Of a stretch of DNA of 64,000 bases, positions 1 through 64,000 are shown one piece after another. Both the position numbers and the translations under genes were made by a program. The stretch lies in NCBI RefSeq assembly GCF_017351175.1, contig NZ_JAFMPN010000004.1, positions 62,001 through 126,000 of the forward strand, read 5' to 3'. Origin of the DNA: Desulfovibrio sp. Huiquan2017. GTDB lineage: Bacteria > Desulfobacterota > Desulfovibrionia > Desulfovibrionales > Desulfovibrionaceae. Position 1 is the stretch's first letter, and each line of letters opens with the position of its first letter. Below the pieces are notes generated by a model. It saw only the letters and a program-made list of their open reading frames with translations, was not told the DNA's origin and searched no databases.

Positions 1-1
1 C

Positions 2-1309
2 GGGGCCCTGCACCTGCTCAACGGCCTGCACTTCTACTACCCATCCGTTCCGCAACTGCCGACGCTCGTTCTGGCCGGGTCCTATTTCCCCAAGTTCGGG
101 CTGTTCTCCGGGTTCTACAAGCTGAAGCTCTATTTCATCCCGGCCTTCGTCGGCTTCGCCTTCCTGACCACCCGGCAAATCTCCTTTTCCATGTGGTTCT
201 TCCACCTGGCCGCCGGGCTGCTCTTCGGCCTGCTCTACGTGCTCGGCTGGCAACTGCCCGAGGCCGCGCTCGGCACCACGCTCGGGCCCGATCTGGCCCG
301 GCCCGAGGGCGCGCAGACCATCGGGGCCTATGCCGTCTTCTTCGTCTTCCTGCTCTGGCTGGCCCGGTATCACCTGAAGGAAACCTTCGGCCGCCTCGTC
401 CGGCCGTTCCACCGGGGCGACGAGTCCCCGCACGGGACGCCGCCACGGGAGTGGGGACCGCCCGTCTGGCCGCTGGCCGGACTCGTCCTCGGAATGGTCT
501 TCCTCACGGTCTGGTGCCGCTGGTTCGGGCTGCCCTGGCTCGGGGCCGTCCTCCTGCCCATGGCCTTCATGCTGGTCATGCTGGTGGTCAGCCGGCTGGT
601 CTGCCAGGGCGGTCTGCCGTATTTCACCCTGACCGCCGCTCCGTCCGACGGGATCGTGGGGCTGTTCGGCACGGGTGTCCTCGGCTCGGCGGGCGTGGCC
701 GCCACCGCGATCATGCAAAAAGTCCTGTTCCTGGACGTGCGCGAGGCCGTGGCTCCAACCCTGTTCCACGGAGCCAAGATCCGCGAATCCGCCAGGCCGG
801 ACCGGCGCAACCTGGTGCTCGTGGCCATCGGCCTCTCCCTGGTCCTGGCCCTGGCCGCGGCCTTCGCCACCATGCTCTACCTGGGCCACCGCTACGGGCT
901 GCGGGAATTACGCCTGGACTGGGCCACCCAAACCGTGCTGGCCAACTTCGAAAACGCCCAACGGCTGGTGGACCAGCCCGTGGGTCCCAACCGCTGGTTG
1001 ATGACCTATGCGGGCTTCGGGGCCCTGGTCATGTTCGCGCTCATCTACTGCTACTACAAGCTGCCCTGGTGGCCCCTGCATCCGCTGGGTTACCTGGCGG
1101 CCTACTCCGCGGGCATGAAGATCCTGTGGTACCCCTTCTTCCTGGGCTGGCTGTGCAACCATCTGGTCCTGCATTACGGCGGCACCCGGCTCTACAACAA
1201 GGTCCGCTTCCTGTTCATCGGCCTGATCCTCGGCGACTTCCTCATGGGCGGCATCTATGCCGTCATCGGCATGTTCTCCAGCCAGGCGTATGCGGTCTTT
1301 CCCCTGTAA
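2..1309 (+). CDS. OPT-like multi-pass membrane protein (DUF6785/6784-type), 5' end cut by window
   Basis: The reading frame is open from base 2, so the start lies outside the window and 435 codons are visible. The protein is very hydrophobic, with many membrane segments and short charged loops. Its YFTLTAAPSDG and FLDVREAV stretches resemble the uncharacterised DUF6785/6784 family of OPT-like permeases; that family call is from memory of the family, not a search. It ends just ahead of a solute-binding protein and a second OPT-like protein on the same strand, so all three are probably one operon. The substrate is unknown. Confidence 0.6.
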   Translation, partial: GALHLLNGLHFYYPSVPQLPTLVLAGSYFPKFGLFSGFYKLKLYFIPAFVGFAFLTTRQISFSMWFFHLAAGLLFGLLYVLGWQLPEAALGTTLGPDLARPEGAQTIGAYAVFFVFLLWLARYHLKETFGRLVRPFHRGDESPHGTPPREWGPPVWPLAGLVLGMVFLTVWCRWFGLPWLGAVLLPMAFMLVMLVVSRLVCQGGLPYFTLTAAPSDGIVGLFGTGVLGSAGVAATAIMQKVLFLDVREAVAPTLFHGAKIRESARPDRRNLVLVAIGLSLVLALAAAFATMLYLGHRYGLRELRLDWATQTVLANFENAQRLVDQPVGPNRWLMTYAGFGALVMFALIYCYYKLPWWPLHPLGYLAAYSAGMKILWYPFFLGWLCNHLVLHYGGTRLYNKVRFLFIGLILGDFLMGGIYAVIGMFSSQAYAVFPL

Positions 1310-1311
1310 TC

Positions 1312-2103
1312 ATGAGAATGCCCATGCGATTTCTCTTCAAAATACTCCAACTTTCCTTCCTCTTGCTGCTCGTCGAGAGCGCGGGCTCTCCCGGCCTGGC
1401 CGCCGAACTGCCCAAGACCGCCGAACTGGTCATGTTCATCGCCCACGCGGATGTGCCGCCCTATTACCTGAACACCGCCCAGGCGCGAGGCAACGGCATC
1501 CTCATGGACGTGCTCCGGGCCGTGGTCAAACCGCTGGGCTACACGGCCACTCCCCGGCTGTTGCCCGACAGACGCGGCTGGCGCATGCTTGAACACGGCG
1601 GCGTGGACATCTACGCCACGGCAAAGGAATGGGTCGCCGCTCCGGAACGCTTCCTGTGGACGGACGCCTTCATGCCCAACGAGGACGTGCTCCTCTATCC
1701 CGCGACGAGCACCCTGCGCTACACCGGGCCGAAATCCCTGTACGGCAAGACCGTGGCGGGCATCCGGGGATTCTTCTATCCCGCCCTGGCAGGACACTTC
1801 GGTCCAGGCGGGATCACGAGGCTGGACACCACCTCGCCCCAGGCCCTGCTCGAACTCCTGCGGCTGGGACGGGCGGACGCCGCTCTGGTCAACCGTACGG
1901 AAATACTGTGGATGTTCCGCAACCTCCCGAATCTGCAACCGACCCTTTTCCGCATTGATGAAACCCCCGTGGGCACGGCGGAATTCCGCTTCCTCTTTCC
2001 CAGGGGGCGGGGATGGGAGCCCTTCATCGACCTGTTCAACGGCCGCCTCCGGGAGATGAAGCGGGACGGCAGCCTCAAGGCCATACTCGACCTCTACCGT
2101 TAA
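1312..2103 (+). CDS. Periplasmic solute-binding protein, family 3 type
   Basis: This 263-residue protein has an N-terminal signal peptide (basic MRMPMRFLFK, then a leucine-rich core, probable cleavage after GLAA near residue 32). The mature part has SBP_bac_3 features: an aromatic VPPYYLN segment, a GILMDVLRAV helix, a GGVDIYATAK segment and a C-terminal MKRDGSLKAI helix typical of family 3 binding proteins. It begins 2 bases after the preceding gene. No ABC permease or ATPase is in view; the neighbours are OPT-like proteins, so it may feed a distant permease or act as a sensor. In-frame ATGs at 1318 and 1324 are alternative starts. Confidence 0.72.
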   Translation: MRMPMRFLFKILQLSFLLLLVESAGSPGLAAELPKTAELVMFIAHADVPPYYLNTAQARGNGILMDVLRAVVKPLGYTATPRLLPDRRGWRMLEHGGVDIYATAKEWVAAPERFLWTDAFMPNEDVLLYPATSTLRYTGPKSLYGKTVAGIRGFFYPALAGHFGPGGITRLDTTSPQALLELLRLGRADAALVNRTEILWMFRNLPNLQPTLFRIDETPVGTAEFRFLFPRGRGWEPFIDLFNGRLREMKRDGSLKAILDLYR

Positions 2104-2127
2104 GCCGGATCAGCCGGAGCGAAACCT

Positions 2128-4083
2128 ATGTACGACGACAAGGAACTGCAAGAATACCGGAACCTGATGCAGCCGCCGGAGAAGTTCGAGGAGGGCTTCG
2201 ACTGGAAGGCCATCGTGGGCGCCATATTCATCGGCTTCTTGATGATGCCCGGTTCCATGTACCTCCAGTTGGTCATTGGCCAGGGCATCGGCCCGGCCGC
2301 CCGATGGGTGACCATCATCCTCTTCGCCGAGATCGCCAAGCGCTCCTATACCCACCTGAAGGAACAGGAAATATTCCTGCTCTACTACATGGCGGGCGCG
2401 GCCCTGGCCTCGCCTTTCCAAGGGCTGCTCTGGAACCAGTACCTGGTCCAGTCCGACGCGGCGCGCATGCTCGGCCTGACCGAGTTCATCCCCCACTGGG
2501 TGGCCCCGGCCCTGGGCTCCGGCTCCTATCTGGAGCGGACCTTCCTGCACCGCGACTGGCTCATCCCCATTCTGCTGCTCATCGGCGCGCAACTGGTCCA
2601 GCGAATCGACCATTTCGGCCTGGGCTACTCGCTCTACCGCATCACCTCGGACGTGGAGAAACTGCCCTTCCCCATGGCCCCGGTGGGGGCGCTGGGCACC
2701 ATGGCCCTGGCCGAATCCACCGAGGACAGGAAAACCGGCTGGAAGTGGCGTGTCTTCTCCATCGGCGGGGTCATCGGCCTGGCCTTCGGCTTTTTCTATG
2801 TGCTCCTGCCCGCCCTGTCCGGGCTGCTCTTCACCGAGCCCATCCGGCTTATCCCCATCCCGTGGATCGAGCTGACCCGGCACACCGAGGACGTCCTGCC
2901 CGCCGTGGCCACGGGCATCCAGTTCGACCTCGGCCTGGTCTTTATCGGCATGGTCCTGCCGTTCTGGGCAGTCATCGGCGGCCTGCTCGGGCTGATCGTG
3001 ACCATCGTGGCCAATCCGATCCTCTACGCCCACGGCATCCTGCACCGCTGGCATCCGGGCATGGCCACGGTGGAGACGGTCTTCGCCAACAATTTCGATT
3101 TCTACATGAGCTTCGGCATCGGACTGGGGCTGGCCATCGGCGCGGTGGGCGTCTACCATGTGGTCCGGTCCTTCAAGAGTTCGAGCGGCGGCCTGGATTT
3201 CTCGGCCCTGTTCAACCCGCCCCAGGGACGCGGCGACATCAACTTCTGGGTGTCCATCGGCATCTACGTCTTCTCCACGCTGTGCTACATCGCCTTTTGC
3301 CTCTGGCTGGTGCCCAGCTTCCCGTGGATCTTCTTCGTCCTCTATGGCTTCATCTACACTCCGGTCATCTCCTACATCTCGGCGCGCATGGAGGGCGTGG
3401 CCGGACAGTTCGTGGCCCTGCCCATGGTCCGCGAGTTCTCGTTCATCGCCGGGGCCAAGTTCTTCGGCTATCACGGGCTCGAAATCTGGTACGCGCCCAT
3501 CCCGTTCCACAACTACGGCGAGGCCACGGTCCAGTTCCGCCAGATCGAGCTGACCGGCACGTCCCTGCGCGGGATCATCAAGGCGGAAATCCTGGTCTTC
3601 CCCATCGTCATGGTATCCTCCCTGCTCTTCTCCCAGTTCCTCTGGCAGCTCGCGCCCATCCCCTCGCCCGAGTATCCATTCGCCCAGGAGCTGTGGCACC
3701 TCCAGGCCCTGAACACCCTGCTCCTGCAAACCTCCACCCTGGACGGCAACTCCCTGTTCTTCGAGGCCCTGTCCGGCCCGGTGGTCCTGTCCGGCCTGGG
3801 GCTCGGGCTGATCCTCTACTCGGTGCTCAACGTGCTCGGCCTGCCCGTGCTCCTGGTCTACGGCGTGGTCCGGGGACTGGGCCAGTCCACGCCCCACGGC
3901 ATGCTCCTCGAAGTGATCGGCGCCCTGCTCGGCCGCTTCTATTTCCTCAAAAAGTACGGCACCAAATGGCGCCACTACGCCCCGGTCCTGCTGGCGGGCT
4001 TCTCCTGCGGCATGGGGTTGACCGGCATGTTCGCCATGGGATGCACGTTGATCATGAAGTCGCTCGGCCGACTGGCCTACTAA
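2128..4083 (+). CDS. OPT-like peptide-transporter-type membrane protein
   Basis: A 651-residue integral membrane protein with a short cytosolic N-terminus (about 30 residues, acidic and basic mixed) followed by a dozen or more hydrophobic segments spread over the rest. It resembles proteins labelled peptide transporter or OPT-like in Desulfovibrio-type genomes; this is family memory and the substrate is unproven. It follows the solute-binding protein by 24 bases and is probably cotranscribed with it and with the upstream membrane protein. The next gene, 240 bases on, is a sigma-54 activator, so the trio may belong to the same regulon as the minus-strand oxidation operon. Confidence 0.62.
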   Translation: MYDDKELQEYRNLMQPPEKFEEGFDWKAIVGAIFIGFLMMPGSMYLQLVIGQGIGPAARWVTIILFAEIAKRSYTHLKEQEIFLLYYMAGAALASPFQGLLWNQYLVQSDAARMLGLTEFIPHWVAPALGSGSYLERTFLHRDWLIPILLLIGAQLVQRIDHFGLGYSLYRITSDVEKLPFPMAPVGALGTMALAESTEDRKTGWKWRVFSIGGVIGLAFGFFYVLLPALSGLLFTEPIRLIPIPWIELTRHTEDVLPAVATGIQFDLGLVFIGMVLPFWAVIGGLLGLIVTIVANPILYAHGILHRWHPGMATVETVFANNFDFYMSFGIGLGLAIGAVGVYHVVRSFKSSSGGLDFSALFNPPQGRGDINFWVSIGIYVFSTLCYIAFCLWLVPSFPWIFFVLYGFIYTPVISYISARMEGVAGQFVALPMVREFSFIAGAKFFGYHGLEIWYAPIPFHNYGEATVQFRQIELTGTSLRGIIKAEILVFPIVMVSSLLFSQFLWQLAPIPSPEYPFAQELWHLQALNTLLLQTSTLDGNSLFFEALSGPVVLSGLGLGLILYSVLNVLGLPVLLVYGVVRGLGQSTPHGMLLEVIGALLGRFYFLKKYGTKWRHYAPVLLAGFSCGMGLTGMFAMGCTLIMKSLGRLAY

Positions 4084-4325
4084 GACAGTCGCAATATGCT
4101 GTTTTAAATAAGTTTTTTATCTTTTATAGCAAGAATGCCGGACGCATCCCGGCGCGGGTCCGCCGACCGCCGAAACAACTGTTGCCAAACCATGCGTTTA
4201 TACCATGGGCATTGAATCGGCGGACGTTTTCCTGTAACATCCCTTCGACTCCATGGCGGTGTAATACGGCTCGTCCAAATCCTTGCAAAAGGACGTGCGA
4301 CGGGCTGCAAGGAGGGAACCCATCC

Positions 4326-6263
4326 GTGAGACACAGAGCATTACTTATTTCGACTTCCGAGACCCTGAGCCGGGAGGCCGCAAGGGTCGCCAAGGGCCTC
4401 GGACTGCAATTGGACATCCGCAAGGGGGGCCTGCTGACCGACGGCCACCTGTACGCGCTGGAACACCAGAGCGAATACGACGTCTTCCTTTCTCAGGGCG
4501 GAACCGCCCTGCTCATGGAAGAGATGTTGTCCAAGCCGGTCATCTCCATCACCATCTCGGTGGTGGACTACGTCCAGGCCCTGAACAAGGCCAAGAGCTA
4601 CGGCCACAAGGTGGCCCTGGTCAGCTACGACTGTCCCTTGCTCAAGGAACTGGAGAGCCTGGCCAAGTTGACCCCGGATTTCGACTTCAGCGTCTTCTCC
4701 TATTCCAACAAGGACGACTTCCAGGAGCAGATCAACAAGGTCTTTTCCCTGAAGGACCACACGGTCATCGGCCTGGGCGGGTGTACCTGCGACCACGTCC
4801 AGAAGCACGGCGTGGACTACGTCATGATCAAGTCCTCCCGCGAGAACGTCCGCAGCGCACTCATAGCGGCCAAGAACATCATCGACCTGAACTACAAGGA
4901 GCGGCTGACCGCCAACCGGGTGACCAACATCCTGAACTATTCCAGCGAGGGCATCTTCTGCGTGGACAAGGACGGCAACATCCCGATCATGAACTTCGCG
5001 GCCGAGCGGATCTTCAACGTCACCCAGGCGGATGTGGTCGGCAAGCCCCTGGCCTCGCCCGAGGTGCCGAGAATCTTCCGCGACATTTACGGAGACGGAA
5101 GTTTTCTGGTCAACGAAACCGTGGTCAGCGGCGAGAGTGCCTTCATGGTCAACCGCATCCAGTTGAGCATCAACCGGCGCATCGAGGAGACCCTGGTCAC
5201 CTTCCAATCCATCTCGGACATCCAATCCCTGGAACGCAAATCGCGCAACGCCCTGCGCAACGCGGGCCTGGTGGCCAAGAAATCTTTTGCCGACATCACC
5301 TACAGCAGCCAGGCCATGCACGAATGCGTGCTCAGGGCCCGGCAGTTCGGCTCCACCGACGCGGCCCTGCTCATCGAGGGCGAGACCGGCACGGGCAAGG
5401 AGCTCTTCGCCCAGGGCATCCACAATTCAAGCCCCCGGAGCAAGGGGCCGTTCGTGGCCGTCAACTGTGCGGCCCTGCCCGAGAGCCTGCTGGAAAGCGA
5501 ACTTTTCGGCTACACCAGCGGGGCCTTCACCGGAGCGCGGAAAGGCGGCAAGGCCGGGCTCTTCGAACTGGCTCACAACGGGACCATCTTCCTGGACGAG
5601 ATCGGCGACATCTCGCCCATGATCCAGAGCCGCCTGCTGCGCGTACTCCAGGAGAAATCCGTGCTCCGCGTGGGTGGAGACCGCATCCTTGACGTGAACA
5701 CGCGCATTGTGGCCGCCACGAACAAGGACCTGCTCGGCATGGTCGAAAAAGGCGACTTCCGCAGCGACCTCTACTACCGGCTCAACCTGCTCAATCTGAA
5801 CATCGCCCCGCTCAGGGAGCGGCCCGAGGACATCGAGACCCTGGTCTGCTACTTCCTGGCCACCAAGGGGTCCATGTACGGCCTTGAGCCCGGCAAACGG
5901 CTATCCGCCCGCACCCTGGACATGATGCGCGAGTACGACTGGCCGGGCAACGTCCGCGAACTGGAAAACTTCATGGAAAAATTGCTCATCCTCCAGCCCC
6001 TCGAAAGCAACCTGGACTATGCGGCCATGAAGCTGCTGGCCGAACGCACGCACCGGAGCCGGGGATGCGCCGACCCGGCCGGGCAGGACGACGCCCCGGG
6101 TATGCTGACCATCCACGTGAGTTCCCTCAAGGACATGGAAAACGAAATCTTCAACAAGATGCTGGACCGCATGGGCGGCAACCAGACCCGGGTGGCCCGC
6201 CGCCTGGGCGTCAGCCGGGTGACCGTCTGGAAACGGCTCCAGGATAATCAGGTCCGCCAATAG
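4326..6263 (+). CDS. Sigma-54-dependent activator with PrpR-type N-terminal sensor and PAS domain
   Basis: The 645-residue protein starts at GTG 4326, chosen because AAGGAGGG lies 9 bases upstream. Order of domains: PrpR_N-like ligand-sensing region (about 1-190), PAS (about 200-300), sigma-54 AAA+ domain (about 320-555) and a Fis-type helix-turn-helix (about 605-640, TRVARRLGVSRVTVWKRL). The Walker A GETGTGKE covers residues 352-359 and GAFTGA, the sigma-54 contact loop, covers 399-404; a GTIFLDEIGD Walker B follows. PrpR_N domains sense small acids or acyl-CoA-type metabolites. It is convergent with the symporter-oxidoreductase-ptb-buk operon, whose promoter carries a consensus -24/-12 element, making that operon the obvious target. 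Confidence 0.9.
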   Translation: MRHRALLISTSETLSREAARVAKGLGLQLDIRKGGLLTDGHLYALEHQSEYDVFLSQGGTALLMEEMLSKPVISITISVVDYVQALNKAKSYGHKVALVSYDCPLLKELESLAKLTPDFDFSVFSYSNKDDFQEQINKVFSLKDHTVIGLGGCTCDHVQKHGVDYVMIKSSRENVRSALIAAKNIIDLNYKERLTANRVTNILNYSSEGIFCVDKDGNIPIMNFAAERIFNVTQADVVGKPLASPEVPRIFRDIYGDGSFLVNETVVSGESAFMVNRIQLSINRRIEETLVTFQSISDIQSLERKSRNALRNAGLVAKKSFADITYSSQAMHECVLRARQFGSTDAALLIEGETGTGKELFAQGIHNSSPRSKGPFVAVNCAALPESLLESELFGYTSGAFTGARKGGKAGLFELAHNGTIFLDEIGDISPMIQSRLLRVLQEKSVLRVGGDRILDVNTRIVAATNKDLLGMVEKGDFRSDLYYRLNLLNLNIAPLRERPEDIETLVCYFLATKGSMYGLEPGKRLSARTLDMMREYDWPGNVRELENFMEKLLILQPLESNLDYAAMKLLAERTHRSRGCADPAGQDDAPGMLTIHVSSLKDMENEIFNKMLDRMGGNQTRVARRLGVSRVTVWKRLQDNQVRQ

Positions 6264-6266
6264 CCC

Positions 6267-6316
6267 GAAGAAAAAGAAAACGGCCGGAACGATCCTGTAG
6301 ATAATCGTTCCGGCCG
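6267..6316 (-). terminator. Rho-independent terminator of the buk operon
   Basis: A 13-base perfect inverted repeat (6281-6293 with 6304-6316, 10-base loop) is followed, reading on the minus strand, by a T-rich run over 6267-6280. It lies between the convergent sigma-54 activator and buk genes and serves the minus-strand operon best. Confidence 0.8.
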
Positions 6317-6458
6317 CGAAATCCCATCCCATGCTCAGGCTGTAAGGGGTCTTGCCGTATGTCGGGATGGGGCCGGGCGGGCGGCCCTCTCTGGATGCCT
6401 GGCGGAATCGTCAGAGCGAGGTGCGGAGCCGTCCGCCGGGGGGTGGGTTATGGTTAAA

Positions 6459-7544
6459 TCAATCGGACAGGGTGAATTTGTGGGCCTCCTCCTGGCCGCG
6501 CAGGACTCTGAGCGCTCCCAGGGCCAGGGCCTGCAACTCGTCTTCGCCGGGCTCGATGAAGATCGGCCCCAGGAAGGCGATACGCTCCCTGATCCATCCG
6601 GTCAGCCGTTCGGAGTAGGCCACCGCGCCGGTGATGACCACTCCGTCCAGGCCGCCGTGCAGCACGGTGGCCAGCCCGCCGATGGTCTTGGCCGTCTGGT
6701 AGGCCATGCCCTCGTAGACCAGCGCGGCCTCGGCGTCGCCCGCATCGATGCGGCGCTCCACCTCGATGGCGTTGTTCGTGCCCAGGTAGGCGACCAGGCC
6801 GCCCTTGCCCCGCGTCCGGCGGGTCAGGGATAACCTGTCGAACTCGCCGGAAAAGGCGCTGTCTATGAGCTGACGCACGGGCAGTCCGCCGGACCGCTCG
6901 GGCGAATACGGGCCTTCTTCGTCGGTGACCACGTCGATCATCCGCCCATTCTTGAGCACGCAGGCGCTGATGCCGCCACCCATGTGGCAGACCACGAAGG
7001 AGCACTGCTCGAAGGACTTGCCCTCGCGCTCGGCCACGCGCCGGGCCACGGCGCGCATGTTCAACACATGGCAGGAGGCCCGCCGCTTCATCTCGGGCAG
7101 GCCGCTCAGGCGGGCGATGTCCTCAAGCTGGTCCACGACCACGGCGTCGTAGATGTACGCCGGAATCCCCTGAGCCTGGGCGATGTCGTAGGCGAGCATG
7201 CCCCCCAGGTTGGAGGCGTGGTCGTCGATGGGACGGTCGCGCAGGAATTCAAACATCTCGCGGTTGACCTCGTAGGCCCCCTGGCGGAGGGGAGGCAGCT
7301 TGCCGCCCCGGCCGGACACGGCGCTCAGGGACGCAAGGTCCACGCCGTTGTCGGCCAAGCACTTGAGGATGGCCTCGCGGCGCATGGGGAACTGCTCGGT
7401 CATGCTGTTGGTGAACCGGGCCAGCTCTTCGGCCGGATGATCGACCTTGTGCTCGAAGCGCAGCCTGTCGTTGTCGAAGACCGCGATCTTGGTGGAGGTC
7501 GATCCAGGATTGATGGTCAGTATGGCATATGAATCTTGAGACAC
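6459..7544 (-). CDS. buk: Butyrate kinase (branched-chain acyl kinase)
   Basis: A 361-residue ASKHA-fold kinase converting butyryl- or isobutyryl-phosphate plus ADP to the acid plus ATP. The N-terminal LTINPGSTSTKIAVF is the nucleotide-binding phosphate-1 signature of acetate/butyrate kinases. CHMGGGISACVLKNG and GGLATVLHGGLDGVVITG are the other conserved blocks. Length matches Buk (about 355) rather than acetate kinase (about 400). It is the last gene of the operon, 19 bases after phosphate butyryltransferase, which supplies its acyl-phosphate. Chain-length preference (butyryl, isobutyryl, other) cannot be read from sequence. Confidence 0.9.
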   Translation of the reverse strand: MSQDSYAILTINPGSTSTKIAVFDNDRLRFEHKVDHPAEELARFTNSMTEQFPMRREAILKCLADNGVDLASLSAVSGRGGKLPPLRQGAYEVNREMFEFLRDRPIDDHASNLGGMLAYDIAQAQGIPAYIYDAVVVDQLEDIARLSGLPEMKRRASCHVLNMRAVARRVAEREGKSFEQCSFVVCHMGGGISACVLKNGRMIDVVTDEEGPYSPERSGGLPVRQLIDSAFSGEFDRLSLTRRTRGKGGLVAYLGTNNAIEVERRIDAGDAEAALVYEGMAYQTAKTIGGLATVLHGGLDGVVITGAVAYSERLTGWIRERIAFLGPIFIEPGEDELQALALGALRVLRGQEEAHKFTLSD

Positions 7545-7563
7545 TGATGGCTCCTGTCGAACG

Positions 7564-8481
7564 TTAGTTGTCGCCGAGGGTCGCGGACGCGGCCAGGACC
7601 AGGGGCCAGTACTTGTCCTGGGTGGCCGCCGCCCGCGAAGTCAGCACGATGGGGCCGCGCCCGCCGATGACGATGCCCGCGCTGCGGGAATGCCCGGCAT
7701 AACGCAGGGCCTTGATGAGCACGTTGGCCGCGTTGATGTCCGGGCAGGCCAAAAGGTCGGCGTCGCCCTGGATGGGGCTGTCGAACCTTTTGATCTTCGC
7801 GGACTCGGGGCTCATGGCCAGATCATAGGAAATGGGGCCCTCGACCACGCAGTCGCCCAGTTCGCCGGCCGCTCCGGCCTTCTTGATCTCCACGGCGTCC
7901 ATGGTGGCCTGCATCTTGGGGTTGGGAACTTCGGTGGAGGCCAGCACGGCCACCTTGGGGGAGACGAAGCCCATGGCCTTCATGGTGGCCACCGCGTTGC
8001 GGATGATCCCCTTCTTCTGCTCCACGTCCGGGCTGATGTTGATGGCCGCGTCGGTCAGGCCGAAGAGCTTCGGATGATCGGGCAGTTCGATGACGCTCAA
8101 GTGGGAAATGAGATTCCCGGTACGAAATTCCGCTTCCTTGCTGAACAGGGCCTTGAGCATGTTCCCGGTGGGGATGTTGCCCTTCATCAGGAAATCGGCC
8201 CGGCCCGATGCCAGGGATTGTCCCGCCAGGACTGCGGCTTCTTCCGGGGAGGCGGCATGCTCGATGGCGAAGTCCGCCGGGGACAGGCCGAGAAGTTCCA
8301 GTTGCTCGGCGATGACGTCCTTGTCGCCGAACAGTACCGGGGTGATCAGCCCGTCTTCCCGGGCGTCGCGCACGGCTTCGAGCACATGACTCTCGGTGGC
8401 GTTGATCACGGACACCGTCCGCGCGCCCCGGCCGCTGTTGCGCACCTTGTCGGCCAGTTGTTCCAGGGTGGTGTATGACAT
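7564..8481 (-). CDS. ptb: Phosphate butyryltransferase
   Basis: A 305-residue phosphate acyltransferase of the PTA/PTB family converting acyl-CoA plus phosphate to acyl-phosphate plus CoA. I use the ATG at 8481 (MSYTTLEQLADKV) rather than an in-frame ATG 33 bases upstream, because GAGG precedes it at good spacing and family members begin here. C-terminal segments DLLACPDINAANVLIKALRY and VIGGRGPIVLTSRAA are family hallmarks. Length fits Ptb (about 300). It links the acyl-CoA made by the upstream oxidoreductase to buk. Confidence 0.88.
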   Translation of the reverse strand: MSYTTLEQLADKVRNSGRGARTVSVINATESHVLEAVRDAREDGLITPVLFGDKDVIAEQLELLGLSPADFAIEHAASPEEAAVLAGQSLASGRADFLMKGNIPTGNMLKALFSKEAEFRTGNLISHLSVIELPDHPKLFGLTDAAINISPDVEQKKGIIRNAVATMKAMGFVSPKVAVLASTEVPNPKMQATMDAVEIKKAGAAGELGDCVVEGPISYDLAMSPESAKIKRFDSPIQGDADLLACPDINAANVLIKALRYAGHSRSAGIVIGGRGPIVLTSRAAATQDKYWPLVLAASATLGDN

Positions 8482-8551
8482 GAATTCCTCGTGATATGGA
8501 TCCCGGGGCCCCATGCGGCGGGGCCCCGGAAGACGGCTCGGCCGTCGGTTG

Positions 8552-8785
8552 CTATGCTTCTTCGGACAGGGACAGGGCCAGGTCCGGGCAGACCATGACG
8601 CAACTGTTGCAGCCGATGCACCGGTCCAGGTGCTTGGGCGAGGACACGACGTATCCGGCCGCGTTGAGCTTGCCCTCGAACTCGAAGACGTCCTTGGGGC
8701 AGGTTTCCTTACAGTAGCCGCACCCCTTGCAGCGCTCTTCCACGATGGTGATCTTGAACTTCTTCTTGGCTTCTTCCATGGTCAT
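8552..8785 (-). CDS. 2-oxoacid:ferredoxin oxidoreductase, delta (2x[4Fe-4S] ferredoxin) subunit
   Basis: A 77-residue protein with two 4Fe-4S motifs, CKGCGYCKETCP and CIGCNSCVMVCP, typical of the delta/ferredoxin subunit of KOR/VOR enzymes. It carries electrons from the TPP-binding subunit to soluble ferredoxin. Its ATG overlaps the stop of the gamma subunit by one base (TAATG), implying translational coupling. Gene order alpha-beta-gamma-delta is preserved across the cluster. Confidence 0.88.
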   Translation of the reverse strand: MTMEEAKKKFKITIVEERCKGCGYCKETCPKDVFEFEGKLNAAGYVVSSPKHLDRCIGCNSCVMVCPDLALSLSEEA

Positions 8786-9318
8786 TACCTCGTCTGGGAA
8801 GCCGCTTCGGCCAGGGCGATGCCCTTTTTCACGGCTTCGATGTTCATTTCAGCGATCTTGGGGGCGAATTTCTTGGTGGCCGCCGCGACGATGCTGTCGA
8901 AGTCCACGAACGGATGGAGCTGGTAGGCCGCGCCCAGCGCCACGAGGTTGGCCGACTTGGGCGCGCCCATGTCCTGAGCCGTCTTGGTGCAGGGGATGCC
9001 CAGCCAGTTGTCGAAGGTCCGTTCGGCCATGATGCTGGAGTCGTAGACCACGGGCACGGAAGCATTGTCGTAGCGGCCGCCGACCACGTCGTGCAGGGCC
9101 ACGATCACGTTGGGGCTCAGGACCTGCTGGAACAGGATCTCGTCCGGGGCGATGATCGCCTCGGCGGAGATGAAGCCGCCGCGCTGGGCGATGCCGTAGG
9201 TCTGGGTCTGGACCACGTTCAGGCCCTCGGCGATGGCGCATTCGGCCAGGAAGGAGGCCACGAAGATGAGCCCCTGTCCGCCGGTACCCGCCATGATGAT
9301 TTCGGAGTGTTTCGTCAT
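8785..9318 (-). CDS. 2-oxoacid:ferredoxin oxidoreductase, gamma subunit
   Basis: A 177-residue POR/KOR gamma domain protein. The MAGTGGQGL motif near the N-terminus is the nucleotide/CoA-binding loop of the family, and TQTYGIAQRGG is equally conserved. The start is taken at MTKHSEI (9318), one base before the end of the beta gene, rather than an upstream in-frame ATG lying inside that gene. It belongs to the four-subunit enzyme encoded by this operon. Confidence 0.88.
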   Translation of the reverse strand: MTKHSEIIMAGTGGQGLIFVASFLAECAIAEGLNVVQTQTYGIAQRGGFISAEAIIAPDEILFQQVLSPNVIVALHDVVGGRYDNASVPVVYDSSIMAERTFDNWLGIPCTKTAQDMGAPKSANLVALGAAYQLHPFVDFDSIVAAATKKFAPKIAEMNIEAVKKGIALAEAASQTR

Positions 9319-9319
9319 G

Positions 9320-10147
9320 TTACTTGCCCTCCTTCTGCTGCAGGCGCTCGCGCATGACTTCATAGCTGGTGTTGAAGTCGGGATCGGTCCGCTCCACGAA
9401 CTTGCCGACCTTGAAGTATCCTTGGGCGGCGGCGTCCTCGATCTTATCGTACCGGGCCTCGGACACCCCCTTCTCCTTGAGCCAGCGGAGCATGTCCACG
9501 GGCTGGCGCATCTTGTTGCGCGGGCCGAAGAGCGTGGTGCACGGGCTGGCCACCTCGATGAGGGAAAAGCCCTTGTTGGCGATGCCTTCCTGGATGCGCT
9601 TGGACAGCCGCGTGCCCTGGGCCACGGTCTCGCGGGCCACGTAATTGGCTCCGGCCACCTTGGCCAGTTCGCAAACGTCCACGCTGCGCTCGGGGTTGCC
9701 GAGCACCGAGGTGCTGGTCACGGCGTCGTGGGGCGTGGTGGCCGAGGCCTGGCCGCCGGTCATGCCGTAGTTGTAGTTGTTCACCAGCACGGCGGTCAGA
9801 TCCATGTTGCGGCGGGCCGCGTGGAGCAGGTGGTTGCCGCCGATGGTCGTGCCGTCGCCGTCGCCCATGAGCACGACCACGGTCAGCTCGGGGTTGGCGC
9901 TCTTCACGCCCGTGGCGTAGGCCAGGGCCCGGCCGTGGGTGGTGTGCAGGGCGTTGCAGGTGAAGTAATCATCCGCCTTGCCCCAGCAGCCGATGCCGCT
10001 GACCATGACGATCTTGCGCGGATCCAGCTCAAGGTTTTCAAGGGCGCAGGCAATGGCCCTGACGACAATGCCGTCGCCGCAACCCGCGCACCACATGTGC
10101 GGCAGGGAGTCGGTCTTTATATAATCCATTCCAGTGGCGTATTTCAT
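9320..10147 (-). CDS. 2-oxoacid:ferredoxin oxidoreductase, beta (TPP-binding) subunit
   Basis: The 275-residue subunit binds thiamine diphosphate, as shown by LPHMWCAGCGDGI at the N-terminus (a cluster/TPP ligand region) and the GDGDGTTIGGNH motif, the GDG-X-N Mg/TPP signature. Sequence style is closest to KorB-type enzymes. It follows the alpha subunit by 10 bases. Together the subunits catalyse 2-oxoacid + CoA + oxidised ferredoxin to acyl-CoA + CO2 + reduced ferredoxin. Which 2-oxoacid (2-oxoglutarate, branched-chain or other) is open; the ptb-buk neighbours favour a monocarboxylic acyl-CoA product. Confidence 0.88.
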   Translation of the reverse strand: MKYATGMDYIKTDSLPHMWCAGCGDGIVVRAIACALENLELDPRKIVMVSGIGCWGKADDYFTCNALHTTHGRALAYATGVKSANPELTVVVLMGDGDGTTIGGNHLLHAARRNMDLTAVLVNNYNYGMTGGQASATTPHDAVTSTSVLGNPERSVDVCELAKVAGANYVARETVAQGTRLSKRIQEGIANKGFSLIEVASPCTTLFGPRNKMRQPVDMLRWLKEKGVSEARYDKIEDAAAQGYFKVGKFVERTDPDFNTSYEVMRERLQQKEGK

Positions 10148-10157
10148 CGTTACTCTC

Positions 10158-11282
10158 CTAGTACAGGGCCTTTTCGATGGCGTCGGGGAACATGATGGTT
10201 CCGTTGTACGAATTGACCGTGCGGACCATGGAGGCGTCGCCGACGACCTTGCGAACCTCGCCGGCCATCTGGCCCGCGTAGTTCATCTCCGGAACGATGA
10301 CGGAACTCGCATTCTGCGCGGCCTTGGCGACGGCCTTGGCCGGGAAGGGCCAGACGGTCTGAAGTTGCAGCACACCGACCTTGACGCCCTTTTCGCGGGC
10401 CTTGGCGGCGGCGGTACGCGCGGCGCGGGTGACCACGCCGTAGGCCACGATGAGGATCTCGCAGCCCTCCACGTCGAACTCCTTGACCATGATCACGTCG
10501 TCGATGTCTTGTTCAAGCTTGGTGTGCAGCTGGGCCACGCGGCGGGCGGCGTTGTCCGGCGTGTTGCAACTGTAGCCGTCCTCGCCGTGCATGGAGCTGG
10601 TGACGTGGAAGATGTAGTCGCTCCCGTAGGCGGCCAGCGGGGCCACCGCACCGGGCTCGAAGCTGAACGGCTTGTAGTCCTTGGGCTCGCCCGCGGGCTT
10701 CACGCGGTCGATAACCTCCAGCTCGCCCGGCTCGGGCAGACGGAAGCTCTCGCGCATGTGTCCGACCACCTCGTCCGGGGCCACGATCACCTGGGTGCGG
10801 TACTTCTCGGCGATGTTGAAGGCCTTGACGGTGAGCTCGAAACACTCGGCCACGGTGGCCGGAATCAGGGCGACGACGCTCTGGTCGCCGTGGCGGCCCC
10901 AGCGCAACTGCATCATGTCGGACTGGGCCGGGCGGGTGGCCAGGCCGGTGCTCGGGCCGGATCGCTGGACATTGACCACGACCAGCGGCACTTCGCCCAT
11001 GGTGGCCATGCCGAGGTTCTCCTGCATGAGCGAGAAACCGGGGCCGCTGGTGGCGGTGAAGGCCTTGGCGCCGGACAGGGATGCGCCGATGATGGCGCCC
11101 ATGCTGGCCAGCTCATCCTCCATCTGCATGTAGACGCCGCCGAGCTTGGGCATCTCGCTGGCCGCGATCTGCGCGATTTCCGACGAAGGCGTGATGGGAT
11201 AGCCGGCATAGAACCGCGCCCCGGCGTAGAAAGCGCCCTGGGCGATGGCGGCGTTGCCTTGGATCAATTTGGCTGTACTCAT
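10158..11282 (-). CDS. 2-oxoacid:ferredoxin oxidoreductase, alpha subunit (KorA-type)
   Basis: A 374-residue alpha subunit carrying pyrimidine-binding and domain II regions. The segments FYAGYPITPSSEIAQ, YMQMEDELASMGAIIGAS and ATSGPGFSLMQENLG are characteristic of KorA/VorB-type alpha chains; by eye they resemble KorA more than VorB. It lies 20 bases after the DASS symporter and heads the alpha-beta-gamma-delta array. The 2-oxoglutarate label automatic pipelines may give should be treated cautiously, because the operon ends in butyrate-type kinase genes rather than succinyl-CoA synthetase. Confidence 0.88.
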   Translation of the reverse strand: MSTAKLIQGNAAIAQGAFYAGARFYAGYPITPSSEIAQIAASEMPKLGGVYMQMEDELASMGAIIGASLSGAKAFTATSGPGFSLMQENLGMATMGEVPLVVVNVQRSGPSTGLATRPAQSDMMQLRWGRHGDQSVVALIPATVAECFELTVKAFNIAEKYRTQVIVAPDEVVGHMRESFRLPEPGELEVIDRVKPAGEPKDYKPFSFEPGAVAPLAAYGSDYIFHVTSSMHGEDGYSCNTPDNAARRVAQLHTKLEQDIDDVIMVKEFDVEGCEILIVAYGVVTRAARTAAAKAREKGVKVGVLQLQTVWPFPAKAVAKAAQNASSVIVPEMNYAGQMAGEVRKVVGDASMVRTVNSYNGTIMFPDAIEKALY

Positions 11283-11302
11283 TGAATAAACTCCTCAATA
11301 TA

Positions 11303-12727
11303 TTACATTAAGCCGAACATCTTCCAGAAGGGAATGCTGACCAGGAACCCGATGGTGCTGATCACCGTGAAGGCCATGCAGAACTTGGCCATGGGCCAGT
11401 GGTCCGACATTTCGCCGTGCGTGGTGAACTGGGCGCACAGATAAATCGTGTTCATGTATTTGAAGAAGAAGACGTTGGCGGCCGTGAAGGCGACGAAGAT
11501 GACGATCCAGGGGTTGATGCCCGCGGCCAGGACCGACGGCATCATGACGATGGCCACGATGATGGAACCCGACGTCATGTTTGTTATCAGGAACCGGATC
11601 AGGACGATGACCACGACGATGGATATGATCATGACGGGCACGGAACTCATGACCATGCCCATGATCGGCTTGAGCGCGTCGGACAACCAGGTGTCGATGC
11701 TCAGGGCCTTGACGACCTTGGCCATGTTGAAGACGCAACCGATAAGGAAGATGGCGGGCCATTCGATGCGGGTCTTGAAGTCTTCCTTGGTCATGGTCTT
11801 CACGCCCAGCAGCACGCACATGGCGATGACCGCGATGACCGCGCCCGAGACGTGATGCAGGAAGCTGGTCATCCAGCCGAGCAGCGCGCAGAGAATGACG
11901 GCCAGGACGATCTTCTCGTCCCGGGTCATGGGCCCGATCTTGTCAAGCTCCCTGCGGCCGTATCCCTTGGGCAGCGTCAGCGGCTCCTTGGGCGCATAGG
12001 CCCAGAAGATGTACAGCGCCAACCCCGTAAAGGCGACCACGCCCCAGGGCAGGGCCCACAGGAACCAATCGAACCAGGAAACATTCTTGTACTGTTCGGG
12101 CAGGATCGAGATCAGCATGTAATGGCTGAACGAGCCGGACAGGAAGATGTGGCCCATGAGCACGAATCCGGTGTAGCAGGCCGCGAGCAACCCCGAGGCG
12201 GCCGGGCTCTTGCGTTCCGCCCCCAGGGAGTCGCTGATGGCCAGGGCCAGCGGCGCGGACAGGGCGGACTTGGCGTTCATGCTCGGCACCAGCGGACTGA
12301 TGATCGTACCCGCGCCCATGAGGCCCAGGACCTGGCCGCGGAAGGTGGCCGGGAACAAGGTCAGGACATACAGGGAAATCCGCCGCAACAGGCCGGTCCG
12401 ACCGGCCACGGCACCCAATGCGAAGGCGCCGACCATCATCCACCAACCCGTGCCCGCGAAGGTCGAGAAGGCCACGTTGAACTTGACGCTGTGAGTCGCG
12501 GCCCACAGGGTACACATCAAAATACCCGTCACGTACTCCGGCACGATCTGGCATATCCACCAACCCACGGCGAAGACGAGCACGCCGATGGCGCGCATCG
12601 CCTCGGGCGTCAAGCCGTCGGGCGGGGTTGTCAGGGCGATGGCCACCCCGGCGAAGATCGAAAGAATGGCGACGGCGTACTTGAGATAAGCGACCCAGCC
12701 GTCACCGGCGTTCTGTTTACACTCCAT
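11303..12727 (-). CDS. DASS-family (SLC13/CitT-type) sodium:anion symporter
   Basis: A 474-residue membrane protein with about 11-12 hydrophobic segments. I start at ATG 12727 because TAGGAGGTG stands 6 bases upstream; an in-frame ATG 21 bases earlier would bury that site. DASS proteins import di- or tricarboxylates, and some carry other organic anions, with Na+. As first gene behind the sigma-54 promoter it presumably imports the substrate, or a precursor, of the downstream 2-oxoacid oxidoreductase. The anion cannot be named from sequence. Confidence 0.82.
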   Translation of the reverse strand: MECKQNAGDGWVAYLKYAVAILSIFAGVAIALTTPPDGLTPEAMRAIGVLVFAVGWWICQIVPEYVTGILMCTLWAATHSVKFNVAFSTFAGTGWWMMVGAFALGAVAGRTGLLRRISLYVLTLFPATFRGQVLGLMGAGTIISPLVPSMNAKSALSAPLALAISDSLGAERKSPAASGLLAACYTGFVLMGHIFLSGSFSHYMLISILPEQYKNVSWFDWFLWALPWGVVAFTGLALYIFWAYAPKEPLTLPKGYGRRELDKIGPMTRDEKIVLAVILCALLGWMTSFLHHVSGAVIAVIAMCVLLGVKTMTKEDFKTRIEWPAIFLIGCVFNMAKVVKALSIDTWLSDALKPIMGMVMSSVPVMIISIVVVIVLIRFLITNMTSGSIIVAIVMMPSVLAAGINPWIVIFVAFTAANVFFFKYMNTIYLCAQFTTHGEMSDHWPMAKFCMAFTVISTIGFLVSIPFWKMFGLM

Positions 12728-12895
12728 GCTGCACCTCCTACAATGCAAGAGAGCGGTCCGTTGAACCCGAATTGATGCCGCCGGTCGTCCTTCGGGACGG
12801 AGGGGACGGCACGCAGACTCTTACCATTGATGCTCCCTCAGGCGGCCGGTTCAGGTTCAGGGCAGACCGGACGTCGTTGTGAAGCACCCTTCAAT

Positions 12896-12911
12896 AGCAA
12901 CCACCGTGCCA
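12896..12911 (-). promoter_or_regulatory. Sigma-54 (-24/-12) promoter of the symporter-KOR-ptb-buk operon
   Basis: On the minus strand the bases read TGGCACG, four bases, TTGCT, matching the full sigma-54 consensus including the invariant GG and GC pairs 10 bases apart. Transcription would begin near 12884, giving a leader of about 157 bases before the symporter start. Confidence 0.85.
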
Positions 12912-12925
12912 CAAAACCGGCCGAT

Positions 12926-12938
12926 GAATGACTTGATA
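12926..12938 (-). promoter_or_regulatory. Probable IHF site between enhancer and promoter
   Basis: GAATGACTTGATA on the plus strand is the reverse complement of an IHF core (WATCAA, four bases, TTR) with one deviation at the last position. It sits in AT-rich DNA about 15 bases upstream of the -24 element, the usual place for IHF at sigma-54 promoters. Confidence 0.45.
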
Positions 12939-13003
12939 ACATGCTGTAATATTGTTTATTTTTTACTGCGAATTCCAGACCTCTCCACGGTCGGCGCACA
13001 GCC

Positions 13004-13045
13004 TGTTAAGATGTTAAGCACTGTTCACTTTCTTAACTGTTCACT
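13004..13045 (-). promoter_or_regulatory. Repeat cluster, candidate enhancer for the sigma-54 activator
   Basis: Two copies of TGTTAAG (13004, 13012) are followed by two copies of ACTGTTCACT (13020, 13036), with a CTTAAC (13032) that mirrors TGTTAAG. The cluster lies about 120-160 bases upstream of the predicted start site, the normal range for an enhancer-binding protein. Confidence 0.5.
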
Positions 13046-13227
13046 GTGTGTACGGTGGGCCGGATCGAAAGCGGGCCAGTGTGGACACAAAGAGGCCGGG
13101 CGGCCATCTTGACCCACTGCCCCGGAGATTGGCATCGGCGTCCGGACGGAGGGGCTCCGGGGGAACCGGTCCGCCGACCCGAGGCTTTCCATTTGCAACA
13201 CCCGCGCTCCGGCCATCCCTTCCCGAC

Positions 13228-13259
13228 AAAAAAAGCCGGAACGACGGTCGTTCCGGCTT
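13228..13259 (-). terminator. Rho-independent terminator after the glcF-like gene
   Basis: A stem of AAGCCGGAACG pairing with CGTTCCGGCTT (13233-13243 with 13249-13259) precedes a run of seven T on the minus strand. It separates the glcD/glcF transcript from the sigma-54 operon downstream. Confidence 0.85.
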
Positions 13260-13305
13260 GAGGTGAAGGCCCCCCATACCGGGCATGGAGGAGGAATGGC
13301 TGGGG

Positions 13306-14580
13306 TTATCGCAGGGGCGGGCCGTAGGCCTCGGCCAAGAGCTGGGCGGTATGCACCACCCGGATGGCCGCTCCATGGCGGGCCAGGCCGTCGGCGATGT
13401 GCATCATGCAGGCCGGGCATCCCATGGCCACGGTGGAGGCCCCGGAATCAATGATGTTGCGGATCTTGTCGTCGTTGATGCGACGGGACAGCTCGTAATT
13501 CTCCACACTGAAGGTGCCGCCGCAGCCGCAGCAACTCCCGGCATCGCGCATTTCCACCAGTTCGACGCCGGGCAGCTCGGCCAACAGCTCCCTCGGCTCG
13601 GCCTTGGCCTTCATGCTCCGGACCATGTGGCAGGAGTCGTGGTAGGTCACGGTGCGTTCGCGGGCGACCATGTTCCGGTGCAGGCCGGTCTCGGCCAGGT
13701 ACCGGGAGAAGTCGATGACGTTGTCCCGGAATCCTTCCCAGGTCCGGCGCGCCTCGCTGGACAAGGGCAGCAGTTCGTAGCGCTCCCGCAGGGCCGATCC
13801 GCAGGTGGGACAGGCGGTGATGATGGCGTCGTATTTCCGTTCGCCCAGCGCCTTGATGACCCGCTCGGCCAGCAGGGTCGCGGTGTCGAAATCGCCGTTC
13901 ACCAGCATGGGCGTGCCGCAGCAGCCCATGTCATCGGGCATGGACACCCGCACGTTGTTGGCGCGCAGGGTCTCGACCACGGCGGCCCCGGCCTCGGGGT
14001 AGACGTAGCTGAGCATGCAGCCCGGAAAGAAGGCCACATGGGCCCGGGGATGTCCGAGGCCGTCCCGGTGCGGGACCAGGCTGCGCAGGGGGCGCACGCC
14101 GAGCTTGGGAACCACCCGGCGGACGTCGAGACCGGCGGCCGGGATGGGCAATCGGGGCTCCATGCCCTGGCCGTTCCCCGCGTCACGGAACAGGACCTTC
14201 TGGAACAGACCGCCCGCGCGCATGGCCAGGTCGAAAAGGCGCCTGTAGGTACGCCCGGTGAAGGCCAGACGCTTGAGCTTGGGCAGCGGGACTTCGGTGC
14301 CGATCTCGTGCCGGAGCATGATGAACAGGTCCGTGGTCTTCACGCCCGAGGGACACCGCTCGGAGCAGGCGTCGCAAAGCAGGCACTGGTTCACCAGGCG
14401 GGACAGCTCCCCGCCCGCGTCCAGGCGGGATTCGCCCAAGGCGCGGATCATCTGCAACTTGCCGCGTGAGCTGGTGGCCTCGCTGTGCAGCCGCCGGGTC
14501 ACCGGACAGACGACCAGACAGGAGCCGCAGCGGGTACATTTGGCCGCGCGGGCCTTGAGTTCTTCGGACAGGCTAGTCAT
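13306..14580 (-). CDS. GlcF-like Fe-S subunit of a 2-hydroxyacid dehydrogenase
   Basis: A 424-residue Fe-S oxidoreductase. The N-terminal half has two 4Fe-4S motifs (CTRCGSCLVVCP and CLLCDACSERCP) and the C-terminal half has two cysteine-rich CCG domains (FPGCMLS...MGCCG and YHDSCHM...GSCCGCGG), the heterodisulfide-reductase-type fold. This is the layout of glycolate oxidase GlcF and of lactate dehydrogenase partners in sulfate reducers. Its start overlaps the end of the FAD subunit by 8 bases. It likely passes electrons from the flavoprotein toward the quinone pool or soluble carriers. Confidence 0.85.
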   Translation of the reverse strand: MTSLSEELKARAAKCTRCGSCLVVCPVTRRLHSEATSSRGKLQMIRALGESRLDAGGELSRLVNQCLLCDACSERCPSGVKTTDLFIMLRHEIGTEVPLPKLKRLAFTGRTYRRLFDLAMRAGGLFQKVLFRDAGNGQGMEPRLPIPAAGLDVRRVVPKLGVRPLRSLVPHRDGLGHPRAHVAFFPGCMLSYVYPEAGAAVVETLRANNVRVSMPDDMGCCGTPMLVNGDFDTATLLAERVIKALGERKYDAIITACPTCGSALRERYELLPLSSEARRTWEGFRDNVIDFSRYLAETGLHRNMVARERTVTYHDSCHMVRSMKAKAEPRELLAELPGVELVEMRDAGSCCGCGGTFSVENYELSRRINDDKIRNIIDSGASTVAMGCPACMMHIADGLARHGAAIRVVHTAQLLAEAYGPPLR

Positions 14581-15967
14581 GATCCGACTCCCCGAAGATG
14601 CAACCGGGATTCATGATCAGATTGGGGTCCAGGGCCTTCTTGACGGCCCACATGGCGTCCACTTGGGCCCGGCCCAGTTGCCTGACCAGGTACGGGGCCT
14701 TTTCCCGACCCACGCCGTGCTCGGCGGACACGGTGCCGCCGATGGAAATGATGTATTCGTGGAACTCGGTCCGGGCCTGGGCGGCCAGGGCCTTCTGCTC
14801 GTCGTTGTCGAAAAAGAAATGGGGATGCACGTTGCCGTCCCCGGCATGGCCCTGACAGCCTACCTTGAGGCCGTATTTTTCGCCCAGCCCGTGCAGGGTC
14901 CCGACCACGTCCGCCAGGCGGTCGATGGGGGCCGCCGGGTCGCCGCCCAGCCGTCCCTTGGCCACCCGGGCCAGGGCCGGGAGCGCGGCGCGGCGGGCCA
15001 GCCAGATGGCTTCGGCCTCTTCCTCGTTGGCCGCAGCCCGAAACTCGATCATGCCCAGTTCGGAACAGATGGACCGAACGCGGCCTATCTTGGCCGGGAT
15101 CGAACTCGCCTCGCCGTCCAGTTCGATGAGCAGCATGGCCGCCGCATCCACGGGCAGCCCGGCATGGGTGTAGGCTTCCACGGCCTCGATGAAGGTCTTT
15201 TCCATGAACTCCATGACCGACGGGACCACCCCGCCGTGCATGATGCGCACCACGGCCGTGGCCGCGTTCTCCAGGTCGTCGAAGGCCACCAGCAGGGCCG
15301 TCCGGGCCTCGGGCTGGGGAATGAGCTTGAGGATGGCCTTGGTGACCACGCCCAGGGTGCCCTCGGCCCCGGTGAAAAGCTGGGTCAGGTTGTACCCGGT
15401 GACATCCTTGATGCACTTGCCGCCGGTGTGGATGATCTCGCCGTTGGGCAGGACCACCTCCAGGCCCGAGACGTAGCTCTTGGTCGTGCCGTATTTGACG
15501 CACTGCAACCCGCCGGCGTCGGTGGACACGTTGCCGCCGATGGAGGTGAAGGTGAAGCTGGCCGGGTCGGGCGGATAGAACAACCCGTGCTTGGCCGCCT
15601 CGGCCTTGATGTCCGAGGTAATGGCCCCGGCCTGGGCCGTGCAGGTCATGCTGCCCGGATCCACGACGATCTCGTTCATGGCCTGCATACAGATGACGAT
15701 GGACTCGTCCCGTTCGGGGATGACGTTGACGCTCAGGCCGGACCCCTGTCCACGCACCAGGACGGGCAGCCGGTTTTCGTTGGCGAACCGGACCACGGCG
15801 GAAACCTGCTCCGTGTTTTCCGGGATGACCGCCGCCGCGGGCAATACGGCCGACGGAGCCGCGCCCCCCGCGTTGTAGGTGTAACCGATGAGATCTTCCT
15901 TGCCGGTGAGAATATTGTCTGGGCCGACCACCTTGGTCAGGGCGTCCACAAGAAAATCGTGATCCAT
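14573..15967 (-). CDS. GlcD-like FAD-binding 2-hydroxyacid (D-lactate/glycolate) dehydrogenase
   Basis: A 464-residue flavoprotein of the GlcD/Dld-II family (FAD_binding_4 plus FAD-oxidase C). Seen directly: the PVLVRGQGSGLSVNVIP FAD loop, the PPDPASFTFTSIGGNVSTDAGG segment (cited in part), GCQGHAGDGNVHPHFF and the terminal PGCIF. AGGAGG lies 6 bases upstream of the ATG. The enzyme oxidises a 2-hydroxyacid to a 2-oxoacid. Its position upstream of the 2-oxoacid oxidoreductase operon suggests it feeds that enzyme, much as GlcD-type genes accompany the lactate operon in Desulfovibrio vulgaris. The true substrate may be lactate, glycolate or a longer 2-hydroxyacid. Confidence 0.82.
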   Translation of the reverse strand: MDHDFLVDALTKVVGPDNILTGKEDLIGYTYNAGGAAPSAVLPAAAVIPENTEQVSAVVRFANENRLPVLVRGQGSGLSVNVIPERDESIVICMQAMNEIVVDPGSMTCTAQAGAITSDIKAEAAKHGLFYPPDPASFTFTSIGGNVSTDAGGLQCVKYGTTKSYVSGLEVVLPNGEIIHTGGKCIKDVTGYNLTQLFTGAEGTLGVVTKAILKLIPQPEARTALLVAFDDLENAATAVVRIMHGGVVPSVMEFMEKTFIEAVEAYTHAGLPVDAAAMLLIELDGEASSIPAKIGRVRSICSELGMIEFRAAANEEEAEAIWLARRAALPALARVAKGRLGGDPAAPIDRLADVVGTLHGLGEKYGLKVGCQGHAGDGNVHPHFFFDNDEQKALAAQARTEFHEYIISIGGTVSAEHGVGREKAPYLVRQLGRAQVDAMWAVKKALDPNLIMNPGCIFGESDHD

Positions 15968-16581
15968 AACCGCCTCCTGTTCAGTTCAGATTGCCTGCCC
16001 GCACGGGTCCGGCGGCGCTCGGGCCGAACGCCTGAAGGCGAAACGGTCCGCCGCCGGGGCAACGGCACATGGGCCGTCTCCCCGGCGGGATGGCGCTGTC
16101 GGCCGAGGCCTTCTCCGCAACAAGAAGACCCCGCCGCGCTCCGGCAGGATGACCCGGCCCATTTCAGGCCGCGTCGGGCATCGCTCCTTCCGGAACCTCA
16201 GCCCATAGGAGCAAACGTCATGCCGGGACGCGGCAGCCGGATATGCGGCAGCCAACAATCCGAAATTGAAGAGAAATTCGTTTCGCCCTTGTTGTTCGGC
16301 CCATGTTCTCGGCCGAAAACGCGTTCATATTTTTTACGCTGTTTCGATTCTTAACCCACGTCCGGTTACGGGAAGGAAAACGGCAGATCCCGAGAGGAAC
16401 GGCACCCGCGCGGACGGCTTGGTGAAGACGACGATCCGAAGCCCCCCGCTTTGTCCGCCTCATCCGGCAGGCATAGCAATACAAGTCGACGCCATTTTGC
16501 AAAGGGGCCTTGTTCTTTCCCCGGCGAGCGGGTAATTTATGCCCGGCATAACGGTACATGGAACCCAATATGGAGAACAGA
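15968..16581. other. Intergenic region between divergent glcD-like gene and glmU
   Basis: About 600 bases with no gene I can support. It is GC-rich from 15990 to 16260 with several short hairpins, then AT-richer from 16260 to 16350. It must contain the promoters of both flanking genes, but no strong -35/-10 pair stands out (a weak TTGTTC, 17 bases, TAATTT at 16510-16538 precedes glmU). Confidence 0.5.
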
Positions 16582-17958
16582 ATGCCCAAAACCAAGACCA
16601 CCGCCCTGGTGCTTGCCGCCGGCAAGGGAACGCGCATGCACTCGCCCAAGGCCAAGGTGCTGCAGACCCTACTGAACGAGCCCATGCTTTTTTACGTGTA
16701 CGAGGCCCTTGCGCCCATCATGAAGGACAATATACTGACCGTGGTCGGCCACGACGCCGAGAGCGTGGCCGCCGCCTTTCCGGCCATGGCCGACCGTTTC
16801 GTCACGCAGAGCGAACAGCTCGGCACGGGGCACGCCCTCCAGGTGGCCTGGGACGCGGTGACCAAGACCGGGGCCACCCACTGCCTGGTCATCAACGGCG
16901 ACACCCCGCTGGTCACGGTGGAGGCCCTGGACCGGCTGATGGCCGCCCAGGGGTGCTGCGACCTGGCCTTCATGACCATCACCCCGCGCGACACCGGGGC
17001 CTTCGGCCGGGTGGTCCGCGACCGGGAACGGCGGATCAAGGCCGTCGTCGAGGCCAAGGACTATGATTTCTCCCTGCATGGGCCGGTCACCGGCGAGGTC
17101 AACGCGGGCATCTACCTGCTCAAGGTGGCGACCGTCGGTCCGCTGCTCGAAAAACTCGAAAACACCAACAAGTCCGGCGAATACTACATCACCGACCTGG
17201 TGGGCCTGGCCGTGGCCCAGGGGCTTTCCGTGGACGGCGTCCAGGCGGGCAACGACATCTCGCTCATGGGCATCAACTCCCCGCGCGAACTGATCGCCGC
17301 CGAGACCGCCCTGCGGGCGCGCATTGTGGATGAGTTGCTCGACGCGGGCGTACTTATCCACAACCCCGGCACCGTGATCATCGGTCCCAGAGCCGAGATA
17401 GAACCCGGGGCCGAGATATTCGGCCACTGCGAGATCTACGGCGCGTCCAAGGTGGCGGCCGGAGCCCGGCTCGGCTCCTACAACCACATCACCGACGCGA
17501 CCTTCGCGTCCGGCTGCGTGGTCCGCGAGTTCAACCACATCGAAAAGGCCGAGGTGGGCGAAGGCGCGACGGTCGGACCCTATGCCCGGCTGCGGCCCGG
17601 CGCACGCCTCGAAAAGGACGCCCGCATCGGCAATTTCGTGGAGATGAAGAAGGCGGTCCTGGGCGAAGGGGCCAAGGCCAGCCATCTGACCTACCTGGGC
17701 GACGCCGAGGTCGGGGCCGGAGCCAACATCGGGGCCGGGACCATCACCTGCAACTACGACGGAAAAAATAAATTCACGACCAGAATCGGCGCGGGAGCGT
17801 TCATCGGCTCCAACACCGCCCTGGTCGCCCCGGTAAGCGTTGGCGACAACGCCCTGATCGGGGCGGGCTCCACCATCACCAAGGACGTGCCGGACAATCA
17901 GACCGGCATCGCCAGAGGCAAGCAGGTCAACCTGAGAAGGAACCTGAAGAAAAACTAG
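16582..17958 (+). CDS. glmU: Bifunctional UDP-GlcNAc pyrophosphorylase / GlcN-1-P acetyltransferase
   Basis: A 458-residue cytosolic enzyme making UDP-N-acetylglucosamine for peptidoglycan and LPS. The uridylyltransferase half opens with LVLAAGKGTRMHSPKAKVLQ, and the C-terminal half is a left-handed beta-helix of hexapeptide repeats with the acetyltransferase residues in HLTYLGDAEVG and TITCNYDG. Length equals E. coli GlmU (456). In-frame ATGs exist at 16558 and 16570; I prefer 16582 because GGAGA stands 7 bases before it and the protein then begins at the usual point. Confidence 0.95.
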   Translation: MPKTKTTALVLAAGKGTRMHSPKAKVLQTLLNEPMLFYVYEALAPIMKDNILTVVGHDAESVAAAFPAMADRFVTQSEQLGTGHALQVAWDAVTKTGATHCLVINGDTPLVTVEALDRLMAAQGCCDLAFMTITPRDTGAFGRVVRDRERRIKAVVEAKDYDFSLHGPVTGEVNAGIYLLKVATVGPLLEKLENTNKSGEYYITDLVGLAVAQGLSVDGVQAGNDISLMGINSPRELIAAETALRARIVDELLDAGVLIHNPGTVIIGPRAEIEPGAEIFGHCEIYGASKVAAGARLGSYNHITDATFASGCVVREFNHIEKAEVGEGATVGPYARLRPGARLEKDARIGNFVEMKKAVLGEGAKASHLTYLGDAEVGAGANIGAGTITCNYDGKNKFTTRIGAGAFIGSNTALVAPVSVGDNALIGAGSTITKDVPDNQTGIARGKQVNLRRNLKKN

Positions 17959-18000
17959 GGATGCAGTGGAAAACCCTTCAAATAACTGTGGAAAGAAATC

Positions 18001-18029
18001 TTGCCTTGGACCCGAAAAAAGCATAGATA
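18001..18029 (+). promoter_or_regulatory. Sigma-70-type promoter before the ZapB-like gene
   Basis: TTGCCT (18001-18006), a 17-base spacer and TAGATA (18024-18029). The predicted transcription start falls at about 18036, on or next to the ATG of the following gene. Confidence 0.5.
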
Positions 18030-18035
18030 AAAGAT

Positions 18036-18212
18036 ATGGAATTAGTTGCCAAGCTTGAAGAACGTTTCAACGTATTATTGAATAAAATTGCGGAACTGAA
18101 AGAAGAGAATCAGCGATTGAAGGAGGAGGCCGAGGCCGAGAGGCGATTGCGCCACGACATCGAATCCCGTATTGACACGCTGCTCGAAAAAATTCAGAAC
18201 GAGCTGGAATGA
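18036..18212 (+). CDS. Short ZapB-like coiled-coil protein
   Basis: A 58-residue, highly charged protein with a heptad pattern through its whole length (LEERFNVLLNKIAELKEENQ, then LKEEAEAERRL and IDTLLEKIQNELE). It has the size and composition of ZapB-type division proteins, and ZapA begins 12 bases downstream, so a role in FtsZ-ring assembly is a reasonable inference. No Shine-Dalgarno sequence precedes the ATG, and the upstream promoter places the transcript start at the ATG itself, so it may be translated from a leaderless mRNA. Confidence 0.75.
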   Translation: MELVAKLEERFNVLLNKIAELKEENQRLKEEAEAERRLRHDIESRIDTLLEKIQNELE

Positions 18213-18224
18213 TAGTGGGTTACG

Positions 18225-18494
18225 ATGCCTCGCTACACGCTGACTCTGCTGGGACTCGAAATATCCTTCAAAACGGATGCGGACAATGTCCGTATCGAGG
18301 CCGCCCAGGCGTTCATTGAGAACAAGCACAAGGAGCTTGTTGCCGGAGCGGGTGACATCAGCAAGGAAAAGCTGCTCACCTACCTGCTCCTGAGTCTGGC
18401 GGACGACTATCTGGTCGCCGAAGATAAACTGAGGCGGCTGGAAGGGAAGATCGGAGAGATTTTGGAAAAGACCTCAACGGACCCGGGCCGATAA
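18225..18494 (+). CDS. zapA: Cell division protein ZapA
   Basis: An 89-residue ZapA: an N-terminal beta-rich segment (YTLTLLGLEISFKTDADN) followed by the long helix (EAAQAFIENKHKEL onward) that forms the antiparallel coiled coil. ZapA bundles FtsZ protofilaments at the division ring. It sits between the ZapB-like gene and 6S RNA, a placement that parallels the zapA-ssrS adjacency of other proteobacteria. Confidence 0.88.
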   Translation: MPRYTLTLLGLEISFKTDADNVRIEAAQAFIENKHKELVAGAGDISKEKLLTYLLLSLADDYLVAEDKLRRLEGKIGEILEKTSTDPGR

Positions 18495-18532
18495 TTGGAC
18501 GGGGCCGAGGTCGGCAAGGAATTACCCTGGGA

Positions 18533-18705
18533 CGTGCGTGATTGCCCGGAGTGTTATTGAGCCAATGCTCTTATATGGGGCGACGACTCCAGTGCGCTGG
18601 TGCGCAGGCCCGGTTCAGCCGGGAAGCCTGAAGGCGCGCGAGTCATGCCCACCTGGACATGCCAGGTTCAAAACATACAGGCAACACGGCTTCCCGGGGA
18701 TTTAA
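18533..18705 (+). ncRNA. ssrS: 6S RNA
   Basis: Directly downstream of zapA there is a long bulged-hairpin region. The terminal stem pairs CCCGG-GUGUU near 18545 with AACAC-CCGGG near 18682-18698. The inner part contains GGUUCAGCCGGGAAGCCU, as at the core of E. coli 6S RNA, and a CCACCUGGACAUGCCAGGUU hairpin followed by CAGGCAACACGGC. Length (about 170) and locus fit 6S RNA, which binds sigma-70 RNA polymerase. The ends are approximate. TTGGAC at 18495 may be its -35 box. A further hairpin at 18709-18743 may end the transcript. Confidence 0.8.
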
Positions 18706-18891
18706 ACTCCGCCTGACCGGACCAAACCGGCGTTTTCAGGCGGCGATATATACCCTACAGCCATATCCGAAACCACCCTCCTCTCTTCTCTTCAGAGCAG
18801 AGTGCATTTTGTCGCGTGCCCTTCAAGCCCCGGCTCGGCGGAAACAGGCCGCCTGTGGAATAGCCTGTTAACATACATAAGGAGCAACCAC

Positions 18892-20448
<1,557 letters not shown>

Positions 20449-20460
20449 GCGAATCCGATC

Positions 20461-20497
20461 GCGCACCCGGGTTCGCCCGGGTGCGCTTCTTCTTTTC
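20461..20497 (+). terminator. Rho-independent terminator of rny
   Basis: A perfect 11-base stem GCGCACCCGGG / CCCGGGTGCGC with a TTCG loop (20461-20486) is followed by the T-rich TTCTTCTTTTC. It ends the rny transcript just after the stop codon. Confidence 0.92.
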
Positions 20498-20593
20498 GAC
20501 ATGCCGGTTGCGCAAAAAAATCATAGCCTCCGATAATGATAATCCTCTATGGTGGTCTCATCGCATCCGGCAGCAAATGGAGTCGCACAAGAC

Positions 20594-21484
20594 ATGAACC
20601 GCGAAACTGACCCCTCCACCGAAAAGCTCAAGAAAGCCATGGACCAGTCCATGAATCTGGTGCGCTCGGAAATGGGCGACGCCGAATTCCGGCGGTTCAG
20701 CGAACACATTCAATCCGAGCTCGGCATCAAGATGCCGCCCACCAAGAAGGTTCTGCTCCAGTCCCGGTTCCAGAAGCGGCTGCGCGCCCTGGGCATGTCC
20801 AGCTACAAGGAATACTGCGACTACGTCTTTTCCGACGCCGGACGCGAACAGGAGCGCACGCACCTGATCGACGTGGTCACCACCAACACCACGCATTTCT
20901 TCCGTGAGCCCAAGCATTGGGACATCATGAACAATATGGTCCTGCCCGAGCTGTGGAGCCGGGGCGTGGGCCGCTCCAGCGCCCTGCGCATCTGGTCGGC
21001 GGGCTGCTCCTCCGGCGAGGAGCCCTATACCCTGGGCATGGTGCTCCACGAGTGGGGCGCTTCACGCCAGGGGTTCGACTTCACCATCCTGGCCACGGAC
21101 ATCTCCCAGAAGATCCTGACCGAGGCCAAGCGGGCCGTCTACTCCATGGACAAGGTGGCCGACGTGCCCATGCCCTTCAAGAAGAAGTACATGCTCAAGT
21201 CCAAGGACAAGCAACTGGTCAAGATGGATGCCGTGCTGCGCAACAAGGTCTCGTTCCAGCGCCTGAACTTCATGGAGGACTTCCGCCTGCAAAACCGGCA
21301 GGACATCATCTTCTGCCGCAACGTGGTCATCTACTTCGATCGCCCCACCCAGGAAGTGCTCTTCCGGAAATTCTGCGAGAACCTCCAGCCCGGCGGCTAC
21401 CTGTTCATCGGGCACTCGGAAAGCCTGTCCGGCATGACCCTGCCCATCCGTCAGGTGGCCCCCACAGTCTTCCAGCGGATCTAA
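20594..21484 (+). CDS. cheR: Chemotaxis protein methyltransferase CheR
   Basis: A 296-residue CheR that methylates glutamates on chemoreceptors using S-adenosylmethionine. The N-terminal helical domain (about 1-75) is followed by the methyltransferase domain with TTNTTHFFREPKHWD, the SAM loop IWSAGCSSGEEPYTLGM and DIIFCRNVVIYF. An in-frame ATG at 20549 would add 15 residues; I prefer 20594 because TGGAG lies upstream. It stands alone here, without cheA/cheW, between rny and the YmdB-type gene. Confidence 0.9.
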   Translation: MNRETDPSTEKLKKAMDQSMNLVRSEMGDAEFRRFSEHIQSELGIKMPPTKKVLLQSRFQKRLRALGMSSYKEYCDYVFSDAGREQERTHLIDVVTTNTTHFFREPKHWDIMNNMVLPELWSRGVGRSSALRIWSAGCSSGEEPYTLGMVLHEWGASRQGFDFTILATDISQKILTEAKRAVYSMDKVADVPMPFKKKYMLKSKDKQLVKMDAVLRNKVSFQRLNFMEDFRLQNRQDIIFCRNVVIYFDRPTQEVLFRKFCENLQPGGYLFIGHSESLSGMTLPIRQVAPTVFQRI

Positions 21485-21545
21485 CCGCCCTTCCGGGCAC
21501 CCGGCCCCCAAGCGGCATCCCTCACGCATCACCCCAAGGAACGTC

Positions 21546-22325
21546 ATGCGCATTCTTTTTCTAGGCGACATCGTCGGCCTGCCCGGCCGCAAGGCCGTGA
21601 TCCAGAACCTCGCCCGCATCCGCGAGGAGGAGGCCATCGACATGGCCTTCGCCAACGGCGAAAACGCAAGCTCCGGCTACGGCCTCAAGGCCAAGCACGC
21701 CCGCGAATTGCTCAAGGCGGGCCTGGACGGCATCACCGGCGGCAATCATATCTGGAAGTACAAGGATCTCTATTCCCTGCTCGACGAGGACGGCCGCATC
21801 CTCCGGCCCCACAACTACCCAGACCATCTGCCCGGCTCGGGCGTGCGCGTCTTCCGCAAGGCGGGACTACCCCCGGTGGCGGTCATCAACCTCATCGGCC
21901 GAACCTTCATGCCGCCCATCGACTGCCCCTTCGCGGCCGCGGAAACCGTCCTCGACGCCCTGCCCGCCGACATCCCGGTATCCGTCGTGGATTTCCATGC
22001 CGAGGCCACGGGCGAAAAGATCGCCATGGGCTATTTCCTCGAAGGCAAGGTCTCGGCCGTGGTCGGCACCCATACCCACGTCCAGACCAACGATGCCAAG
22101 GTACTCACCGGCGGCACCGCCTATCTGACCGATCTGGGCATGTGCGGCGCCGCCGACTCCTGCCTGGGCATGAAACCGGAAATTATCCTGGACCGCTACC
22201 TCACCGGGCTGCCCCGACAACTGGAGGCGGCCACCGGCCCCGGGGTTTTACAAGGCGCGATTTTTGACATAGATGATACCACCGGCAAGGCGGTATCCAT
22301 GGCGACGTTCCAACGGAACGGCTAG
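21546..22325 (+). CDS. YmdB-family (TIGR00282) metallophosphoesterase
   Basis: A 259-residue calcineurin-like phosphoesterase. Metal-site motifs are FLGDIVGLPGRK at the N-terminus, ANGENAS, GGNHIWKY, DFHAEATGEK and VVGTHTHVQTND. Bacillus YmdB hydrolyses 2',3'-cyclic nucleotides and lies next to rny; here rny is two genes upstream with cheR between, so the neighbourhood is partly kept. It ends 37 bases before tyrS. Confidence 0.88.
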   Translation: MRILFLGDIVGLPGRKAVIQNLARIREEEAIDMAFANGENASSGYGLKAKHARELLKAGLDGITGGNHIWKYKDLYSLLDEDGRILRPHNYPDHLPGSGVRVFRKAGLPPVAVINLIGRTFMPPIDCPFAAAETVLDALPADIPVSVVDFHAEATGEKIAMGYFLEGKVSAVVGTHTHVQTNDAKVLTGGTAYLTDLGMCGAADSCLGMKPEIILDRYLTGLPRQLEAATGPGVLQGAIFDIDDTTGKAVSMATFQRNG

Positions 22326-22362
22326 CCCGACCAACTGTCAAACCACATAAACGAGGACGAAA

Positions 22363-23643
22363 GTGAATATCTACGACGAGTTGAAATGGCGGGGGCTGAT
22401 CAATCAGGTTTCTGACGAGGACAAGGTGCGTGAATATCTGTCCAAGCCCGGGGCGACCATGTATTGCGGCTTCGACCCCACCGCCGAAAGCCTCCACGTA
22501 GGCAACCTCGTCCCCCTGCTCTGCCTGGTCCGCATGAAGAAGGCCGGGCACCATCCCCTGTACCTCATGGGCGGGGCCACCGGCCGCATCGGCGATCCGT
22601 CGGGCAAGGACAAGGAACGCGAACTGTCCGATACGAGCAAGCTCGACGAGCGGTTGGAGATGATTAAGCACCAGGTGCGCCGCTTCGTGGAACGCAACAC
22701 CGGCGAGCGCCCGAACATCGTCAACAACTACGACTGGACCAAGGACATGACCTGCATCGAGCTGCTGCGCGACGTGGGCAAGCACTTCACGATCAATTGG
22801 ATGCTTCAGAAGGAGGCGGTCAAGGGCCGCATCGACCGCGAGGAGACCGGCATCTCCTACACCGAGTTTTCCTACATGATCCTGCAAAGCTACGATTTCT
22901 ACCATCTCTACAAGAACCAAAACTGCCGTCTTCAGATCGGCGGCGGCGACCAGTGGGGCAACATCACCACGGGCTGCGAGTTCATCCGCCGCCGGTGCGC
23001 CGCAGACGGTGAATCGGCCGAGGCCTTTGCCTTGACCTTCCCGCTGATCACCACGGCCTCCGGCAAGAAATTCGGCAAGTCCGAGGGCAACGCCGTGTAC
23101 CTCAACGCGGACCTGACCTCGCCCTACGCCTTCTACCAGTTCTTCATCAACACCGATGACGCGGACGTGATCAAGTTCTTGAAGCTCTTCACCTTCCTCA
23201 CCCTCGAGGAGATCGAGGAGCTGGAGAGGCAGACCGAGGAGGCCCCGCACCTGCGCACCGCCCAGAAGCGCCTGGCCGAAGAGGTCACCACCATGATCCA
23301 CGGCAAGCACGAGCTGGAGCGCGTCCTGGCCGCCACCGAGGCCCTGTTCGGCAAGGGCGACATCAAGACCATCGACCCCGGCACCCTGCGCGCTGCTTTT
23401 GAATCCGCGCCCGCCGTGCGCTATGCACCGGGCGACGTGCCCGATCTGCCCCAGATGCTCGTGGACCTCGGCCTGGTCAAATCCAAGGGCCAAGGCCGCA
23501 AGGACATCCAGGGCGGCGGCATCTACCTCAACGGGGAGCGCGTCGAAGACGGTGACGAAATCGCCGACACCAATTTCATCGGCGGCGAACTGCTCATCAT
23601 CCGCAAAGGCAAAAAGAATTACGGCCTGGTCACCCGAGGCTAG
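22363..23643 (+). CDS. tyrS: Tyrosyl-tRNA synthetase
   Basis: A 426-residue class I synthetase starting at GTG, with GAGGA 6 bases upstream. The HIGH-type motif appears as PTAESLHVGNL and the KMSKS-type loop as KFGKSEG; the S4 RNA-binding domain occupies the C-terminus (about 360-420, LGLVKSKGQGRKDIQGGGIY). The KFGKS variant and length are typical of the TyrS group found in many Gram-negatives. Confidence 0.95.
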   Translation: MNIYDELKWRGLINQVSDEDKVREYLSKPGATMYCGFDPTAESLHVGNLVPLLCLVRMKKAGHHPLYLMGGATGRIGDPSGKDKERELSDTSKLDERLEMIKHQVRRFVERNTGERPNIVNNYDWTKDMTCIELLRDVGKHFTINWMLQKEAVKGRIDREETGISYTEFSYMILQSYDFYHLYKNQNCRLQIGGGDQWGNITTGCEFIRRRCAADGESAEAFALTFPLITTASGKKFGKSEGNAVYLNADLTSPYAFYQFFINTDDADVIKFLKLFTFLTLEEIEELERQTEEAPHLRTAQKRLAEEVTTMIHGKHELERVLAATEALFGKGDIKTIDPGTLRAAFESAPAVRYAPGDVPDLPQMLVDLGLVKSKGQGRKDIQGGGIYLNGERVEDGDEIADTNFIGGELLIIRKGKKNYGLVTRG

Positions 23644-23664
23644 CCGTCGGACAAGACAGACAAG

Positions 23665-23697
23665 AAAAGGGCCGGTGATTTTCACCGGCCCTTTTTT
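23665..23697. terminator. Bidirectional terminator between tyrS and dapF
   Basis: GGGCCGGTGA / TCACCGGCCC (23669-23678 with 23682-23691) with a TTT loop, flanked by AAAA on one side and TTTTTT on the other, serves both convergent genes. Confidence 0.93.
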
Positions 23698-23719
23698 CGT
23701 TTCATGCCTCCGACGTTGG

Positions 23720-24571
23720 CTACAGGCTCAGGCCGAGGGGCTTGAGGTAGAGCTCGCCCTTGAAGGTCAGTTCGGCGGCCCCTTGGAGGTAGACCGTGCC
23801 GTTTTCGAGGAACACGGTAAGGACTTCGTTCCCGGTGGTGGTCAAATCGGCGCGATCGCCGGTCAGGCCGAGGGTGTGGGCCAGGAGCTGGGTGGCGGCG
23901 GCGCCGGTGCCGCAGGCATAGGTTTCGGCCTCCACGCCCCGCTCGTAGGTCCGCAAAAGCATGGTGTTCCCGTCCACGACCTGGGCGAAATTCACGTTGG
24001 TCCCGGCGGGCGCAAAGCGTTCGTGGTAACGAATCTTGGGTCCGAGATCCATGATGTCCACGCTCTGCGCGTCGTCCACAAAGACCACGGTATGGGGCAC
24101 GCCGGTGTCGGTGAAATGCACGGTCAGCGGCTGGCCGTCAATGTCGAGGACGATATTCGTTTCGGTCCTGAGCGGCGGCGTGAGCTGGACCTTGACGCGC
24201 CCCTCGTCCGGGCCGTCCAGGAGGACCTTGGCCTTGATCGGCCCGGCGTCGGTGCCGAAGGCGTGTTCGGCCGGGGCCAGCCCGATGGCGTGGGAAAGTT
24301 TCGCGGCGCAGCGCGAGGCGTTGCCGCACATCTCGGCCCGGGAGCCATCGGAGTTATAGAAATGCCAGCGGTAGGCGAGCGCCGGGTCGTCGGCGTTTTC
24401 AAAGAAGAACAGCCCGTCCGCGCAGATGCCGAAGGCGCGGGCGCACACGGCCTTGGCCCAATCGGCCATGACCTCTCGCGGCACGCCGAGTTCGCGGTTG
24501 TCGATGATGACGAAATCGTTGCCGCACCCCTGCATCTTGTAGAAAGGCACGGACTCGGTGAACATATTCAT
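23720..24571 (-). CDS. dapF: Diaminopimelate epimerase
   Basis: A 283-residue cofactor-independent epimerase converting LL- to meso-diaminopimelate for lysine and peptidoglycan. The two catalytic cysteines are in EMCGNASRC and TYACGTGAAA; MQGCGNDFVIIDN is the usual N-terminal signature. The ATG at 24571 has GAGG 6 bases upstream, so the longer in-frame extension is rejected. The small gene at 25026 lies upstream on the same strand. Confidence 0.94.
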   Translation of the reverse strand: MNMFTESVPFYKMQGCGNDFVIIDNRELGVPREVMADWAKAVCARAFGICADGLFFFENADDPALAYRWHFYNSDGSRAEMCGNASRCAAKLSHAIGLAPAEHAFGTDAGPIKAKVLLDGPDEGRVKVQLTPPLRTETNIVLDIDGQPLTVHFTDTGVPHTVVFVDDAQSVDIMDLGPKIRYHERFAPAGTNVNFAQVVDGNTMLLRTYERGVEAETYACGTGAAATQLLAHTLGLTGDRADLTTTGNEVLTVFLENGTVYLQGAAELTFKGELYLKPLGLSL

Positions 24572-24654
24572 GGGGAACCTCGCAGTTTTCCCAAGGGGTA
24601 TATGCCGGTGCCGGTATGGTCCAATTCTTTTTGCGTATGAATGATTCCGGACGG

Positions 24655-25026
24655 TCAACGGAGCAGCCAGACCTCGGCCTCGGCCTCGGAGGAGAAGACC
24701 CGGTAGCTGATGGAACGGTTGGACAGGCTGGTTTCCAGGATCTTGGCGAAGGCGAGATCTTCGGGGTTGGGCACGCAGGCCGTGCGCACGCCCCGGACCG
24801 CGGCCTCGGCGGATGTGGGGGACTCGGCCAGGCGGTAGGCGTCCAGGGCGTCAAGATGCTTGCGCAGCAGCCGCTCGTCCAGCAGCAGCCGTTGCTGCTC
24901 GTATTCGCCGCCCAGCCGAGCGAGGAGGAGGCTGAAGTCGGCCTGTTCCTCATAAGAGTCCATGGTGCCGGAAACGGTGATTTTGAGGTGGGTTTCCAGA
25001 GTGTGTATGCAGGCGGTATACGGCAT
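24655..25026 (-). CDS. Hypothetical protein, possible STAS/SpoIIAA-like fold
   Basis: A 123-residue protein with AAGGAG properly spaced before its ATG. The beginning (HLKITVSGTMD) is beta-strand-like and the end reads SYRVFSSEAEAEVWLLR, a pattern common at the end of STAS/SpoIIAA-like domains; this is a weak resemblance. No signal peptide or membrane segment. It is divergent from the Cys-cluster gene and 83 bases upstream of dapF. Function not recognised. Confidence 0.6.
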   Translation of the reverse strand: MPYTACIHTLETHLKITVSGTMDSYEEQADFSLLLARLGGEYEQQRLLLDERLLRKHLDALDAYRLAESPTSAEAAVRGVRTACVPNPEDLAFAKILETSLSNRSISYRVFSSEAEAEVWLLR

Positions 25027-25161
25027 GTTGCTCCTTTTGACATAATGCTCCGTGAGGATTGTTTATGAAGGTGAGTGAATGATCTGTCAAGCCGGGCCGC
25101 CTTGCTTTTCGGGAAAGGGAACGGTATCGCTGGGCGGATCCGAACAAAGGAGAATGCGAAC

Positions 25162-25413
25162 ATGTCCAAACAGTGCGTGGGATGCGGGTGGTGCTGCATG
25201 CAGGATCCCTGCATGGAGTCCCACCGGCGATACGGCTACATGCGCCGTTGCCCCGACCTGTTCTGGGACGGGGAGGCGGGCCGGTACCTATGCCGGCTGA
25301 TGCTCGATCCCGAGACCGCCGAGCAGGTCAAGCGCTCCCAGCACGCCGGACAGTGGTGCTACGCCCCGCTCAATTCCTGGCGGGACAATGTCCGCAATCG
25401 GGATGAGGATTAA
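25162..25413 (+). CDS. Small cysteine-cluster protein (YkgJ-like)
   Basis: An 83-residue protein starting at ATG 25162, 10 bases after AAAGGAG. The N-terminus has CVGCGWCCMQDPC and three further cysteines follow (RRCPDLF, RYLCRL, QWCYAP), eight in all. The CxxCxxCC arrangement resembles zinc- or iron-sulfur-binding YkgJ-type cysteine clusters. No known partner is adjacent. Confidence 0.7.
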   Translation: MSKQCVGCGWCCMQDPCMESHRRYGYMRRCPDLFWDGEAGRYLCRLMLDPETAEQVKRSQHAGQWCYAPLNSWRDNVRNRDED

Positions 25414-25490
25414 TCCCTTTTCCTTTCACTTTCCTCCCATCTTTGCTAAAGAATATCCTCTTAAGGGAACTTCAGACTACGGAGCAGCCA

Positions 25491-26243
25491 ATGCGCGTGA
25501 CTTTTGTCGGGGTGGGCGAAGCCTTTGACGAGCGACTGCCGAACACCTCTCTGCTGGTGGAATCCGGAAACTCATCCATCTTGCTGGACTGCGGCTTCAA
25601 CGTCTCCTGCCGATTGTGGGAACACGCGGCCAACCCCCTCGACCTGGACGCGGTGTACATCTCCCACTTCCATGCCGACCACTATTTCGGACTCCCCGCC
25701 CTGATCGTCCGATCCTTGGAGGAAGGACGCACCAAGCGGCTGACCATTCTCGGCCCAAGCGGCATCGAATCGCGGGTCAAACGGCTCATGGACCTGGCCT
25801 ATTCCAACGCCCTGGCCAAGACCGCGTTCGAGATCTTCTTCATCGAGTGCATGCCCGGCGAGGACTTCAAGCACGGCGGCTTCCGCTTCCGCTTCGCCCT
25901 CAACGACCACGCCATACCCTGCCTGGCCATCCGGCTGGATGCCGGGGGAAAGTCCCTGTACTATTCGGGCGACGGCAAGCCCACCGACGCCACCGTGGAC
26001 CTGGCCGAACACTGCGACCTGGTGGTCCACGAGGCCTTCACGTTCGACGAAATAACCACCGGCCACGGCGACGTGGGCACCTCCCTGGAGATGGCCCGCA
26101 AATCCGGGGCCAAGGCGTGCGCTCTGGTACATATGCGGCGGACCATCCGGCACACCATGCTGGACATGATCCGCATGGCCGTGGACACCATGCCTGAAGT
26201 CCACGGCTTCGTCCCCGAACCGGGCGATGTCTATGAGCTCTGA
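25491..26243 (+). CDS. Metallo-beta-lactamase-fold hydrolase, RNase Z-like
   Basis: A 250-residue MBL-fold protein. The metal motif is ISHFHADHYFGLP, with further ligands in YYSGDGKP and LVHMRR. The N-terminal VTFVGVGEAFDERLPNTS and the layout resemble RNase Z/ElaC-type or AtsA-like hydrolases, but the exosite arm of true RNase Z is not obvious. I start at ATG 25491 with GGAG upstream. Substrate not known. Confidence 0.78.
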   Translation: MRVTFVGVGEAFDERLPNTSLLVESGNSSILLDCGFNVSCRLWEHAANPLDLDAVYISHFHADHYFGLPALIVRSLEEGRTKRLTILGPSGIESRVKRLMDLAYSNALAKTAFEIFFIECMPGEDFKHGGFRFRFALNDHAIPCLAIRLDAGGKSLYYSGDGKPTDATVDLAEHCDLVVHEAFTFDEITTGHGDVGTSLEMARKSGAKACALVHMRRTIRHTMLDMIRMAVDTMPEVHGFVPEPGDVYEL

Positions 26244-26372
26244 TTCCTCACCTGGGAGGGAGGATTTATCATTCCCTTTTGCAGAATCTCATGCCATCTT
26301 CCGCCCCGGCGCGCCGGCGGCAACGGATGGCGCCGTCAATACTTGTCATTCACGCCGTGACCAGGGGAGAAC

Positions 26373-27707
26373 ATGGCCGGTAAATACGATTCCATAGTTT
26401 ACGATTATTTTGAAAAAACCAGCGGTTCCATTATCTTGATCAGCGAAGACCCGCTGTTCAAGAAAATGCTGTCTTCAACCATATTTAAAGTCATCGGCAC
26501 CAAACGGGACTGCCTGACCGCCGTGGAGACGATCCACGCCGGGCTGAAAAAGGTCCAGCTCATGCACAAGGCCGGGCTGGATTTCATCGTGTTCATCGAG
26601 CGCATGGTCGGCGGCGCCCCCAGCACGGACACCATCCTGACGCTGAAGCGCCTGCTGCCGGAGCTCAAGATCATCGTCCTGGTGGGCGAGACCAAGCGCG
26701 AAAACATCGCCTTTTTCTACGAGATCGGGGTGGCCAACGTCATCTCCAAGCCAGCGTCCATGAACAACATCATCGAGAAGTTGGCCTTTACGGTGAAGCC
26801 TCAAGGCAAACTCAGCGAATACATGCAGATCGGCAAACGCTGCCTGGCCGCAGGTAAGCTCATGGAAGCCATGAAGATCGCCCAGAAGGTGCTCAAGCTC
26901 AAGCCGGAGAGCCCGGCCGGACTGATGCTCAAGGGCGACGTGCACCTGGCCCAGAACGAAGTGGACAAGGCCCTTGAGAGTTACCATCTGGCCCACGAAA
27001 GCTCCAAGATCTACCTGGAGCCCATCAAGAAGCTGGTGGATGCGTACCGGGGCGTCAACGACGACGAGATGCTCAAGTACATGAAGAAGCTCGACCGCCT
27101 GAGCCCGCTCAATGCCCAGCGAAAGACCGAGATCGGCAAGGTCCACGCGCAGCGCAGCGAGATGGACAAGGCCGAGGCCTACTTCGACCAGGCCCTGGAA
27201 ACCGTCACCCGGGAGGCCATGGGCATGATCAGCGCCGTGGCCGAGAACATCGCCGAGGCCGTGGCCAACGATCCGGGCATGTCCGAGAAGTACCTGACCA
27301 AGGTCCTGGAAGCCAAGGGGGCCCGGCTGGACAAGAGCGACATCGCCCTGTTCAACAAACTCGGCATCGCCCTGCGCGGCCAGGGCAAGTGGCGGGAGGC
27401 CATCGAGAACTACGCGGCGGCCCTGCGCATCTCCCCGGAGGACGAGGGGCTGCACTACAACATGGGCATGGCCTTCTACGACGGCGGGGACAAGCACCGT
27501 GCGGGCCAGTGCTTCATGAAGGCCCTGCGCTTCAACCCGGATTTCTACAAAGCCAGCGAGACGGTCTCCATGAACCTGGGCGAACTGTTCGCCGACCTGC
27601 GCGAATATGAATACGCCCTTCCCTGCTTCGAAAACGCACTCCGGCTCAATCCGGAGAATCCCACGGCCGTGAGCAAGCTCGCCGCACTCAAGAAGGCTGC
27701 GGGCTGA
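26373..27707 (+). CDS. Degenerate receiver domain plus TPR repeats (copy 1)
   Basis: A 444-residue cytosolic protein. Residues about 14-140 have a CheY-like receiver outline (ISEDPLF acid pair, KPAS lysine after strand 5), but the strand-3 phospho-acceptor position falls in VFIERMV, with no aspartate. From about 150 to the end come TPR-like repeats (LMLKGDVHLAQNEVDKALES, NYAAALRISPEDEG and others). The protein probably works as a protein-binding scaffold rather than a phosphorylated regulator. The next gene is a paralogue with the same substitution. Confidence 0.8.
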   Translation: MAGKYDSIVYDYFEKTSGSIILISEDPLFKKMLSSTIFKVIGTKRDCLTAVETIHAGLKKVQLMHKAGLDFIVFIERMVGGAPSTDTILTLKRLLPELKIIVLVGETKRENIAFFYEIGVANVISKPASMNNIIEKLAFTVKPQGKLSEYMQIGKRCLAAGKLMEAMKIAQKVLKLKPESPAGLMLKGDVHLAQNEVDKALESYHLAHESSKIYLEPIKKLVDAYRGVNDDEMLKYMKKLDRLSPLNAQRKTEIGKVHAQRSEMDKAEAYFDQALETVTREAMGMISAVAENIAEAVANDPGMSEKYLTKVLEAKGARLDKSDIALFNKLGIALRGQGKWREAIENYAAALRISPEDEGLHYNMGMAFYDGGDKHRAGQCFMKALRFNPDFYKASETVSMNLGELFADLREYEYALPCFENALRLNPENPTAVSKLAALKKAAG

Positions 27708-27731
27708 TTCCCGACACACCGACGTCCGCGA

Positions 27732-27764
27732 GGGACCGGCGGCCATGCCGCCCGTCCCTTTTTT
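27732..27764 (+). terminator. Terminator between the two receiver-TPR paralogues
   Basis: GGGACCGGCGGC pairs with GCCGCCCGTCCC (one C-C mismatch) around a CAT loop and is followed by six T (27759-27764). Confidence 0.8.
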
Positions 27765-27854
27765 GTGCCGGGTTGACCCGTTTCCCCCATTTCACATAGT
27801 ATGGAAACGTGGGCCGGATCGCCGTCCCGCCACCGGCAGCCAAGGGGGATGCGC

Positions 27855-29312
27855 ATGCCGCCGGAAACCGCCGACGCCGTGGTCCGCAAATTCATCGAAC
27901 AGGACGGAGGCGTCATCGTCTACCTTTCGGACGACCATGGGTTCACCCACGCCCTGCGCAACATGGTCTCCCGGGTCATCGGCCTGCGCGGCGAGGTGCT
28001 CCTGCCCTATACCTCGCCGGACGCGGCCGTGGACAAATGCGTGGCGCTGCGCGCACAGGAGATCCCCGTCGTGGTCTTCATCGAGCGCATGATCGACAAC
28101 CGTCCGTCCACGGACTTCATCATCCGGCTGTCGCGGGAGTGTCCCGAGGCGCGCATGATCGTGCTCACCTGGGAGGCGACCCAGGAAACCGTGGCCTATT
28201 TCTTCGAACTGGGCGTGGCCCGCGTGCTGGTCAAGCCAGCCTCGGCCAACAAGGTCATCGAAGAGCTGGCTGCGGCCATTTCCCCGCCCATGGAGCTGCG
28301 CCGCCAGGCGGAGCACTGCGCCAAACTTCTGGAAGCCCGCAACTACACGGCCGCCCTGGCCGTCTCGGACCGCATTCTCATGCTCCGGCCGGACTCGGCG
28401 CGGGGGCTGGTCATGCGCGGCGACGCACTCATGGGCACCGGGCAGGTGGATGCGGCGGTCCAGGCATACATGGCCGCCCACGAGGCCAACCCCATCTTCA
28501 TGGCCCCTCTCGTCAAGCTGGCCGAGGCCTTCCGCGACATGGAGGATGAACGCGCCCTGGCCTACCTCAAGGAGTTGGACGCCATCTCGCCGCTCAACCC
28601 GGAACGAAAGATCGACATCGCCGAACAGCATCTGCGCCAGGGGGAGCACGAGCAGGCCGAATGCTATCTGGATCAAGGCGTCCGGGCCGCCGAGCGCGAA
28701 ACCCGCTCCATGGTCGGCGACCTGACGGAACGCATCGTGGACGCTGTGTCCGGCATCGCCCCGGACCTCGCCGTCAAATACCTGAACCGGGTCATCGACG
28801 GCAAACGCGTGCTCGGCCGCGACGACCTGATCCACTTCAACAGGCTGGGCATCCTTCTGCGCGGTGAAGGCCGTTGGGCCGAGGCGGTGAAGGTCTACCA
28901 AAAGGCCCTCGGGATCGCCCCGGACGATGCGGTCATCCTCTACAACATGGGGCTTGCCCACTGGGAGGGGCTGGAGCGCACAACCGCGTTGGACTGCTTC
29001 GAAAAAGCGCTGGCCATCGACCCCGAATTCTATACGGGAAGCGTGGGCGCGGCCCTGAACATCGGCTCCCTGTATCTGGAACTGCGCTATCCCGACGACG
29101 CCGTCCCGTTCTTCGAGCATGTGCTCGCCCTGGACCCCGAAAACGACCTGGCCCACGCCAAGCTCGACCAGGCCCGCCGTCAGGCCGGGGCCCGGCCCGC
29201 CTTCCCCCGCCGCCGCGCGGACGAAAAGGCCCTCAACCTCGACAATCTTCCGGACCCCCCAGAAAAAAAGGGGAAAAAGAAGCGCAAGCCGTTCACCAAC
29301 CTGGAGCTGTAG
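27855..29312 (+). CDS. Degenerate receiver domain plus TPR repeats (copy 2)
   Basis: A 485-residue paralogue of the preceding gene. The start at ATG 27855 is chosen because AAGGGGG lies 6 bases upstream; an earlier in-frame ATG at 27849 would abut that site. The receiver-like part (about 10-140) again has VVFIERMI where the acceptor aspartate should be and keeps the KPAS lysine. TPR-like repeats follow to about residue 430. The C-terminus ends in a basic, low-complexity tail (EKKGKKKRKPF). A terminator separates it from copy 1, so the two are separately transcribed or partly read through. Confidence 0.8.
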   Translation: MPPETADAVVRKFIEQDGGVIVYLSDDHGFTHALRNMVSRVIGLRGEVLLPYTSPDAAVDKCVALRAQEIPVVVFIERMIDNRPSTDFIIRLSRECPEARMIVLTWEATQETVAYFFELGVARVLVKPASANKVIEELAAAISPPMELRRQAEHCAKLLEARNYTAALAVSDRILMLRPDSARGLVMRGDALMGTGQVDAAVQAYMAAHEANPIFMAPLVKLAEAFRDMEDERALAYLKELDAISPLNPERKIDIAEQHLRQGEHEQAECYLDQGVRAAERETRSMVGDLTERIVDAVSGIAPDLAVKYLNRVIDGKRVLGRDDLIHFNRLGILLRGEGRWAEAVKVYQKALGIAPDDAVILYNMGLAHWEGLERTTALDCFEKALAIDPEFYTGSVGAALNIGSLYLELRYPDDAVPFFEHVLALDPENDLAHAKLDQARRQAGARPAFPRRRADEKALNLDNLPDPPEKKGKKKRKPFTNLEL

Positions 29313-29461
29313 GAATTTCAGGCGGCCGGGAAACGGCAAAGGGCGCAACGCCCATCTTCCTTCACGCCGCACGCCCTGGCAAAACAGCGGGCGCGACGAT
29401 CCCCACGGCGTGGCTGGCGTCCGGCCCGGCTGGTGCCCGGCCGCCGGGAACCTTCGCCCCG

Positions 29462-30346
29462 TCATCGCGATATGAGCACGATCCCGCCGAGCACGCAGCC
29501 GCAGCCCGCAATCTGCGGCCAGCCGATGGGCTCATGAAGCACCAGGGCGGACAGGATCAGGGCGGACACCGGCAGGATCGCGGTAAAGACCCCGGCCGTG
29601 GACGGCCGGACTCTGGTTATGCCCGCGAACCAAAAAATATAGGCGAACGCGGTGACGAACACACCGTAGTAGAGGACCACGAGCCAGTCGGCGGGGGGAA
29701 TGGCGGCGAGGTCGGCGGTGGCGGCTTCGTAAAGGCCCATGGGCAGGAACCAGAGCAGGCCGAAAAGGGAAATGATCGTGGACGCGGCCAGGGGGGAAAG
29801 CGGTTCGGGCACGGTCTTGCGGATGAGCAAAAACAGGGATTCGAAGAACACGGCGGCCAGGACCAGAAGATTGCCGAGCACGGGGTGCGTGGCGCCCCCG
29901 CCCCCGGCATGCGGGAAGCGGGCCAGATTGATGACCAGCACGCCCGCCATGGACAGGAGGATGCCGGAGAGCACATGGCGCGACGGGCGGTCCTTGAGAA
30001 AAAGCCAGGCGAGGAGTCCCATGCAGGCCGGAGTGGTGGAGGTGATGACGCCCGCCGAGGCCGGTCCGGTCCGGGCCAGGCCATAGAGCAAAAAGACCGT
30101 GAACAAAAACGAGCCGCACAGGGACTGGACGGCCAGCTTGAGCCAGGTCCGGCGGCAAAGGCGCGGCAGGCCGCCCTCCCGCCGCGCGAGCAGGGGCAGG
30201 AGGATGGCGAGGGCCAGGACGAAACGCAGGGCCGAGGCCAGGAATACCGGCAGATCCTCCACCATGATCTTGCCGGCCACCACGGAACTGCCGACCAGGA
30301 TCATGGCCAGGGAAAGATTGAGACAAGCGATGTATTGTTCGGGCAT
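29462..30346 (-). CDS. DMT-superfamily (EamA) transporter
   Basis: A 294-residue inner-membrane protein with about ten hydrophobic segments arranged as two EamA repeats. The end of the second repeat contains AGVFTAILPVSALILSALVL, a typical EamA motif. EamA proteins commonly export amino acids or metabolites. It is 24 bases after the AraC-family gene on the same strand, so that regulator probably controls it. Confidence 0.85.
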   Translation of the reverse strand: MPEQYIACLNLSLAMILVGSSVVAGKIMVEDLPVFLASALRFVLALAILLPLLARREGGLPRLCRRTWLKLAVQSLCGSFLFTVFLLYGLARTGPASAGVITSTTPACMGLLAWLFLKDRPSRHVLSGILLSMAGVLVINLARFPHAGGGGATHPVLGNLLVLAAVFFESLFLLIRKTVPEPLSPLAASTIISLFGLLWFLPMGLYEAATADLAAIPPADWLVVLYYGVFVTAFAYIFWFAGITRVRPSTAGVFTAILPVSALILSALVLHEPIGWPQIAGCGCVLGGIVLISR

Positions 30347-30370
30347 GGCCGGACCATGCCCCGAACGGGC

Positions 30371-31210
30371 CTAGGAGTTTTGAAGCATCTTGCGGTAGTT
30401 GGCGGGCGTGACCCCGGTCTGGCGCTTGAACAGCCGGGTCAGGTGCGCCTGGTCCGCGAATCCGCAGTCCATGGCGATGTCCGCCACGCGGCCTTCCCCG
30501 GCCAGGCGGCGACGGGCGCGCTCCACCCGGGTCTGGGTCAGAAAGGCGTGGGGCGTGACGCCGAGCTGCCGCTCGAAAACGCGGACCAGGTGGAAGGGAG
30601 ACAGCCCGGCCTCGCGGGCCAGCTCCGACAGGGGCAGGTCCTCGGCGAAGCGGTCCTCGATGATCTCGCGGGCCCGGTTCACGGCCCGGTGCTCCCGCCC
30701 GGCCCGGGGCGCGCCCCGGCGGTCGTCCGCGTGCCGCGCTATCCAGGCCGTGAGCAGCCCGAGCAGGCGGGTCTTCTTCTCCATGAGCGAGGTCTCCGGT
30801 CGTTCCAGACGCCGGTGGGTACGGTCGATACACGCGGCCAGGGCCGGATCATCGAGCACGCCCGCCCGGAAATGGGGGAGCTCCGGCCGGCGTACGAGTT
30901 CGCGCGCGGCGGCCATGAGCGCGTCCGGGGAAAGGTAGAACATGCGGTAGGTCCAGCCCGCTTCCCCGGCACCGTGGCCGTCATGCGGCTCGCCCGGCAC
31001 CACCAGGTTGACCTGGCCCCGCGCGGCCACCACGGATTCGCCGCGATAGCGGAAGCGCATGGCCCCGTCTTCGATGCAGCCCACGGCGAACCCTTCGTGA
31101 AAATGCCGGGAGAAGCGCTGGGTCACAAACCGCGCGCGCAGCAACTCCACCCCGCCCCAGAAGGGCAAGGCTGAAACGTACGCGGTTTCCTTGGACGGTG
31201 AACGGGTCAT
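30371..31210 (-). CDS. AraC-family transcriptional regulator
   Basis: A 279-residue regulator: an N-terminal cupin-like AraC-binding domain (about 15-160, with FSRHFHEGFAVG) and two helix-turn-helix units at the C-terminus (LSELAREAGLSPFHLVRVFE and IAMDCGFADQAHLTRLFKR). The layout matches AraC regulators paired with small exporters, and the EamA transporter is immediately downstream. Divergent from the DUF2157-like gene. Confidence 0.88.
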   Translation of the reverse strand: MTRSPSKETAYVSALPFWGGVELLRARFVTQRFSRHFHEGFAVGCIEDGAMRFRYRGESVVAARGQVNLVVPGEPHDGHGAGEAGWTYRMFYLSPDALMAAARELVRRPELPHFRAGVLDDPALAACIDRTHRRLERPETSLMEKKTRLLGLLTAWIARHADDRRGAPRAGREHRAVNRAREIIEDRFAEDLPLSELAREAGLSPFHLVRVFERQLGVTPHAFLTQTRVERARRRLAGEGRVADIAMDCGFADQAHLTRLFKRQTGVTPANYRKMLQNS

Positions 31211-31332
31211 GGCTCGATCATCGCCCAGCCCGGAAAGAAAGGCAAATGGCCGAATGGAGGACAGCGGCTTTCTTCCAAGGCGTTGACCTTCGAGGATATT
31301 CCCGGCTAGGACGGAGGAAACCGGGAGAGCCG

Positions 31333-32364
31333 ATGAAGTTCACGCAAAAGGACCTGGACGAGGCGGTGCGGGCGGGCGTCATCGCGCGGGAGACGCGCGA
31401 CGCCCTGGTGGCCTTTCTCGAGGACGGGCACGAGGGCGCTCCGGCCTTCACCATGACCAACGTGCTCTACTACCTCGGCGGGCTCATCGTCATCGGGGCC
31501 ATGACCATCTTCGTCACCGACGCCTGGGGGCGGCTCGGCGGGCCGGGGCATCTGCTCATAGGCGCGGGCTACGGGCTGGCCTTCCTGTTCATGGGCAATT
31601 GGCTGTGGCAGGGCAGGGGGCAGCGCGTGCCCGGCGGCATCCTGGTCACGGCCGCGGTCTGCATGACCCCGCTGACCGTTTACGGCATGCAGGAGATGTA
31701 TGGCGGCTGGATGTGGGGCGACCCCGGCATGTACTTGGATTTCTTCCACTGGATCAGACGCGGCTGGTTCTTCATGGAGGTCGGCACGGTCGTGGCGGGC
31801 CTGCTGGCCCTGCGCCGGTTCCGGTTTCCGTTCATCACCCTGCCCATCGCGTTCTGCCTGTGGTTTATGTCCATGGACCTGACGGCCGTGCTCTACGGCC
31901 CGGACTTTTCCTGGGACCAGCGCAAGATCGTCTCCCTGTGGTTCGGGCTGGCCATGCTCGTGACCGGCTATCTGGTCGACCGCCGCACCCGGCAGGACTT
32001 CGCCTTCTGGTTGTACCTGTTCGGCATGCTGGCCTTCTGGGGCGGGCTGACGAGCCTGGACAGCGACTCGGAGCTGGGCAAGTTCGCCTACTGCGGCGTC
32101 AACCTGCTGCTCATGGGCGTCTCCGTGGTTTTGCAGCGGCGGGTGTTCATCGTCTTCGGGGCCCTGGGCGTGTCCATCTACCTCGGGCACCTCGCGGCGG
32201 ACGTGTTCGACGACACCCTGTCCTTTTCCTTCGCCCTGAGCGGGCTGGGGTTGCTCGTCATCCTGGCCGGGCTTCAGTACCACAAGCATCGGGAGGCCAT
32301 CGAGGAGAAAACCCTGCGCCTGCTCCCGGCAGCCATCCGGCGAACGCTCCCCCGCTATCGTTAA
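31333..32364 (+). CDS. DUF2157-like multi-pass membrane protein
   Basis: A 343-residue membrane protein starting at ATG 31333 (GGGAGA just upstream). A cytosolic N-terminal helix pair (about 1-40, FTQKDLDEAVRAGVIARET) precedes about nine or ten membrane segments, beginning VLYYLGGLIVIGAMTIFV. The N-terminal domain plus transmembrane array resembles DUF2157-type proteins of unknown function. It ends with a basic cytosolic tail. Confidence 0.65.
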   Translation: MKFTQKDLDEAVRAGVIARETRDALVAFLEDGHEGAPAFTMTNVLYYLGGLIVIGAMTIFVTDAWGRLGGPGHLLIGAGYGLAFLFMGNWLWQGRGQRVPGGILVTAAVCMTPLTVYGMQEMYGGWMWGDPGMYLDFFHWIRRGWFFMEVGTVVAGLLALRRFRFPFITLPIAFCLWFMSMDLTAVLYGPDFSWDQRKIVSLWFGLAMLVTGYLVDRRTRQDFAFWLYLFGMLAFWGGLTSLDSDSELGKFAYCGVNLLLMGVSVVLQRRVFIVFGALGVSIYLGHLAADVFDDTLSFSFALSGLGLLVILAGLQYHKHREAIEEKTLRLLPAAIRRTLPRYR

Positions 32365-32481
32365 AGACCGGCTCCGGCCCGCGTTCCCCGGCCGGGAAGG
32401 CTCCCCCATCTCCACTTGGATTGCCCGGGGTTTCGTGCTAGAGGCTTCGCCACGAGGTTTGTTTAAGGAGAATACCCTACA

Positions 32482-34125
32482 ATGAGAGCGAAGACACATT
32501 TGGAAGCGGCGTTGAAGCAGGCGCTGGACGGACTGGGCCTGCCGTGGCCGGACAAGGCGGTCATCGAACCGCCCAAGGACAGCGCCTTTGGCGATATGTC
32601 GGCAAACGTGGCCATGCTGCTGGCCAAAGAGGCCAAAAAGGCCCCACGCGCAGTGGCCGAGGACATCAAGGCGGCGCTCGCGGACGACCCGCTCATCGAG
32701 AAAATCGAGATCGCCGGTCCGGGCTTTTTGAATTTCACCTTTGCCCCGGTCTTCTGGCAGAAAACCGTGGGCGTGATCCTCAATCAGGGCGCAGCCTACG
32801 GCTCCTCAACCTTGGGCAACGGCACCAAGGTGCAGGTGGAGTACGTCTCCGCCAACCCCACCGGGCCGCTGCACATCGGGCACGGGCGCGGCGCGGCCCT
32901 CGGCGACGCCCTGACCCGCATCCTGGAGAAGGCCGGATATGACGTGGAGGCCGAGTACTACATCAACGACGCGGGCCGCCAGATGCGCATCCTGGGCGGG
33001 TCCATCCTCTACCGCGCCCGGCAGGACGCCGGACTCGACCCGGCCGAGCCCGAGGACTACTACAAGGGCGCATACATCTCCGACATCGCCCGCGACCTGA
33101 CGGGCCTGCGCCCCGACCTTCTGGAACTCCCCGAGGAAGAGGCCGTCGAAGTCTGCAAGGAGTACGGCAAGGACGTCATCCTGCAAGGCATCAAGGATGA
33201 CCTGGCCGCCTTCCATGTGCGCCACGACGTATGGTTCTCGGAGAAATCCCTGGTGGACGACGGCAAGGTGGACGAGACCTTCGCCGACCTGACCGCCTCG
33301 GGCATGGGCTATGCCGCGGACGGCGCGTTCTGGTTCAAGTCCACGGAGCTGGGCGACGACAAGGACCGCGTGCTGCGCAAGTCCAACGGGGACACCACCT
33401 ATTTCGCGTCCGACATCGCCTACCACGACAACAAGTTCAAGCGCGGCTTCGATCTGGTCATCGACATCTGGGGCGCCGACCATCACGGCTACGTGCCGCG
33501 CATGATGGCCGCCTGTGAGGCGCTGGGCAAGCCGGGCGGCCTGTCCGTCATCCTGGTCAACCTGGTCAACCTGCTGCGCGACGGCCAGCCCATCGCCATG
33601 TCCACCCGCGCGGGCCAGTTCGAGACCCTCAAGGACGTGGTGGACGAGGTCGGCTCCGACGCGGCCCGGTTCATGTTCCTCTCGCGCAAATCCGACTCCA
33701 AGCTCGATTTCGACCTGGAGCTGGTCAAGCAGAAGTCCATGGACAACCCGGTCTACTACGTGCAATACGCCCATGCGCGCATCTGCTCGCTGGACAAAAA
33801 GGCCAAGGAAGCGGGCATCCATGCCGCGGCCGTAAGCCCGGCCTCCCTGGCCCTGCTCGATACCGAGTGGGACATGGAGACGCTCAAGCTCCTGGACCAG
33901 TACCCGGACTACGTGGAAGCCGCCGCGCGGACCCAGAGCCCGCACCTGATCTCCATGTATTTGCAAGAGCTTGCCTCGACGCTCCACAGGTACTATACCA
34001 ATTGTCACGTACTCAGCGCCGAACCCGAAGTGGCTTCGGCCCGGCTCATGCTCCTCGACAGTGTGGCCGGGGTGGTCAAAAACGGCCTCGGCCTGCTGGG
34101 CGTCAACGCCCCGGAATCCATGTAG
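32482..34125 (+). CDS. argS: Arginyl-tRNA synthetase
   Basis: A 547-residue class I synthetase. The N-terminal Arg_tRNA_synt_N domain is followed by [15 protein letters not shown] (HIGH motif) and, in the KMSKS position, the diverged MSTRAGQF loop usual in ArgS; the C-terminal DALR anticodon domain starts near residue 430 ([14 protein letters not shown]). AAGGAG precedes the ATG. The SPOR gene follows after 27 bases. Confidence 0.95.
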
Positions 34126-34152
34126 GGGCGGGCGAACCTCCAAGGACGGAAT

Positions 34153-34857
34153 ATGGCGGAAAATCTGGAACCGAAATACAAGGTCAAGGTGCCCAAGCTC
34201 AACGCGGCCAAGCGGAAGTACGAGATATCCCTGTCCCTGCCCGGCATGATCAGCATCACCGGGGTGGGCGTCCTGGCCCTGACCTTCTTCTTCGTCATGG
34301 GCATCCTCATCGGACGCGGCTACCGGCCCGAGGCCGACGTCCCGCCGCTCCAGGAGATCATGCCCGGCAGCGAACACGGCCAGATGGTCGGGGAGGCTTC
34401 GCCACCCAAGGTCCTGACCCTTGAGGAACTGGACTACCAGGACCGACTGAAGGCTTCGCCCCAACAGATGCTCGACACCCCGGTGGCCGCGCCCAAGCCC
34501 GCGCCCAAACCCGAACCGAAGCCCGAACCCGCACCGAAACCGGCCAAGCCGGAGGCCGCGCCCGTCAAGACCGAGACCGCCGCGCCCGCCCCGGACCAGC
34601 CCGGCGAAGCCGTCTTCGATTACGTCTACCAGGTGGCCTCGTTCCGCAAGGTGGACATGGCCCGGTCGCTGAGCGACAAACTGGCCGCCGCCGGGTTGCA
34701 GGCCAAGATCGAGTCCGGCGAGGCCAAGGGCTCCACATGGCATCGCGTCCAGGTCCTGCATCACGGAACGCCGACATCCACCACCCAGATGAAGGCGGTC
34801 TTGTCCAGGTTCGGCATCAGCAAGCCATTGCTCAAGAAAAAGACCGCTGCCCGGTAA
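34153..34857 (+). CDS. SPOR-domain membrane protein
   Basis: A 234-residue bitopic protein: cytosolic N-terminus (about 1-32), one membrane helix (about 35-56, GVGVLALTFFFVMGILIG), a proline/lysine-rich linker (about 115-145, PKPAPKPEPKPEP) and a C-terminal SPOR domain (about 155-230, YQVASFRKVDMARSLSDKL). SPOR domains bind denuded septal glycan, so a division role is likely. Cotranscribed with argS. Confidence 0.85.
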   Translation: MAENLEPKYKVKVPKLNAAKRKYEISLSLPGMISITGVGVLALTFFFVMGILIGRGYRPEADVPPLQEIMPGSEHGQMVGEASPPKVLTLEELDYQDRLKASPQQMLDTPVAAPKPAPKPEPKPEPAPKPAKPEAAPVKTETAAPAPDQPGEAVFDYVYQVASFRKVDMARSLSDKLAAAGLQAKIESGEAKGSTWHRVQVLHHGTPTSTTQMKAVLSRFGISKPLLKKKTAAR

Positions 34858-34879
34858 CGGGCGGACAGGACATTTCAAA

Positions 34880-34913
34880 GGGCTGCACGGCAATTCGGGC
34901 AGCCCTTTTTTTT
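34880..34913 (+). terminator. Terminator after argS-SPOR
   Basis: GGGCTGC / GCAGCCC stem (34880-34886 with 34899-34905), 12-base loop, then eight T. Confidence 0.85.
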
Positions 34914-34937
34914 GCGGACCACACCTCGGGAGGGAAC

Positions 34938-35759
34938 ATGACGACGGTGAACACATCCTCCGGCCCCCGACAGGGGACCATCCTGTTCGTGCACGGCGCT
35001 CTGGCCGACGAGCGCATGTGGCGCGAGCACATCGAACAGCTCAAGAGCGAATTCGCGGCCACGGCCGTGCCCCTGCGCCATTTCGGCGTGAACGGCGCGG
35101 CGGACCGGGGCGAATTCGGCCTGAATACCCACGCGGACGATCTCGCGGCCGAGGCGGTCCGGCTGGCCGTCCACGGCCCGGTGCACATGGTCGCCTGGTC
35201 CTATGGCGCGGATGCGGCCCTCAACGCCGTGGTCCGCCACCCCGGCAGGATCGCCAGCCTGCTGGTCTACGAGCCGGGTTATCCTGGCTGCCTGAACGAG
35301 GAGGAGATGCACGTCTTCGGCCGCGACGCCGGGGCCATGTTCGGCCAGGTGTTTGATCTGGATGCGGCCGGACAGACCAGACAGGCCGTGGAGGCCCTCG
35401 TGGACAAGTCCGCCAACAGGGTGGGCTACTTCGCGGCCCAGCCCGAAACGACGCGCGGCCAACAGCTCGAAAACGGCCACACCCTGCATCGCCAACTGCA
35501 TCAGCAGGAGACCCCGAACCTGGGCGTGAAGGCGCTCTCCGCGATCGACATCCCGCTTACCGTGGCCTGGGGCGAGGATTCCCGGCTGTTATTCCAGGCC
35601 GTGTCCGTGGGCGTAGCCCGCGCCGTGCCCCCGGCCCGCATCAAATCCGTGGCCCGGGCCAACCACATGCTTCCCGTCGAAGACCCGCGCAGGTTCGTGG
35701 GCCTCGTGCGCGATCACCTCGGGGCCCGACCCCGATCCAAGGAGTCCGAACATGCTTGA
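34938..35759 (+). CDS. Alpha/beta-fold hydrolase
   Basis: A 273-residue alpha/beta hydrolase. The oxyanion region is FVHGALADERMW, the nucleophile elbow is AWSYGADAAL (Ser in W-S-Y-G) and the catalytic histidine is in ARANHMLPV. AGGGA is just upstream of ATG 34938. The next gene overlaps its end by 8 bases, indicating coupling with the acetyltransferase. Substrate unknown. Confidence 0.82.
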   Translation: MTTVNTSSGPRQGTILFVHGALADERMWREHIEQLKSEFAATAVPLRHFGVNGAADRGEFGLNTHADDLAAEAVRLAVHGPVHMVAWSYGADAALNAVVRHPGRIASLLVYEPGYPGCLNEEEMHVFGRDAGAMFGQVFDLDAAGQTRQAVEALVDKSANRVGYFAAQPETTRGQQLENGHTLHRQLHQQETPNLGVKALSAIDIPLTVAWGEDSRLLFQAVSVGVARAVPPARIKSVARANHMLPVEDPRRFVGLVRDHLGARPRSKESEHA

Positions 35760-36402
35760 TCCCACCACCCGACACCCCATGATCCTGCCGGACGGCACAG
35801 TCGTGAAGACCGTGGTCAACCTGAACCAGGTCATCGACCATCCGCGCATGGAAATCGGCGACTTCAGCTACTACTCCAACTTCAATCCGGTGGAGGACTA
35901 CGCGGCCGCCATCGCCCCGTATCTCTTCCCTCTCAGCCCGGAGAAACTGATCATCGGCAAATTCGTCCAGATGGCCCACGGCGCGATCTTCGTGACCAGT
36001 TCGGCCAACCACGCCATGAACGGGTTCTCCACCTACCCCTTTTGGAACTTCACCATGACCCCGGAGACCGGCTTCGATGCCGTCAAGGCCCTGTTCAACA
36101 TGCCCGGACGCAAGGGCGACACGGTCATCGGCAACGATGTGTGGCTCGGCATGGAGGCCGTGGTCATGCCCGGCGTGACCGTGGGCGACGGCGCGATCAT
36201 CGGCGCGCGCTCCGTGGTCACGCGGGACGTGCCCCCCTACACCGTGGTCGCGGGAAACCCCGCCCGGGAGGTCCGCTCGCGGTTCGACCGGAAGACCGTG
36301 GACCGGCTGCTCGCCATCCGCTGGTGGGACTGGCCGCTGGACCGGATCAAGGCCAACCTCGACGCCATTACGGGCGCGGACCTGGACGCCCTGGAGGGCT
36401 GA
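35752..36402 (+). CDS. CatB-related hexapeptide O-acetyltransferase (Vat-type)
   Basis: A 216-residue left-handed beta-helix acetyltransferase. The xenobiotic-acetyltransferase outline is clear: FSYYSNFNPVED, GKFVQMAHGAIFVTSSANHAMNG (cited in part; catalytic His in NHAMNG), and hexapeptide repeats IGNDVWLGMEAVVMPGVTVG. The family includes chloramphenicol and streptogramin acetyltransferases but also many sugar or unknown-substrate enzymes, so resistance should not be assumed. Coupled to the hydrolase upstream. Confidence 0.85.
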   Translation: MLDPTTRHPMILPDGTVVKTVVNLNQVIDHPRMEIGDFSYYSNFNPVEDYAAAIAPYLFPLSPEKLIIGKFVQMAHGAIFVTSSANHAMNGFSTYPFWNFTMTPETGFDAVKALFNMPGRKGDTVIGNDVWLGMEAVVMPGVTVGDGAIIGARSVVTRDVPPYTVVAGNPAREVRSRFDRKTVDRLLAIRWWDWPLDRIKANLDAITGADLDALEG

Positions 36403-36470
36403 CCCCACCGCCCGGACAATGCCCCTTTTGCGCGGGAAAACGCGCAGGAAAACATCGCGCGGAAGACGCG

Positions 36471-36507
36471 AAAAAAGGCCGCCGGAATCGCTCCGGCGGC
36501 CTTTCGT
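36471..36507. terminator. Bidirectional terminator
   Basis: GGCCGCCGGA / TCCGGCGGCC (36477-36486 with 36492-36501), with AAAAAA before and TTTCGTTT after, lies between the convergent acetyltransferase and YhhQ-type genes. Confidence 0.9.
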
Positions 36508-36523
36508 TTGTGATCGGTTGTCC

Positions 36524-37213
36524 TTAAGCGGACTGAACCTGGTGCTGCTTGTTGAACAGGTGCTTGGCCAGATAGATGAACGGGGTATCCAGGGCGGCCA
36601 CCACCACCTTGATGATGTAGGTGGACAGCAGGATTTCCATGAACACGTCCGCCGGAAACACGCCCCAGAAGGCGACGATGCAAAAGATCGCCGAGTCAAG
36701 CAGTTGGCTGATCATGGTCGAGGCGTTGTTGCGCAGCCACAGGTGCTTTTCGCCCGTGCGCTCGCGGATGGCGTGGAAGGCCCAGACGTCGTGCAGTTGG
36801 GAAACCAGGTACGCGGCCATGGAGGCCAGAGCCACGCGAGGCAGGAACCCGAACAGGGCCTCCAGGTGCGGCTGGGCGAAGTCGGACGCGGCGGGCTGGA
36901 AATAGAGCGCGATCTGCATGTAGCCGACCATCATCACCAGGGTCACGAACCCCAGGAGCACGCCCTTGCGCGCCTCCTTCTTGCCGTAGAATTCACTCAG
37001 AAGATCCGTGGACAGAAACACGCTGGCATACAAGACGTTGCCCAGCGTCGTGGTCAGCCCGAACAGTTCCACGGTCTTCAACACCTGGATGTTGCACAGC
37101 AACAGGTTGAAGACCATCAGGCCGAACAGCCCCACCTTGCCAAACAGCCGGTACACCACCAGAACCATGCACAGGTCCATCAATGCAAACAGTATCCATA
37201 ACAGCTCGTTCAT
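36524..37213 (-). CDS. YhhQ-type queuosine-precursor (7-cyano-7-deazaguanine) transporter
   Basis: A 229-residue membrane protein with about six segments. LSTDLLSEFYGKKEARKGVLLGF and the later VSQLHDVWAFHAIRERTG are typical of the Vut_1/YhhQ family (the first motif cited in full is conserved across members). YhhQ imports preQ0 for queuosine in tRNA. I start at ATG 37213 (MNELLWILFALMD); no good Shine-Dalgarno is visible and a small GGGG/CCCC hairpin sits just before the start. The longer in-frame extension has no family support. Confidence 0.85.
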   Translation of the reverse strand: MNELLWILFALMDLCMVLVVYRLFGKVGLFGLMVFNLLLCNIQVLKTVELFGLTTTLGNVLYASVFLSTDLLSEFYGKKEARKGVLLGFVTLVMMVGYMQIALYFQPAASDFAQPHLEALFGFLPRVALASMAAYLVSQLHDVWAFHAIRERTGEKHLWLRNNASTMISQLLDSAIFCIVAFWGVFPADVFMEILLSTYIIKVVVAALDTPFIYLAKHLFNKQHQVQSA

Positions 37214-37674
37214 GTGGGGTGACTTGCCCCCATTTCGGCCCGAGGTCAAGCCCGGACTGGGTAAGGGGACGCGTCCGCCGACTCCTTCGGGAAAGGGCGG
37301 AAGGCCGGTCCGGGAAGAGGATGGTCGCCTGCGGCCTGGATTCCGGGGGCAGCGACCGAAACCTCCAGGCCACGGCCGGGCCATTGCCGAGGGGCCAGGC
37401 ACTCGTCGCTTTACCTTTTTTCCAGGTACTTGCCTCAAAAATCATCGTTGACTGTTCAGAAGGCTCCCCCTGCCGGTTTCATAAAACCTCGGATGCGCGA
37501 TGGCCGAGGGGAATGCGGATCGACAACGGTTATCGCCTTCTTTCCCCAACACCCCGCGCCCCCCTAAGGTCCTTGCTTCAAGTATATCTCTTCCTCTCCA
37601 CAGCCTCGGACAGCGCCGCCCGCCGCCGAAAAACAGGCGCCCTTTCCATGTCCGCCCTTGACGGCGTTTAAAAG
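37214..37674. other. Intergenic region upstream of the YhhQ-type and tetR genes
   Basis: About 460 bases of GC-rich sequence without a gene I can support. I looked for a preQ1 riboswitch on the minus strand and saw no convincing match. The tetR-proximal end leads into the operator-like repeats. Confidence 0.45.
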
Positions 37675-37715
37675 TGAATATATCGTTCATTTATCAAAAG
37701 CGAACACACCATTCA
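37675..37715 (+). promoter_or_regulatory. Paired operator-like repeats before tetR
   Basis: TGAATATATCGTTCA (37675-37689) and the oppositely oriented CGAACACACCATTCA (37701-37715) share the pattern TGAAT-N5-GTTC-R. Their centres are 26 bases apart. TTGACG at 37658 with TATATC at 37679 (15-base spacing) may form the promoter, which the first repeat would overlap. Autoregulation by the following TetR protein is the simplest reading. Confidence 0.5.
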
Positions 37716-37741
37716 TTTTTAAGCAAAAGGAAGCAAGGGTC

Positions 37742-38368
37742 ATGGCGCAGGTCCTCAAGGAGAACGTCCGCCGCAGCATTGCGGCCGCCGCAGAGTCGCG
37801 GTTCGCCGAACAAGGGTTCGAAAGCGCAACCATAGAGGCCATCGCCCGGGACGCGGGCGTGGCCGCAGGCACGGTGTACAAGTATTTCCCCAGCAAGCAG
37901 GCGCTGTTCCGCTCGATCGTCACGGACGAATTCGTGGCCGAGCTGTCGCGCTTGACCCGGGAGCGTATCGCCGAATTCGCCCGGCCCTCGGGTCTTGAGC
38001 CGGGGCAGGACGCCATGTCCGGTCCATCCGGCGACCTGCTTGGTTTCCTGGCCCGGAACCGGCTCAAGGCCGTCATCCTGCTGGGCTGGGGGCAGGACAC
38101 GGAATACGCGGACTTCGCCCCGGACTATCTCCGGGACATGGAAGCCCAGACTCTGGCCCAGGCGGCCGAGCAGTTCCCCCGGCTCGAACAAACCCGGACA
38201 TTCCGCTTCATGGTCCGGCGCATCCTGGAGGAATCGGTCCGGGGGACCGTGGCCATCCTCTCGGAATTCGCGGACGAAGCCGACATCCGCAGGTCGTTCG
38301 CCGCGGCCATGCGCTGCCGGATCGCAAGCATCAACGCCCTGGTGGCCTGGGCGATGGAGGGCGAATAG
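37742..38368 (+). CDS. TetR-family transcriptional regulator
   Basis: A 208-residue regulator. The N-terminal helix-turn-helix is ATIEAIARDAGVAAGTVYKY followed by FPSKQALF; the C-terminal ligand domain is unassigned. The ATG at 37742 is chosen over an upstream in-frame ATG because the DNA-binding domain then begins at the usual distance. A small hypothetical gene starts 2 bases after its stop, so the two are one operon. No efflux gene is adjacent. Confidence 0.87.
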   Translation: MAQVLKENVRRSIAAAAESRFAEQGFESATIEAIARDAGVAAGTVYKYFPSKQALFRSIVTDEFVAELSRLTRERIAEFARPSGLEPGQDAMSGPSGDLLGFLARNRLKAVILLGWGQDTEYADFAPDYLRDMEAQTLAQAAEQFPRLEQTRTFRFMVRRILEESVRGTVAILSEFADEADIRRSFAAAMRCRIASINALVAWAMEGE

Positions 38369-38370
38369 CC

Positions 38371-38694
38371 ATGCACGCGTTCGACATCCTGGCCGAGGCC
38401 AAAATGCGTCAGTGGGAAAAGGAAAAGAAGGAAGGCGTGGCCAAACCGGCCAGAAGCGGACCGAGCCTTTCGCTGGAGTCCGGCGACTCTCTGGAGAAAC
38501 AACTCTTCGCCGACATAAGGCGGCTCATCCGGCGCTCCCGCCTGGAGACCCCGCAGGCCAGCCGGGCGACGCTGAAAGAGGCGGAGCGAGTGCAGGTGCA
38601 ACTGTCGGCCCGGCTGGAAAAGGCCGGAGCCTACCATCTTAGCCGACACGTGGCCGACAGGATCAGGGCCTTGCGGGAAGGGGCCGACGAATAG
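38371..38694 (+). CDS. Hypothetical protein, faint DnaJC28/DUF1992 resemblance
   Basis: A 107-residue, charged, probably helical protein. It opens FDILAEAKMRQWEKEKKEG and continues GPSLSLESGDSLEKQ, an order reminiscent of DUF1992 (DnaJ-family C28) domains, but the match is loose. No membrane segment or signal. It is coupled to tetR by a 2-base gap. Function not recognised. Confidence 0.65.
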   Translation: MHAFDILAEAKMRQWEKEKKEGVAKPARSGPSLSLESGDSLEKQLFADIRRLIRRSRLETPQASRATLKEAERVQVQLSARLEKAGAYHLSRHVADRIRALREGADE

Positions 38695-38712
38695 GCCGCG
38701 TTCCCCATGCGG

Positions 38713-38899
38713 TTAGGGACGTTCCACACGGCCGGCTTCGTAGCGCTCGCGGTGAAGGTTCCTGTACTTTGCCCGGGCGGTGGTGCAAACCTTGCCGTCG
38801 CCGTCGCCGTCGCAGTGAAAAGTCAGCTTCGGTCCGGACGGGTTGCCCGGACGCCAAAAGACAGGTGCCAGCCGGAAAGAGCTTGGCGGTCTTGCTCAT
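38713..38899 (-). pseudogene. Small gene with an apparent frameshift
   Basis: ATG 38899 has GGAG 5 bases upstream and opens MSKTAKLFPAG. About 11 codons in, the natural continuation moves to another frame: from about 38862 to the stop at 38715-38713 that frame reads PVFWRPGNPSGPKL, then HCDGDGDGKVC and KYRNLHRERYEAGRVERP, which looks protein-like. The frame that stays open from the ATG instead becomes an Arg-rich tail running to 38663 into the neighbouring gene. The second segment has no ATG or GTG of its own. A frameshift in 38855-38875, real, programmed or a sequencing error, explains this. A joined product would be about 62 residues, family unknown. Confidence 0.5.
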
Positions 38900-38944
38900 T
38901 GCCGCTCCATAGTTCGCCCCTCATAGACCGCCCCGCCCCGACGT

Positions 38945-38975
38945 AGAAGGCCCCCGCACCGAGCGGGGGCCTTCT
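38945..38975 (-). terminator. Hairpin downstream of acs
   Basis: A perfect 13-base stem, AGAAGGCCCCCGC with GCGGGGGCCTTCT (38945-38957 and 38963-38975), 5-base loop. The T-tract is poor, so termination is likely but not certain. Confidence 0.65.
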
Positions 38976-39035
38976 GTTCGTCGCCGTGCGAAGTTGTCGA
39001 AAACGGTGTGGATGCGCCGCTCCCGGGAGCCGACG

Positions 39036-41021
39036 CTAGCCGATCAACTCCTTGTTGCCTTCCACCAGATCGGTGACCACGCCCGGATCGGCCAAGGTGG
39101 AGGTGTCGCCGAAGTCCGTGGAGTGTTCGACGATCTTGCGCAGCACGCGGCGCATGATCTTGCCCGAACGGGTCTTGGGCAGCCCGTCCGCGAACTGAAT
39201 GAACTCGGGAGTGGCGATGGGGCCGATCTCCTTGCGCACCCAGACCTTCAGTTCCTTGACCATATCGTCCGAGGGTTCGAGCCCGGATCGCAGCGTCACA
39301 TAGGCGTAGATGGTCTCGCCCTTGATGTCGTGGGGCATGCCGACCACGGCGGCCTCGGACACGTCGGGATGAGCCACCAGGGCGGACTCGATCTCGGCGG
39401 TGCCCATGCGGTGGCCGGACACGTTGATGACGTCGTCCAGGCGTCCCATGATCCAGAAATAACCGTCCTCATCCACGCGCGCGCCGTCGCCCGCTTCATA
39501 GGCCCCGGGGAACCCTGCGAAATAGGTGGACTTGTAGCGTTCCGGGTTGCCCCAGACATTGCGCAGCATGCCGGGCCACGGCTTGTCCACGATCAGGTGC
39601 CCGCCCTCGTTGGGCTCGGCGCGGGAGCCGTCGCGGCGCACGATCTGGGCCGAGATTCCGGGTAACGGCAGGCTCGCGGAGCCGGGCTTGAGCGGAGTGG
39701 CGTAAGGCAGGGCCGAAATCATGATACCGCCGGTCTCGGTCTGCCACCAGGTATCCACGATGGGCAGTTTCCCGTTGCCCACGTGGTCATGGTACCACAG
39801 CCACGCCTCGGGGTTGATGGGCTCGCCCACCGAGCCGAGCAGACGCAGGGAGGAGGTGTCGTAGGTCTTGGTCCACTGTTCGCCCTCGCGCATGAGGGCG
39901 CGGATGACCGTGGGTGCGGTATAAAAGATGCTGACCTTGAACTTGTCCACGATCTGCCAGAAACGGTCGGGCCGGGGGTAGCTCGGCACACCCTCGAACA
40001 TGACCGAGGTGGCGCCGAGCGCCAGGGGGCCGTACACGATGTAGGAGTGGCCGGTGATCCAGCCCACGTCGGCCGTGCACCAATACACGTCGTCGTCCTT
40101 GACGTCGAAGACGATCTGGGTCGAATGGGCCGCGTAGGCCAGGTAGCCGCCGGTGGTATGCAACACCCCCTTGGGCTTGCCCGTGGACCCGGAGGTGTAG
40201 AGGATGAACAACGGATCCTCGGACTCCATCTCCTCATAGCCGCAATCCGAGGTGATGTCCTCGGCCGTGATCTCGTCGTGCCACCAGGAGTCGCGACCCT
40301 CGACCATATTGACCTCGTTGCCGCCGCGCTTGACCACGATGCACTGCTCGACCGACGGGCAATCCTTGAGGGCCTCGTCCGCGTTGGGCTTGAGCGGGAT
40401 GGTCTTGCCCGCGCGCAGGACCGCGTCCGCCGTGACCAGGACCTTGGCCTCGGCGTCGTGGATGCGCGATTGCAGGGCGATGGACGAGAAACCCGCGAAG
40501 ACGATGGAGTGCGGCGCGCCCAGCCGGGTGCAGGCCAGCATGGCGATGGCCAGTTCCGGGATCATGGGCATGTACAGCGAAACCCGGTCGCCGCGCTTGA
40601 CACCTTTTTTCTTGAGCACGTTGGCGAACCGGCAGACCTCGGTGTGGAGCATCTGATAGGTGTAGACCCGCACATCCTCCTCGGGCTCGCCCTGCCAGAT
40701 GAGCGCGGCCTTGTTCCGGCGGCCGTCGGTCAGGTGGCGGTCCAGGCAGTTGTAGGCCACGTTGGTCCGGCCGCCCGAGAACCACTTGAACTCCGGCTTG
40801 TCGTAATCCGCTTCCAGGACGGAGTCGAAATCGGAAAACCAGTCGAGCAGTTCCTTGGCCCGTTCGCCCCAATACCCGTCCGGATCATCGAGGGCCCGCT
40901 TGTGGGCCGCCTCGTAGGCCGCCATGTCCGCGATCCATGCCTGCCCCTGCATGGCCGCGTCCGGCTGAAATATCTGTCCTTCCTTTTGCATGCTTTCGAT
41001 TTTCTTTTCTTCTTCGGTCAT
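39036..41021 (-). CDS. acs: Acetyl-CoA synthetase (AMP-forming)
   Basis: A 661-residue ANL-superfamily ligase making acetyl-CoA from acetate, ATP and CoA. Seen: the P-loop-like [14 protein letters not shown], the [16 protein letters not shown] block, TWWQTETGG and the C-terminal [11 protein letters not shown] with the acetylatable lysine. Length (about 650) is standard. The start at 41021 has AGGAG 7 bases before it; a long in-frame extension upstream is not family-like. It stands alone with its own upstream region and terminator-like hairpin. Confidence 0.95.
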
Positions 41022-41371
41022 CGAGATGCTCCTGATCTGTTCGTTTCTTCGCCTCGCCCATCCGGCGTGGACCGCAACCCATTGAAATGCCGAGTCGTGG
41101 CGGAAGACCGCCGCCGACACTTCATCCTCTAGTGAAAGCGAATGCCGATCGCTTCCATTTTTAGGTGAACGGTCACAAACAACCCGGTGAACGGTTTGGA
41201 GGCGGTGAGTGGCGCAGGTTGCGCGCCGGGAGGCGGCTTGCGGTAGCGGCGCACTCGAAGACGCTCCAAGGGAATGGGGGGCTGCGCTGCCTGAAATGGC
41301 TCCGGGAAAGAGAGTGAGACTCTCGCTCTCGCCCGCCCCTGCCGCAGGCACACAAAAAGTTTGGAAAGGGG
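41022..41371. other. Intergenic region upstream of acs
   Basis: About 350 bases without a supportable gene. It contains the paired repeats at 41164-41195 and GC-rich sequence toward the kinase terminator. No clear -35/-10 or -24/-12 promoter for acs was found. Confidence 0.5.
41164..41195 (-). promoter_or_regulatory. Direct repeat upstream of acs, possible operator
   Basis: GGTGAACGGT occurs at 41164-41173 and 41186-41195, 22 bases apart (about two helical turns). Read toward acs each is ACCGTTCACC, eight of ten bases identical to the ACTGTTCACT repeats upstream of the sigma-54 operon. The repeats lie about 145-175 bases before the acs start. Confidence 0.4.
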
Positions 41372-41411
41372 GGCCAGGGGGGAAACTTTTAAAAAAGTTT
41401 CCCCCCTGGCC
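41372..41411 (-). terminator. Long perfect inverted repeat after the kinase gene
   Basis: GGCCAGGGGGGAAACTTTT (41372-41390) pairs perfectly with 41393-41411 around a 2-base loop, 19 bases per arm. It lies 16 bases past the kinase stop and can terminate that gene. Similar G-run/AAACTTT palindromes are, to my memory, frequent between genes in Desulfovibrio, so it may be a dispersed repeat. Confidence 0.7.
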
Positions 41412-41427
41412 GCCGGAGGCATCCCCC

Positions 41428-42813
41428 TTACCCGGCCACAGCGCGGGCAAAGAAGCGACAGGTCAGGTCCTGCCACCAGACGAAGCCGAGTTCGGCGTCC
41501 ACGTACCAAGCGGCGGTGAAGGCCTTGCGGTCGGCGGACCAAAGGCGGGCCTTGAGCGGATCGAAGGCGGGCTCCTGGCAGAACTCGCCGGGCTCGGTGC
41601 GGCCGGTGAAGAGCGTGGCCAACTCGGCCACGGTGGGCAGCCGCCAGTCGGTGCGGCCGGCAAAGGCGTTTTTGTTCAGGCGGGTCACATGGGCGTTGGC
41701 GCGTCCCCAGGTCAGCGGATAGCGGGAACCGTAGCGCTCCCAGACCAACCCCGTGGTCCGCTCGGCCACCGTGCCGTCGCCCCGGTCGACAAACTCGCCG
41801 TGGGCGTAGCACGCGGGCCGCCACAGCTCGTCCAGGCCGAAGGCGGCGCGCCCTTCCTTGAGTCCGGCCTTGAGCGGCACGGACCGAGGGCGCGGGCACG
41901 TTTCTGAAATTTCGGGCTCGGCCAGAAGGTCCGGGGCCGCACAGGCCGCCTCGCGCCGGGCTCGCCAACGGGCCTCCAGATCATCCAGGGCGTCCAGCAT
42001 GGCCGGGCCGTCCGGGAAACGGTCCGCCGGGTCCCGGGCCAGGGCCATGGCAAAGAATTCGTCCCAGCTCCGGTCCAGGTCGGCGTGCACTTCGCGGACG
42101 GGCCGCATGCCCTTCCCGTCCGCCGGGCCCTCGGGTAACCGTCCGGTAAGCATGCGGTACAGGGTCACGCCCACGGAATAGCGGTCCGAGCGTTCGTCGG
42201 CGGCCTCCGGATCGGCCTCCTGCTCGGGCGCGGCGTAGTACGGGGAGCCCACGACCATGCCCTTGTGCCGCACGGTCGGTTCGCCGCGCAGCTTGGACAG
42301 GCCGAAGTCGATGAGCTTGACCGTGCCCGGACCGCCCAGGTCCTCGGCCAGCATGACATTGAACGGCTTGACGTCGCGATGGATGATGCCCTCGTAATGC
42401 AGCCGGTCCAGGCCGCGCAGCATACCCCGCGCCACGGCCAGCGAGGTCTCCACCCCGAGCCTCCGGGACGGGCGCTCCACTTCGTAGGACTCGCCCATAA
42501 GCGCGCCGAGGTTGCCGCAGAAATATTCCATGGTGAAATGTGGAGGCGCGGGCCTGCCGTCCGGGCCGTCGCTTCCGGCGTCCACATCGAGGATGGCGGC
42601 CACGTTGGGATGGCTGATGGAGGCCATGGCCGAGGCCTCCTTGAGGAACATCGCCCGCAGGGCGTCCTCCCCCACCAGCTCCTCCATGATCTCGGCGGGC
42701 CTGAGGACCTTGAGGGCCACGATGCGGCCGGTCACGGGCATGGCCGCCTTGTACACCGCGCCCATGCCGCCCCGGCCGAGCAGGCCGCGTATTTCATATC
42801 GTCCGATGCGCAT
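41428..42813 (-). CDS. Serine/threonine protein kinase fused to a C-terminal DUF1566 domain
   Basis: A 461-residue cytosolic protein. The kinase domain (about 6-275) is complete: glycine loop GRGGMG (13-18), VALKVL lysine, HRDVKPFN with Asp147, DFG with Asp169, and [10 protein letters not shown]. The C-terminal part (about 330-458) is a DUF1566/Lcl-type domain ([44 protein letters not shown]). The start at 42813 follows domain limits; the ribosome site is weak. No transmembrane helix is seen between the domains. Substrates unknown. Confidence 0.87.
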
Positions 42814-43163
42814 GCGGCACGGTAGCCCAAGGGAACGGCCCGCGTCCATCCCGCGTTGCGGTCCCGGGCGCGAAACGGGGCGGGAACCGCAGTCCCCGCC
42901 CCTGAACCGGGATGGCGTCCGGGGCCGATCCCCGGACTTCCCGAACAACCTACACCCGGTTTTCGGCAAAACGCGGTTTCGAGAACGAATGACGGGAAAA
43001 AACAACCGATCGGCATAAAAAAACACCTTGACGGGGTTGGCCGGGCCCGTCCCGATCGCGCGCCGGAAAACACCCGGCCCGGCTTGCCAAGGCACCTCTT
43101 GACGTATACTTTAGACATCCTCTAGACATACAAGGCACAGAGAACCAACAGGGGGGACTACCC
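42814..43163. other. Intergenic region between the kinase and the SPOR lipoprotein gene
   Basis: About 350 bases. GC-rich near the kinase, AT-richer from 42960 on. TTGACG at 43099-43104, about 60 bases before the lipoprotein start, may be a -35 box; the matching -10 is ambiguous. No gene seen. Confidence 0.45.
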
Positions 43164-43934
43164 ATGAAGAAAACCATACTGGCCCTGGCGGTGCTGACCG
43201 TCGCCCTCATCCTGAGCGGCTGCTTCCGCAAGCACATCGAATCCGCGCCGCCGGTCAAACAGCCCGCGCAAACCCAGACCGCTCCCGCCGAGCGGCCCAT
43301 CATCGAGGAAACCCATGTGGTGGCAGAGGAGAAGCCTCTGGACGGCCCGGTGGAGGAAGTCTACGAGGTGGACGCCGCCAAGCAGGCCGGGAAGCAGGCC
43401 CCCGCTGTGGGCGAAACCGAACTGGCCGAGGAACCGTTGCCCGACGCGGATCAGCTCAAGCGTGAGGCCGAGGCCGCCGCGGCCCAAGGCGCGCCCCCGG
43501 CCACGGAAGCGGCCGAACGGGCCGAACAGGCCGCGCAGGCCACCCCGGCCCCTGCCGCCACTCCGGTCCCTGCCGTTGCGACGGCCCCTGCCGCCGCGGC
43601 GCAGACCGCCAAACCCCTTCCTCCGGCCAATCCCGAGGACGAAGTGGTCGGCATCGGCGATGTGGGCGAAGCGTCCGGCGCGACCGCCGCTTCGACCCTG
43701 GCCCCGGGCGGACCGTATTATGTGCAAGTGGGGGCATTCTCGGACGTGGAGAATGCAAACAGAGCCCTCGAACGTCTCATTGCGGACGGATACAAGGGCT
43801 CTGTGCTGGTCAAAACCGACGAGGGGCTGTTCCGCGTGCAGGCGGGTTCATTCCCGGACGAAGCAACGGCCGGAGCCGCCTTGGAAAAACTGAAGGCGGA
43901 CTACCCCAAAGGGTTCGTGCTGAAAAAACCGTAG
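43164..43934 (+). CDS. SPOR-domain lipoprotein
   Basis: A 256-residue lipoprotein: signal peptide with lipobox LSGC (Cys20), a long Ala/Pro/Glu-rich linker (about 28-175), and a C-terminal SPOR domain (about 185-254, YYVQVGAFSDVENANRALERL). It would be membrane-anchored with the SPOR domain in the periplasm binding peptidoglycan. Residue Asp is absent at +2 (FRK follows Cys), so outer-membrane sorting is plausible. Confidence 0.87.
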   Translation: MKKTILALAVLTVALILSGCFRKHIESAPPVKQPAQTQTAPAERPIIEETHVVAEEKPLDGPVEEVYEVDAAKQAGKQAPAVGETELAEEPLPDADQLKREAEAAAAQGAPPATEAAERAEQAAQATPAPAATPVPAVATAPAAAAQTAKPLPPANPEDEVVGIGDVGEASGATAASTLAPGGPYYVQVGAFSDVENANRALERLIADGYKGSVLVKTDEGLFRVQAGSFPDEATAGAALEKLKADYPKGFVLKKP

Positions 43935-43957
43935 TCCGGTCGCGGACCGAACTTCAG

Positions 43958-43983
43958 GGCCGGGCATCGCTCGGCCTTTTTTT
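43958..43983 (+). terminator. Terminator after the SPOR lipoprotein gene
   Basis: GGCCGGGC / GCTCGGCC stem (one G-U pair) followed by seven T (43977-43983). Confidence 0.85.
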
Positions 43984-43994
43984 ACGCCCCCGGC

Positions 43995-44279
43995 CTAGGG
44001 ATTCAGTTCGGCGCGGAACTTGCGGGACAGCCGGAAGACGACCACCTTGCGCGGAGGCAGGGTAATGGTCTGGGTCGTCTGGGGGTTGCGGCCCTTGCGG
44101 GCGCGCTTGTCGTAAGCCTCGAACTTGCCGAAACCGGAGATCAACAGGGCATGGTCTTTTTTGATGGACCGCTTCATGATCTCCAGGATGGTCTCCACCA
44201 GGTCCTTGATCTCGGCGCGATTCTTGTCGGTGCGTTCGTAGATGTAATCCACGATTCCGGCTTTGGTGAGAGTGCTCAT
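43995..44279 (-). CDS. HU/IHF-family DNA-binding protein
   Basis: A 94-residue DNABII protein: helical N-terminus (LTKAGIVDYIYERTDKN), then ISGFGKFEAYDKRARKGRNPQT, the conserved body and DNA-binding arm. GGAGG precedes the ATG at good spacing. It could be an HU or an IHF-type subunit. It bends DNA as a dimer and could assist the sigma-54 promoter at 12.9 kb, though nothing links them directly. It lies 30 bases after the HIT gene, probably cotranscribed. Confidence 0.9.
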   Translation of the reverse strand: MSTLTKAGIVDYIYERTDKNRAEIKDLVETILEIMKRSIKKDHALLISGFGKFEAYDKRARKGRNPQTTQTITLPPRKVVVFRLSRKFRAELNP

Positions 44280-44309
44280 CGATTGCCTCCAAAAAAGGTT
44301 ATCAATAAC

Positions 44310-44735
44310 TTACTTCAGCAATCCCGCGATGGTGGCCGCGAGTTTCTGCATTTCGTCCGGGGTCTCGTAGGACGACTGGCCCCACAGTTTCAGGCCGTCG
44401 TCGGCAAACCTCGGAATGAGATGAAAATGCGCGTGGTGAACCAGTTGCCCGGCCGCCTCGAAGTTGTTCTGCATGAGGTTGAGCCCATCCGCGCCCGTGG
44501 CTTCCATGATCGCGCCGCCCACGGCGGACAGGGCCTGGAAGAGGTCGTTGCCGAGCGCGGTCGGAATGTCCATGAGCGTGGGATGATGGTCTTTGGGCAG
44601 CACCAGGGCATGGCCCGGATGCACGGGCGCGATATCCAGGAAGGCCAGGACCGTGTCCGATTCAAAGATTTTGGCGCAGGGGATTTCCCCGGCCACGATC
44701 TTGCAGAAAATACACTCGGAATCCACAATAGCCAT
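44310..44735 (-). CDS. HIT-family nucleotide-binding protein
   Basis: A 141-residue histidine-triad protein. The N-terminus has the zinc-type CIFCKIVAGEIP, and the triad reads HHAHFHLIP. Members hydrolyse AMP-linked substrates (Hint-like). The start is ATG 44735 with GGAGG 10 bases upstream. Confidence 0.9.
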   Translation of the reverse strand: MAIVDSECIFCKIVAGEIPCAKIFESDTVLAFLDIAPVHPGHALVLPKDHHPTLMDIPTALGNDLFQALSAVGGAIMEATGADGLNLMQNNFEAAGQLVHHAHFHLIPRFADDGLKLWGQSSYETPDEMQKLAATIAGLLK

Positions 44736-45189
44736 TCGTCTTTTTCCTCCGTCGGAACTGAACCCCAAGCGTTTCAAGCGCATGGAATCCACGGTCGCGC
44801 GATGAGAGTTTTTGACCGTTACCCGCATTCATACAAGGGATATCCAGTTAAATCAAGTCTGTTCGTCCACTTTCCCGAAAAAGCCCGCGTGGCAAGGGTT
44901 GCGACGAAGTCTAGATATAATCTGAAAAATCGGACAGTTGACGGACGGGCACCAATTGAAACCGCTGTTTGCCTTATTTTGGAAACAATTTAAATGCGTT
45001 GTGCGTCCCATTGAGAGCGGGCGCCGCCCGCCGGGCAACGGAGGGCTCCCCGGGGGGCCCGGGCCGCCGAAACGGCGGACGTTGCGCACGCTTGACGCGG
45101 ACTTCCGCCGCACGGTATCCCGGAGCCACCGAAAATCGACACCACCGCGCGGGCCGGAGACCGTCCCGCGCATTCCCAAGGAGATATCC
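44736..45189. other. Intergenic region between HIT and fabD
   Basis: About 450 bases without a gene. A perfect TATAAT at 44916-44921 faces fabD, but no good -35 is spaced with it. From 45010 to 45110 the sequence is GC-rich and may fold as a leader. Confidence 0.45.
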
Positions 45190-46116
45190 ATGACCAAGAC
45201 CGGCATTCTCTTCCCCGGACAGGGGTCCCAGGAACAGGGCATGGGCCGCGACGCTGCCGAAGCCAGTCCCGCCGCCCTGGACCTCTGGAAACTCGCCGAA
45301 CGCGAGTCCGGCCTGGCCCTGCGTGAAATATACTGGGACGGCGACCCGGCAGACATGGCCGACACCCGCGCCCTGCAACCCGCCCTGACCGTGGTCAACC
45401 TGACCCTGTGGCTGGCCGTGAAGGACAAGCTCTCCCCCGCAGCCGCGGCCGGGCATTCCCTGGGCGAATTCGCCGCCCTGGGCGCGGCCGGAATCCTTGA
45501 CGTGGAGGACTGCATCCGGGCCGTGACTCTGCGCGGGCGGCTCATGGCCGACTGCGGCGGCGAAGGCCACGGCATGGCCGCCGTGGTCAAGCTCCCCCAG
45601 GACCAGGTCGAGGCCATTGTGGCCCAGGCCGTGCAACAGTCCGGCAAGGAACTGCGTATCGCCAATTACAACACCCCGGCCCAATTCGTCGTCTCCGGCG
45701 AGGCCGAGGCGCTGGACGCGGCCGAGACGCTGGTCAAGGAGGCCAAGGGACGGGCCATCCGCCTGGCCGTGTCCGGGGCGTTCCACTCCCCGCTCATGCG
45801 GGAGGCCGCCGACGAGTTTTCCGCCTTCCTCGAAACCCTTTCCTGGAAGGCTCCGGCCTTTCCGGTCTTCCACAACGCCACGGCCCTGCCCGAGCCCGAA
45901 CCTGCGGCCGTCATGGATGTGATGCGGCGCCAGATGACCTCCTCGGTCCTGTGGGTCCAGACCATGCAGGCCCTGTGGGCCGTCGGCGTGCGCAAATTCG
46001 TGGAAATCGGCCCCAAGGGCGTGCTTTTCAAGATGCTCAAGGCCAACCTCGGCTCCGAGGAGGAACCGTGGACCGGCCTGAACGTGGGCGGCCTCGCCCA
46101 GGCCGAGGAACTTTAG
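45190..46116 (+). CDS. fabD: Malonyl-CoA:ACP transacylase
   Basis: A 308-residue enzyme loading malonyl groups onto acyl carrier protein for fatty acid synthesis. GILFPGQGSQ opens the protein; the active-site serine is in GHSLGEFAALG and the histidine in SGAFHSPLM. AAGGAG is 6 bases before ATG 45190. It is followed 4 bases later by aroE, an unusual partner for fabD. Confidence 0.93.
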   Translation: MTKTGILFPGQGSQEQGMGRDAAEASPAALDLWKLAERESGLALREIYWDGDPADMADTRALQPALTVVNLTLWLAVKDKLSPAAAAGHSLGEFAALGAAGILDVEDCIRAVTLRGRLMADCGGEGHGMAAVVKLPQDQVEAIVAQAVQQSGKELRIANYNTPAQFVVSGEAEALDAAETLVKEAKGRAIRLAVSGAFHSPLMREAADEFSAFLETLSWKAPAFPVFHNATALPEPEPAAVMDVMRRQMTSSVLWVQTMQALWAVGVRKFVEIGPKGVLFKMLKANLGSEEEPWTGLNVGGLAQAEEL

Positions 46117-46120
46117 GACC

Positions 46121-46948
46121 GTGCCCCGCGCCTACGGCATCATCGGCTGGCCCCTCGGGCACACCCTGTCCCCGGCCCTGCACAATTGGGGATTCGGGGG
46201 ACTGGGGCTGGACGCGCGCTACGAGGCCTGGCCGCTCAAGCCCGACGGCCTGCCTGCGTTCATGGAGCGCGTGCGCACCGAGCCCATCCACGGCCTGTCC
46301 GTGACCATCCCGCACAAGCGGGCGGTCATGGCCCACCTGGACACGATCTCGGACCGGGCCCGAGCCATCGGCGCGGTCAATACCGTATATTGGGACGGCG
46401 ACCGGCTGTGCGGCGAGAACACCGACGTCATCGGCGTGATCGCCCCCCTGCGCGGGGTGGATCCCCTGCCGCGCTCGGCCGTGGTCCTCGGCGCGGGCGG
46501 CGCGGCGCGGGCAGCCGTGGCCGGATTCCTGGAACTCGGTATCCCCCGCGTGGCCGTGGCCAACCGCACCCGGGCCAAGGCCGAAGCCCTGGCCGCCGAC
46601 TTCGGCGTGGAGTGCTTGGACTGGGACACGCGTACGGATTTTCCGTGGGAACTGGTCTGCAACGCCACGCCGCTCGGCATGTCCGGCGACCTGGCCGGAG
46701 AGACCCCGTGGAACGCGGACCGCTTCGCCGAAGGCGCAGTGGCCTACGACATCGTATACAATCCGCTTGAAACCCGCTTCCTGGCCGAAGCCGGGGCCGC
46801 CGGGTGCCGCACCGTTTCCGGCCTGGAAATGTTCCTGCACCAGGGGCTGGCCCAATTCCGGCTGTGGACCGGACGGGAAATGGACGAGGCCGGGGCGCGA
46901 CGACTGCTTCTCACGGCCCTGACAACGCAAAAAAACGAAAAAGGATGA
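46121..46948 (+). CDS. aroE: Shikimate dehydrogenase
   Basis: A 275-residue NADP-dependent enzyme reducing 3-dehydroshikimate in aromatic amino acid synthesis. The N-terminal substrate domain has GWPLGHTLSPALHN and VTIPHKRAVM; the NADP loop is VLGAGGAARAAV followed by VANRTRAKAEALA. The start is GTG 46121, 4 bases after fabD. Confidence 0.92.
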   Translation: MPRAYGIIGWPLGHTLSPALHNWGFGGLGLDARYEAWPLKPDGLPAFMERVRTEPIHGLSVTIPHKRAVMAHLDTISDRARAIGAVNTVYWDGDRLCGENTDVIGVIAPLRGVDPLPRSAVVLGAGGAARAAVAGFLELGIPRVAVANRTRAKAEALAADFGVECLDWDTRTDFPWELVCNATPLGMSGDLAGETPWNADRFAEGAVAYDIVYNPLETRFLAEAGAAGCRTVSGLEMFLHQGLAQFRLWTGREMDEAGARRLLLTALTTQKNEKG

Positions 46949-46953
46949 TTGTC

Positions 46954-47595
46954 ATGACACGCATACGCTTCTGGTTCGCACCGCTTTTCCTGACCTGTTC
47001 CCTGATCCTGGCCCTGTCCGCCCGGCCTGCCCAGGCCGGGCCCAACCCGGTAGTGATCATGGAGACCTCCATGGGCCGGATCATGATCATGCTCTATCCC
47101 GAGGACGCGCCCAAGACCGTGGAGAACTTCCTGAAATACGTGGATGCCGGTTTCTACAACGAGACGGTCTTCCATCGGGTTGTCCGGGCCAAGGACAGCC
47201 AGGGCATGAACGTGGTCCAGGGCGGCGGCTACACCTTCCCGGTCCAGTACAAGCGCCCGCTCTTCCCGCCCATCGTCAACGAATCGGCCTCCGGCCTGCA
47301 GAACGTCAAGGGCACCGTGGCCATGGCCCGGGCCGACTCGCCGGATTCCGCCACCTGTGAATTCTTCTTCAACGTCACGGACAACCCGTCCCTGAACTTC
47401 AGCCAGTCCGCCTCGCAAATCGGCGCGGGTTCCTACACGCAGAGCGTCAGCGCCGGATATTGCGCTTTCGGCAAGGTAATCCGGGGCATGGACGTGGTCG
47501 AAAAGATCAGCCAGGTCAAGACCGCCAGGGCGAACCGCATGGAAGACGTCCCGGTCACCCCGGTGTTCATCAAGAAGGCCTACCGCGCCCGCTAA
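46954..47595 (+). CDS. Periplasmic cyclophilin-type peptidyl-prolyl isomerase
   Basis: A 213-residue cyclophilin with a signal peptide (TRIRFWFAPLF onward, cleavage likely after AQA near residue 28). Family motifs are TSMGRIMIMLYPEDAPKTVENF, FHRVV and GTVAMARADSPDSATCEFFF (each cited in part). ATG 46954 has AAGGA 8 bases upstream; ATG 46945 would overlap aroE. The isomerase assists folding in the periplasm. Confidence 0.9.
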   Translation: MTRIRFWFAPLFLTCSLILALSARPAQAGPNPVVIMETSMGRIMIMLYPEDAPKTVENFLKYVDAGFYNETVFHRVVRAKDSQGMNVVQGGGYTFPVQYKRPLFPPIVNESASGLQNVKGTVAMARADSPDSATCEFFFNVTDNPSLNFSQSASQIGAGSYTQSVSAGYCAFGKVIRGMDVVEKISQVKTARANRMEDVPVTPVFIKKAYRAR

Positions 47596-47607
47596 AAGGG
47601 AACAGCG

Positions 47608-48474
47608 CTACAGATTGCAGAAATCGTCGGCGCACTCGAGAAAGAGATCCCACAGGGACCGCAGCTCGACCACCACGTTGGCCGCGACCGTGTCCAGGAT
47701 CTGGGACGTGATGCCCAACTGCTCGACCACCCGGGACGAGACCTCGTAGTTGAGGCCGTCCGCACCGAGGCCCAGGCCGATCATTTTGGCCAGGACGTTG
47801 CCCACATGGACCAGGTCCAGGACCGCGTCCCGGCCGTCGTATCCGTCCGGCCGCAGGTGATGGCGGACCACCCGGGTCAGAGGCTCGGGCAGCCCCCAGC
47901 GTTCGAGCACGATGGAACCCAGCTCGGCGTGGGTGATGCCGAGGACCGCTTCCTCGGCCCCGTCGAAGGCCATGCCCTCGTCAAAGACCAGGCGCAGGAT
48001 CTCGCGCAGGTCCACCTGCACGTAGGCGCCGAGCAGGAGTTTCCCGATGCCGGACAGCAGCCCGGCGGTGTAGACGTACCCGGGCACGTCCACCATGAGG
48101 ATCCGGGCCAACTCCCGCGAGGCTATGGCCACAGTGGTGGAATGTTGCAAAAATTGGCTCGGGGCCTGATCGTAGCCCGCGATGACATGGACATAGTACG
48201 GGGCCACGCCCGTGGAGATGAAGAAACGCAGGACCTCGGACGACTGAAGGGCATTGAGGGCACTCCGCACGGTCAGCATCGGCCCGTCCGTCAGGCTCGA
48301 GGCGTTGACCACCTTGAGCAGGTTGGCGGTCAGGCCGGGGTCGTATTCGATGATCCGGGCCAGGCGGGCGAAATCCATTTCTGCGCCATCCAACAAGGAC
48401 GCTGCCTTGTGAACGCAGGTCGGCATGGCCACGACTTTTTCGCAGGCCGCCAGGATTTCGTCTCGTCGGCTCAT
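47608..48474 (-). CDS. HDOD-domain signalling protein
   Basis: A 288-residue protein built mainly of an HDOD domain (about 15-210; VEYDPGLTANLLKVVNAS-like segment, here EYDPGLTANLLKVVNASSL). HDOD domains resemble HD phosphohydrolases without full metal sites and usually act in signalling. It overlaps cheD by 4 bases (ATGA), strong evidence for translational coupling and a shared chemotaxis or motility role. Confidence 0.85.
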   Translation of the reverse strand: MSRRDEILAACEKVVAMPTCVHKAASLLDGAEMDFARLARIIEYDPGLTANLLKVVNASSLTDGPMLTVRSALNALQSSEVLRFFISTGVAPYYVHVIAGYDQAPSQFLQHSTTVAIASRELARILMVDVPGYVYTAGLLSGIGKLLLGAYVQVDLREILRLVFDEGMAFDGAEEAVLGITHAELGSIVLERWGLPEPLTRVVRHHLRPDGYDGRDAVLDLVHVGNVLAKMIGLGLGADGLNYEVSSRVVEQLGITSQILDTVAANVVVELRSLWDLFLECADDFCNL

Positions 48475-48950
48475 AGGTCGCTCTCCTTTCCCAATGACCG
48501 TACTACCACACGACCGGTATCCAGGTACAGGAAGAGTGTGCGCGGGATGGTTCCGCCCACGTCCTTGGCCTCCAGCCGACGATTATTGTGATCCAGAAGC
48601 TTCATGAGCGCTTTGAAATTGCGGACCCCCGTGTCGAAGATGCGGTCCTTGCGCATGTTTGCCCCACCCGCCGCCTTGAAGACCAGCCGGCTCTTGTCCG
48701 CTCCGAGATCCACCAGCCGGCGCACGGTCATGGCCACTCCGGTGTTGACGAACATGAACGGATTGGCGCGCGCCTTTTCCCGGGCCGCGACGGCCGAGGG
48801 CAGAAGACAGTGGACCATGCCGCCTATACGCGCTTTGGGATCATAGACCGTGACCCCGAGACAAGAGCCCAGAGAATACGTGACGATGACGTCTCCGGGA
48901 TTGGTGGACAGCTTCATGTCCGAGATGCCGACGACCAGCGTTTTGCTCAT
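48471..48950 (-). CDS. cheD: Chemoreceptor glutamine deamidase CheD
   Basis: A 159-residue CheD. The catalytic triad region reads VTYSLGSCLGVTVYD (Cys), GGMVHCLLP (His) and the following Thr block. CheD deamidates receptor glutamines and interacts with CheC/CheY in other bacteria. Start at ATG 48950. It is coupled to the HDOD gene; cheR is 27 kb away. Confidence 0.92.
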   Translation of the reverse strand: MSKTLVVGISDMKLSTNPGDVIVTYSLGSCLGVTVYDPKARIGGMVHCLLPSAVAAREKARANPFMFVNTGVAMTVRRLVDLGADKSRLVFKAAGGANMRKDRIFDTGVRNFKALMKLLDHNNRRLEAKDVGGTIPRTLFLYLDTGRVVVRSLGKESDL

Positions 48951-49037
48951 GGTCAGGCCTCTTATATTGAGGAGACCGCAGAGTAAAGCATATCCTGTCC
49001 TCTTGTTTCCGGGCGTTTTTTCCGCCACAATCCGGGC

Positions 49038-49775
49038 ATGATCGATACGACGCCCCTGGCCGTCCTGGCCGACATCCACGGCAATGCGGCCGCGCTGAAG
49101 GCCGTCCTGGCTCACGCCCGGGCACACGGTCTGATCCGATTCGTCAATCTCGGCGACACGTTCTATGGCCCGCTGGACCCGGCCGGGACCTGGGCCGAAC
49201 TCGAAAAAACGCCCATGCCCGCCGTGCTCGGCAACCAGGACCGCATCCTTCTGGAGGATGCCCCCTCGCCCGCCTCGGCCGCCGTGCGCGAAGCCCTGGG
49301 GCCAGCGGCCCTCGACTGGCTCCGCACCCTGCCCAAAACCCTGCGCCTCGAGCCGGATATCCTGCTCTGCCACGGCACCCCCGGCAACGACGCGGCCTAC
49401 CTGCTGGAGGACGTGTCCACGGGCCTGCCCGCCCCGCGGGACCCGGACGCGATCCTGGCCGACCTCCAGCCCTGGGCCGAAGGATGCTCTCTGGTTCTGG
49501 CCGGACACAGCCACCACGCCGGGCTGGCCCGTGTCAACGGCGTCACCCTGGTCAATCCGGGCAGTGTGGGATTGCCCGCCTACGAAGACGACGATCCGCC
49601 CCACGTCATGGCCTGCGGCTCGCCCCGGGCGGCCTACGCCGTGCTCTCCCGCACCGACGAGGGCTGGGACGCCCGGTTCGTCGAAGTGGACTACGACTGG
49701 AGGTCCGCAGCCGGGCTGGCCCGGCTGAACGGGCGCGAGGATTGGGCGCGCTGGCTGTCCACGGGCCTGCCCTAG
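49038..49775 (+). CDS. Metallophosphoesterase (YfcE-like)
   Basis: A 245-residue calcineurin-type phosphoesterase with LADIHGNAAALKAVL, GDTFYGP, GNQDR, CHGTP, GHSHHAG and NPGSVGLP, the full set of metal ligands. It is divergent from cheD by 87 bases. Substrate not known. Confidence 0.87.
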   Translation: MIDTTPLAVLADIHGNAAALKAVLAHARAHGLIRFVNLGDTFYGPLDPAGTWAELEKTPMPAVLGNQDRILLEDAPSPASAAVREALGPAALDWLRTLPKTLRLEPDILLCHGTPGNDAAYLLEDVSTGLPAPRDPDAILADLQPWAEGCSLVLAGHSHHAGLARVNGVTLVNPGSVGLPAYEDDDPPHVMACGSPRAAYAVLSRTDEGWDARFVEVDYDWRSAAGLARLNGREDWARWLSTGLP

Positions 49776-49940
49776 GCCGCTTCCGAGACCCAAACGAGTC
49801 CTATCCGAAGACCTTTCCCCTTTTTCTCTGGACTTTTTTTAGAATATTCTGAAAAATACGGGCTTAATGAACCTGCCGGACATGCGCCTGCGGGAAGGCG
49901 ATGCCGGGCGGGCCAGACCCGAGCCACGGTCCCATATGTC

Positions 49941-51722
49941 ATGAAGCCGTTTCACGCCGCGAACATACGCCCGCTGACTGCCCTGGTGCTTTGCACCCTG
50001 GTGGCTCTTGTTCTGTGGGCTTCCCCCGCACGCGCCGTTTCCGCCAAATCCTACTTCACCGTGGGACACTCCGAATTTCACGCCCTGGTCAAGAACGCAC
50101 GCAAGGCCAAATACCGTTCCAACTGGCAGAAGGTGGAGAAGACCTTTTCCAACTGCCTCAAAGCCGCGCCCAACGGCCCTTACGCGCCCAAGGCCCTGTA
50201 TTACATAGGGCGGGTCTACGAGGAACTGGGCGCGCGCAGCGGGCTCAAATCCGACTTCCGCCGGGCCGTGGACTACTACGGCCGGGTCCTGAGCCGATAT
50301 CCCCGCCACGGCTGGGCCGACGATTGTCTCTTCCGGCGGGCCGATGTCTACGCCAAGCGGCTCAAGGAAACCACCGCCGCCCGGCTGGATCTGGCCTCCA
50401 TCATCGTGGACTATCCGCGCTCGGACATGCGCGACAAGGCCGAGGTCGCCCTGAAGCAACTGGGCAAGTACCAGTGGGCGATCGACAAGGTCTCGGGCAG
50501 GGCAGGCTCGGCTAAGCAGGCCGACAAGACTCCGGTCAGGCAACAACCCACGTCCTCGGCGCACAAGGATCCTTCCGGGCTGGCCCATCTCGACGTGGTC
50601 CGGTTCACTTCCAGCGATGAATACACCCGCGTGGTCCTGGAACTCGACGCCCAAGTCAAATACCGTTACCAGATGCTCGGCCCCAATCCGGCCGTGAACC
50701 GCCCGCACCGGCTGTACATAGATCTCCAGGACTCCCGGTTGGGCCACGATGTGACCGCCGCGACCACCGTGTCTGACGGCATCCTGCGCTCCATCCGTAC
50801 CGGCCAGTACTCCAAGGACACCACCCGCGTGGTCCTCGATTTCCTGAACATGCAGGACTACAAGATATTTCCCCTGCAAAACCCCTACCGCATCGTCATC
50901 GACGTGTACTCGCCCGACGGCAAGTCGCCCGCTCCGGCCGTGGCCAAGGCCGCCCCCGCGCACAAGACTCCGGCCAATTCCGACTACCGCCCGCCCAAGG
51001 GCAGCAAGCAGATGGCCGGAAGCCTACTCGAACAGCTCGGGCTGACCGTGCGGACGATCATGATCGACGCCGGACACGGCGGCAAGGACCCGGGGGCCAT
51101 GGCCAACGGGCTGCGCGAAAAGGACATCAACCTCCGATTCGCCAAGCTCCTGGGCGGCAAGCTCAAGCGCAAGGGGTTCCAGATCATTTACACCCGGGAC
51201 ACGGACGTATTCATTCCGCTGGAGAAACGCACGGCCATGGCCAACGCCCAGAAGGCGGACCTGTTCCTGTCCATCCACTGCAACGCCAACCACAGCAGCA
51301 AGGTACACGGGCTGGAGACCTACAGCCTGAACCTGGCCAAGACCGACGCGGCCGTGCGCATCGCGGCCCGCGAGAACGCCGTGGACCCGCGCGCCATCTC
51401 GGACCTTCAGTTCATCCTGACCGACCTGATGGTCAACTCCAAGATCAAGGAGTCCCGCGACTTGGCCAGTGACGTGCAGACCAACACCATCAAGCGGGTG
51501 CGCAAGGCCTACCCCCTGAAGAACAAGGGCACCCGCGAGGCACCCTTCTACGTGCTCATGGGCGCGAAGATGCCCTCGGTCCTGGTGGAGATCGGCTACA
51601 TCACGAACAAGACCGAGGCCGCCAGGCTGCGTTCGGACAAGTACCTCGACCACCTGGCCAACGGCATCGTGGACGGCATCCTGGCGTACAAGAGCCAGAT
51701 CGAACGCTACGCCATGAACTAG
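49941..51722 (+). CDS. N-acetylmuramoyl-L-alanine amidase with AMIN domain (AmiC-type)
   Basis: A 593-residue periplasmic amidase. A signal peptide (about 1-34) is followed by a TPR-like region (about 45-185), an AMIN domain (about 215-325, SSDEYTRVVLELD) and the Amidase_3 domain (about 372-590). Zinc and catalytic residues are in MIDAGHGGKDPGA (from residue 374), REKDIN, LFLSIHCNANH and LVEIGYITN. It cleaves septal peptidoglycan during daughter-cell separation. The ribosome site before ATG 49941 is weak. The upstream region holds a perfect AGAATATTCT palindrome at 49841. Confidence 0.9.
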   Translation: MKPFHAANIRPLTALVLCTLVALVLWASPARAVSAKSYFTVGHSEFHALVKNARKAKYRSNWQKVEKTFSNCLKAAPNGPYAPKALYYIGRVYEELGARSGLKSDFRRAVDYYGRVLSRYPRHGWADDCLFRRADVYAKRLKETTAARLDLASIIVDYPRSDMRDKAEVALKQLGKYQWAIDKVSGRAGSAKQADKTPVRQQPTSSAHKDPSGLAHLDVVRFTSSDEYTRVVLELDAQVKYRYQMLGPNPAVNRPHRLYIDLQDSRLGHDVTAATTVSDGILRSIRTGQYSKDTTRVVLDFLNMQDYKIFPLQNPYRIVIDVYSPDGKSPAPAVAKAAPAHKTPANSDYRPPKGSKQMAGSLLEQLGLTVRTIMIDAGHGGKDPGAMANGLREKDINLRFAKLLGGKLKRKGFQIIYTRDTDVFIPLEKRTAMANAQKADLFLSIHCNANHSSKVHGLETYSLNLAKTDAAVRIAARENAVDPRAISDLQFILTDLMVNSKIKESRDLASDVQTNTIKRVRKAYPLKNKGTREAPFYVLMGAKMPSVLVEIGYITNKTEAARLRSDKYLDHLANGIVDGILAYKSQIERYAMN

Positions 51723-51830
51723 ACGGCCTCGGGCCGCCGCATCCGTGCGCGTCCCGGAAGGGACCGAGTCTCCCGCGCCGTTCGGGCCATGCCGCGCCGC
51801 CCCTCCTTGGGGCGCCCCGACAAATGGCCG

Positions 51831-52601
51831 CTACCGCGCGCCACTCTTGATTTCAAGCCAGACATTCGCGCGATGCGCGGCCTCGTCCATTTCCTCTTTG
51901 GTCATGTATTCGACGATTTGATGAAGGCGCTTCTCGGCCTGGGGATGGCCCTTGGTCCCGGCAATGGCGAACCACTTGCAGGCTTCGACCACGTCCGGCG
52001 GTTGGCCCACGCCCCGGAGGAGCAGTTCGCCCAGATTCACCTGGGCCTCGGTGAACCCCTGGTCCGCAGCGCGTTCGAGCCAGAGGTAGCTCTCGGGAAT
52101 GTTCTGGGGGACCAGGCTGCCGGTCAGCAGGAGAACGGCCAGGTTGAACTGGCTCCGGGCATCGCCGGACTCGGCGGCCTTGCGGGTCCAGCGCAGAAAT
52201 TCCGCGGCGTTGCGCTTGACCCCGGCCCCCTGGCCGTAGGCGTAGGCCATGTAGGCCTGGGCCTGGGTCTGGCCCTTGTCGGCGGCGGCCCGAAGCAGGG
52301 CAAGCCCCTTGGCCGGGTCGCGCTCCACCCCGACGCCCGCCAGATGGAAACGCCCGAGGATGTTCATGGCGTCCGCGTCGCCCTGGTCAACGGCCCGTTG
52401 CAGCCAGCGGGCGGCCATGTCCGGGTCGTGCTTGCCGAAGTCGCCCTCGAAATACATGCGCGCCAAGGCGACCTGAGCCGCCGGGTCTCCGGACCGGGCC
52501 GCGACCTTGAGAGCATGCGCCACCTCGGGCAATGCCGAATACTGGACTCCGGCCAGAAGCAGGACTGCGAAAAACAGAAACCGGACCGTCTCCTTGATCA
52601 T
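51831..52601 (-). CDS. Sel1-repeat periplasmic or secreted protein
   Basis: A 256-residue protein with a signal peptide (KETVRFLFFAVLLLAG) and five or six Sel1 repeats of about 36 residues (AARWLQRAVDQGDADAMNIL, GLALLRAAADKGQTQAQAYM, FLRWTRKAAESGDARSQFNL and so on). Sel1 repeats mediate protein contacts. I start at ATG 52601 because GGGGGGAG stands just before it; a longer frame upstream has no family support. Confidence 0.83.
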   Translation of the reverse strand: MIKETVRFLFFAVLLLAGVQYSALPEVAHALKVAARSGDPAAQVALARMYFEGDFGKHDPDMAARWLQRAVDQGDADAMNILGRFHLAGVGVERDPAKGLALLRAAADKGQTQAQAYMAYAYGQGAGVKRNAAEFLRWTRKAAESGDARSQFNLAVLLLTGSLVPQNIPESYLWLERAADQGFTEAQVNLGELLLRGVGQPPDVVEACKWFAIAGTKGHPQAEKRLHQIVEYMTKEEMDEAAHRANVWLEIKSGAR

Positions 52602-52711
52602 ACACTCCCCCCTTGTTGCTCGTATACAGGACCGCCATATCCGCCCTAATACGGAACCGCGCGGGATGTCAAAAAAAGGGGGCGGGGAATCGGCGACGGG
52701 AGGAGCGGGGC

Positions 52712-55609
52712 CTACCAGTCGATGGGCAGCCGGACCTTTTGCCCGGCCTTGTTGGTGAAGAAGACGTGACCGTGTTCGCGGCCGAACAGGTACACGTCCC
52801 GGGTTACGGCCACGTCCTGGCGGCAATACTCGGTGATCAGGTCCAGGCGTCCTTCCTTCCACCACTTGAGGGCCATGAGCCCGTCGGCGGACTTGCCCGC
52901 GCCCAGCGTGGCCGAAGCGATGTTGTCGAGCTTGACCCGGTAGCCCAGCCGGTTGTTGACTTCCACCAAAAGATCGAGGTTGGGCAAAGAGCGGAAGGGG
53001 AACGGGTGCAGCCCGCCGAGCACGGCGTAGTCGAACTTGATGTGATTAAAGCCGATGACCAGGTCGAACTCCTTGAGGCGAGCCACCAACTCGTCCATGT
53101 CGTCCTGCTCGTAGTCGAACATGGCCTCCTCGCCCGAGTCCCACAGGCAGGCGATGGACACGCCCATGCGGTCGGCGCGGTTCCAGCCGCCCACCTCGTC
53201 GGCGGAAAAACGGGTTTCGATGTCCAGAACGCCGTATCGCTTGGGCGCGGGCCGCTTGGTGTCGATGCCGGGAAGTGTGTTCACGTCGATATCCTTGGGG
53301 ATTATGGATTGGGGGTCGCCCGAGCGGATGGCCTCCAGCACGAACAGGGCGGCCCGCTTGTCGATGGGCCGGTTGCCCGAGCCGCACTTGGGCGAATGCA
53401 CGCAGGACGGACAGCCCAGTTCGCACGGGCAATCCCGGATGGTCCGCAACGTGGTCTCGATGAGTTCGTCGGCACGCTCGAAGGCCTGGCGGGTCAGCCC
53501 CGCGCCGCCGGGCATGCCGTCGTAGATGAACACCGCCGGACCGTCCACCTGGGGGTGCATGGGCGTGGAGATGCCGCCCAGGTCGTTGCGGTCGGCCATG
53601 ACCAGGAGTGGAAGCATGCCGATGGCCGCGTGCTCGAAGGCATGGATACCGCCCATGAAATGCAGAAATTCCTCCTCGCACCGCCGCCGGATGTCGTGGC
53701 CGATCTCAAACCAGATGGCCTCGGTCTCGAAGACCTGGGGCGGCAGGTCCAGCGGGTTGATGCCGAGCAGCTTGCCGCCGCGGACAGAGCGCTTCTCGTA
53801 GCCGGTGATCATATCCGTAACTTTGACCCGCCCGAAATAGACGCGCGTGCCGAAGCTCGCCTTCTGTCCAAGGACCTCCAGGATCTCCGTATCCTTGGAG
53901 CCGCGCGGCCGGGTATAATAGCCCACCCGCCGGGCCTCGGCATGCACCGCGTTGGTGGCCAGATCCAGGTCCCGGATCACGAAGGTCCGGCCCCGGTGCA
54001 GGTAGACGGCGCCCGGATGGGTTTCGCGGAACGCCCGGTACTGGTCTATGGTCCCGATGACGGGCGCCTTGTCTCCGGACAGGGAATTGTCCTCGATGTG
54101 CATCTGGCGGCCCGCGCCGCGCAGGTCCACGTCCCGGTGCGGTCGCTTGCGCGGAGTGACGATCTCCACAGGGTGGCCCGGCAAATCGGGTTCCACCTCA
54201 AAAAGCTGTCCGGCCTCCACCAGTTGCTCCACCCGACGGGCCACCGGCTCCTCGGCCAGAAACGACTCGCCCCGGCGCAGGGTAAGTTCGGCGGCTGCGC
54301 AGATCAGGTGGCGGTCCATGGTCACCGGATTGAACGGGTTGAGCATGGCCGACTCGGGCGGGCGGGCGAAGAAATCGTCCGGGTTGCGCATGAAATACTG
54401 GTCCAGGGCGTCCTCCTGGGCGATGAGCGCCACGGCCGAGTCCCGTCGGCTGCGCCCCACGCGGCCGCCCCGCTGCAACGTGGCCATGATCGAACCCGGG
54501 TAGCCGACCATGATGCAGACGTCCAGTCCGCCGATGTCGATGCCCAGCTCCAAGGCCGAGGTGGAGATGACCGCGAGCAGTTCGCCGTCGGCCATGCGCG
54601 CCTCGATCTCGCGCCGCTCCTCGGGCAGGAACCCGGCCCGGTAGGCGGATATCCGGCTTTTGAACTCCCCGCTTTTCTCGGCCGCCCAGAGGGAAATGAG
54701 TTCGGTCATCTTGCGCGACTGGCAATAGACGATGGTCCGCAAGCCGCGCGCCAGCGCCGCCCTGAGCAGGGTGATGGCCGCCATGGACGGGCTCGCGTCC
54801 GGATTGATGAAAATCATGTGCCGTCCGCCATGGGCGGCGCCGGACTCCAGAATGGGGTGGACGTCGAGCCCGGTCAGCATCCGGCACAGCTCGGCCGGGT
54901 TGCCGATGGTCGCCGAACAGAAGACGAAGGTAGGATTGGCCCCGTAGTAGCGGCACAGCCGCATGAGCCGACGGAAGACCATGGCCATGTGCCCGCCCAT
55001 GACGCCGCGGTAGGTATGCACCTCGTCCACCACGATATGCGTCAGCCCGGACAGGAACTCGGCCCAGCCCGCATGGTGCGGGAGCATGGACAGATGGACC
55101 ATCTCCGGGTTGGACAGAATCACGTTGGGCGGCGCGTTGCGGATCTTCTTGCGAAAGTGCGGCGAGGTGTCGCCGTCGTAGATGGCCGCCGTGGGCCTGC
55201 GGTCCTCATGCCCTTCCAGGGGCAAAAGCGCGGCCAGTTCGTTGAACCCCTTCAATTGGTCCTGGGCCAGAGCCTTGAGCGGAAACAGGTACAGCGCCTT
55301 GGACTCGGGATCGGCCAGGATCTGTTCCATGACCGGCAGATTGTAGGTCAGGGTCTTGCCGCTGGCCGTGGGCGTGGCCACGACCACATGCCGCCCCGCG
55401 CGGATATAGTCCACGGCCTCGGCCTGGTGGGCGTACAGCCGGTCGATGCCGAGCAGCGACAGCGCGCTTCGCAGGACGGCGGGCCACGGACGGCGCGGTT
55501 CGCCGAAACGGGCGTCCGCACCCTCGACGATGCGATGGTGGGCAATCTGATGGGCCATGCGCTCTGAATCGAGCATGGCCGAGACGTATTCGAGAACGGG
55601 GCTTTCCAC
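52712..55609 (-). CDS. MrfA-type DEAD/DEAH helicase fused to a C-terminal DEDD exonuclease (MrfB-like) domain
   Basis: A 965-residue protein. The helicase core has ATPTASGKT (78-86), DEVH (195-198), the SAT motif in FVFCSATIGN and GRVGRSRR. A Cys cluster CPCELGCPSC with a sixth Cys at 742 (residues 727-742) belongs to the MrfA/DUF1998 zinc-type region. After about residue 790 comes an RNase H-like part: DIE (796-798), GFNHIKFDY and YCRQDVAVTRD, the DEDDy exonuclease pattern. In Bacillus the mitomycin-repair helicase MrfA and exonuclease MrfB are separate proteins; here they appear as one chain. No second helicase or nuclease gene is adjacent. Confidence 0.85.
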   Translation of the reverse strand: MESPVLEYVSAMLDSERMAHQIAHHRIVEGADARFGEPRRPWPAVLRSALSLLGIDRLYAHQAEAVDYIRAGRHVVVATPTASGKTLTYNLPVMEQILADPESKALYLFPLKALAQDQLKGFNELAALLPLEGHEDRRPTAAIYDGDTSPHFRKKIRNAPPNVILSNPEMVHLSMLPHHAGWAEFLSGLTHIVVDEVHTYRGVMGGHMAMVFRRLMRLCRYYGANPTFVFCSATIGNPAELCRMLTGLDVHPILESGAAHGGRHMIFINPDASPSMAAITLLRAALARGLRTIVYCQSRKMTELISLWAAEKSGEFKSRISAYRAGFLPEERREIEARMADGELLAVISTSALELGIDIGGLDVCIMVGYPGSIMATLQRGGRVGRSRRDSAVALIAQEDALDQYFMRNPDDFFARPPESAMLNPFNPVTMDRHLICAAAELTLRRGESFLAEEPVARRVEQLVEAGQLFEVEPDLPGHPVEIVTPRKRPHRDVDLRGAGRQMHIEDNSLSGDKAPVIGTIDQYRAFRETHPGAVYLHRGRTFVIRDLDLATNAVHAEARRVGYYTRPRGSKDTEILEVLGQKASFGTRVYFGRVKVTDMITGYEKRSVRGGKLLGINPLDLPPQVFETEAIWFEIGHDIRRRCEEEFLHFMGGIHAFEHAAIGMLPLLVMADRNDLGGISTPMHPQVDGPAVFIYDGMPGGAGLTRQAFERADELIETTLRTIRDCPCELGCPSCVHSPKCGSGNRPIDKRAALFVLEAIRSGDPQSIIPKDIDVNTLPGIDTKRPAPKRYGVLDIETRFSADEVGGWNRADRMGVSIACLWDSGEEAMFDYEQDDMDELVARLKEFDLVIGFNHIKFDYAVLGGLHPFPFRSLPNLDLLVEVNNRLGYRVKLDNIASATLGAGKSADGLMALKWWKEGRLDLITEYCRQDVAVTRDVYLFGREHGHVFFTNKAGQKVRLPIDW

Positions 55610-55724
55610 GCCTGAATCCTACTGCGAGGGGCCGGGCGAGGCAAGCCGCGAAATATAATTGCCCCGTTCCGCCCGACGGTTACATACTTGCCCGGCAAAC
55701 AACCGTTTCAGCCTGGAGTTCACC

Positions 55725-56324
55725 ATGCCACCCGAAAACTGCTCTCCCGATGTTCTCGCAAGCCTGATCGAGATAGCCCGCACCGCCGAAGCCCGCGGCC
55801 AGACCACCGCCTTTCACTCCGAAAAAGTCGCCCGCGTCGCCCATGGCATAGCCAAGGCCCTGGACCGGCCCAAGAACATCCTCGCGCGACTGCTCTTGAC
55901 CGGCAGGCTGCACAACATCGGCCTGGTCGGCACCCGGGACTCGATCCTGCTCAAAACCACCCGGCTCACTCCCGGAGAATTCAAACACGTCCAGGACCAC
56001 ACCCGGGTGGGCGCGGCCCTGCTCGCTCCCATACCCCAACTGGCCGACGTGGCCGAGGTCTGCCTGTCCCACCACGAACGGTGGGACGGCTCGGGTTATC
56101 CCGACGGCTTGGCCGGAGAGGCGATCCCGCGCCTCGCCCGGCTCATCGCCGTGGCCGACACCTACTGCGCCATGATCTCCGAACGCCCCTACCGCGACTC
56201 CCTGCCCCGGCCAGTGGCCGCCGAGATCATCACCGAGGAACGCGGAACGCGGCTTTGCCCCGAATGCGTGGACGGTTTCCTTACCTGGTTCAGGAAAACC
56301 GACGGCCGCATCGACCTGTTCTAG
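55725..56324 (+). CDS. HD-GYP-like protein with HN in place of the HD metal pair
   Basis: A 199-residue protein with the HD-GYP outline. His31 is in AFHSEKVARVA; HHERWDGSGYPDGLAG starts at residue 116; RPYR follows. The core motif that should read HDIGK reads HNIGL (His63, Asn64, Leu67), so a metal-binding aspartate and the lysine are missing. The C-terminus is short and has a Cys-Pro-Glu-Cys pair. It may be a non-catalytic c-di-GMP binder or scaffold. TGGAG is 6 bases before ATG 55725. Confidence 0.82.
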   Translation: MPPENCSPDVLASLIEIARTAEARGQTTAFHSEKVARVAHGIAKALDRPKNILARLLLTGRLHNIGLVGTRDSILLKTTRLTPGEFKHVQDHTRVGAALLAPIPQLADVAEVCLSHHERWDGSGYPDGLAGEAIPRLARLIAVADTYCAMISERPYRDSLPRPVAAEIITEERGTRLCPECVDGFLTWFRKTDGRIDLF

Positions 56325-56397
56325 ACGACCGAGGCGCGATCGGCGTGATGCGGCAGGGCAACCCGGCCAGGCAAGTCCCCGCCATGCGCCAAACCGC

Positions 56398-56434
56398 AAA
56401 AAAGGGCCGGAGGGAGCGTCGCTCCCTCCGGCCC
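56398..56434 (-). terminator. Terminator of hisI-hisG
   Basis: A 14-base perfect stem (56404-56417 with 56421-56434) with a 3-base loop, followed on the minus strand by a T run (56398-56403). On the plus strand ATCTTTTC follows, so it may also stop the HD gene. Confidence 0.9.
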
Positions 56435-56459
56435 ATCTTTTCGGAAACAGGGCGGCCGA

Positions 56460-57338
56460 CTAGATGACCTTGTTCAACGGATACTCGATGATGCCCTCGG
56501 CGCCGAACCCGACAAGCCGGGGGATCAGTTCGCGGACGATCTTCTCCTCGACCATGACTTCCACGGACAACCAGTTGGGGTCCTGAAGCTCGGCCACGGT
56601 GGGAGAATTGAGGGACGGCAAGGTGCCGTTGAGATCCTTGAGCTTATCCTTGGGCAGGTTCATCTTGAGTCCGACCATCTTGCCGGCGCGCAACGCGCCC
56701 TGGAGGAGCAGGTTGATCTCCTCGATGAGCTGGCGCTTTTCGGGGTCGGCCCAGGCGTCCTTGTTGGCGATGATCTGGGTGTTGGTCTGCATCAGTTCGG
56801 CGATGATCCGCAGGCCGTTGGCCTTGATCGTCGTGCCGGTCTCGGTGATCTCGACGATGCCGTCGCACAGTCCCTCGACCACCTTGGCCTCGGTGGTTCC
56901 CCAGGAAAAGGACACATCCACGTGGATGCCCATGGACTCGAAGTACTCCTTGGTGAAGCCCATGAGCTCGGTGGAGATCTTCTTGCCTTCCAGGTCCTCG
57001 GGCCGCTTGTACGGGGAGTCGCCGCGCACGCAGAGCACCCAGCGGGCCTTGCGGTTGGAGACCTTGGAATAGATCAGGTCGTCAACCACGACCACGTCGG
57101 ACTTGTTCTCGCGGATCCAGTCCATGCCGGTCAGGCCCACGTCGAAAGTGCCGTTCTCGACGTACATGGACATTTCCTGGGCGCGGGCCAGGGAGCACTT
57201 GATGCGGTTGTCGTCGATATCCGGGAAATAGTTGCGCTCGTGCAGCTTGATCTTCCAGCCTGCCTTTTCGAACAGTTTGATGGTCGCATCCTGGAGAGAG
57301 CCCTTGGGCACGCCGAGTCGGAGAAATTGTTCACTCAT
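56460..57338 (-). CDS. hisG: ATP phosphoribosyltransferase (long form)
   Basis: A 292-residue HisG, first enzyme of histidine synthesis. [15 protein letters not shown] opens the protein, VGLTGMDWI follows, and a C-terminal ACT-like regulatory domain (about 215-290) marks the long, HisZ-independent form subject to histidine feedback. It overlaps hisI by 4 bases. Confidence 0.94.
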
Positions 57339-57712
57339 TTCTTATATACCTCTTTGGGGTCGAAGACGTAGGGCGAGCATTCGCTGACCACGCCGTCCTT
57401 GAGTTCGCGGTAGAAACAGGAGCGGTAGCCCTTGTGGCAGGCCGCGCCGCCGATCTGCTCGATCAGAAGTACCAAGGTGTCGTCGTCGCAGTCAATGCGG
57501 ATGGACTTCACCTTCTGCGTATGGCCCGAGGTACCGCCCTTATGCCATATCTCCTGACGGCTGCGGCTCCAGTAATGGGCCTCGCCGGTTTTGAGGGTCT
57601 TTTCCCAGGATTCTTCATTCATGTAGGCCATCATCAGGATTTCGCCGGTCTCGGCGTCCTGGGCGATGGCGGGCACAAGGCCGTTCATTTTTTCGAAATC
57701 AGGTCTGATCAC
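57335..57712 (-). CDS. hisI: Phosphoribosyl-AMP cyclohydrolase
   Basis: A 125-residue HisI catalysing the third step of histidine synthesis. The metal site is in [15 protein letters not shown] and [14 protein letters not shown]. It lacks the HisE pyrophosphohydrolase domain, so hisE must be elsewhere. It is translated just before hisG, coupled by a 4-base overlap. Confidence 0.94.
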
Positions 57713-57861
57713 TTGCGGTACCTCGTATCAGATATGTCCCCACGGCCCGGGATTGGGCCGGGGGAGGTATATAGCCAATGCCGTTCCAAAGCGCAACCCG
57801 AGGCGGTGCGGCGTCACCGGATCGTCATCCGCCGTTTCGCGCGACCAACGCCCTTCCGGCT

Positions 57862-58971
57862 TCAGGCGTCCCCGGCCGGGGACTTCCCGCGCCGGGTCCC
57901 CGCGGCCTCCGGCTTCGGCGAAGCACCGCACTCCCGTTCCCGCAGCCGCCGCAGTCGGAGCGGACTCAGGTTCTTGATCAGGCCGACCATGGACCGGAAG
58001 CCGAACAAGATGGAGCCGCCCAGGAAAAGGAGCGGCAGCACAGCGTTCAATCCGCCGAGGACGTCGACCTCCCCGAAGAGGGGCACGCCCAGGCTCAGGA
58101 ACAGACCGAGGGCGCAGAGAACCACGAGAAGCATGTCCATGCCTGTGCGGGTGTTGCGGATGACGCAGACCACGTCGGATTGGATCACATCCTGCGCCAC
58201 CTCCGCGACCACGGCGGAAACCGCGTCGGGCGAGGCCTCCGGTCGCGGAAGGGGGCCCGGTTCCTGTTCCCTGCGCATCTTGCCCGTTATCTTGGCCACA
58301 TAGCCTATCTGCCACAGAACCACCGTGAGGAACAACCAATTCAGCGCGGCCGACGCCGGGGCAGCCAGCCGAACGCCCACGGCCTCGACGTGGGCGTGGA
58401 CCAGCACGGGCGTGTCATAGAGGCCGTGCAGGAGTATCGGAATGAGCAGGGCCTTGGCCAACAAGCCTCGTCCGCCGCCGTCCGCAAAGGCGGCCCGGCC
58501 GACGAAATAGCCCATGATGGCCCCGTCCATGGCATGGCTCGGCACGGCCAGCACTCCCCTGGCCACGGCGAGCATGGAGTTGTCGGCGGCCATGACATAG
58601 GCCAGGTTCTCAAAGGTGGCGAACCCGACGGCCACGGTCACGCCGTAGACAATGCCGTCCATGGGTTCGTCAAAGGCGGGGAAGCGCCTGCACAGACCGT
58701 AGAGCACGGCGAATTTCAGGCACTCCTCGGGCACGGCCGCGAGCAGGAAGGCGTCCAAGGCGCCCGACAGATAGGGGTTGTCCGCCGGGAACAGGGCTTG
58801 GGCGAAGTCGAAGAGCGGGGAGAGGACGTAAAAGACCACCGGAACGAGCATCCCGAGCAGGAAGGCGACGGTGAGCGCGCCCGGCGGTTCGGGGTACTTG
58901 TCGCTGGTCAGGAACATCCACATCAGGACGACCGACGGCAGGATGGACAGGAAAAGAAGCGCGTAGTTCAC
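57862..58971 (-). CDS. PrsW-family intramembrane metalloprotease
   Basis: A 369-residue membrane protein starting at GTG 58971 (GAGG 5 bases upstream). About eight membrane segments; PrsW motifs are PEECLKF (Glu-Glu), VPSHAMDG (His) and LLHGLYD (His-Asp). PrsW proteases cut anti-sigma factors in the membrane in Firmicutes; the target here is unknown and no sigma/anti-sigma pair is adjacent. The C-terminus is a basic soluble tail. Confidence 0.83.
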   Translation of the reverse strand: MNYALLFLSILPSVVLMWMFLTSDKYPEPPGALTVAFLLGMLVPVVFYVLSPLFDFAQALFPADNPYLSGALDAFLLAAVPEECLKFAVLYGLCRRFPAFDEPMDGIVYGVTVAVGFATFENLAYVMAADNSMLAVARGVLAVPSHAMDGAIMGYFVGRAAFADGGGRGLLAKALLIPILLHGLYDTPVLVHAHVEAVGVRLAAPASAALNWLFLTVVLWQIGYVAKITGKMRREQEPGPLPRPEASPDAVSAVVAEVAQDVIQSDVVCVIRNTRTGMDMLLVVLCALGLFLSLGVPLFGEVDVLGGLNAVLPLLFLGGSILFGFRSMVGLIKNLSPLRLRRLRERECGASPKPEAAGTRRGKSPAGDA

Positions 58972-59139
58972 AAGGCCCTCGCAACCGTCCGGCCGGCCGC
59001 GTCCATCTGGGGCCGTTCCATTGAACAGGGTGGCATCATAGAGGTCCCATAGCGGCCGGAGTCCCCACGGTCAACGTTTACCACCCGGTCTTTATCTGCT
59101 ACACCTGCGCTCACCTAACCCATACAAGGAGATACGGAC

Positions 59140-60303
59140 ATGCCCGTTCGTTCCAAGGATAATTTTCTGGTTTTCGGCGCCCCCCTCATCGGCCAAGAGG
59201 AAATCGACGAAGTGGTCGATTCCATGAAATCAGGCTGGCTCGGCACGGGCCCCAAAGTGGCCCGGTTCGAGCGCGAGTTCTCCGCCTACGTGGGGGCCGC
59301 CCACGCCGCGGCCTGCAACTCCTGCACCGCCGCCCTGCACCTCTCGCTGGTGGCCCTGGGCCTTGAGCCCGGCGACGAGGTCATCACCACGCCGTTGACC
59401 TTCTGCGCTTCGGTCAACGCCATCATCCACGCCGGGGGCACGCCCGTGCTGGCCGACGTGGATCCGGTCACCCAAAACATAGACCCGGACCGCATCCGCG
59501 AGAAGATCACTCCCCGCACCAAGGCCCTCCTGCCCGTGCACTTCGCGGGCCGGTCCTGCGACATGGATCCGATCATGGCCATCGCCAACGAGCACAACCT
59601 CAAGGTGGTGGAGGACTGCGCCCACGCCATCGAGACCACCTACAAAGGCCGCCACGCAGGCACCTTCGGCGACTTCGGCTGCTTTTCCTTCTACGTGACC
59701 AAGAACGTCTGCACCGGCGAGGGCGGCATGGTCATCGCCCGCGAGGATGCGGACATCAGCGACATCAAGGTGCTCGGCCTGCACGGCATGTCCGCCGACG
59801 CCTGGAAGCGTTTTTCGGATGAGGGGTACAAGCACTACCAGGTGATCCACGCCGGATTCAAATACAACATGATGGACATCCAGGCGGCCATCGGCATCCA
59901 TCAGTTGAACCGGGTGGAGGAAAATTTCAAACGGCGCTGCGAGATCTGGGACATGTACCAGGAGGCGTTCCGGACGCTGCCCGTGGGCACCCCGGCCCCG
60001 GAAGAACCCGGCACCCGCCACGCCCGGCACCTGTACACCCTGATGATCGACCCCGTGGCCTGCGGCCTGGACCGCGATCAGTTCCTGGTCCGGTTGACCA
60101 AGGAAAACATCGGCGCGGGCGTGCACTATCTGGCCGTGCCCGAGCATCCCTATTACCGGGATCGCTATGGCTGGAAACTGGAGGACACCCCCCACGCCGT
60201 GGCCCTGGGCCGCGAGACCCTGAGCCTGCCGCTGTCCGCCAAGCTGACCGATGACGACGTGGCCGACGTGATCAAGGCCGTAAACCTCTGCCTGGGGGCC
60301 TAG
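59140..60303 (+). CDS. DegT/DnrJ/EryC1-family sugar aminotransferase
   Basis: A 387-residue PLP-dependent aminotransferase acting on nucleotide-linked keto sugars. The fold-type I features are ACNSCTAALHLSL, EDCAHAIETTYKG and the PLP lysine in FYVTKNVCTGEGG. It resembles PseC/ArnB-like enzymes. AAGGAG precedes the ATG. No glycan cluster surrounds it, so the sugar cannot be inferred. Confidence 0.88.
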   Translation: MPVRSKDNFLVFGAPLIGQEEIDEVVDSMKSGWLGTGPKVARFEREFSAYVGAAHAAACNSCTAALHLSLVALGLEPGDEVITTPLTFCASVNAIIHAGGTPVLADVDPVTQNIDPDRIREKITPRTKALLPVHFAGRSCDMDPIMAIANEHNLKVVEDCAHAIETTYKGRHAGTFGDFGCFSFYVTKNVCTGEGGMVIAREDADISDIKVLGLHGMSADAWKRFSDEGYKHYQVIHAGFKYNMMDIQAAIGIHQLNRVEENFKRRCEIWDMYQEAFRTLPVGTPAPEEPGTRHARHLYTLMIDPVACGLDRDQFLVRLTKENIGAGVHYLAVPEHPYYRDRYGWKLEDTPHAVALGRETLSLPLSAKLTDDDVADVIKAVNLCLGA

Positions 60304-60361
60304 CACCGCACTCAAAAGGCCAAATGCCGGGCCCCCGGAGCGGTTCGTTCATCCGACGCGC

Positions 60362-60808
60362 CTAGTCCGTCTCCCCGTCCCTCAAAAAGGGTGTGTGGGT
60401 AACGGCGAGAAGGATGCCTTCCGGGCTGAGGAAACGTGTGACGGTCTGCCCCCAGGGCTCTTCCCGCAGGCGTATAAGAAGGTCGTACCCGTGTGCTTCC
60501 AGAATTTTTGTCGCGGATTCGATATCGGCGACATCGATCTCAAGCCACGCCTGCGGCACGGGCACGCTCTCCGGCCATTCGGGCTTGCCGAAGCAGGAGA
60601 GCGCCGCCTTATCCAGCGGCCACAACGCGAAGTGTTTCACTCCCGGGATGTCCGCCGAATACAGATAGCCCGCATACCCTTCGATCGAGGCCAGTGGCAG
60701 GCGCAGGACATCTCGAAAAAGCCCTTCGCTCTTCTCCTGGTCGGTCACAATGGGGCCGAACCCGGCGACAAACAATACATTGATGCCATCCGGCATGGTA
60801 TGCGGCAT
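60362..60808 (-). CDS. VOC-family (glyoxalase/bleomycin-type) protein
   Basis: A 148-residue vicinal-oxygen-chelate protein with one pair of beta-alpha-beta-beta-beta modules; GFGPIVTDQEKSEGLFRDVL begins it and LSPEGILLAVTHTP ends it. It ends in DGETD. Function unknown; its neighbours give no clue. An ATG 12 bases downstream is an alternative start. Confidence 0.78.
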   Translation of the reverse strand: MPHTMPDGINVLFVAGFGPIVTDQEKSEGLFRDVLRLPLASIEGYAGYLYSADIPGVKHFALWPLDKAALSCFGKPEWPESVPVPQAWLEIDVADIESATKILEAHGYDLLIRLREEPWGQTVTRFLSPEGILLAVTHTPFLRDGETD

Positions 60809-60938
60809 ATATCTCTCAGTGTTTTTTAGGGAAGTTTATTCTTTTCACGGCGCATGAACACCTTGCGCCGCCATTGAAGGCAGGCACCCTTTCCCGCTCC
60901 AATCCATGGCGGCGGCATGCGGGGGCGACCGATCGGTC

Positions 60939-62126
60939 CTACTCCGTCCCGGCCAGCCGGTTGCGACCGTCCGCTTTGGCCGACGTCAGGAACTGTCCGG
61001 CCCGGGCAACCATGGCCGAGGCGCTGTCCAGCCCCGTGTTGTCGGCCAATCCCATGGAGATGGTCACTTTCAGGTCGGGATGAAACTCGTCCCAGGGGTA
61101 GGCCTCCACGGCCCGGCGGATGTTTTCGCAGGCGATAGCCGCCTTGTCGCGGGTGGTATTGGTGAACAGGACGACGAACTCCTCCCCCCCATACCGGGCG
61201 ACCACGTCGCTCTTGCGGGTATGCCGGGTAAACAGTTCGGCCACCTTTTCCAGGACCATGTCCCCCACCTCGCGCGAAAATTGCTCATTCAGGCCCCGGA
61301 AAAGATCCAGGTCGCCCATCACGAGGGACAAGGGCTGCTCATAGCGTTTGGCGCTCTCGAAAAACTGCCGGGCCTGCTCGTCGAAATGGCGTCGGTTGTA
61401 CAATTCGGTCTGCGGGTCCAGCACGGCCAGTTCGCCCAGCTCAACCCGGCAGCGGGCCAACTCGTCGCTCATGGCGTTGTAGACCTCGGCCATCTCGGCC
61501 AGTTCGTCGTCCGTGCCCAGCTCGACGCAATGACCGCCGCCGTCCGCGGTACCGACATCCCGCACCGACTCGACCAGCCGGTGGGCCGGTCTCCCCTGCC
61601 GCCAGGCGAACGCCAGCCCCAGGAGCGCCGTCAGAACCATCGCGCATCCCGCGCCGACCGCCAACGCCATGTCGGCCGTGCCCAGGAACCGCACGTCGTC
61701 GCGCACCAGCCTCTCCTCGCCGATATGGGCCGCCAAAGCCACGACCCGCCCGTCCACGGTCACGGGCACAGCCTCGGCCAGAACCCCGCCGGGAACGATT
61801 TCTCCCGCCTTGTATGGACCGGCCGGGAACAAGAGCGCCCCCGCCTGATCCATGACCAGGAAGCGGAACGGCTGGCCCTGCCACCGCCTGGAGGCCTCCA
61901 ACGGCGTCGCGAAGGTGCTGAACGGTTCGATGTGCAAAGCCCGCTCCAGGCCGCCGTGGCGGGCGGCGTAGTCCGCCAAGTCCGCACGGAAGAGTGCAAA
62001 CTCCTCTTGCAGGACATATTCTTCAAAATCGCTGCGGATCAATTGTCGGGCAATGAAGACGACCGTCAGACAACTGACGAGGCCAATGAGCACATATCCC
62101 ACCGTCAGTTTCGATTGCATGCGCAT
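60939..62126 (-). CDS. Membrane-bound diguanylate cyclase (GGEEF)
   Basis: A 395-residue sensor cyclase: membrane helix (about 8-28), periplasmic sensor (about 30-150), second helix (about 153-175), HAMP-like segment (about 176-230) and a GGDEF domain. The active site is GGEEF (313-317) and the allosteric I-site RKSD lies at 304-307, five residues before it, so c-di-GMP synthesis with product feedback is expected. GGGAG is 7 bases before the ATG. Confidence 0.9.
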   Translation of the reverse strand: MRMQSKLTVGYVLIGLVSCLTVVFIARQLIRSDFEEYVLQEEFALFRADLADYAARHGGLERALHIEPFSTFATPLEASRRWQGQPFRFLVMDQAGALLFPAGPYKAGEIVPGGVLAEAVPVTVDGRVVALAAHIGEERLVRDDVRFLGTADMALAVGAGCAMVLTALLGLAFAWRQGRPAHRLVESVRDVGTADGGGHCVELGTDDELAEMAEVYNAMSDELARCRVELGELAVLDPQTELYNRRHFDEQARQFFESAKRYEQPLSLVMGDLDLFRGLNEQFSREVGDMVLEKVAELFTRHTRKSDVVARYGGEEFVVLFTNTTRDKAAIACENIRRAVEAYPWDEFHPDLKVTISMGLADNTGLDSASAMVARAGQFLTSAKADGRNRLAGTE

Positions 62127-62225
62127 GTCGAGGCTCCCTGATTCAACATATCGAAAACACTATTCCAGCCATGAAATCTTGTGCCCAAAAAGGCGCACGG
62201 AGTCAATGATTACCGGCGCTCACAC

Positions 62226-62249
62226 AAAAAAGGCCCGGCGAACCGGGCC
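62226..62249 (-). terminator. Terminator of the 71-residue gene
   Basis: GGCCCGG / CCGGGCC stem with a CGAA loop; on the minus strand six T follow (62226-62231). Confidence 0.88.
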
Positions 62250-62274
62250 CTTCGAAACGCGCTTTCGACGGCGG

Positions 62275-62490
62275 TCAACAATCATGAAAATCCTTGTTGA
62301 TGTAGAAACAGAGGTCAAAGAGGTTCTGGACCATCTCATCCACCATGGCCCCGCGATCGGCACCGGGCGCTTCCACGCTCACGGTCTTATTGACGATCTT
62401 GGAAAAGAGCATGCCTATGAGCTGGTCGTCGTAGAGTGTCCAGTACTTACTGCCCGAGGGGAACTTCTTGTCGAATCCGTGATAATACAT
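62275..62490 (-). CDS. Small uncharacterised protein
   Basis: A 71-residue soluble protein beginning at ATG 62490, which has GGAG 8 bases upstream, and ended by its own terminator. It opens YYHGFDKKFPSGSKYWTLYD, continues with a segment ending VSVEAPGADRGAMVDEMVQ, and closes NKDFHDC. No family recognised. It is transcribed away from the response regulator. Confidence 0.7.
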   Translation of the reverse strand: MYYHGFDKKFPSGSKYWTLYDDQLIGMLFSKIVNKTVSVEAPGADRGAMVDEMVQNLFDLCFYINKDFHDC

Positions 62491-62684
62491 GCGGCGCGCT
62501 CCGATGGTCCTTGATTGGTTTTTCCCGTTGCCTAACTTATCGGCCGGGCCCGTCTTCCGCTTTATGCCTTCAAGCAATATTGTTCCCACATAAATTCAAA
62601 CGCTTATGCCCCGCATTCGGAATGCGCGCCCCCTACCTCCGAACGATGCCACGAGAAGGCCAAGTTGCGAAATTGTTGCCCATA

Positions 62685-62703
62685 TGTAACACTTATTGTT
62701 ACA
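62685..62703 (+). promoter_or_regulatory. Perfect inverted repeat upstream of the response regulator
   Basis: TGTAACA, CTTAT, TGTTACA forms a perfect 7-base inverted repeat about 45 bases before the start codon. It is not a Pho box. It could be an operator, perhaps for autoregulation. Confidence 0.45.
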
Positions 62704-62746
62704 GACATGGGGTATAGCAGTCCCATCACACCGAAAGGAGTCAACA

Positions 62747-63433
62747 GTGTCAGCCCAGAAAATCCTGGTGGTCGAAGACCACAGAGACACGCGTGAACTG
62801 CTGAAATACAACCTCACTACCGCCGGGTTCGACGTGGCCGCCGCCGAGGACGGCCAGCTCGGCCTGAGCCTGGCCCATGCCTTCAAGCCCGACATCATCC
62901 TGCTCGACCTGATGATGCCGGGAACCGACGGCCTGGAAGTCTGCCGCCAACTCAAGGGCGATCCGGCCACGGCCCGCATCCCGGTGATCATGCTCACGGC
63001 CAAGGGCGAGGAAGTGGACAAGATCGTCGGCCTGGAGCTCGGCGCCGACGATTACGTGGTCAAACCCTTTTCCCCGCGCGAACTGGCCCTGCGCATCAAG
63101 GCGATCCTGCGTCGCTACGGCGCGCCCGAGCCCAACGCCCCCAAATTGTGGGAACGCGAGGGGCTGCGCATCGACTTCGAGGCGCATCAGATCACCATCG
63201 ACGGGGAGGAGACCGCCCTTACGGCCACCGAGTTCAAACTTCTGACCGTGCTTGTGTCCGGGGCGGGCAAGGTCCAGACCCGCGACAACCTCCTGGACAC
63301 GGTCTGGGACACCCATTTCGAAGGATATTCCCGCACCGTGGATACCCATGTCCGGCGGCTGCGTCAGAAGCTGGGGCCCTATGCGTCCTGGATTGAGACC
63401 ATCCGTGGGGTGGGGTATCGGTTCAAGGCCTGA
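62747..63433 (+). CDS. OmpR/PhoB-type response regulator
   Basis: A 228-residue response regulator starting at GTG with AAAGGAG 6 bases upstream. The receiver has the acid pair (VVEDHRD), phospho-acceptor Asp54 in LLDLMMPG, Thr84 and Lys106 (VVKPF). The C-terminal winged helix ends VDTHVRRLRQKLG and RGVGYRFKA. It resembles PhoB, but no histidine kinase is seen in the remaining 560 bases. Confidence 0.92.
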   Translation: MSAQKILVVEDHRDTRELLKYNLTTAGFDVAAAEDGQLGLSLAHAFKPDIILLDLMMPGTDGLEVCRQLKGDPATARIPVIMLTAKGEEVDKIVGLELGADDYVVKPFSPRELALRIKAILRRYGAPEPNAPKLWEREGLRIDFEAHQITIDGEETALTATEFKLLTVLVSGAGKVQTRDNLLDTVWDTHFEGYSRTVDTHVRRLRQKLGPYASWIETIRGVGYRFKA

Positions 63434-63458
63434 TCCGGCCTACATTGGCAAGTAACGG

Positions 63459-63493
63459 CCCCGGCAAGCAGCGAAGGTTGCTTGCCGGGGTCT
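63459..63493 (+). terminator. Terminator after the response regulator gene
   Basis: CCCCGGCAAGCA / TGCTTGCCGGGG (63459-63470 with 63479-63490), 8-base loop, then a short T-rich run. It indicates the gene is monocistronic at its 3' end. Confidence 0.85.
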
Positions 63494-64000
63494 TTGGTTT
63501 GGTCCGCCCAACTTGAATTTTGGACAGTCGCCGAGGGGGCGGGCCCCGTGCGATGGAGAGGGAGAGAGCCAGTGAGGCGGCTGAAGCCGCACCAGCCTTT
63601 GGAGAGCCGCCGTGCGGGGCTTTGCCCCGCACTTGCTCCATGCCCTCCCGGCGGGGTCCTTTTTTTGCCGGCCCAAAAAAAGGACGAAAAAAAGGGCCCT
63701 GGAGGGGGCGCGGCCGCCCGGGGGATCGGGCGCAAGAATCCGATCCGCTTGGGGCGGCTCCCTCTGCCTAAAGATATAGCGAGACTCTCGGGTCGAAACG
63801 CTTCCTTTTACCTCGGTCCGACTCCCGCCGGAACAGGAGCCGCCGCCCCTTCGCGGTCGGCTTCTAACGCCCGATCCAGGGCTCGTTCGGCGTGGTGAAG
63901 AGGGGTGGGGGGACGCGGGGGAAGTTGCCATGACCGGGAGACCGATGAGAGCCGCTGTCGGGTGCTGGGCACCCGAGGCGCTCCAGGAGGAGGAGCCGGG
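63494..64000. other. GC-rich non-coding end of window
   Basis: No supportable gene. It contains a perfect hairpin GTGCGGGGC-TTT-GCCCCGCAC at 63612-63632 and poly-A/poly-T-flanked GC blocks at 63655-63700. The open frames here are low-complexity Arg/Pro/Ser and lack ribosome sites. Confidence 0.5.

Follow-up and report, generated by a model that had tools for sequence, protein, structure and literature searches.

A predicted sigma-54 regulon with paired palindromic sites for a PrpR_N-type activator at two promoters of an organic acid pathway

Closest described systems and the genes of the locus

Among the described systems closest to the locus studied here is the LurR/lactate operon DVU3025-3033 of the sulfate reducer Desulfovibrio vulgaris, which encodes a permease, a GlcD/iron-sulfur 2-hydroxyacid dehydrogenase, a 2-oxoacid:ferredoxin oxidoreductase, a phosphotransacylase and a kinase behind a sigma-54 promoter, with several upstream sites of the adjoining enhancer-binding protein (PMC6456213, PMC4481167). 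As these papers describe it, LurR belongs to the two-component response regulators and has sites of 16 bp, for example GTCCGCTTTTCAAGAC, and its operon encodes a lactate permease, POR, Pta and Ack (PMC6456213, PMC4481167), whereas a one-component PrpR_N activator, the motif TGTTAA-N5-TTAACA and DASS, KOR, Ptb and Buk are found here. For this reason, classification as a LurR-type lactate operon was discarded. Another relevant system is that of BkdR, a SigL (sigma-54) activator of Bacillus subtilis whose ptb-bcd-buk-lpdV-bkd cluster includes ptb and buk and deals with isoleucine/valine 2-oxoacids (PMC2743287). The locus was also rejected as a BkdR-bkd regulon because it carries KOR subunits in place of the lipoyl branched-chain dehydrogenase genes. 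In B. subtilis the bkd pathway relies on a lipoyl branched-chain dehydrogenase instead of KOR and is not known to include a DASS symporter, and BkdR is not known to have a PrpR_N domain.

At protein level, the two best NCBIfam models for the activator were those of PrpR (propionate) and PrdR (proline), which share with it the AAA+ domain with GAFTGA and the Fis HTH and, in the case of PrpR, also PrpR_N. PrdR sites belong to the TGT-N10-12-ACA class (PMC6615313), as do the sites described here. Unlike these regulators, the activator scored well under the curated cut-offs, both for PrpR of propionate catabolism (TIGR02329, 368.8 bits versus 499.2) and for PrdR (NF041552, 364.1 bits versus 795), and its adjoining genes belong to another pathway. 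A search of the literature, covering mainly the main texts of open-access papers, gave no account of the regulon, nor of such a motif in connection with a PrpR_N activator, and the D. vulgaris sigma-54 regulome paper contains neither "PrpR" nor "butyr" as a term in its main text. The kind of switch is already known (compare LurR and BkdR), and this predicted regulon is a well-supported new example of it.

The window, that is, the whole stretch of 64 kb that was analysed, contains the following genes and a terminator between the two operons:

4326-6263, plus strand: enhancer-binding protein with PrpR_N, PAS, AAA+ with GAFTGA and Fis-type HTH_8 (domain search, alignment of 11 orthologues)
6459-7544, minus strand: butyrate kinase, buk (TIGR02707 above cut-off)
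7564-8514, minus strand: phosphotransbutyrylase-like phosphate acyltransferase, ptb (PF01515)
8785-9363, minus strand: 2-oxoacid oxidoreductase gamma, korC (PF01558)
9320-10147, minus strand: 2-oxoacid oxidoreductase beta, korB (Pfam match; NCBIfam below cut-offs)
10158-11282, minus strand: 2-oxoacid:acceptor oxidoreductase alpha, korA (NF006412 above cut-off)
11303-12727, minus strand: DASS-family (sodium-coupled anion) symporter, sym, operon gene 1 (Pfam PF00939)
13233-13259, minus strand: intrinsic terminator 3' of glcF, dividing the two operons (13-bp perfect arms)
13306-14580, minus strand: GlcF-like iron-sulfur (CCG) subunit of a 2-hydroxyacid dehydrogenase (adjoins kor or buk of the system in 6 relatives)
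14573-15967, minus strand: GlcD-like FAD subunit of a 2-hydroxyacid dehydrogenase (51-66% identity to system-adjoining GlcD in 6 relatives)

The best NCBIfam models of the symporter (TIGR00785) and of ptb (phosphate butyryltransferase) scored below their cut-offs. Operon gene 1 most likely starts at ATG 12727, with AGGAGGTG upstream, rather than at TTG 12748 of the listed frame. The 270-bp gap between korC and ptb (8514-8785) is far longer than the other gaps of the operon, and the alignment ends suggest a similar gap in relatives. As for intrinsic terminators, one was found against 0.5 expected by shuffling. Since glcD-glcF are located upstream of korA in five relatives (G102, G040, G154, G176 and G068) and downstream of buk in G240, the glcDF genes of the window probably belong to the same system. 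The enzymes suggest a conversion of a 2-hydroxyacid into a 2-oxoacid (GlcDF), an acyl-CoA (KOR), an acyl phosphate (Ptb) and finally an acid plus ATP (Buk). The dsrA of the genome scored above cut-off and, as a consequence, the organism is most likely a sulfate reducer, in which these genes would represent a likely 2-hydroxyacid pathway with ATP gain.

The activator and its linkage to the pathway genes

As originally predicted, a PrpR-type activator with an intact GAFTGA is convergent with the operon, ending at 6263 and facing buk (6459). Its open frame (2013-6263, plus strand, 1416 aa) is far longer than the protein, and the first 771 codons contain no Pfam/NCBIfam family; the start is most likely GTG 4326, which has AGGAGGG upstream. 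PrpR_N, a sigma-54 AAA+ domain with GAFTGA and a Fis-type HTH, by which NtrC/PrpR-type activators are recognised, are all present. In the alignment of the 11 activators, the GAFTGA motif, Walker A and B and the recognition helix are all kept, the last in the form SR-T-WK in 11/11.

Activator orthologues (E <= 1e-120) were detected in 11 of 288 genomes of the family, including that of the window (10 of 287 others), and a class-wide search gave 11 of 348 genomes, identical to those of the family. Of the 44 genera of the family, 3 contain carriers, and the genome of the window is the only carrier of its genus. Genes of the same pathway adjoin the activator in all 10 other carriers; in G199, where the contig measures just 4.6 kb, these are buk and a portion of ptb. 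The activator is divergent from sym in G024 and G240 and from glcD in G102, and in the other seven carriers it lies behind buk or sym in the same direction. Furthermore, a symporter of at least 50% identity was present in 7 of 199 genomes (own included), which are exactly the 7 activator carriers of that set, the next-best match having 27% identity. Scanning the own genome with the symporter gave one distant locus (34% identity), of no use for promoter comparison. The genome search found the activator as the sole PrpR_N protein. Both this result and the presence of the orthologue beside these genes in 10/10 other carriers support the originally proposed binding of this activator to the repeats upstream of the symporter.

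Two sigma-54 promoters and their upstream palindromes

The -24/-12 elements of the two operons are:

12897-12911, minus strand: sigma-54 element TGGCACGGTGGTTGC of the symporter-KOR-ptb-buk promoter (0 mismatches to TGGCAC-N5-TTGC)
16211-16225, minus strand: second, weaker element CGGCATGACGTTTGC before glcD-glcF (one mismatch to TGGCAYN5YTGC)

The complete consensus previously noted before the symporter operon was confirmed, being the only perfect TGGCAC-N5-TTGC match of the window in a pattern scan. One-mismatch matches amounted to 4 in the window against 5.7 expected, so only the perfect match is meaningful alone. Genome-wide, the perfect pattern occurred 18 times versus 3 for the reversed pattern used as control. 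RpoN is encoded in the genome, and resembling elements precede sym, korA or glcD in relatives. In terms of the -24 GG and -12 GC that define a sigma-54 promoter, the sym element is perfect and that of glcD has one mismatch to the relaxed form and two to TGGCACN5TTGC, being non-significant alone; in five relatives glcD carries a TGGCATGAN3CTGC element 215-226 bp before its start. From the usual -12 to +1 distance, the transcript of the symporter operon is predicted to start near 12885. For glcD-glcF, a start near 16199 is expected. The repeat pair TGTGAAGCACCCTTCA (12878-12893) versus 13012-13027 was set aside as it lies at this predicted start and outside the learned sites.

The repeat cluster at 13004-13045 was found exactly where it had been placed, with TGTTAAG at 13004 and 13012 and ACTGTTCACT at 13020 and 13036 (window letters). 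These are short as plain repeats, and their weight derives from the comparison with relatives. Read at sequence level, they are overlapping half-sites of a 17-bp palindrome, TGTTAA-N5-TTAACA. The supposed binding unit has to be revised, as it would consist of two 17-bp palindromes, not of two kinds of direct repeat. The putative upstream activating sites (UAS), scored in both promoters with a motif trained without the window, are:

13004-13020, no strand: putative UAS palindrome A1 TGTTAAGATGTTAAGCA (12.1 bits, rank 4 of 64 kb)
13022-13038, no strand: putative UAS palindrome A2 TGTTCACTTTCTTAACT (13.7 bits, rank 2 of 64 kb)
13038-13054, no strand: possible weak third site TGTTCACTGTGTGTACG (6.0 bits; non-significant alone)
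16322-16338, no strand: putative UAS palindrome B1 CGTTCATATTTTTTACG (15.6 bits, rank 1 of 64 kb)
16340-16356, no strand: putative UAS palindrome B2 TGTTTCGATTCTTAACC (12.9 bits, rank 3 of 64 kb)

A2 is a perfect GTTMA-N5-TKAAC. The internal spacing is 18 bp in both pairs and the distances to the -24 are nearly equal, the centres of A1 and A2 lying 101 and 119 bp upstream of that of the symporter and those of B1 and B2 105 and 123 bp upstream of that of glcD. In relatives, the spacing was 21 bp in 8 of the 10 promoters with a pair, and 20 and 24 bp in the other two. A conserved palindromic site about 100 bp upstream, as looked for in a sigma-54 UAS, is present, and it is weak in two relatives. 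The original prediction considered a single target operon; its symporter promoter stands, and the unit is larger, since the glcD-glcF promoter with its matching site pair is a well-supported predicted second target that had been missed.

For the motif analysis, promoters preceded by a -24/-12-like element were collected in 10 genomes, 19 in all, two of the window and 17 of nine relatives (G024 1, G102 3, G213 1, G210 1, G240 1, G040 3, G154 2, G176 3 and G068 2). Their elements differ from TGGCACN5TTGC by no more than one mismatch, except for the glcD of relatives (TGGCATN5CTGC, two mismatches) and that of the window. Left out were sym of G154 (no element at the cut-off applied), G199 (no operon start on its 4.6-kb contig), glcD of G240 (in the same direction behind buk, with only two-mismatch elements) and sym of G068, whose one-mismatch element TGGCGCCTCTTTTGC, 83 bp before the start, is placed unlike that of its sisters and which has no UAS within 600 bp. 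Many of the promoters come from close relatives and hence are non-independent, 6 of the 19 being kor and glcD of three close relatives.

Enumeration of dyads (15,360 palindromic patterns of five-letter words, spacers 0-14, at most 2 mismatches) in 12 representative promoters, including the two of the window, gave TGTTAA-N5-TTAACA as the top motif, corresponding to the two best dyads, with z of 8.0-8.5 versus a maximum of 4.07 in 60 dinucleotide-shuffled sets. As a few unrelated dyads also exceeded that maximum (z up to 5.2), this null is lenient. GTTAA-N5-TTAAC was present in 11 of the 12 promoters against 1.1 expected. Palindromic expectation-maximisation was started from random positions in the 17 promoters of the relatives and arrived at tGTTaAnaatnTtAACa. 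Applied to the 64 kb, this window-free motif placed its best four sites at the two promoters (12.1-15.6 bits), the next site reaching 8.6, and in this way it fell exactly on the repeat cluster, which also supports the proposed binding by the activator. In 200 order-2 Markov windows, sites of at least 12 bits averaged 0.08, with a maximum of 1 per window and a top score anywhere of 17.5.

These data bear on the possibility that the sigma-54 promoter is real but the repeats upstream of it are due to chance or to A/T-rich low-complexity DNA, which we consider hardly credible. Matches of 8-9 of 12 consensus letters do occur at 12 of 17 control promoters (the other perfect sigma-54 promoters of the own genome), and counting letters separated the system poorly from them (best 8-11/12 versus 6-9/12), so it was abandoned in favour of the trained matrix. 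Against a chance origin stand the ranking of these four sites as the top of the 64 kb and the strict spacer of 5, the same word at the other 14 spacers reaching 0-5 promoters. In addition, when order-1 Markov DNA of local composition was generated 5000 times for each promoter, 0.3% (sym) and 0.6% (glcD) of the trials had a site of at least 12 bits, and two such sites at a distance of 15-25 bp never arose.

The core with at most 2 mismatches was present in 18/19 system promoters versus 1/17 control promoters, and pairs of sites (at least 6 bits, 15-25 bp apart) in 12/19 versus 1/17, being missing from 7/19; both system counts are in-sample for the relatives, only the two promoters of the window having been held out of the motif. 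With sym of G068 included they become 18/20 and 12/20. Two control promoters had a 13.9-bit site and one a 10.0-bit site. The core pattern is un-enriched across the own genome (8 sites versus 10 for the reversed control), and for that reason it was not used to add members to the regulon.

Motifs with TGT/ACA halves (TGT-N11-ACA class) are common to many enhancer-binding proteins (PMC6615313, PMC4641369), so another such protein could bind these sites; the class alone cannot identify the protein, and it is the linkage that does. A different enhancer-binding protein of this class might thus control both promoters while the neighbouring activator acts elsewhere, in line with the site of at least 10 bits at 3 of the 17 other sigma-54 promoters and with the binding sites that LurR and NrfR are described to have in common in D. 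vulgaris (PMC6456213). This explanation seems unlikely in view of the co-occurrence and adjacency of the activator and these genes in 11 genomes, and of the site-bearing intergenic region shared by the divergent activator and sym or glcD in G024, G102 and, weakly, G240. It is also opposed by the sites preceding the activator gene in 6 of the 7 relatives in which this gene is non-divergent.

Sites in relatives and proposed regulation

For leave-out tests, the motif was trained with the tested genome excluded, and G040 and the G154/G176/G068 group were also excluded from each other; when G102, G213, G210 or G240 was tested, promoters of its genus remained in the training set. In G024, G102 and G213, no other site of the retrieved locus outranked those at the promoters. 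The top site of G210 scored 13.0 bits at a distance of 10 bp from the -24, and the next one 12.5 bits at 115 bp. In G154, G176 and G068 (loci L033, L034 and L035) the promoter sites ranked second and third, below a far-upstream palindrome. At the sym locus of G176 (L024) two pre-activator sites ranked first and the promoter site fifth (6.6 bits). For G040, the promoter site at L032 (6.8 bits) ranked second and that at L021 (7.8 bits) fourth, sites before the activator gene and one other outranking the latter, and the best one of G240 was fourth of its locus (5.8 bits). By these ranks, most of the set has a solid motif, and it is poor in G040, G240 and sym of G176. The comparison across related genomes suggested with the original prediction thus revealed palindromes conserved at most of the relatives' promoters and weak in these three cases.

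The far-upstream palindrome of the three close relatives, CGTTAAAA(C/G)TTTTAACG, is perfect and lies about 450-480 bp upstream of the glcD -24 (L033:4071, L034:4848, L035:7803). Elsewhere in the own genome, at L001 (G000:C2:155522), another perfect sigma-54 promoter has TGTTCCATTTTTGAACA centred 174 bp upstream; the gene behind it, whose first residues resemble a lipoyl E2 subunit, is probably the target of another activator.

In 6 of the 7 relatives where the activator gene is non-divergent from the target operon, it is preceded by a site at -73/-74, and four of these six have a second one at -94/-95. UAS-like sites of this kind were observed just before the gene at L021:12299-12336 and L024:5723-5760 (21 bp apart in both) and at L028:8700. 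They may serve autoregulation. In the window, the best site before the activator gene (7.6 bits at -203) is unclaimed, and G210 likewise has none worth claiming. The relatives' sites at -73/-95 lack a clear sigma-54 element and might act in autorepression, and from there it might be argued that a repressor or some unrelated regulator occupies the palindromes, with the sigma-54 promoter driven by an activator bound elsewhere or from solution. We regard this as very improbable, as the best sites at the sym, kor and glcD promoters are mostly 61-125 bp upstream of the -24, a usual location for activator sites (PMC4641369). The symporter of G154 is also against it, lacking both the -24/-12 and the UAS, as is that of G068, which has no UAS, though a one-mismatch -24/-12 is found at another place.

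The symporters of G154 (L022) and G068 (L025) are without UAS while kor and glcD retain theirs, and that of G154 is also without -24/-12. In both genomes the symporter lies behind buk and could be read through.

Altogether, it is very probable, judging from the sequence, that the activator encoded at 4326-6263 acts at the paired palindromes to open both sigma-54 promoters of the organic acid pathway. On the basis of the sequence elements observed, of how they are conserved and spaced, and of the linkage of the genes, we infer that the activator would use PrpR_N (and PAS) to sense a small molecule and would form an AAA+ oligomer, its Fis-type helix-turn-helix binding the paired 17-bp palindromes about 100-125 bp upstream of the two promoters. 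A DNA loop of about 100 bp would let the GAFTGA loop contact sigma-54 RNA polymerase, and ATP-driven opening would follow at the symporter-korABC-ptb-buk and glcD-glcF promoters. With both operons, the cell would take up a 2-hydroxy or 2-oxo acid, convert it oxidatively into the acyl-CoA and gain ATP via acyl phosphate. This predicts a concrete regulon of one activator, two promoters and four sites at base resolution, as well as the motif of a PrpR_N-type activator that does not belong to the propionate system, and this motif could be transferred to relatives. The enzymes do not by themselves disclose the substrate; the inducer of the activator would. A broader reading, to which we give an even chance, is that a ligand-sensing one-component sigma-54 regulon repeats the lactate logic of sulfate reducers for a different 2-hydroxyacid and may have been passed between genera as one unit comprising activator, enzymes and matching sites.

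Between the symporter promoter and its palindromes there is one further element:

12926-12938, minus strand: near-consensus IHF site TATCAAGTCATTC (one mismatch)

This site, of a kind that is optional in sigma-54 promoters with a UAS, had been pointed out before and is indeed present, with one mismatch to the IHF consensus WATCAANNNNTTR. The window contains 10 one-mismatch sites, so about 0.02 would be expected in 130 bp. Conservation did not support it, as one-mismatch matches up to 130 bp upstream of the -24 appeared in 4/18 other promoters, scattered and on either strand. The genome has four HU/IHF-type matches, all of them under the himA cut-off, and of 14 control genomes only 1 exceeds this cut-off; one of the four matches is encoded in the window (44004-44273, minus strand, 77.8 bits with himA, below cut-off). 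Finally, an Rfam scan at the gathering threshold gave no RNA at the leader of either operon and, elsewhere, located only a 6S RNA (RF00013) at 18521-18704 of the window (plus strand, 94.3 bits).
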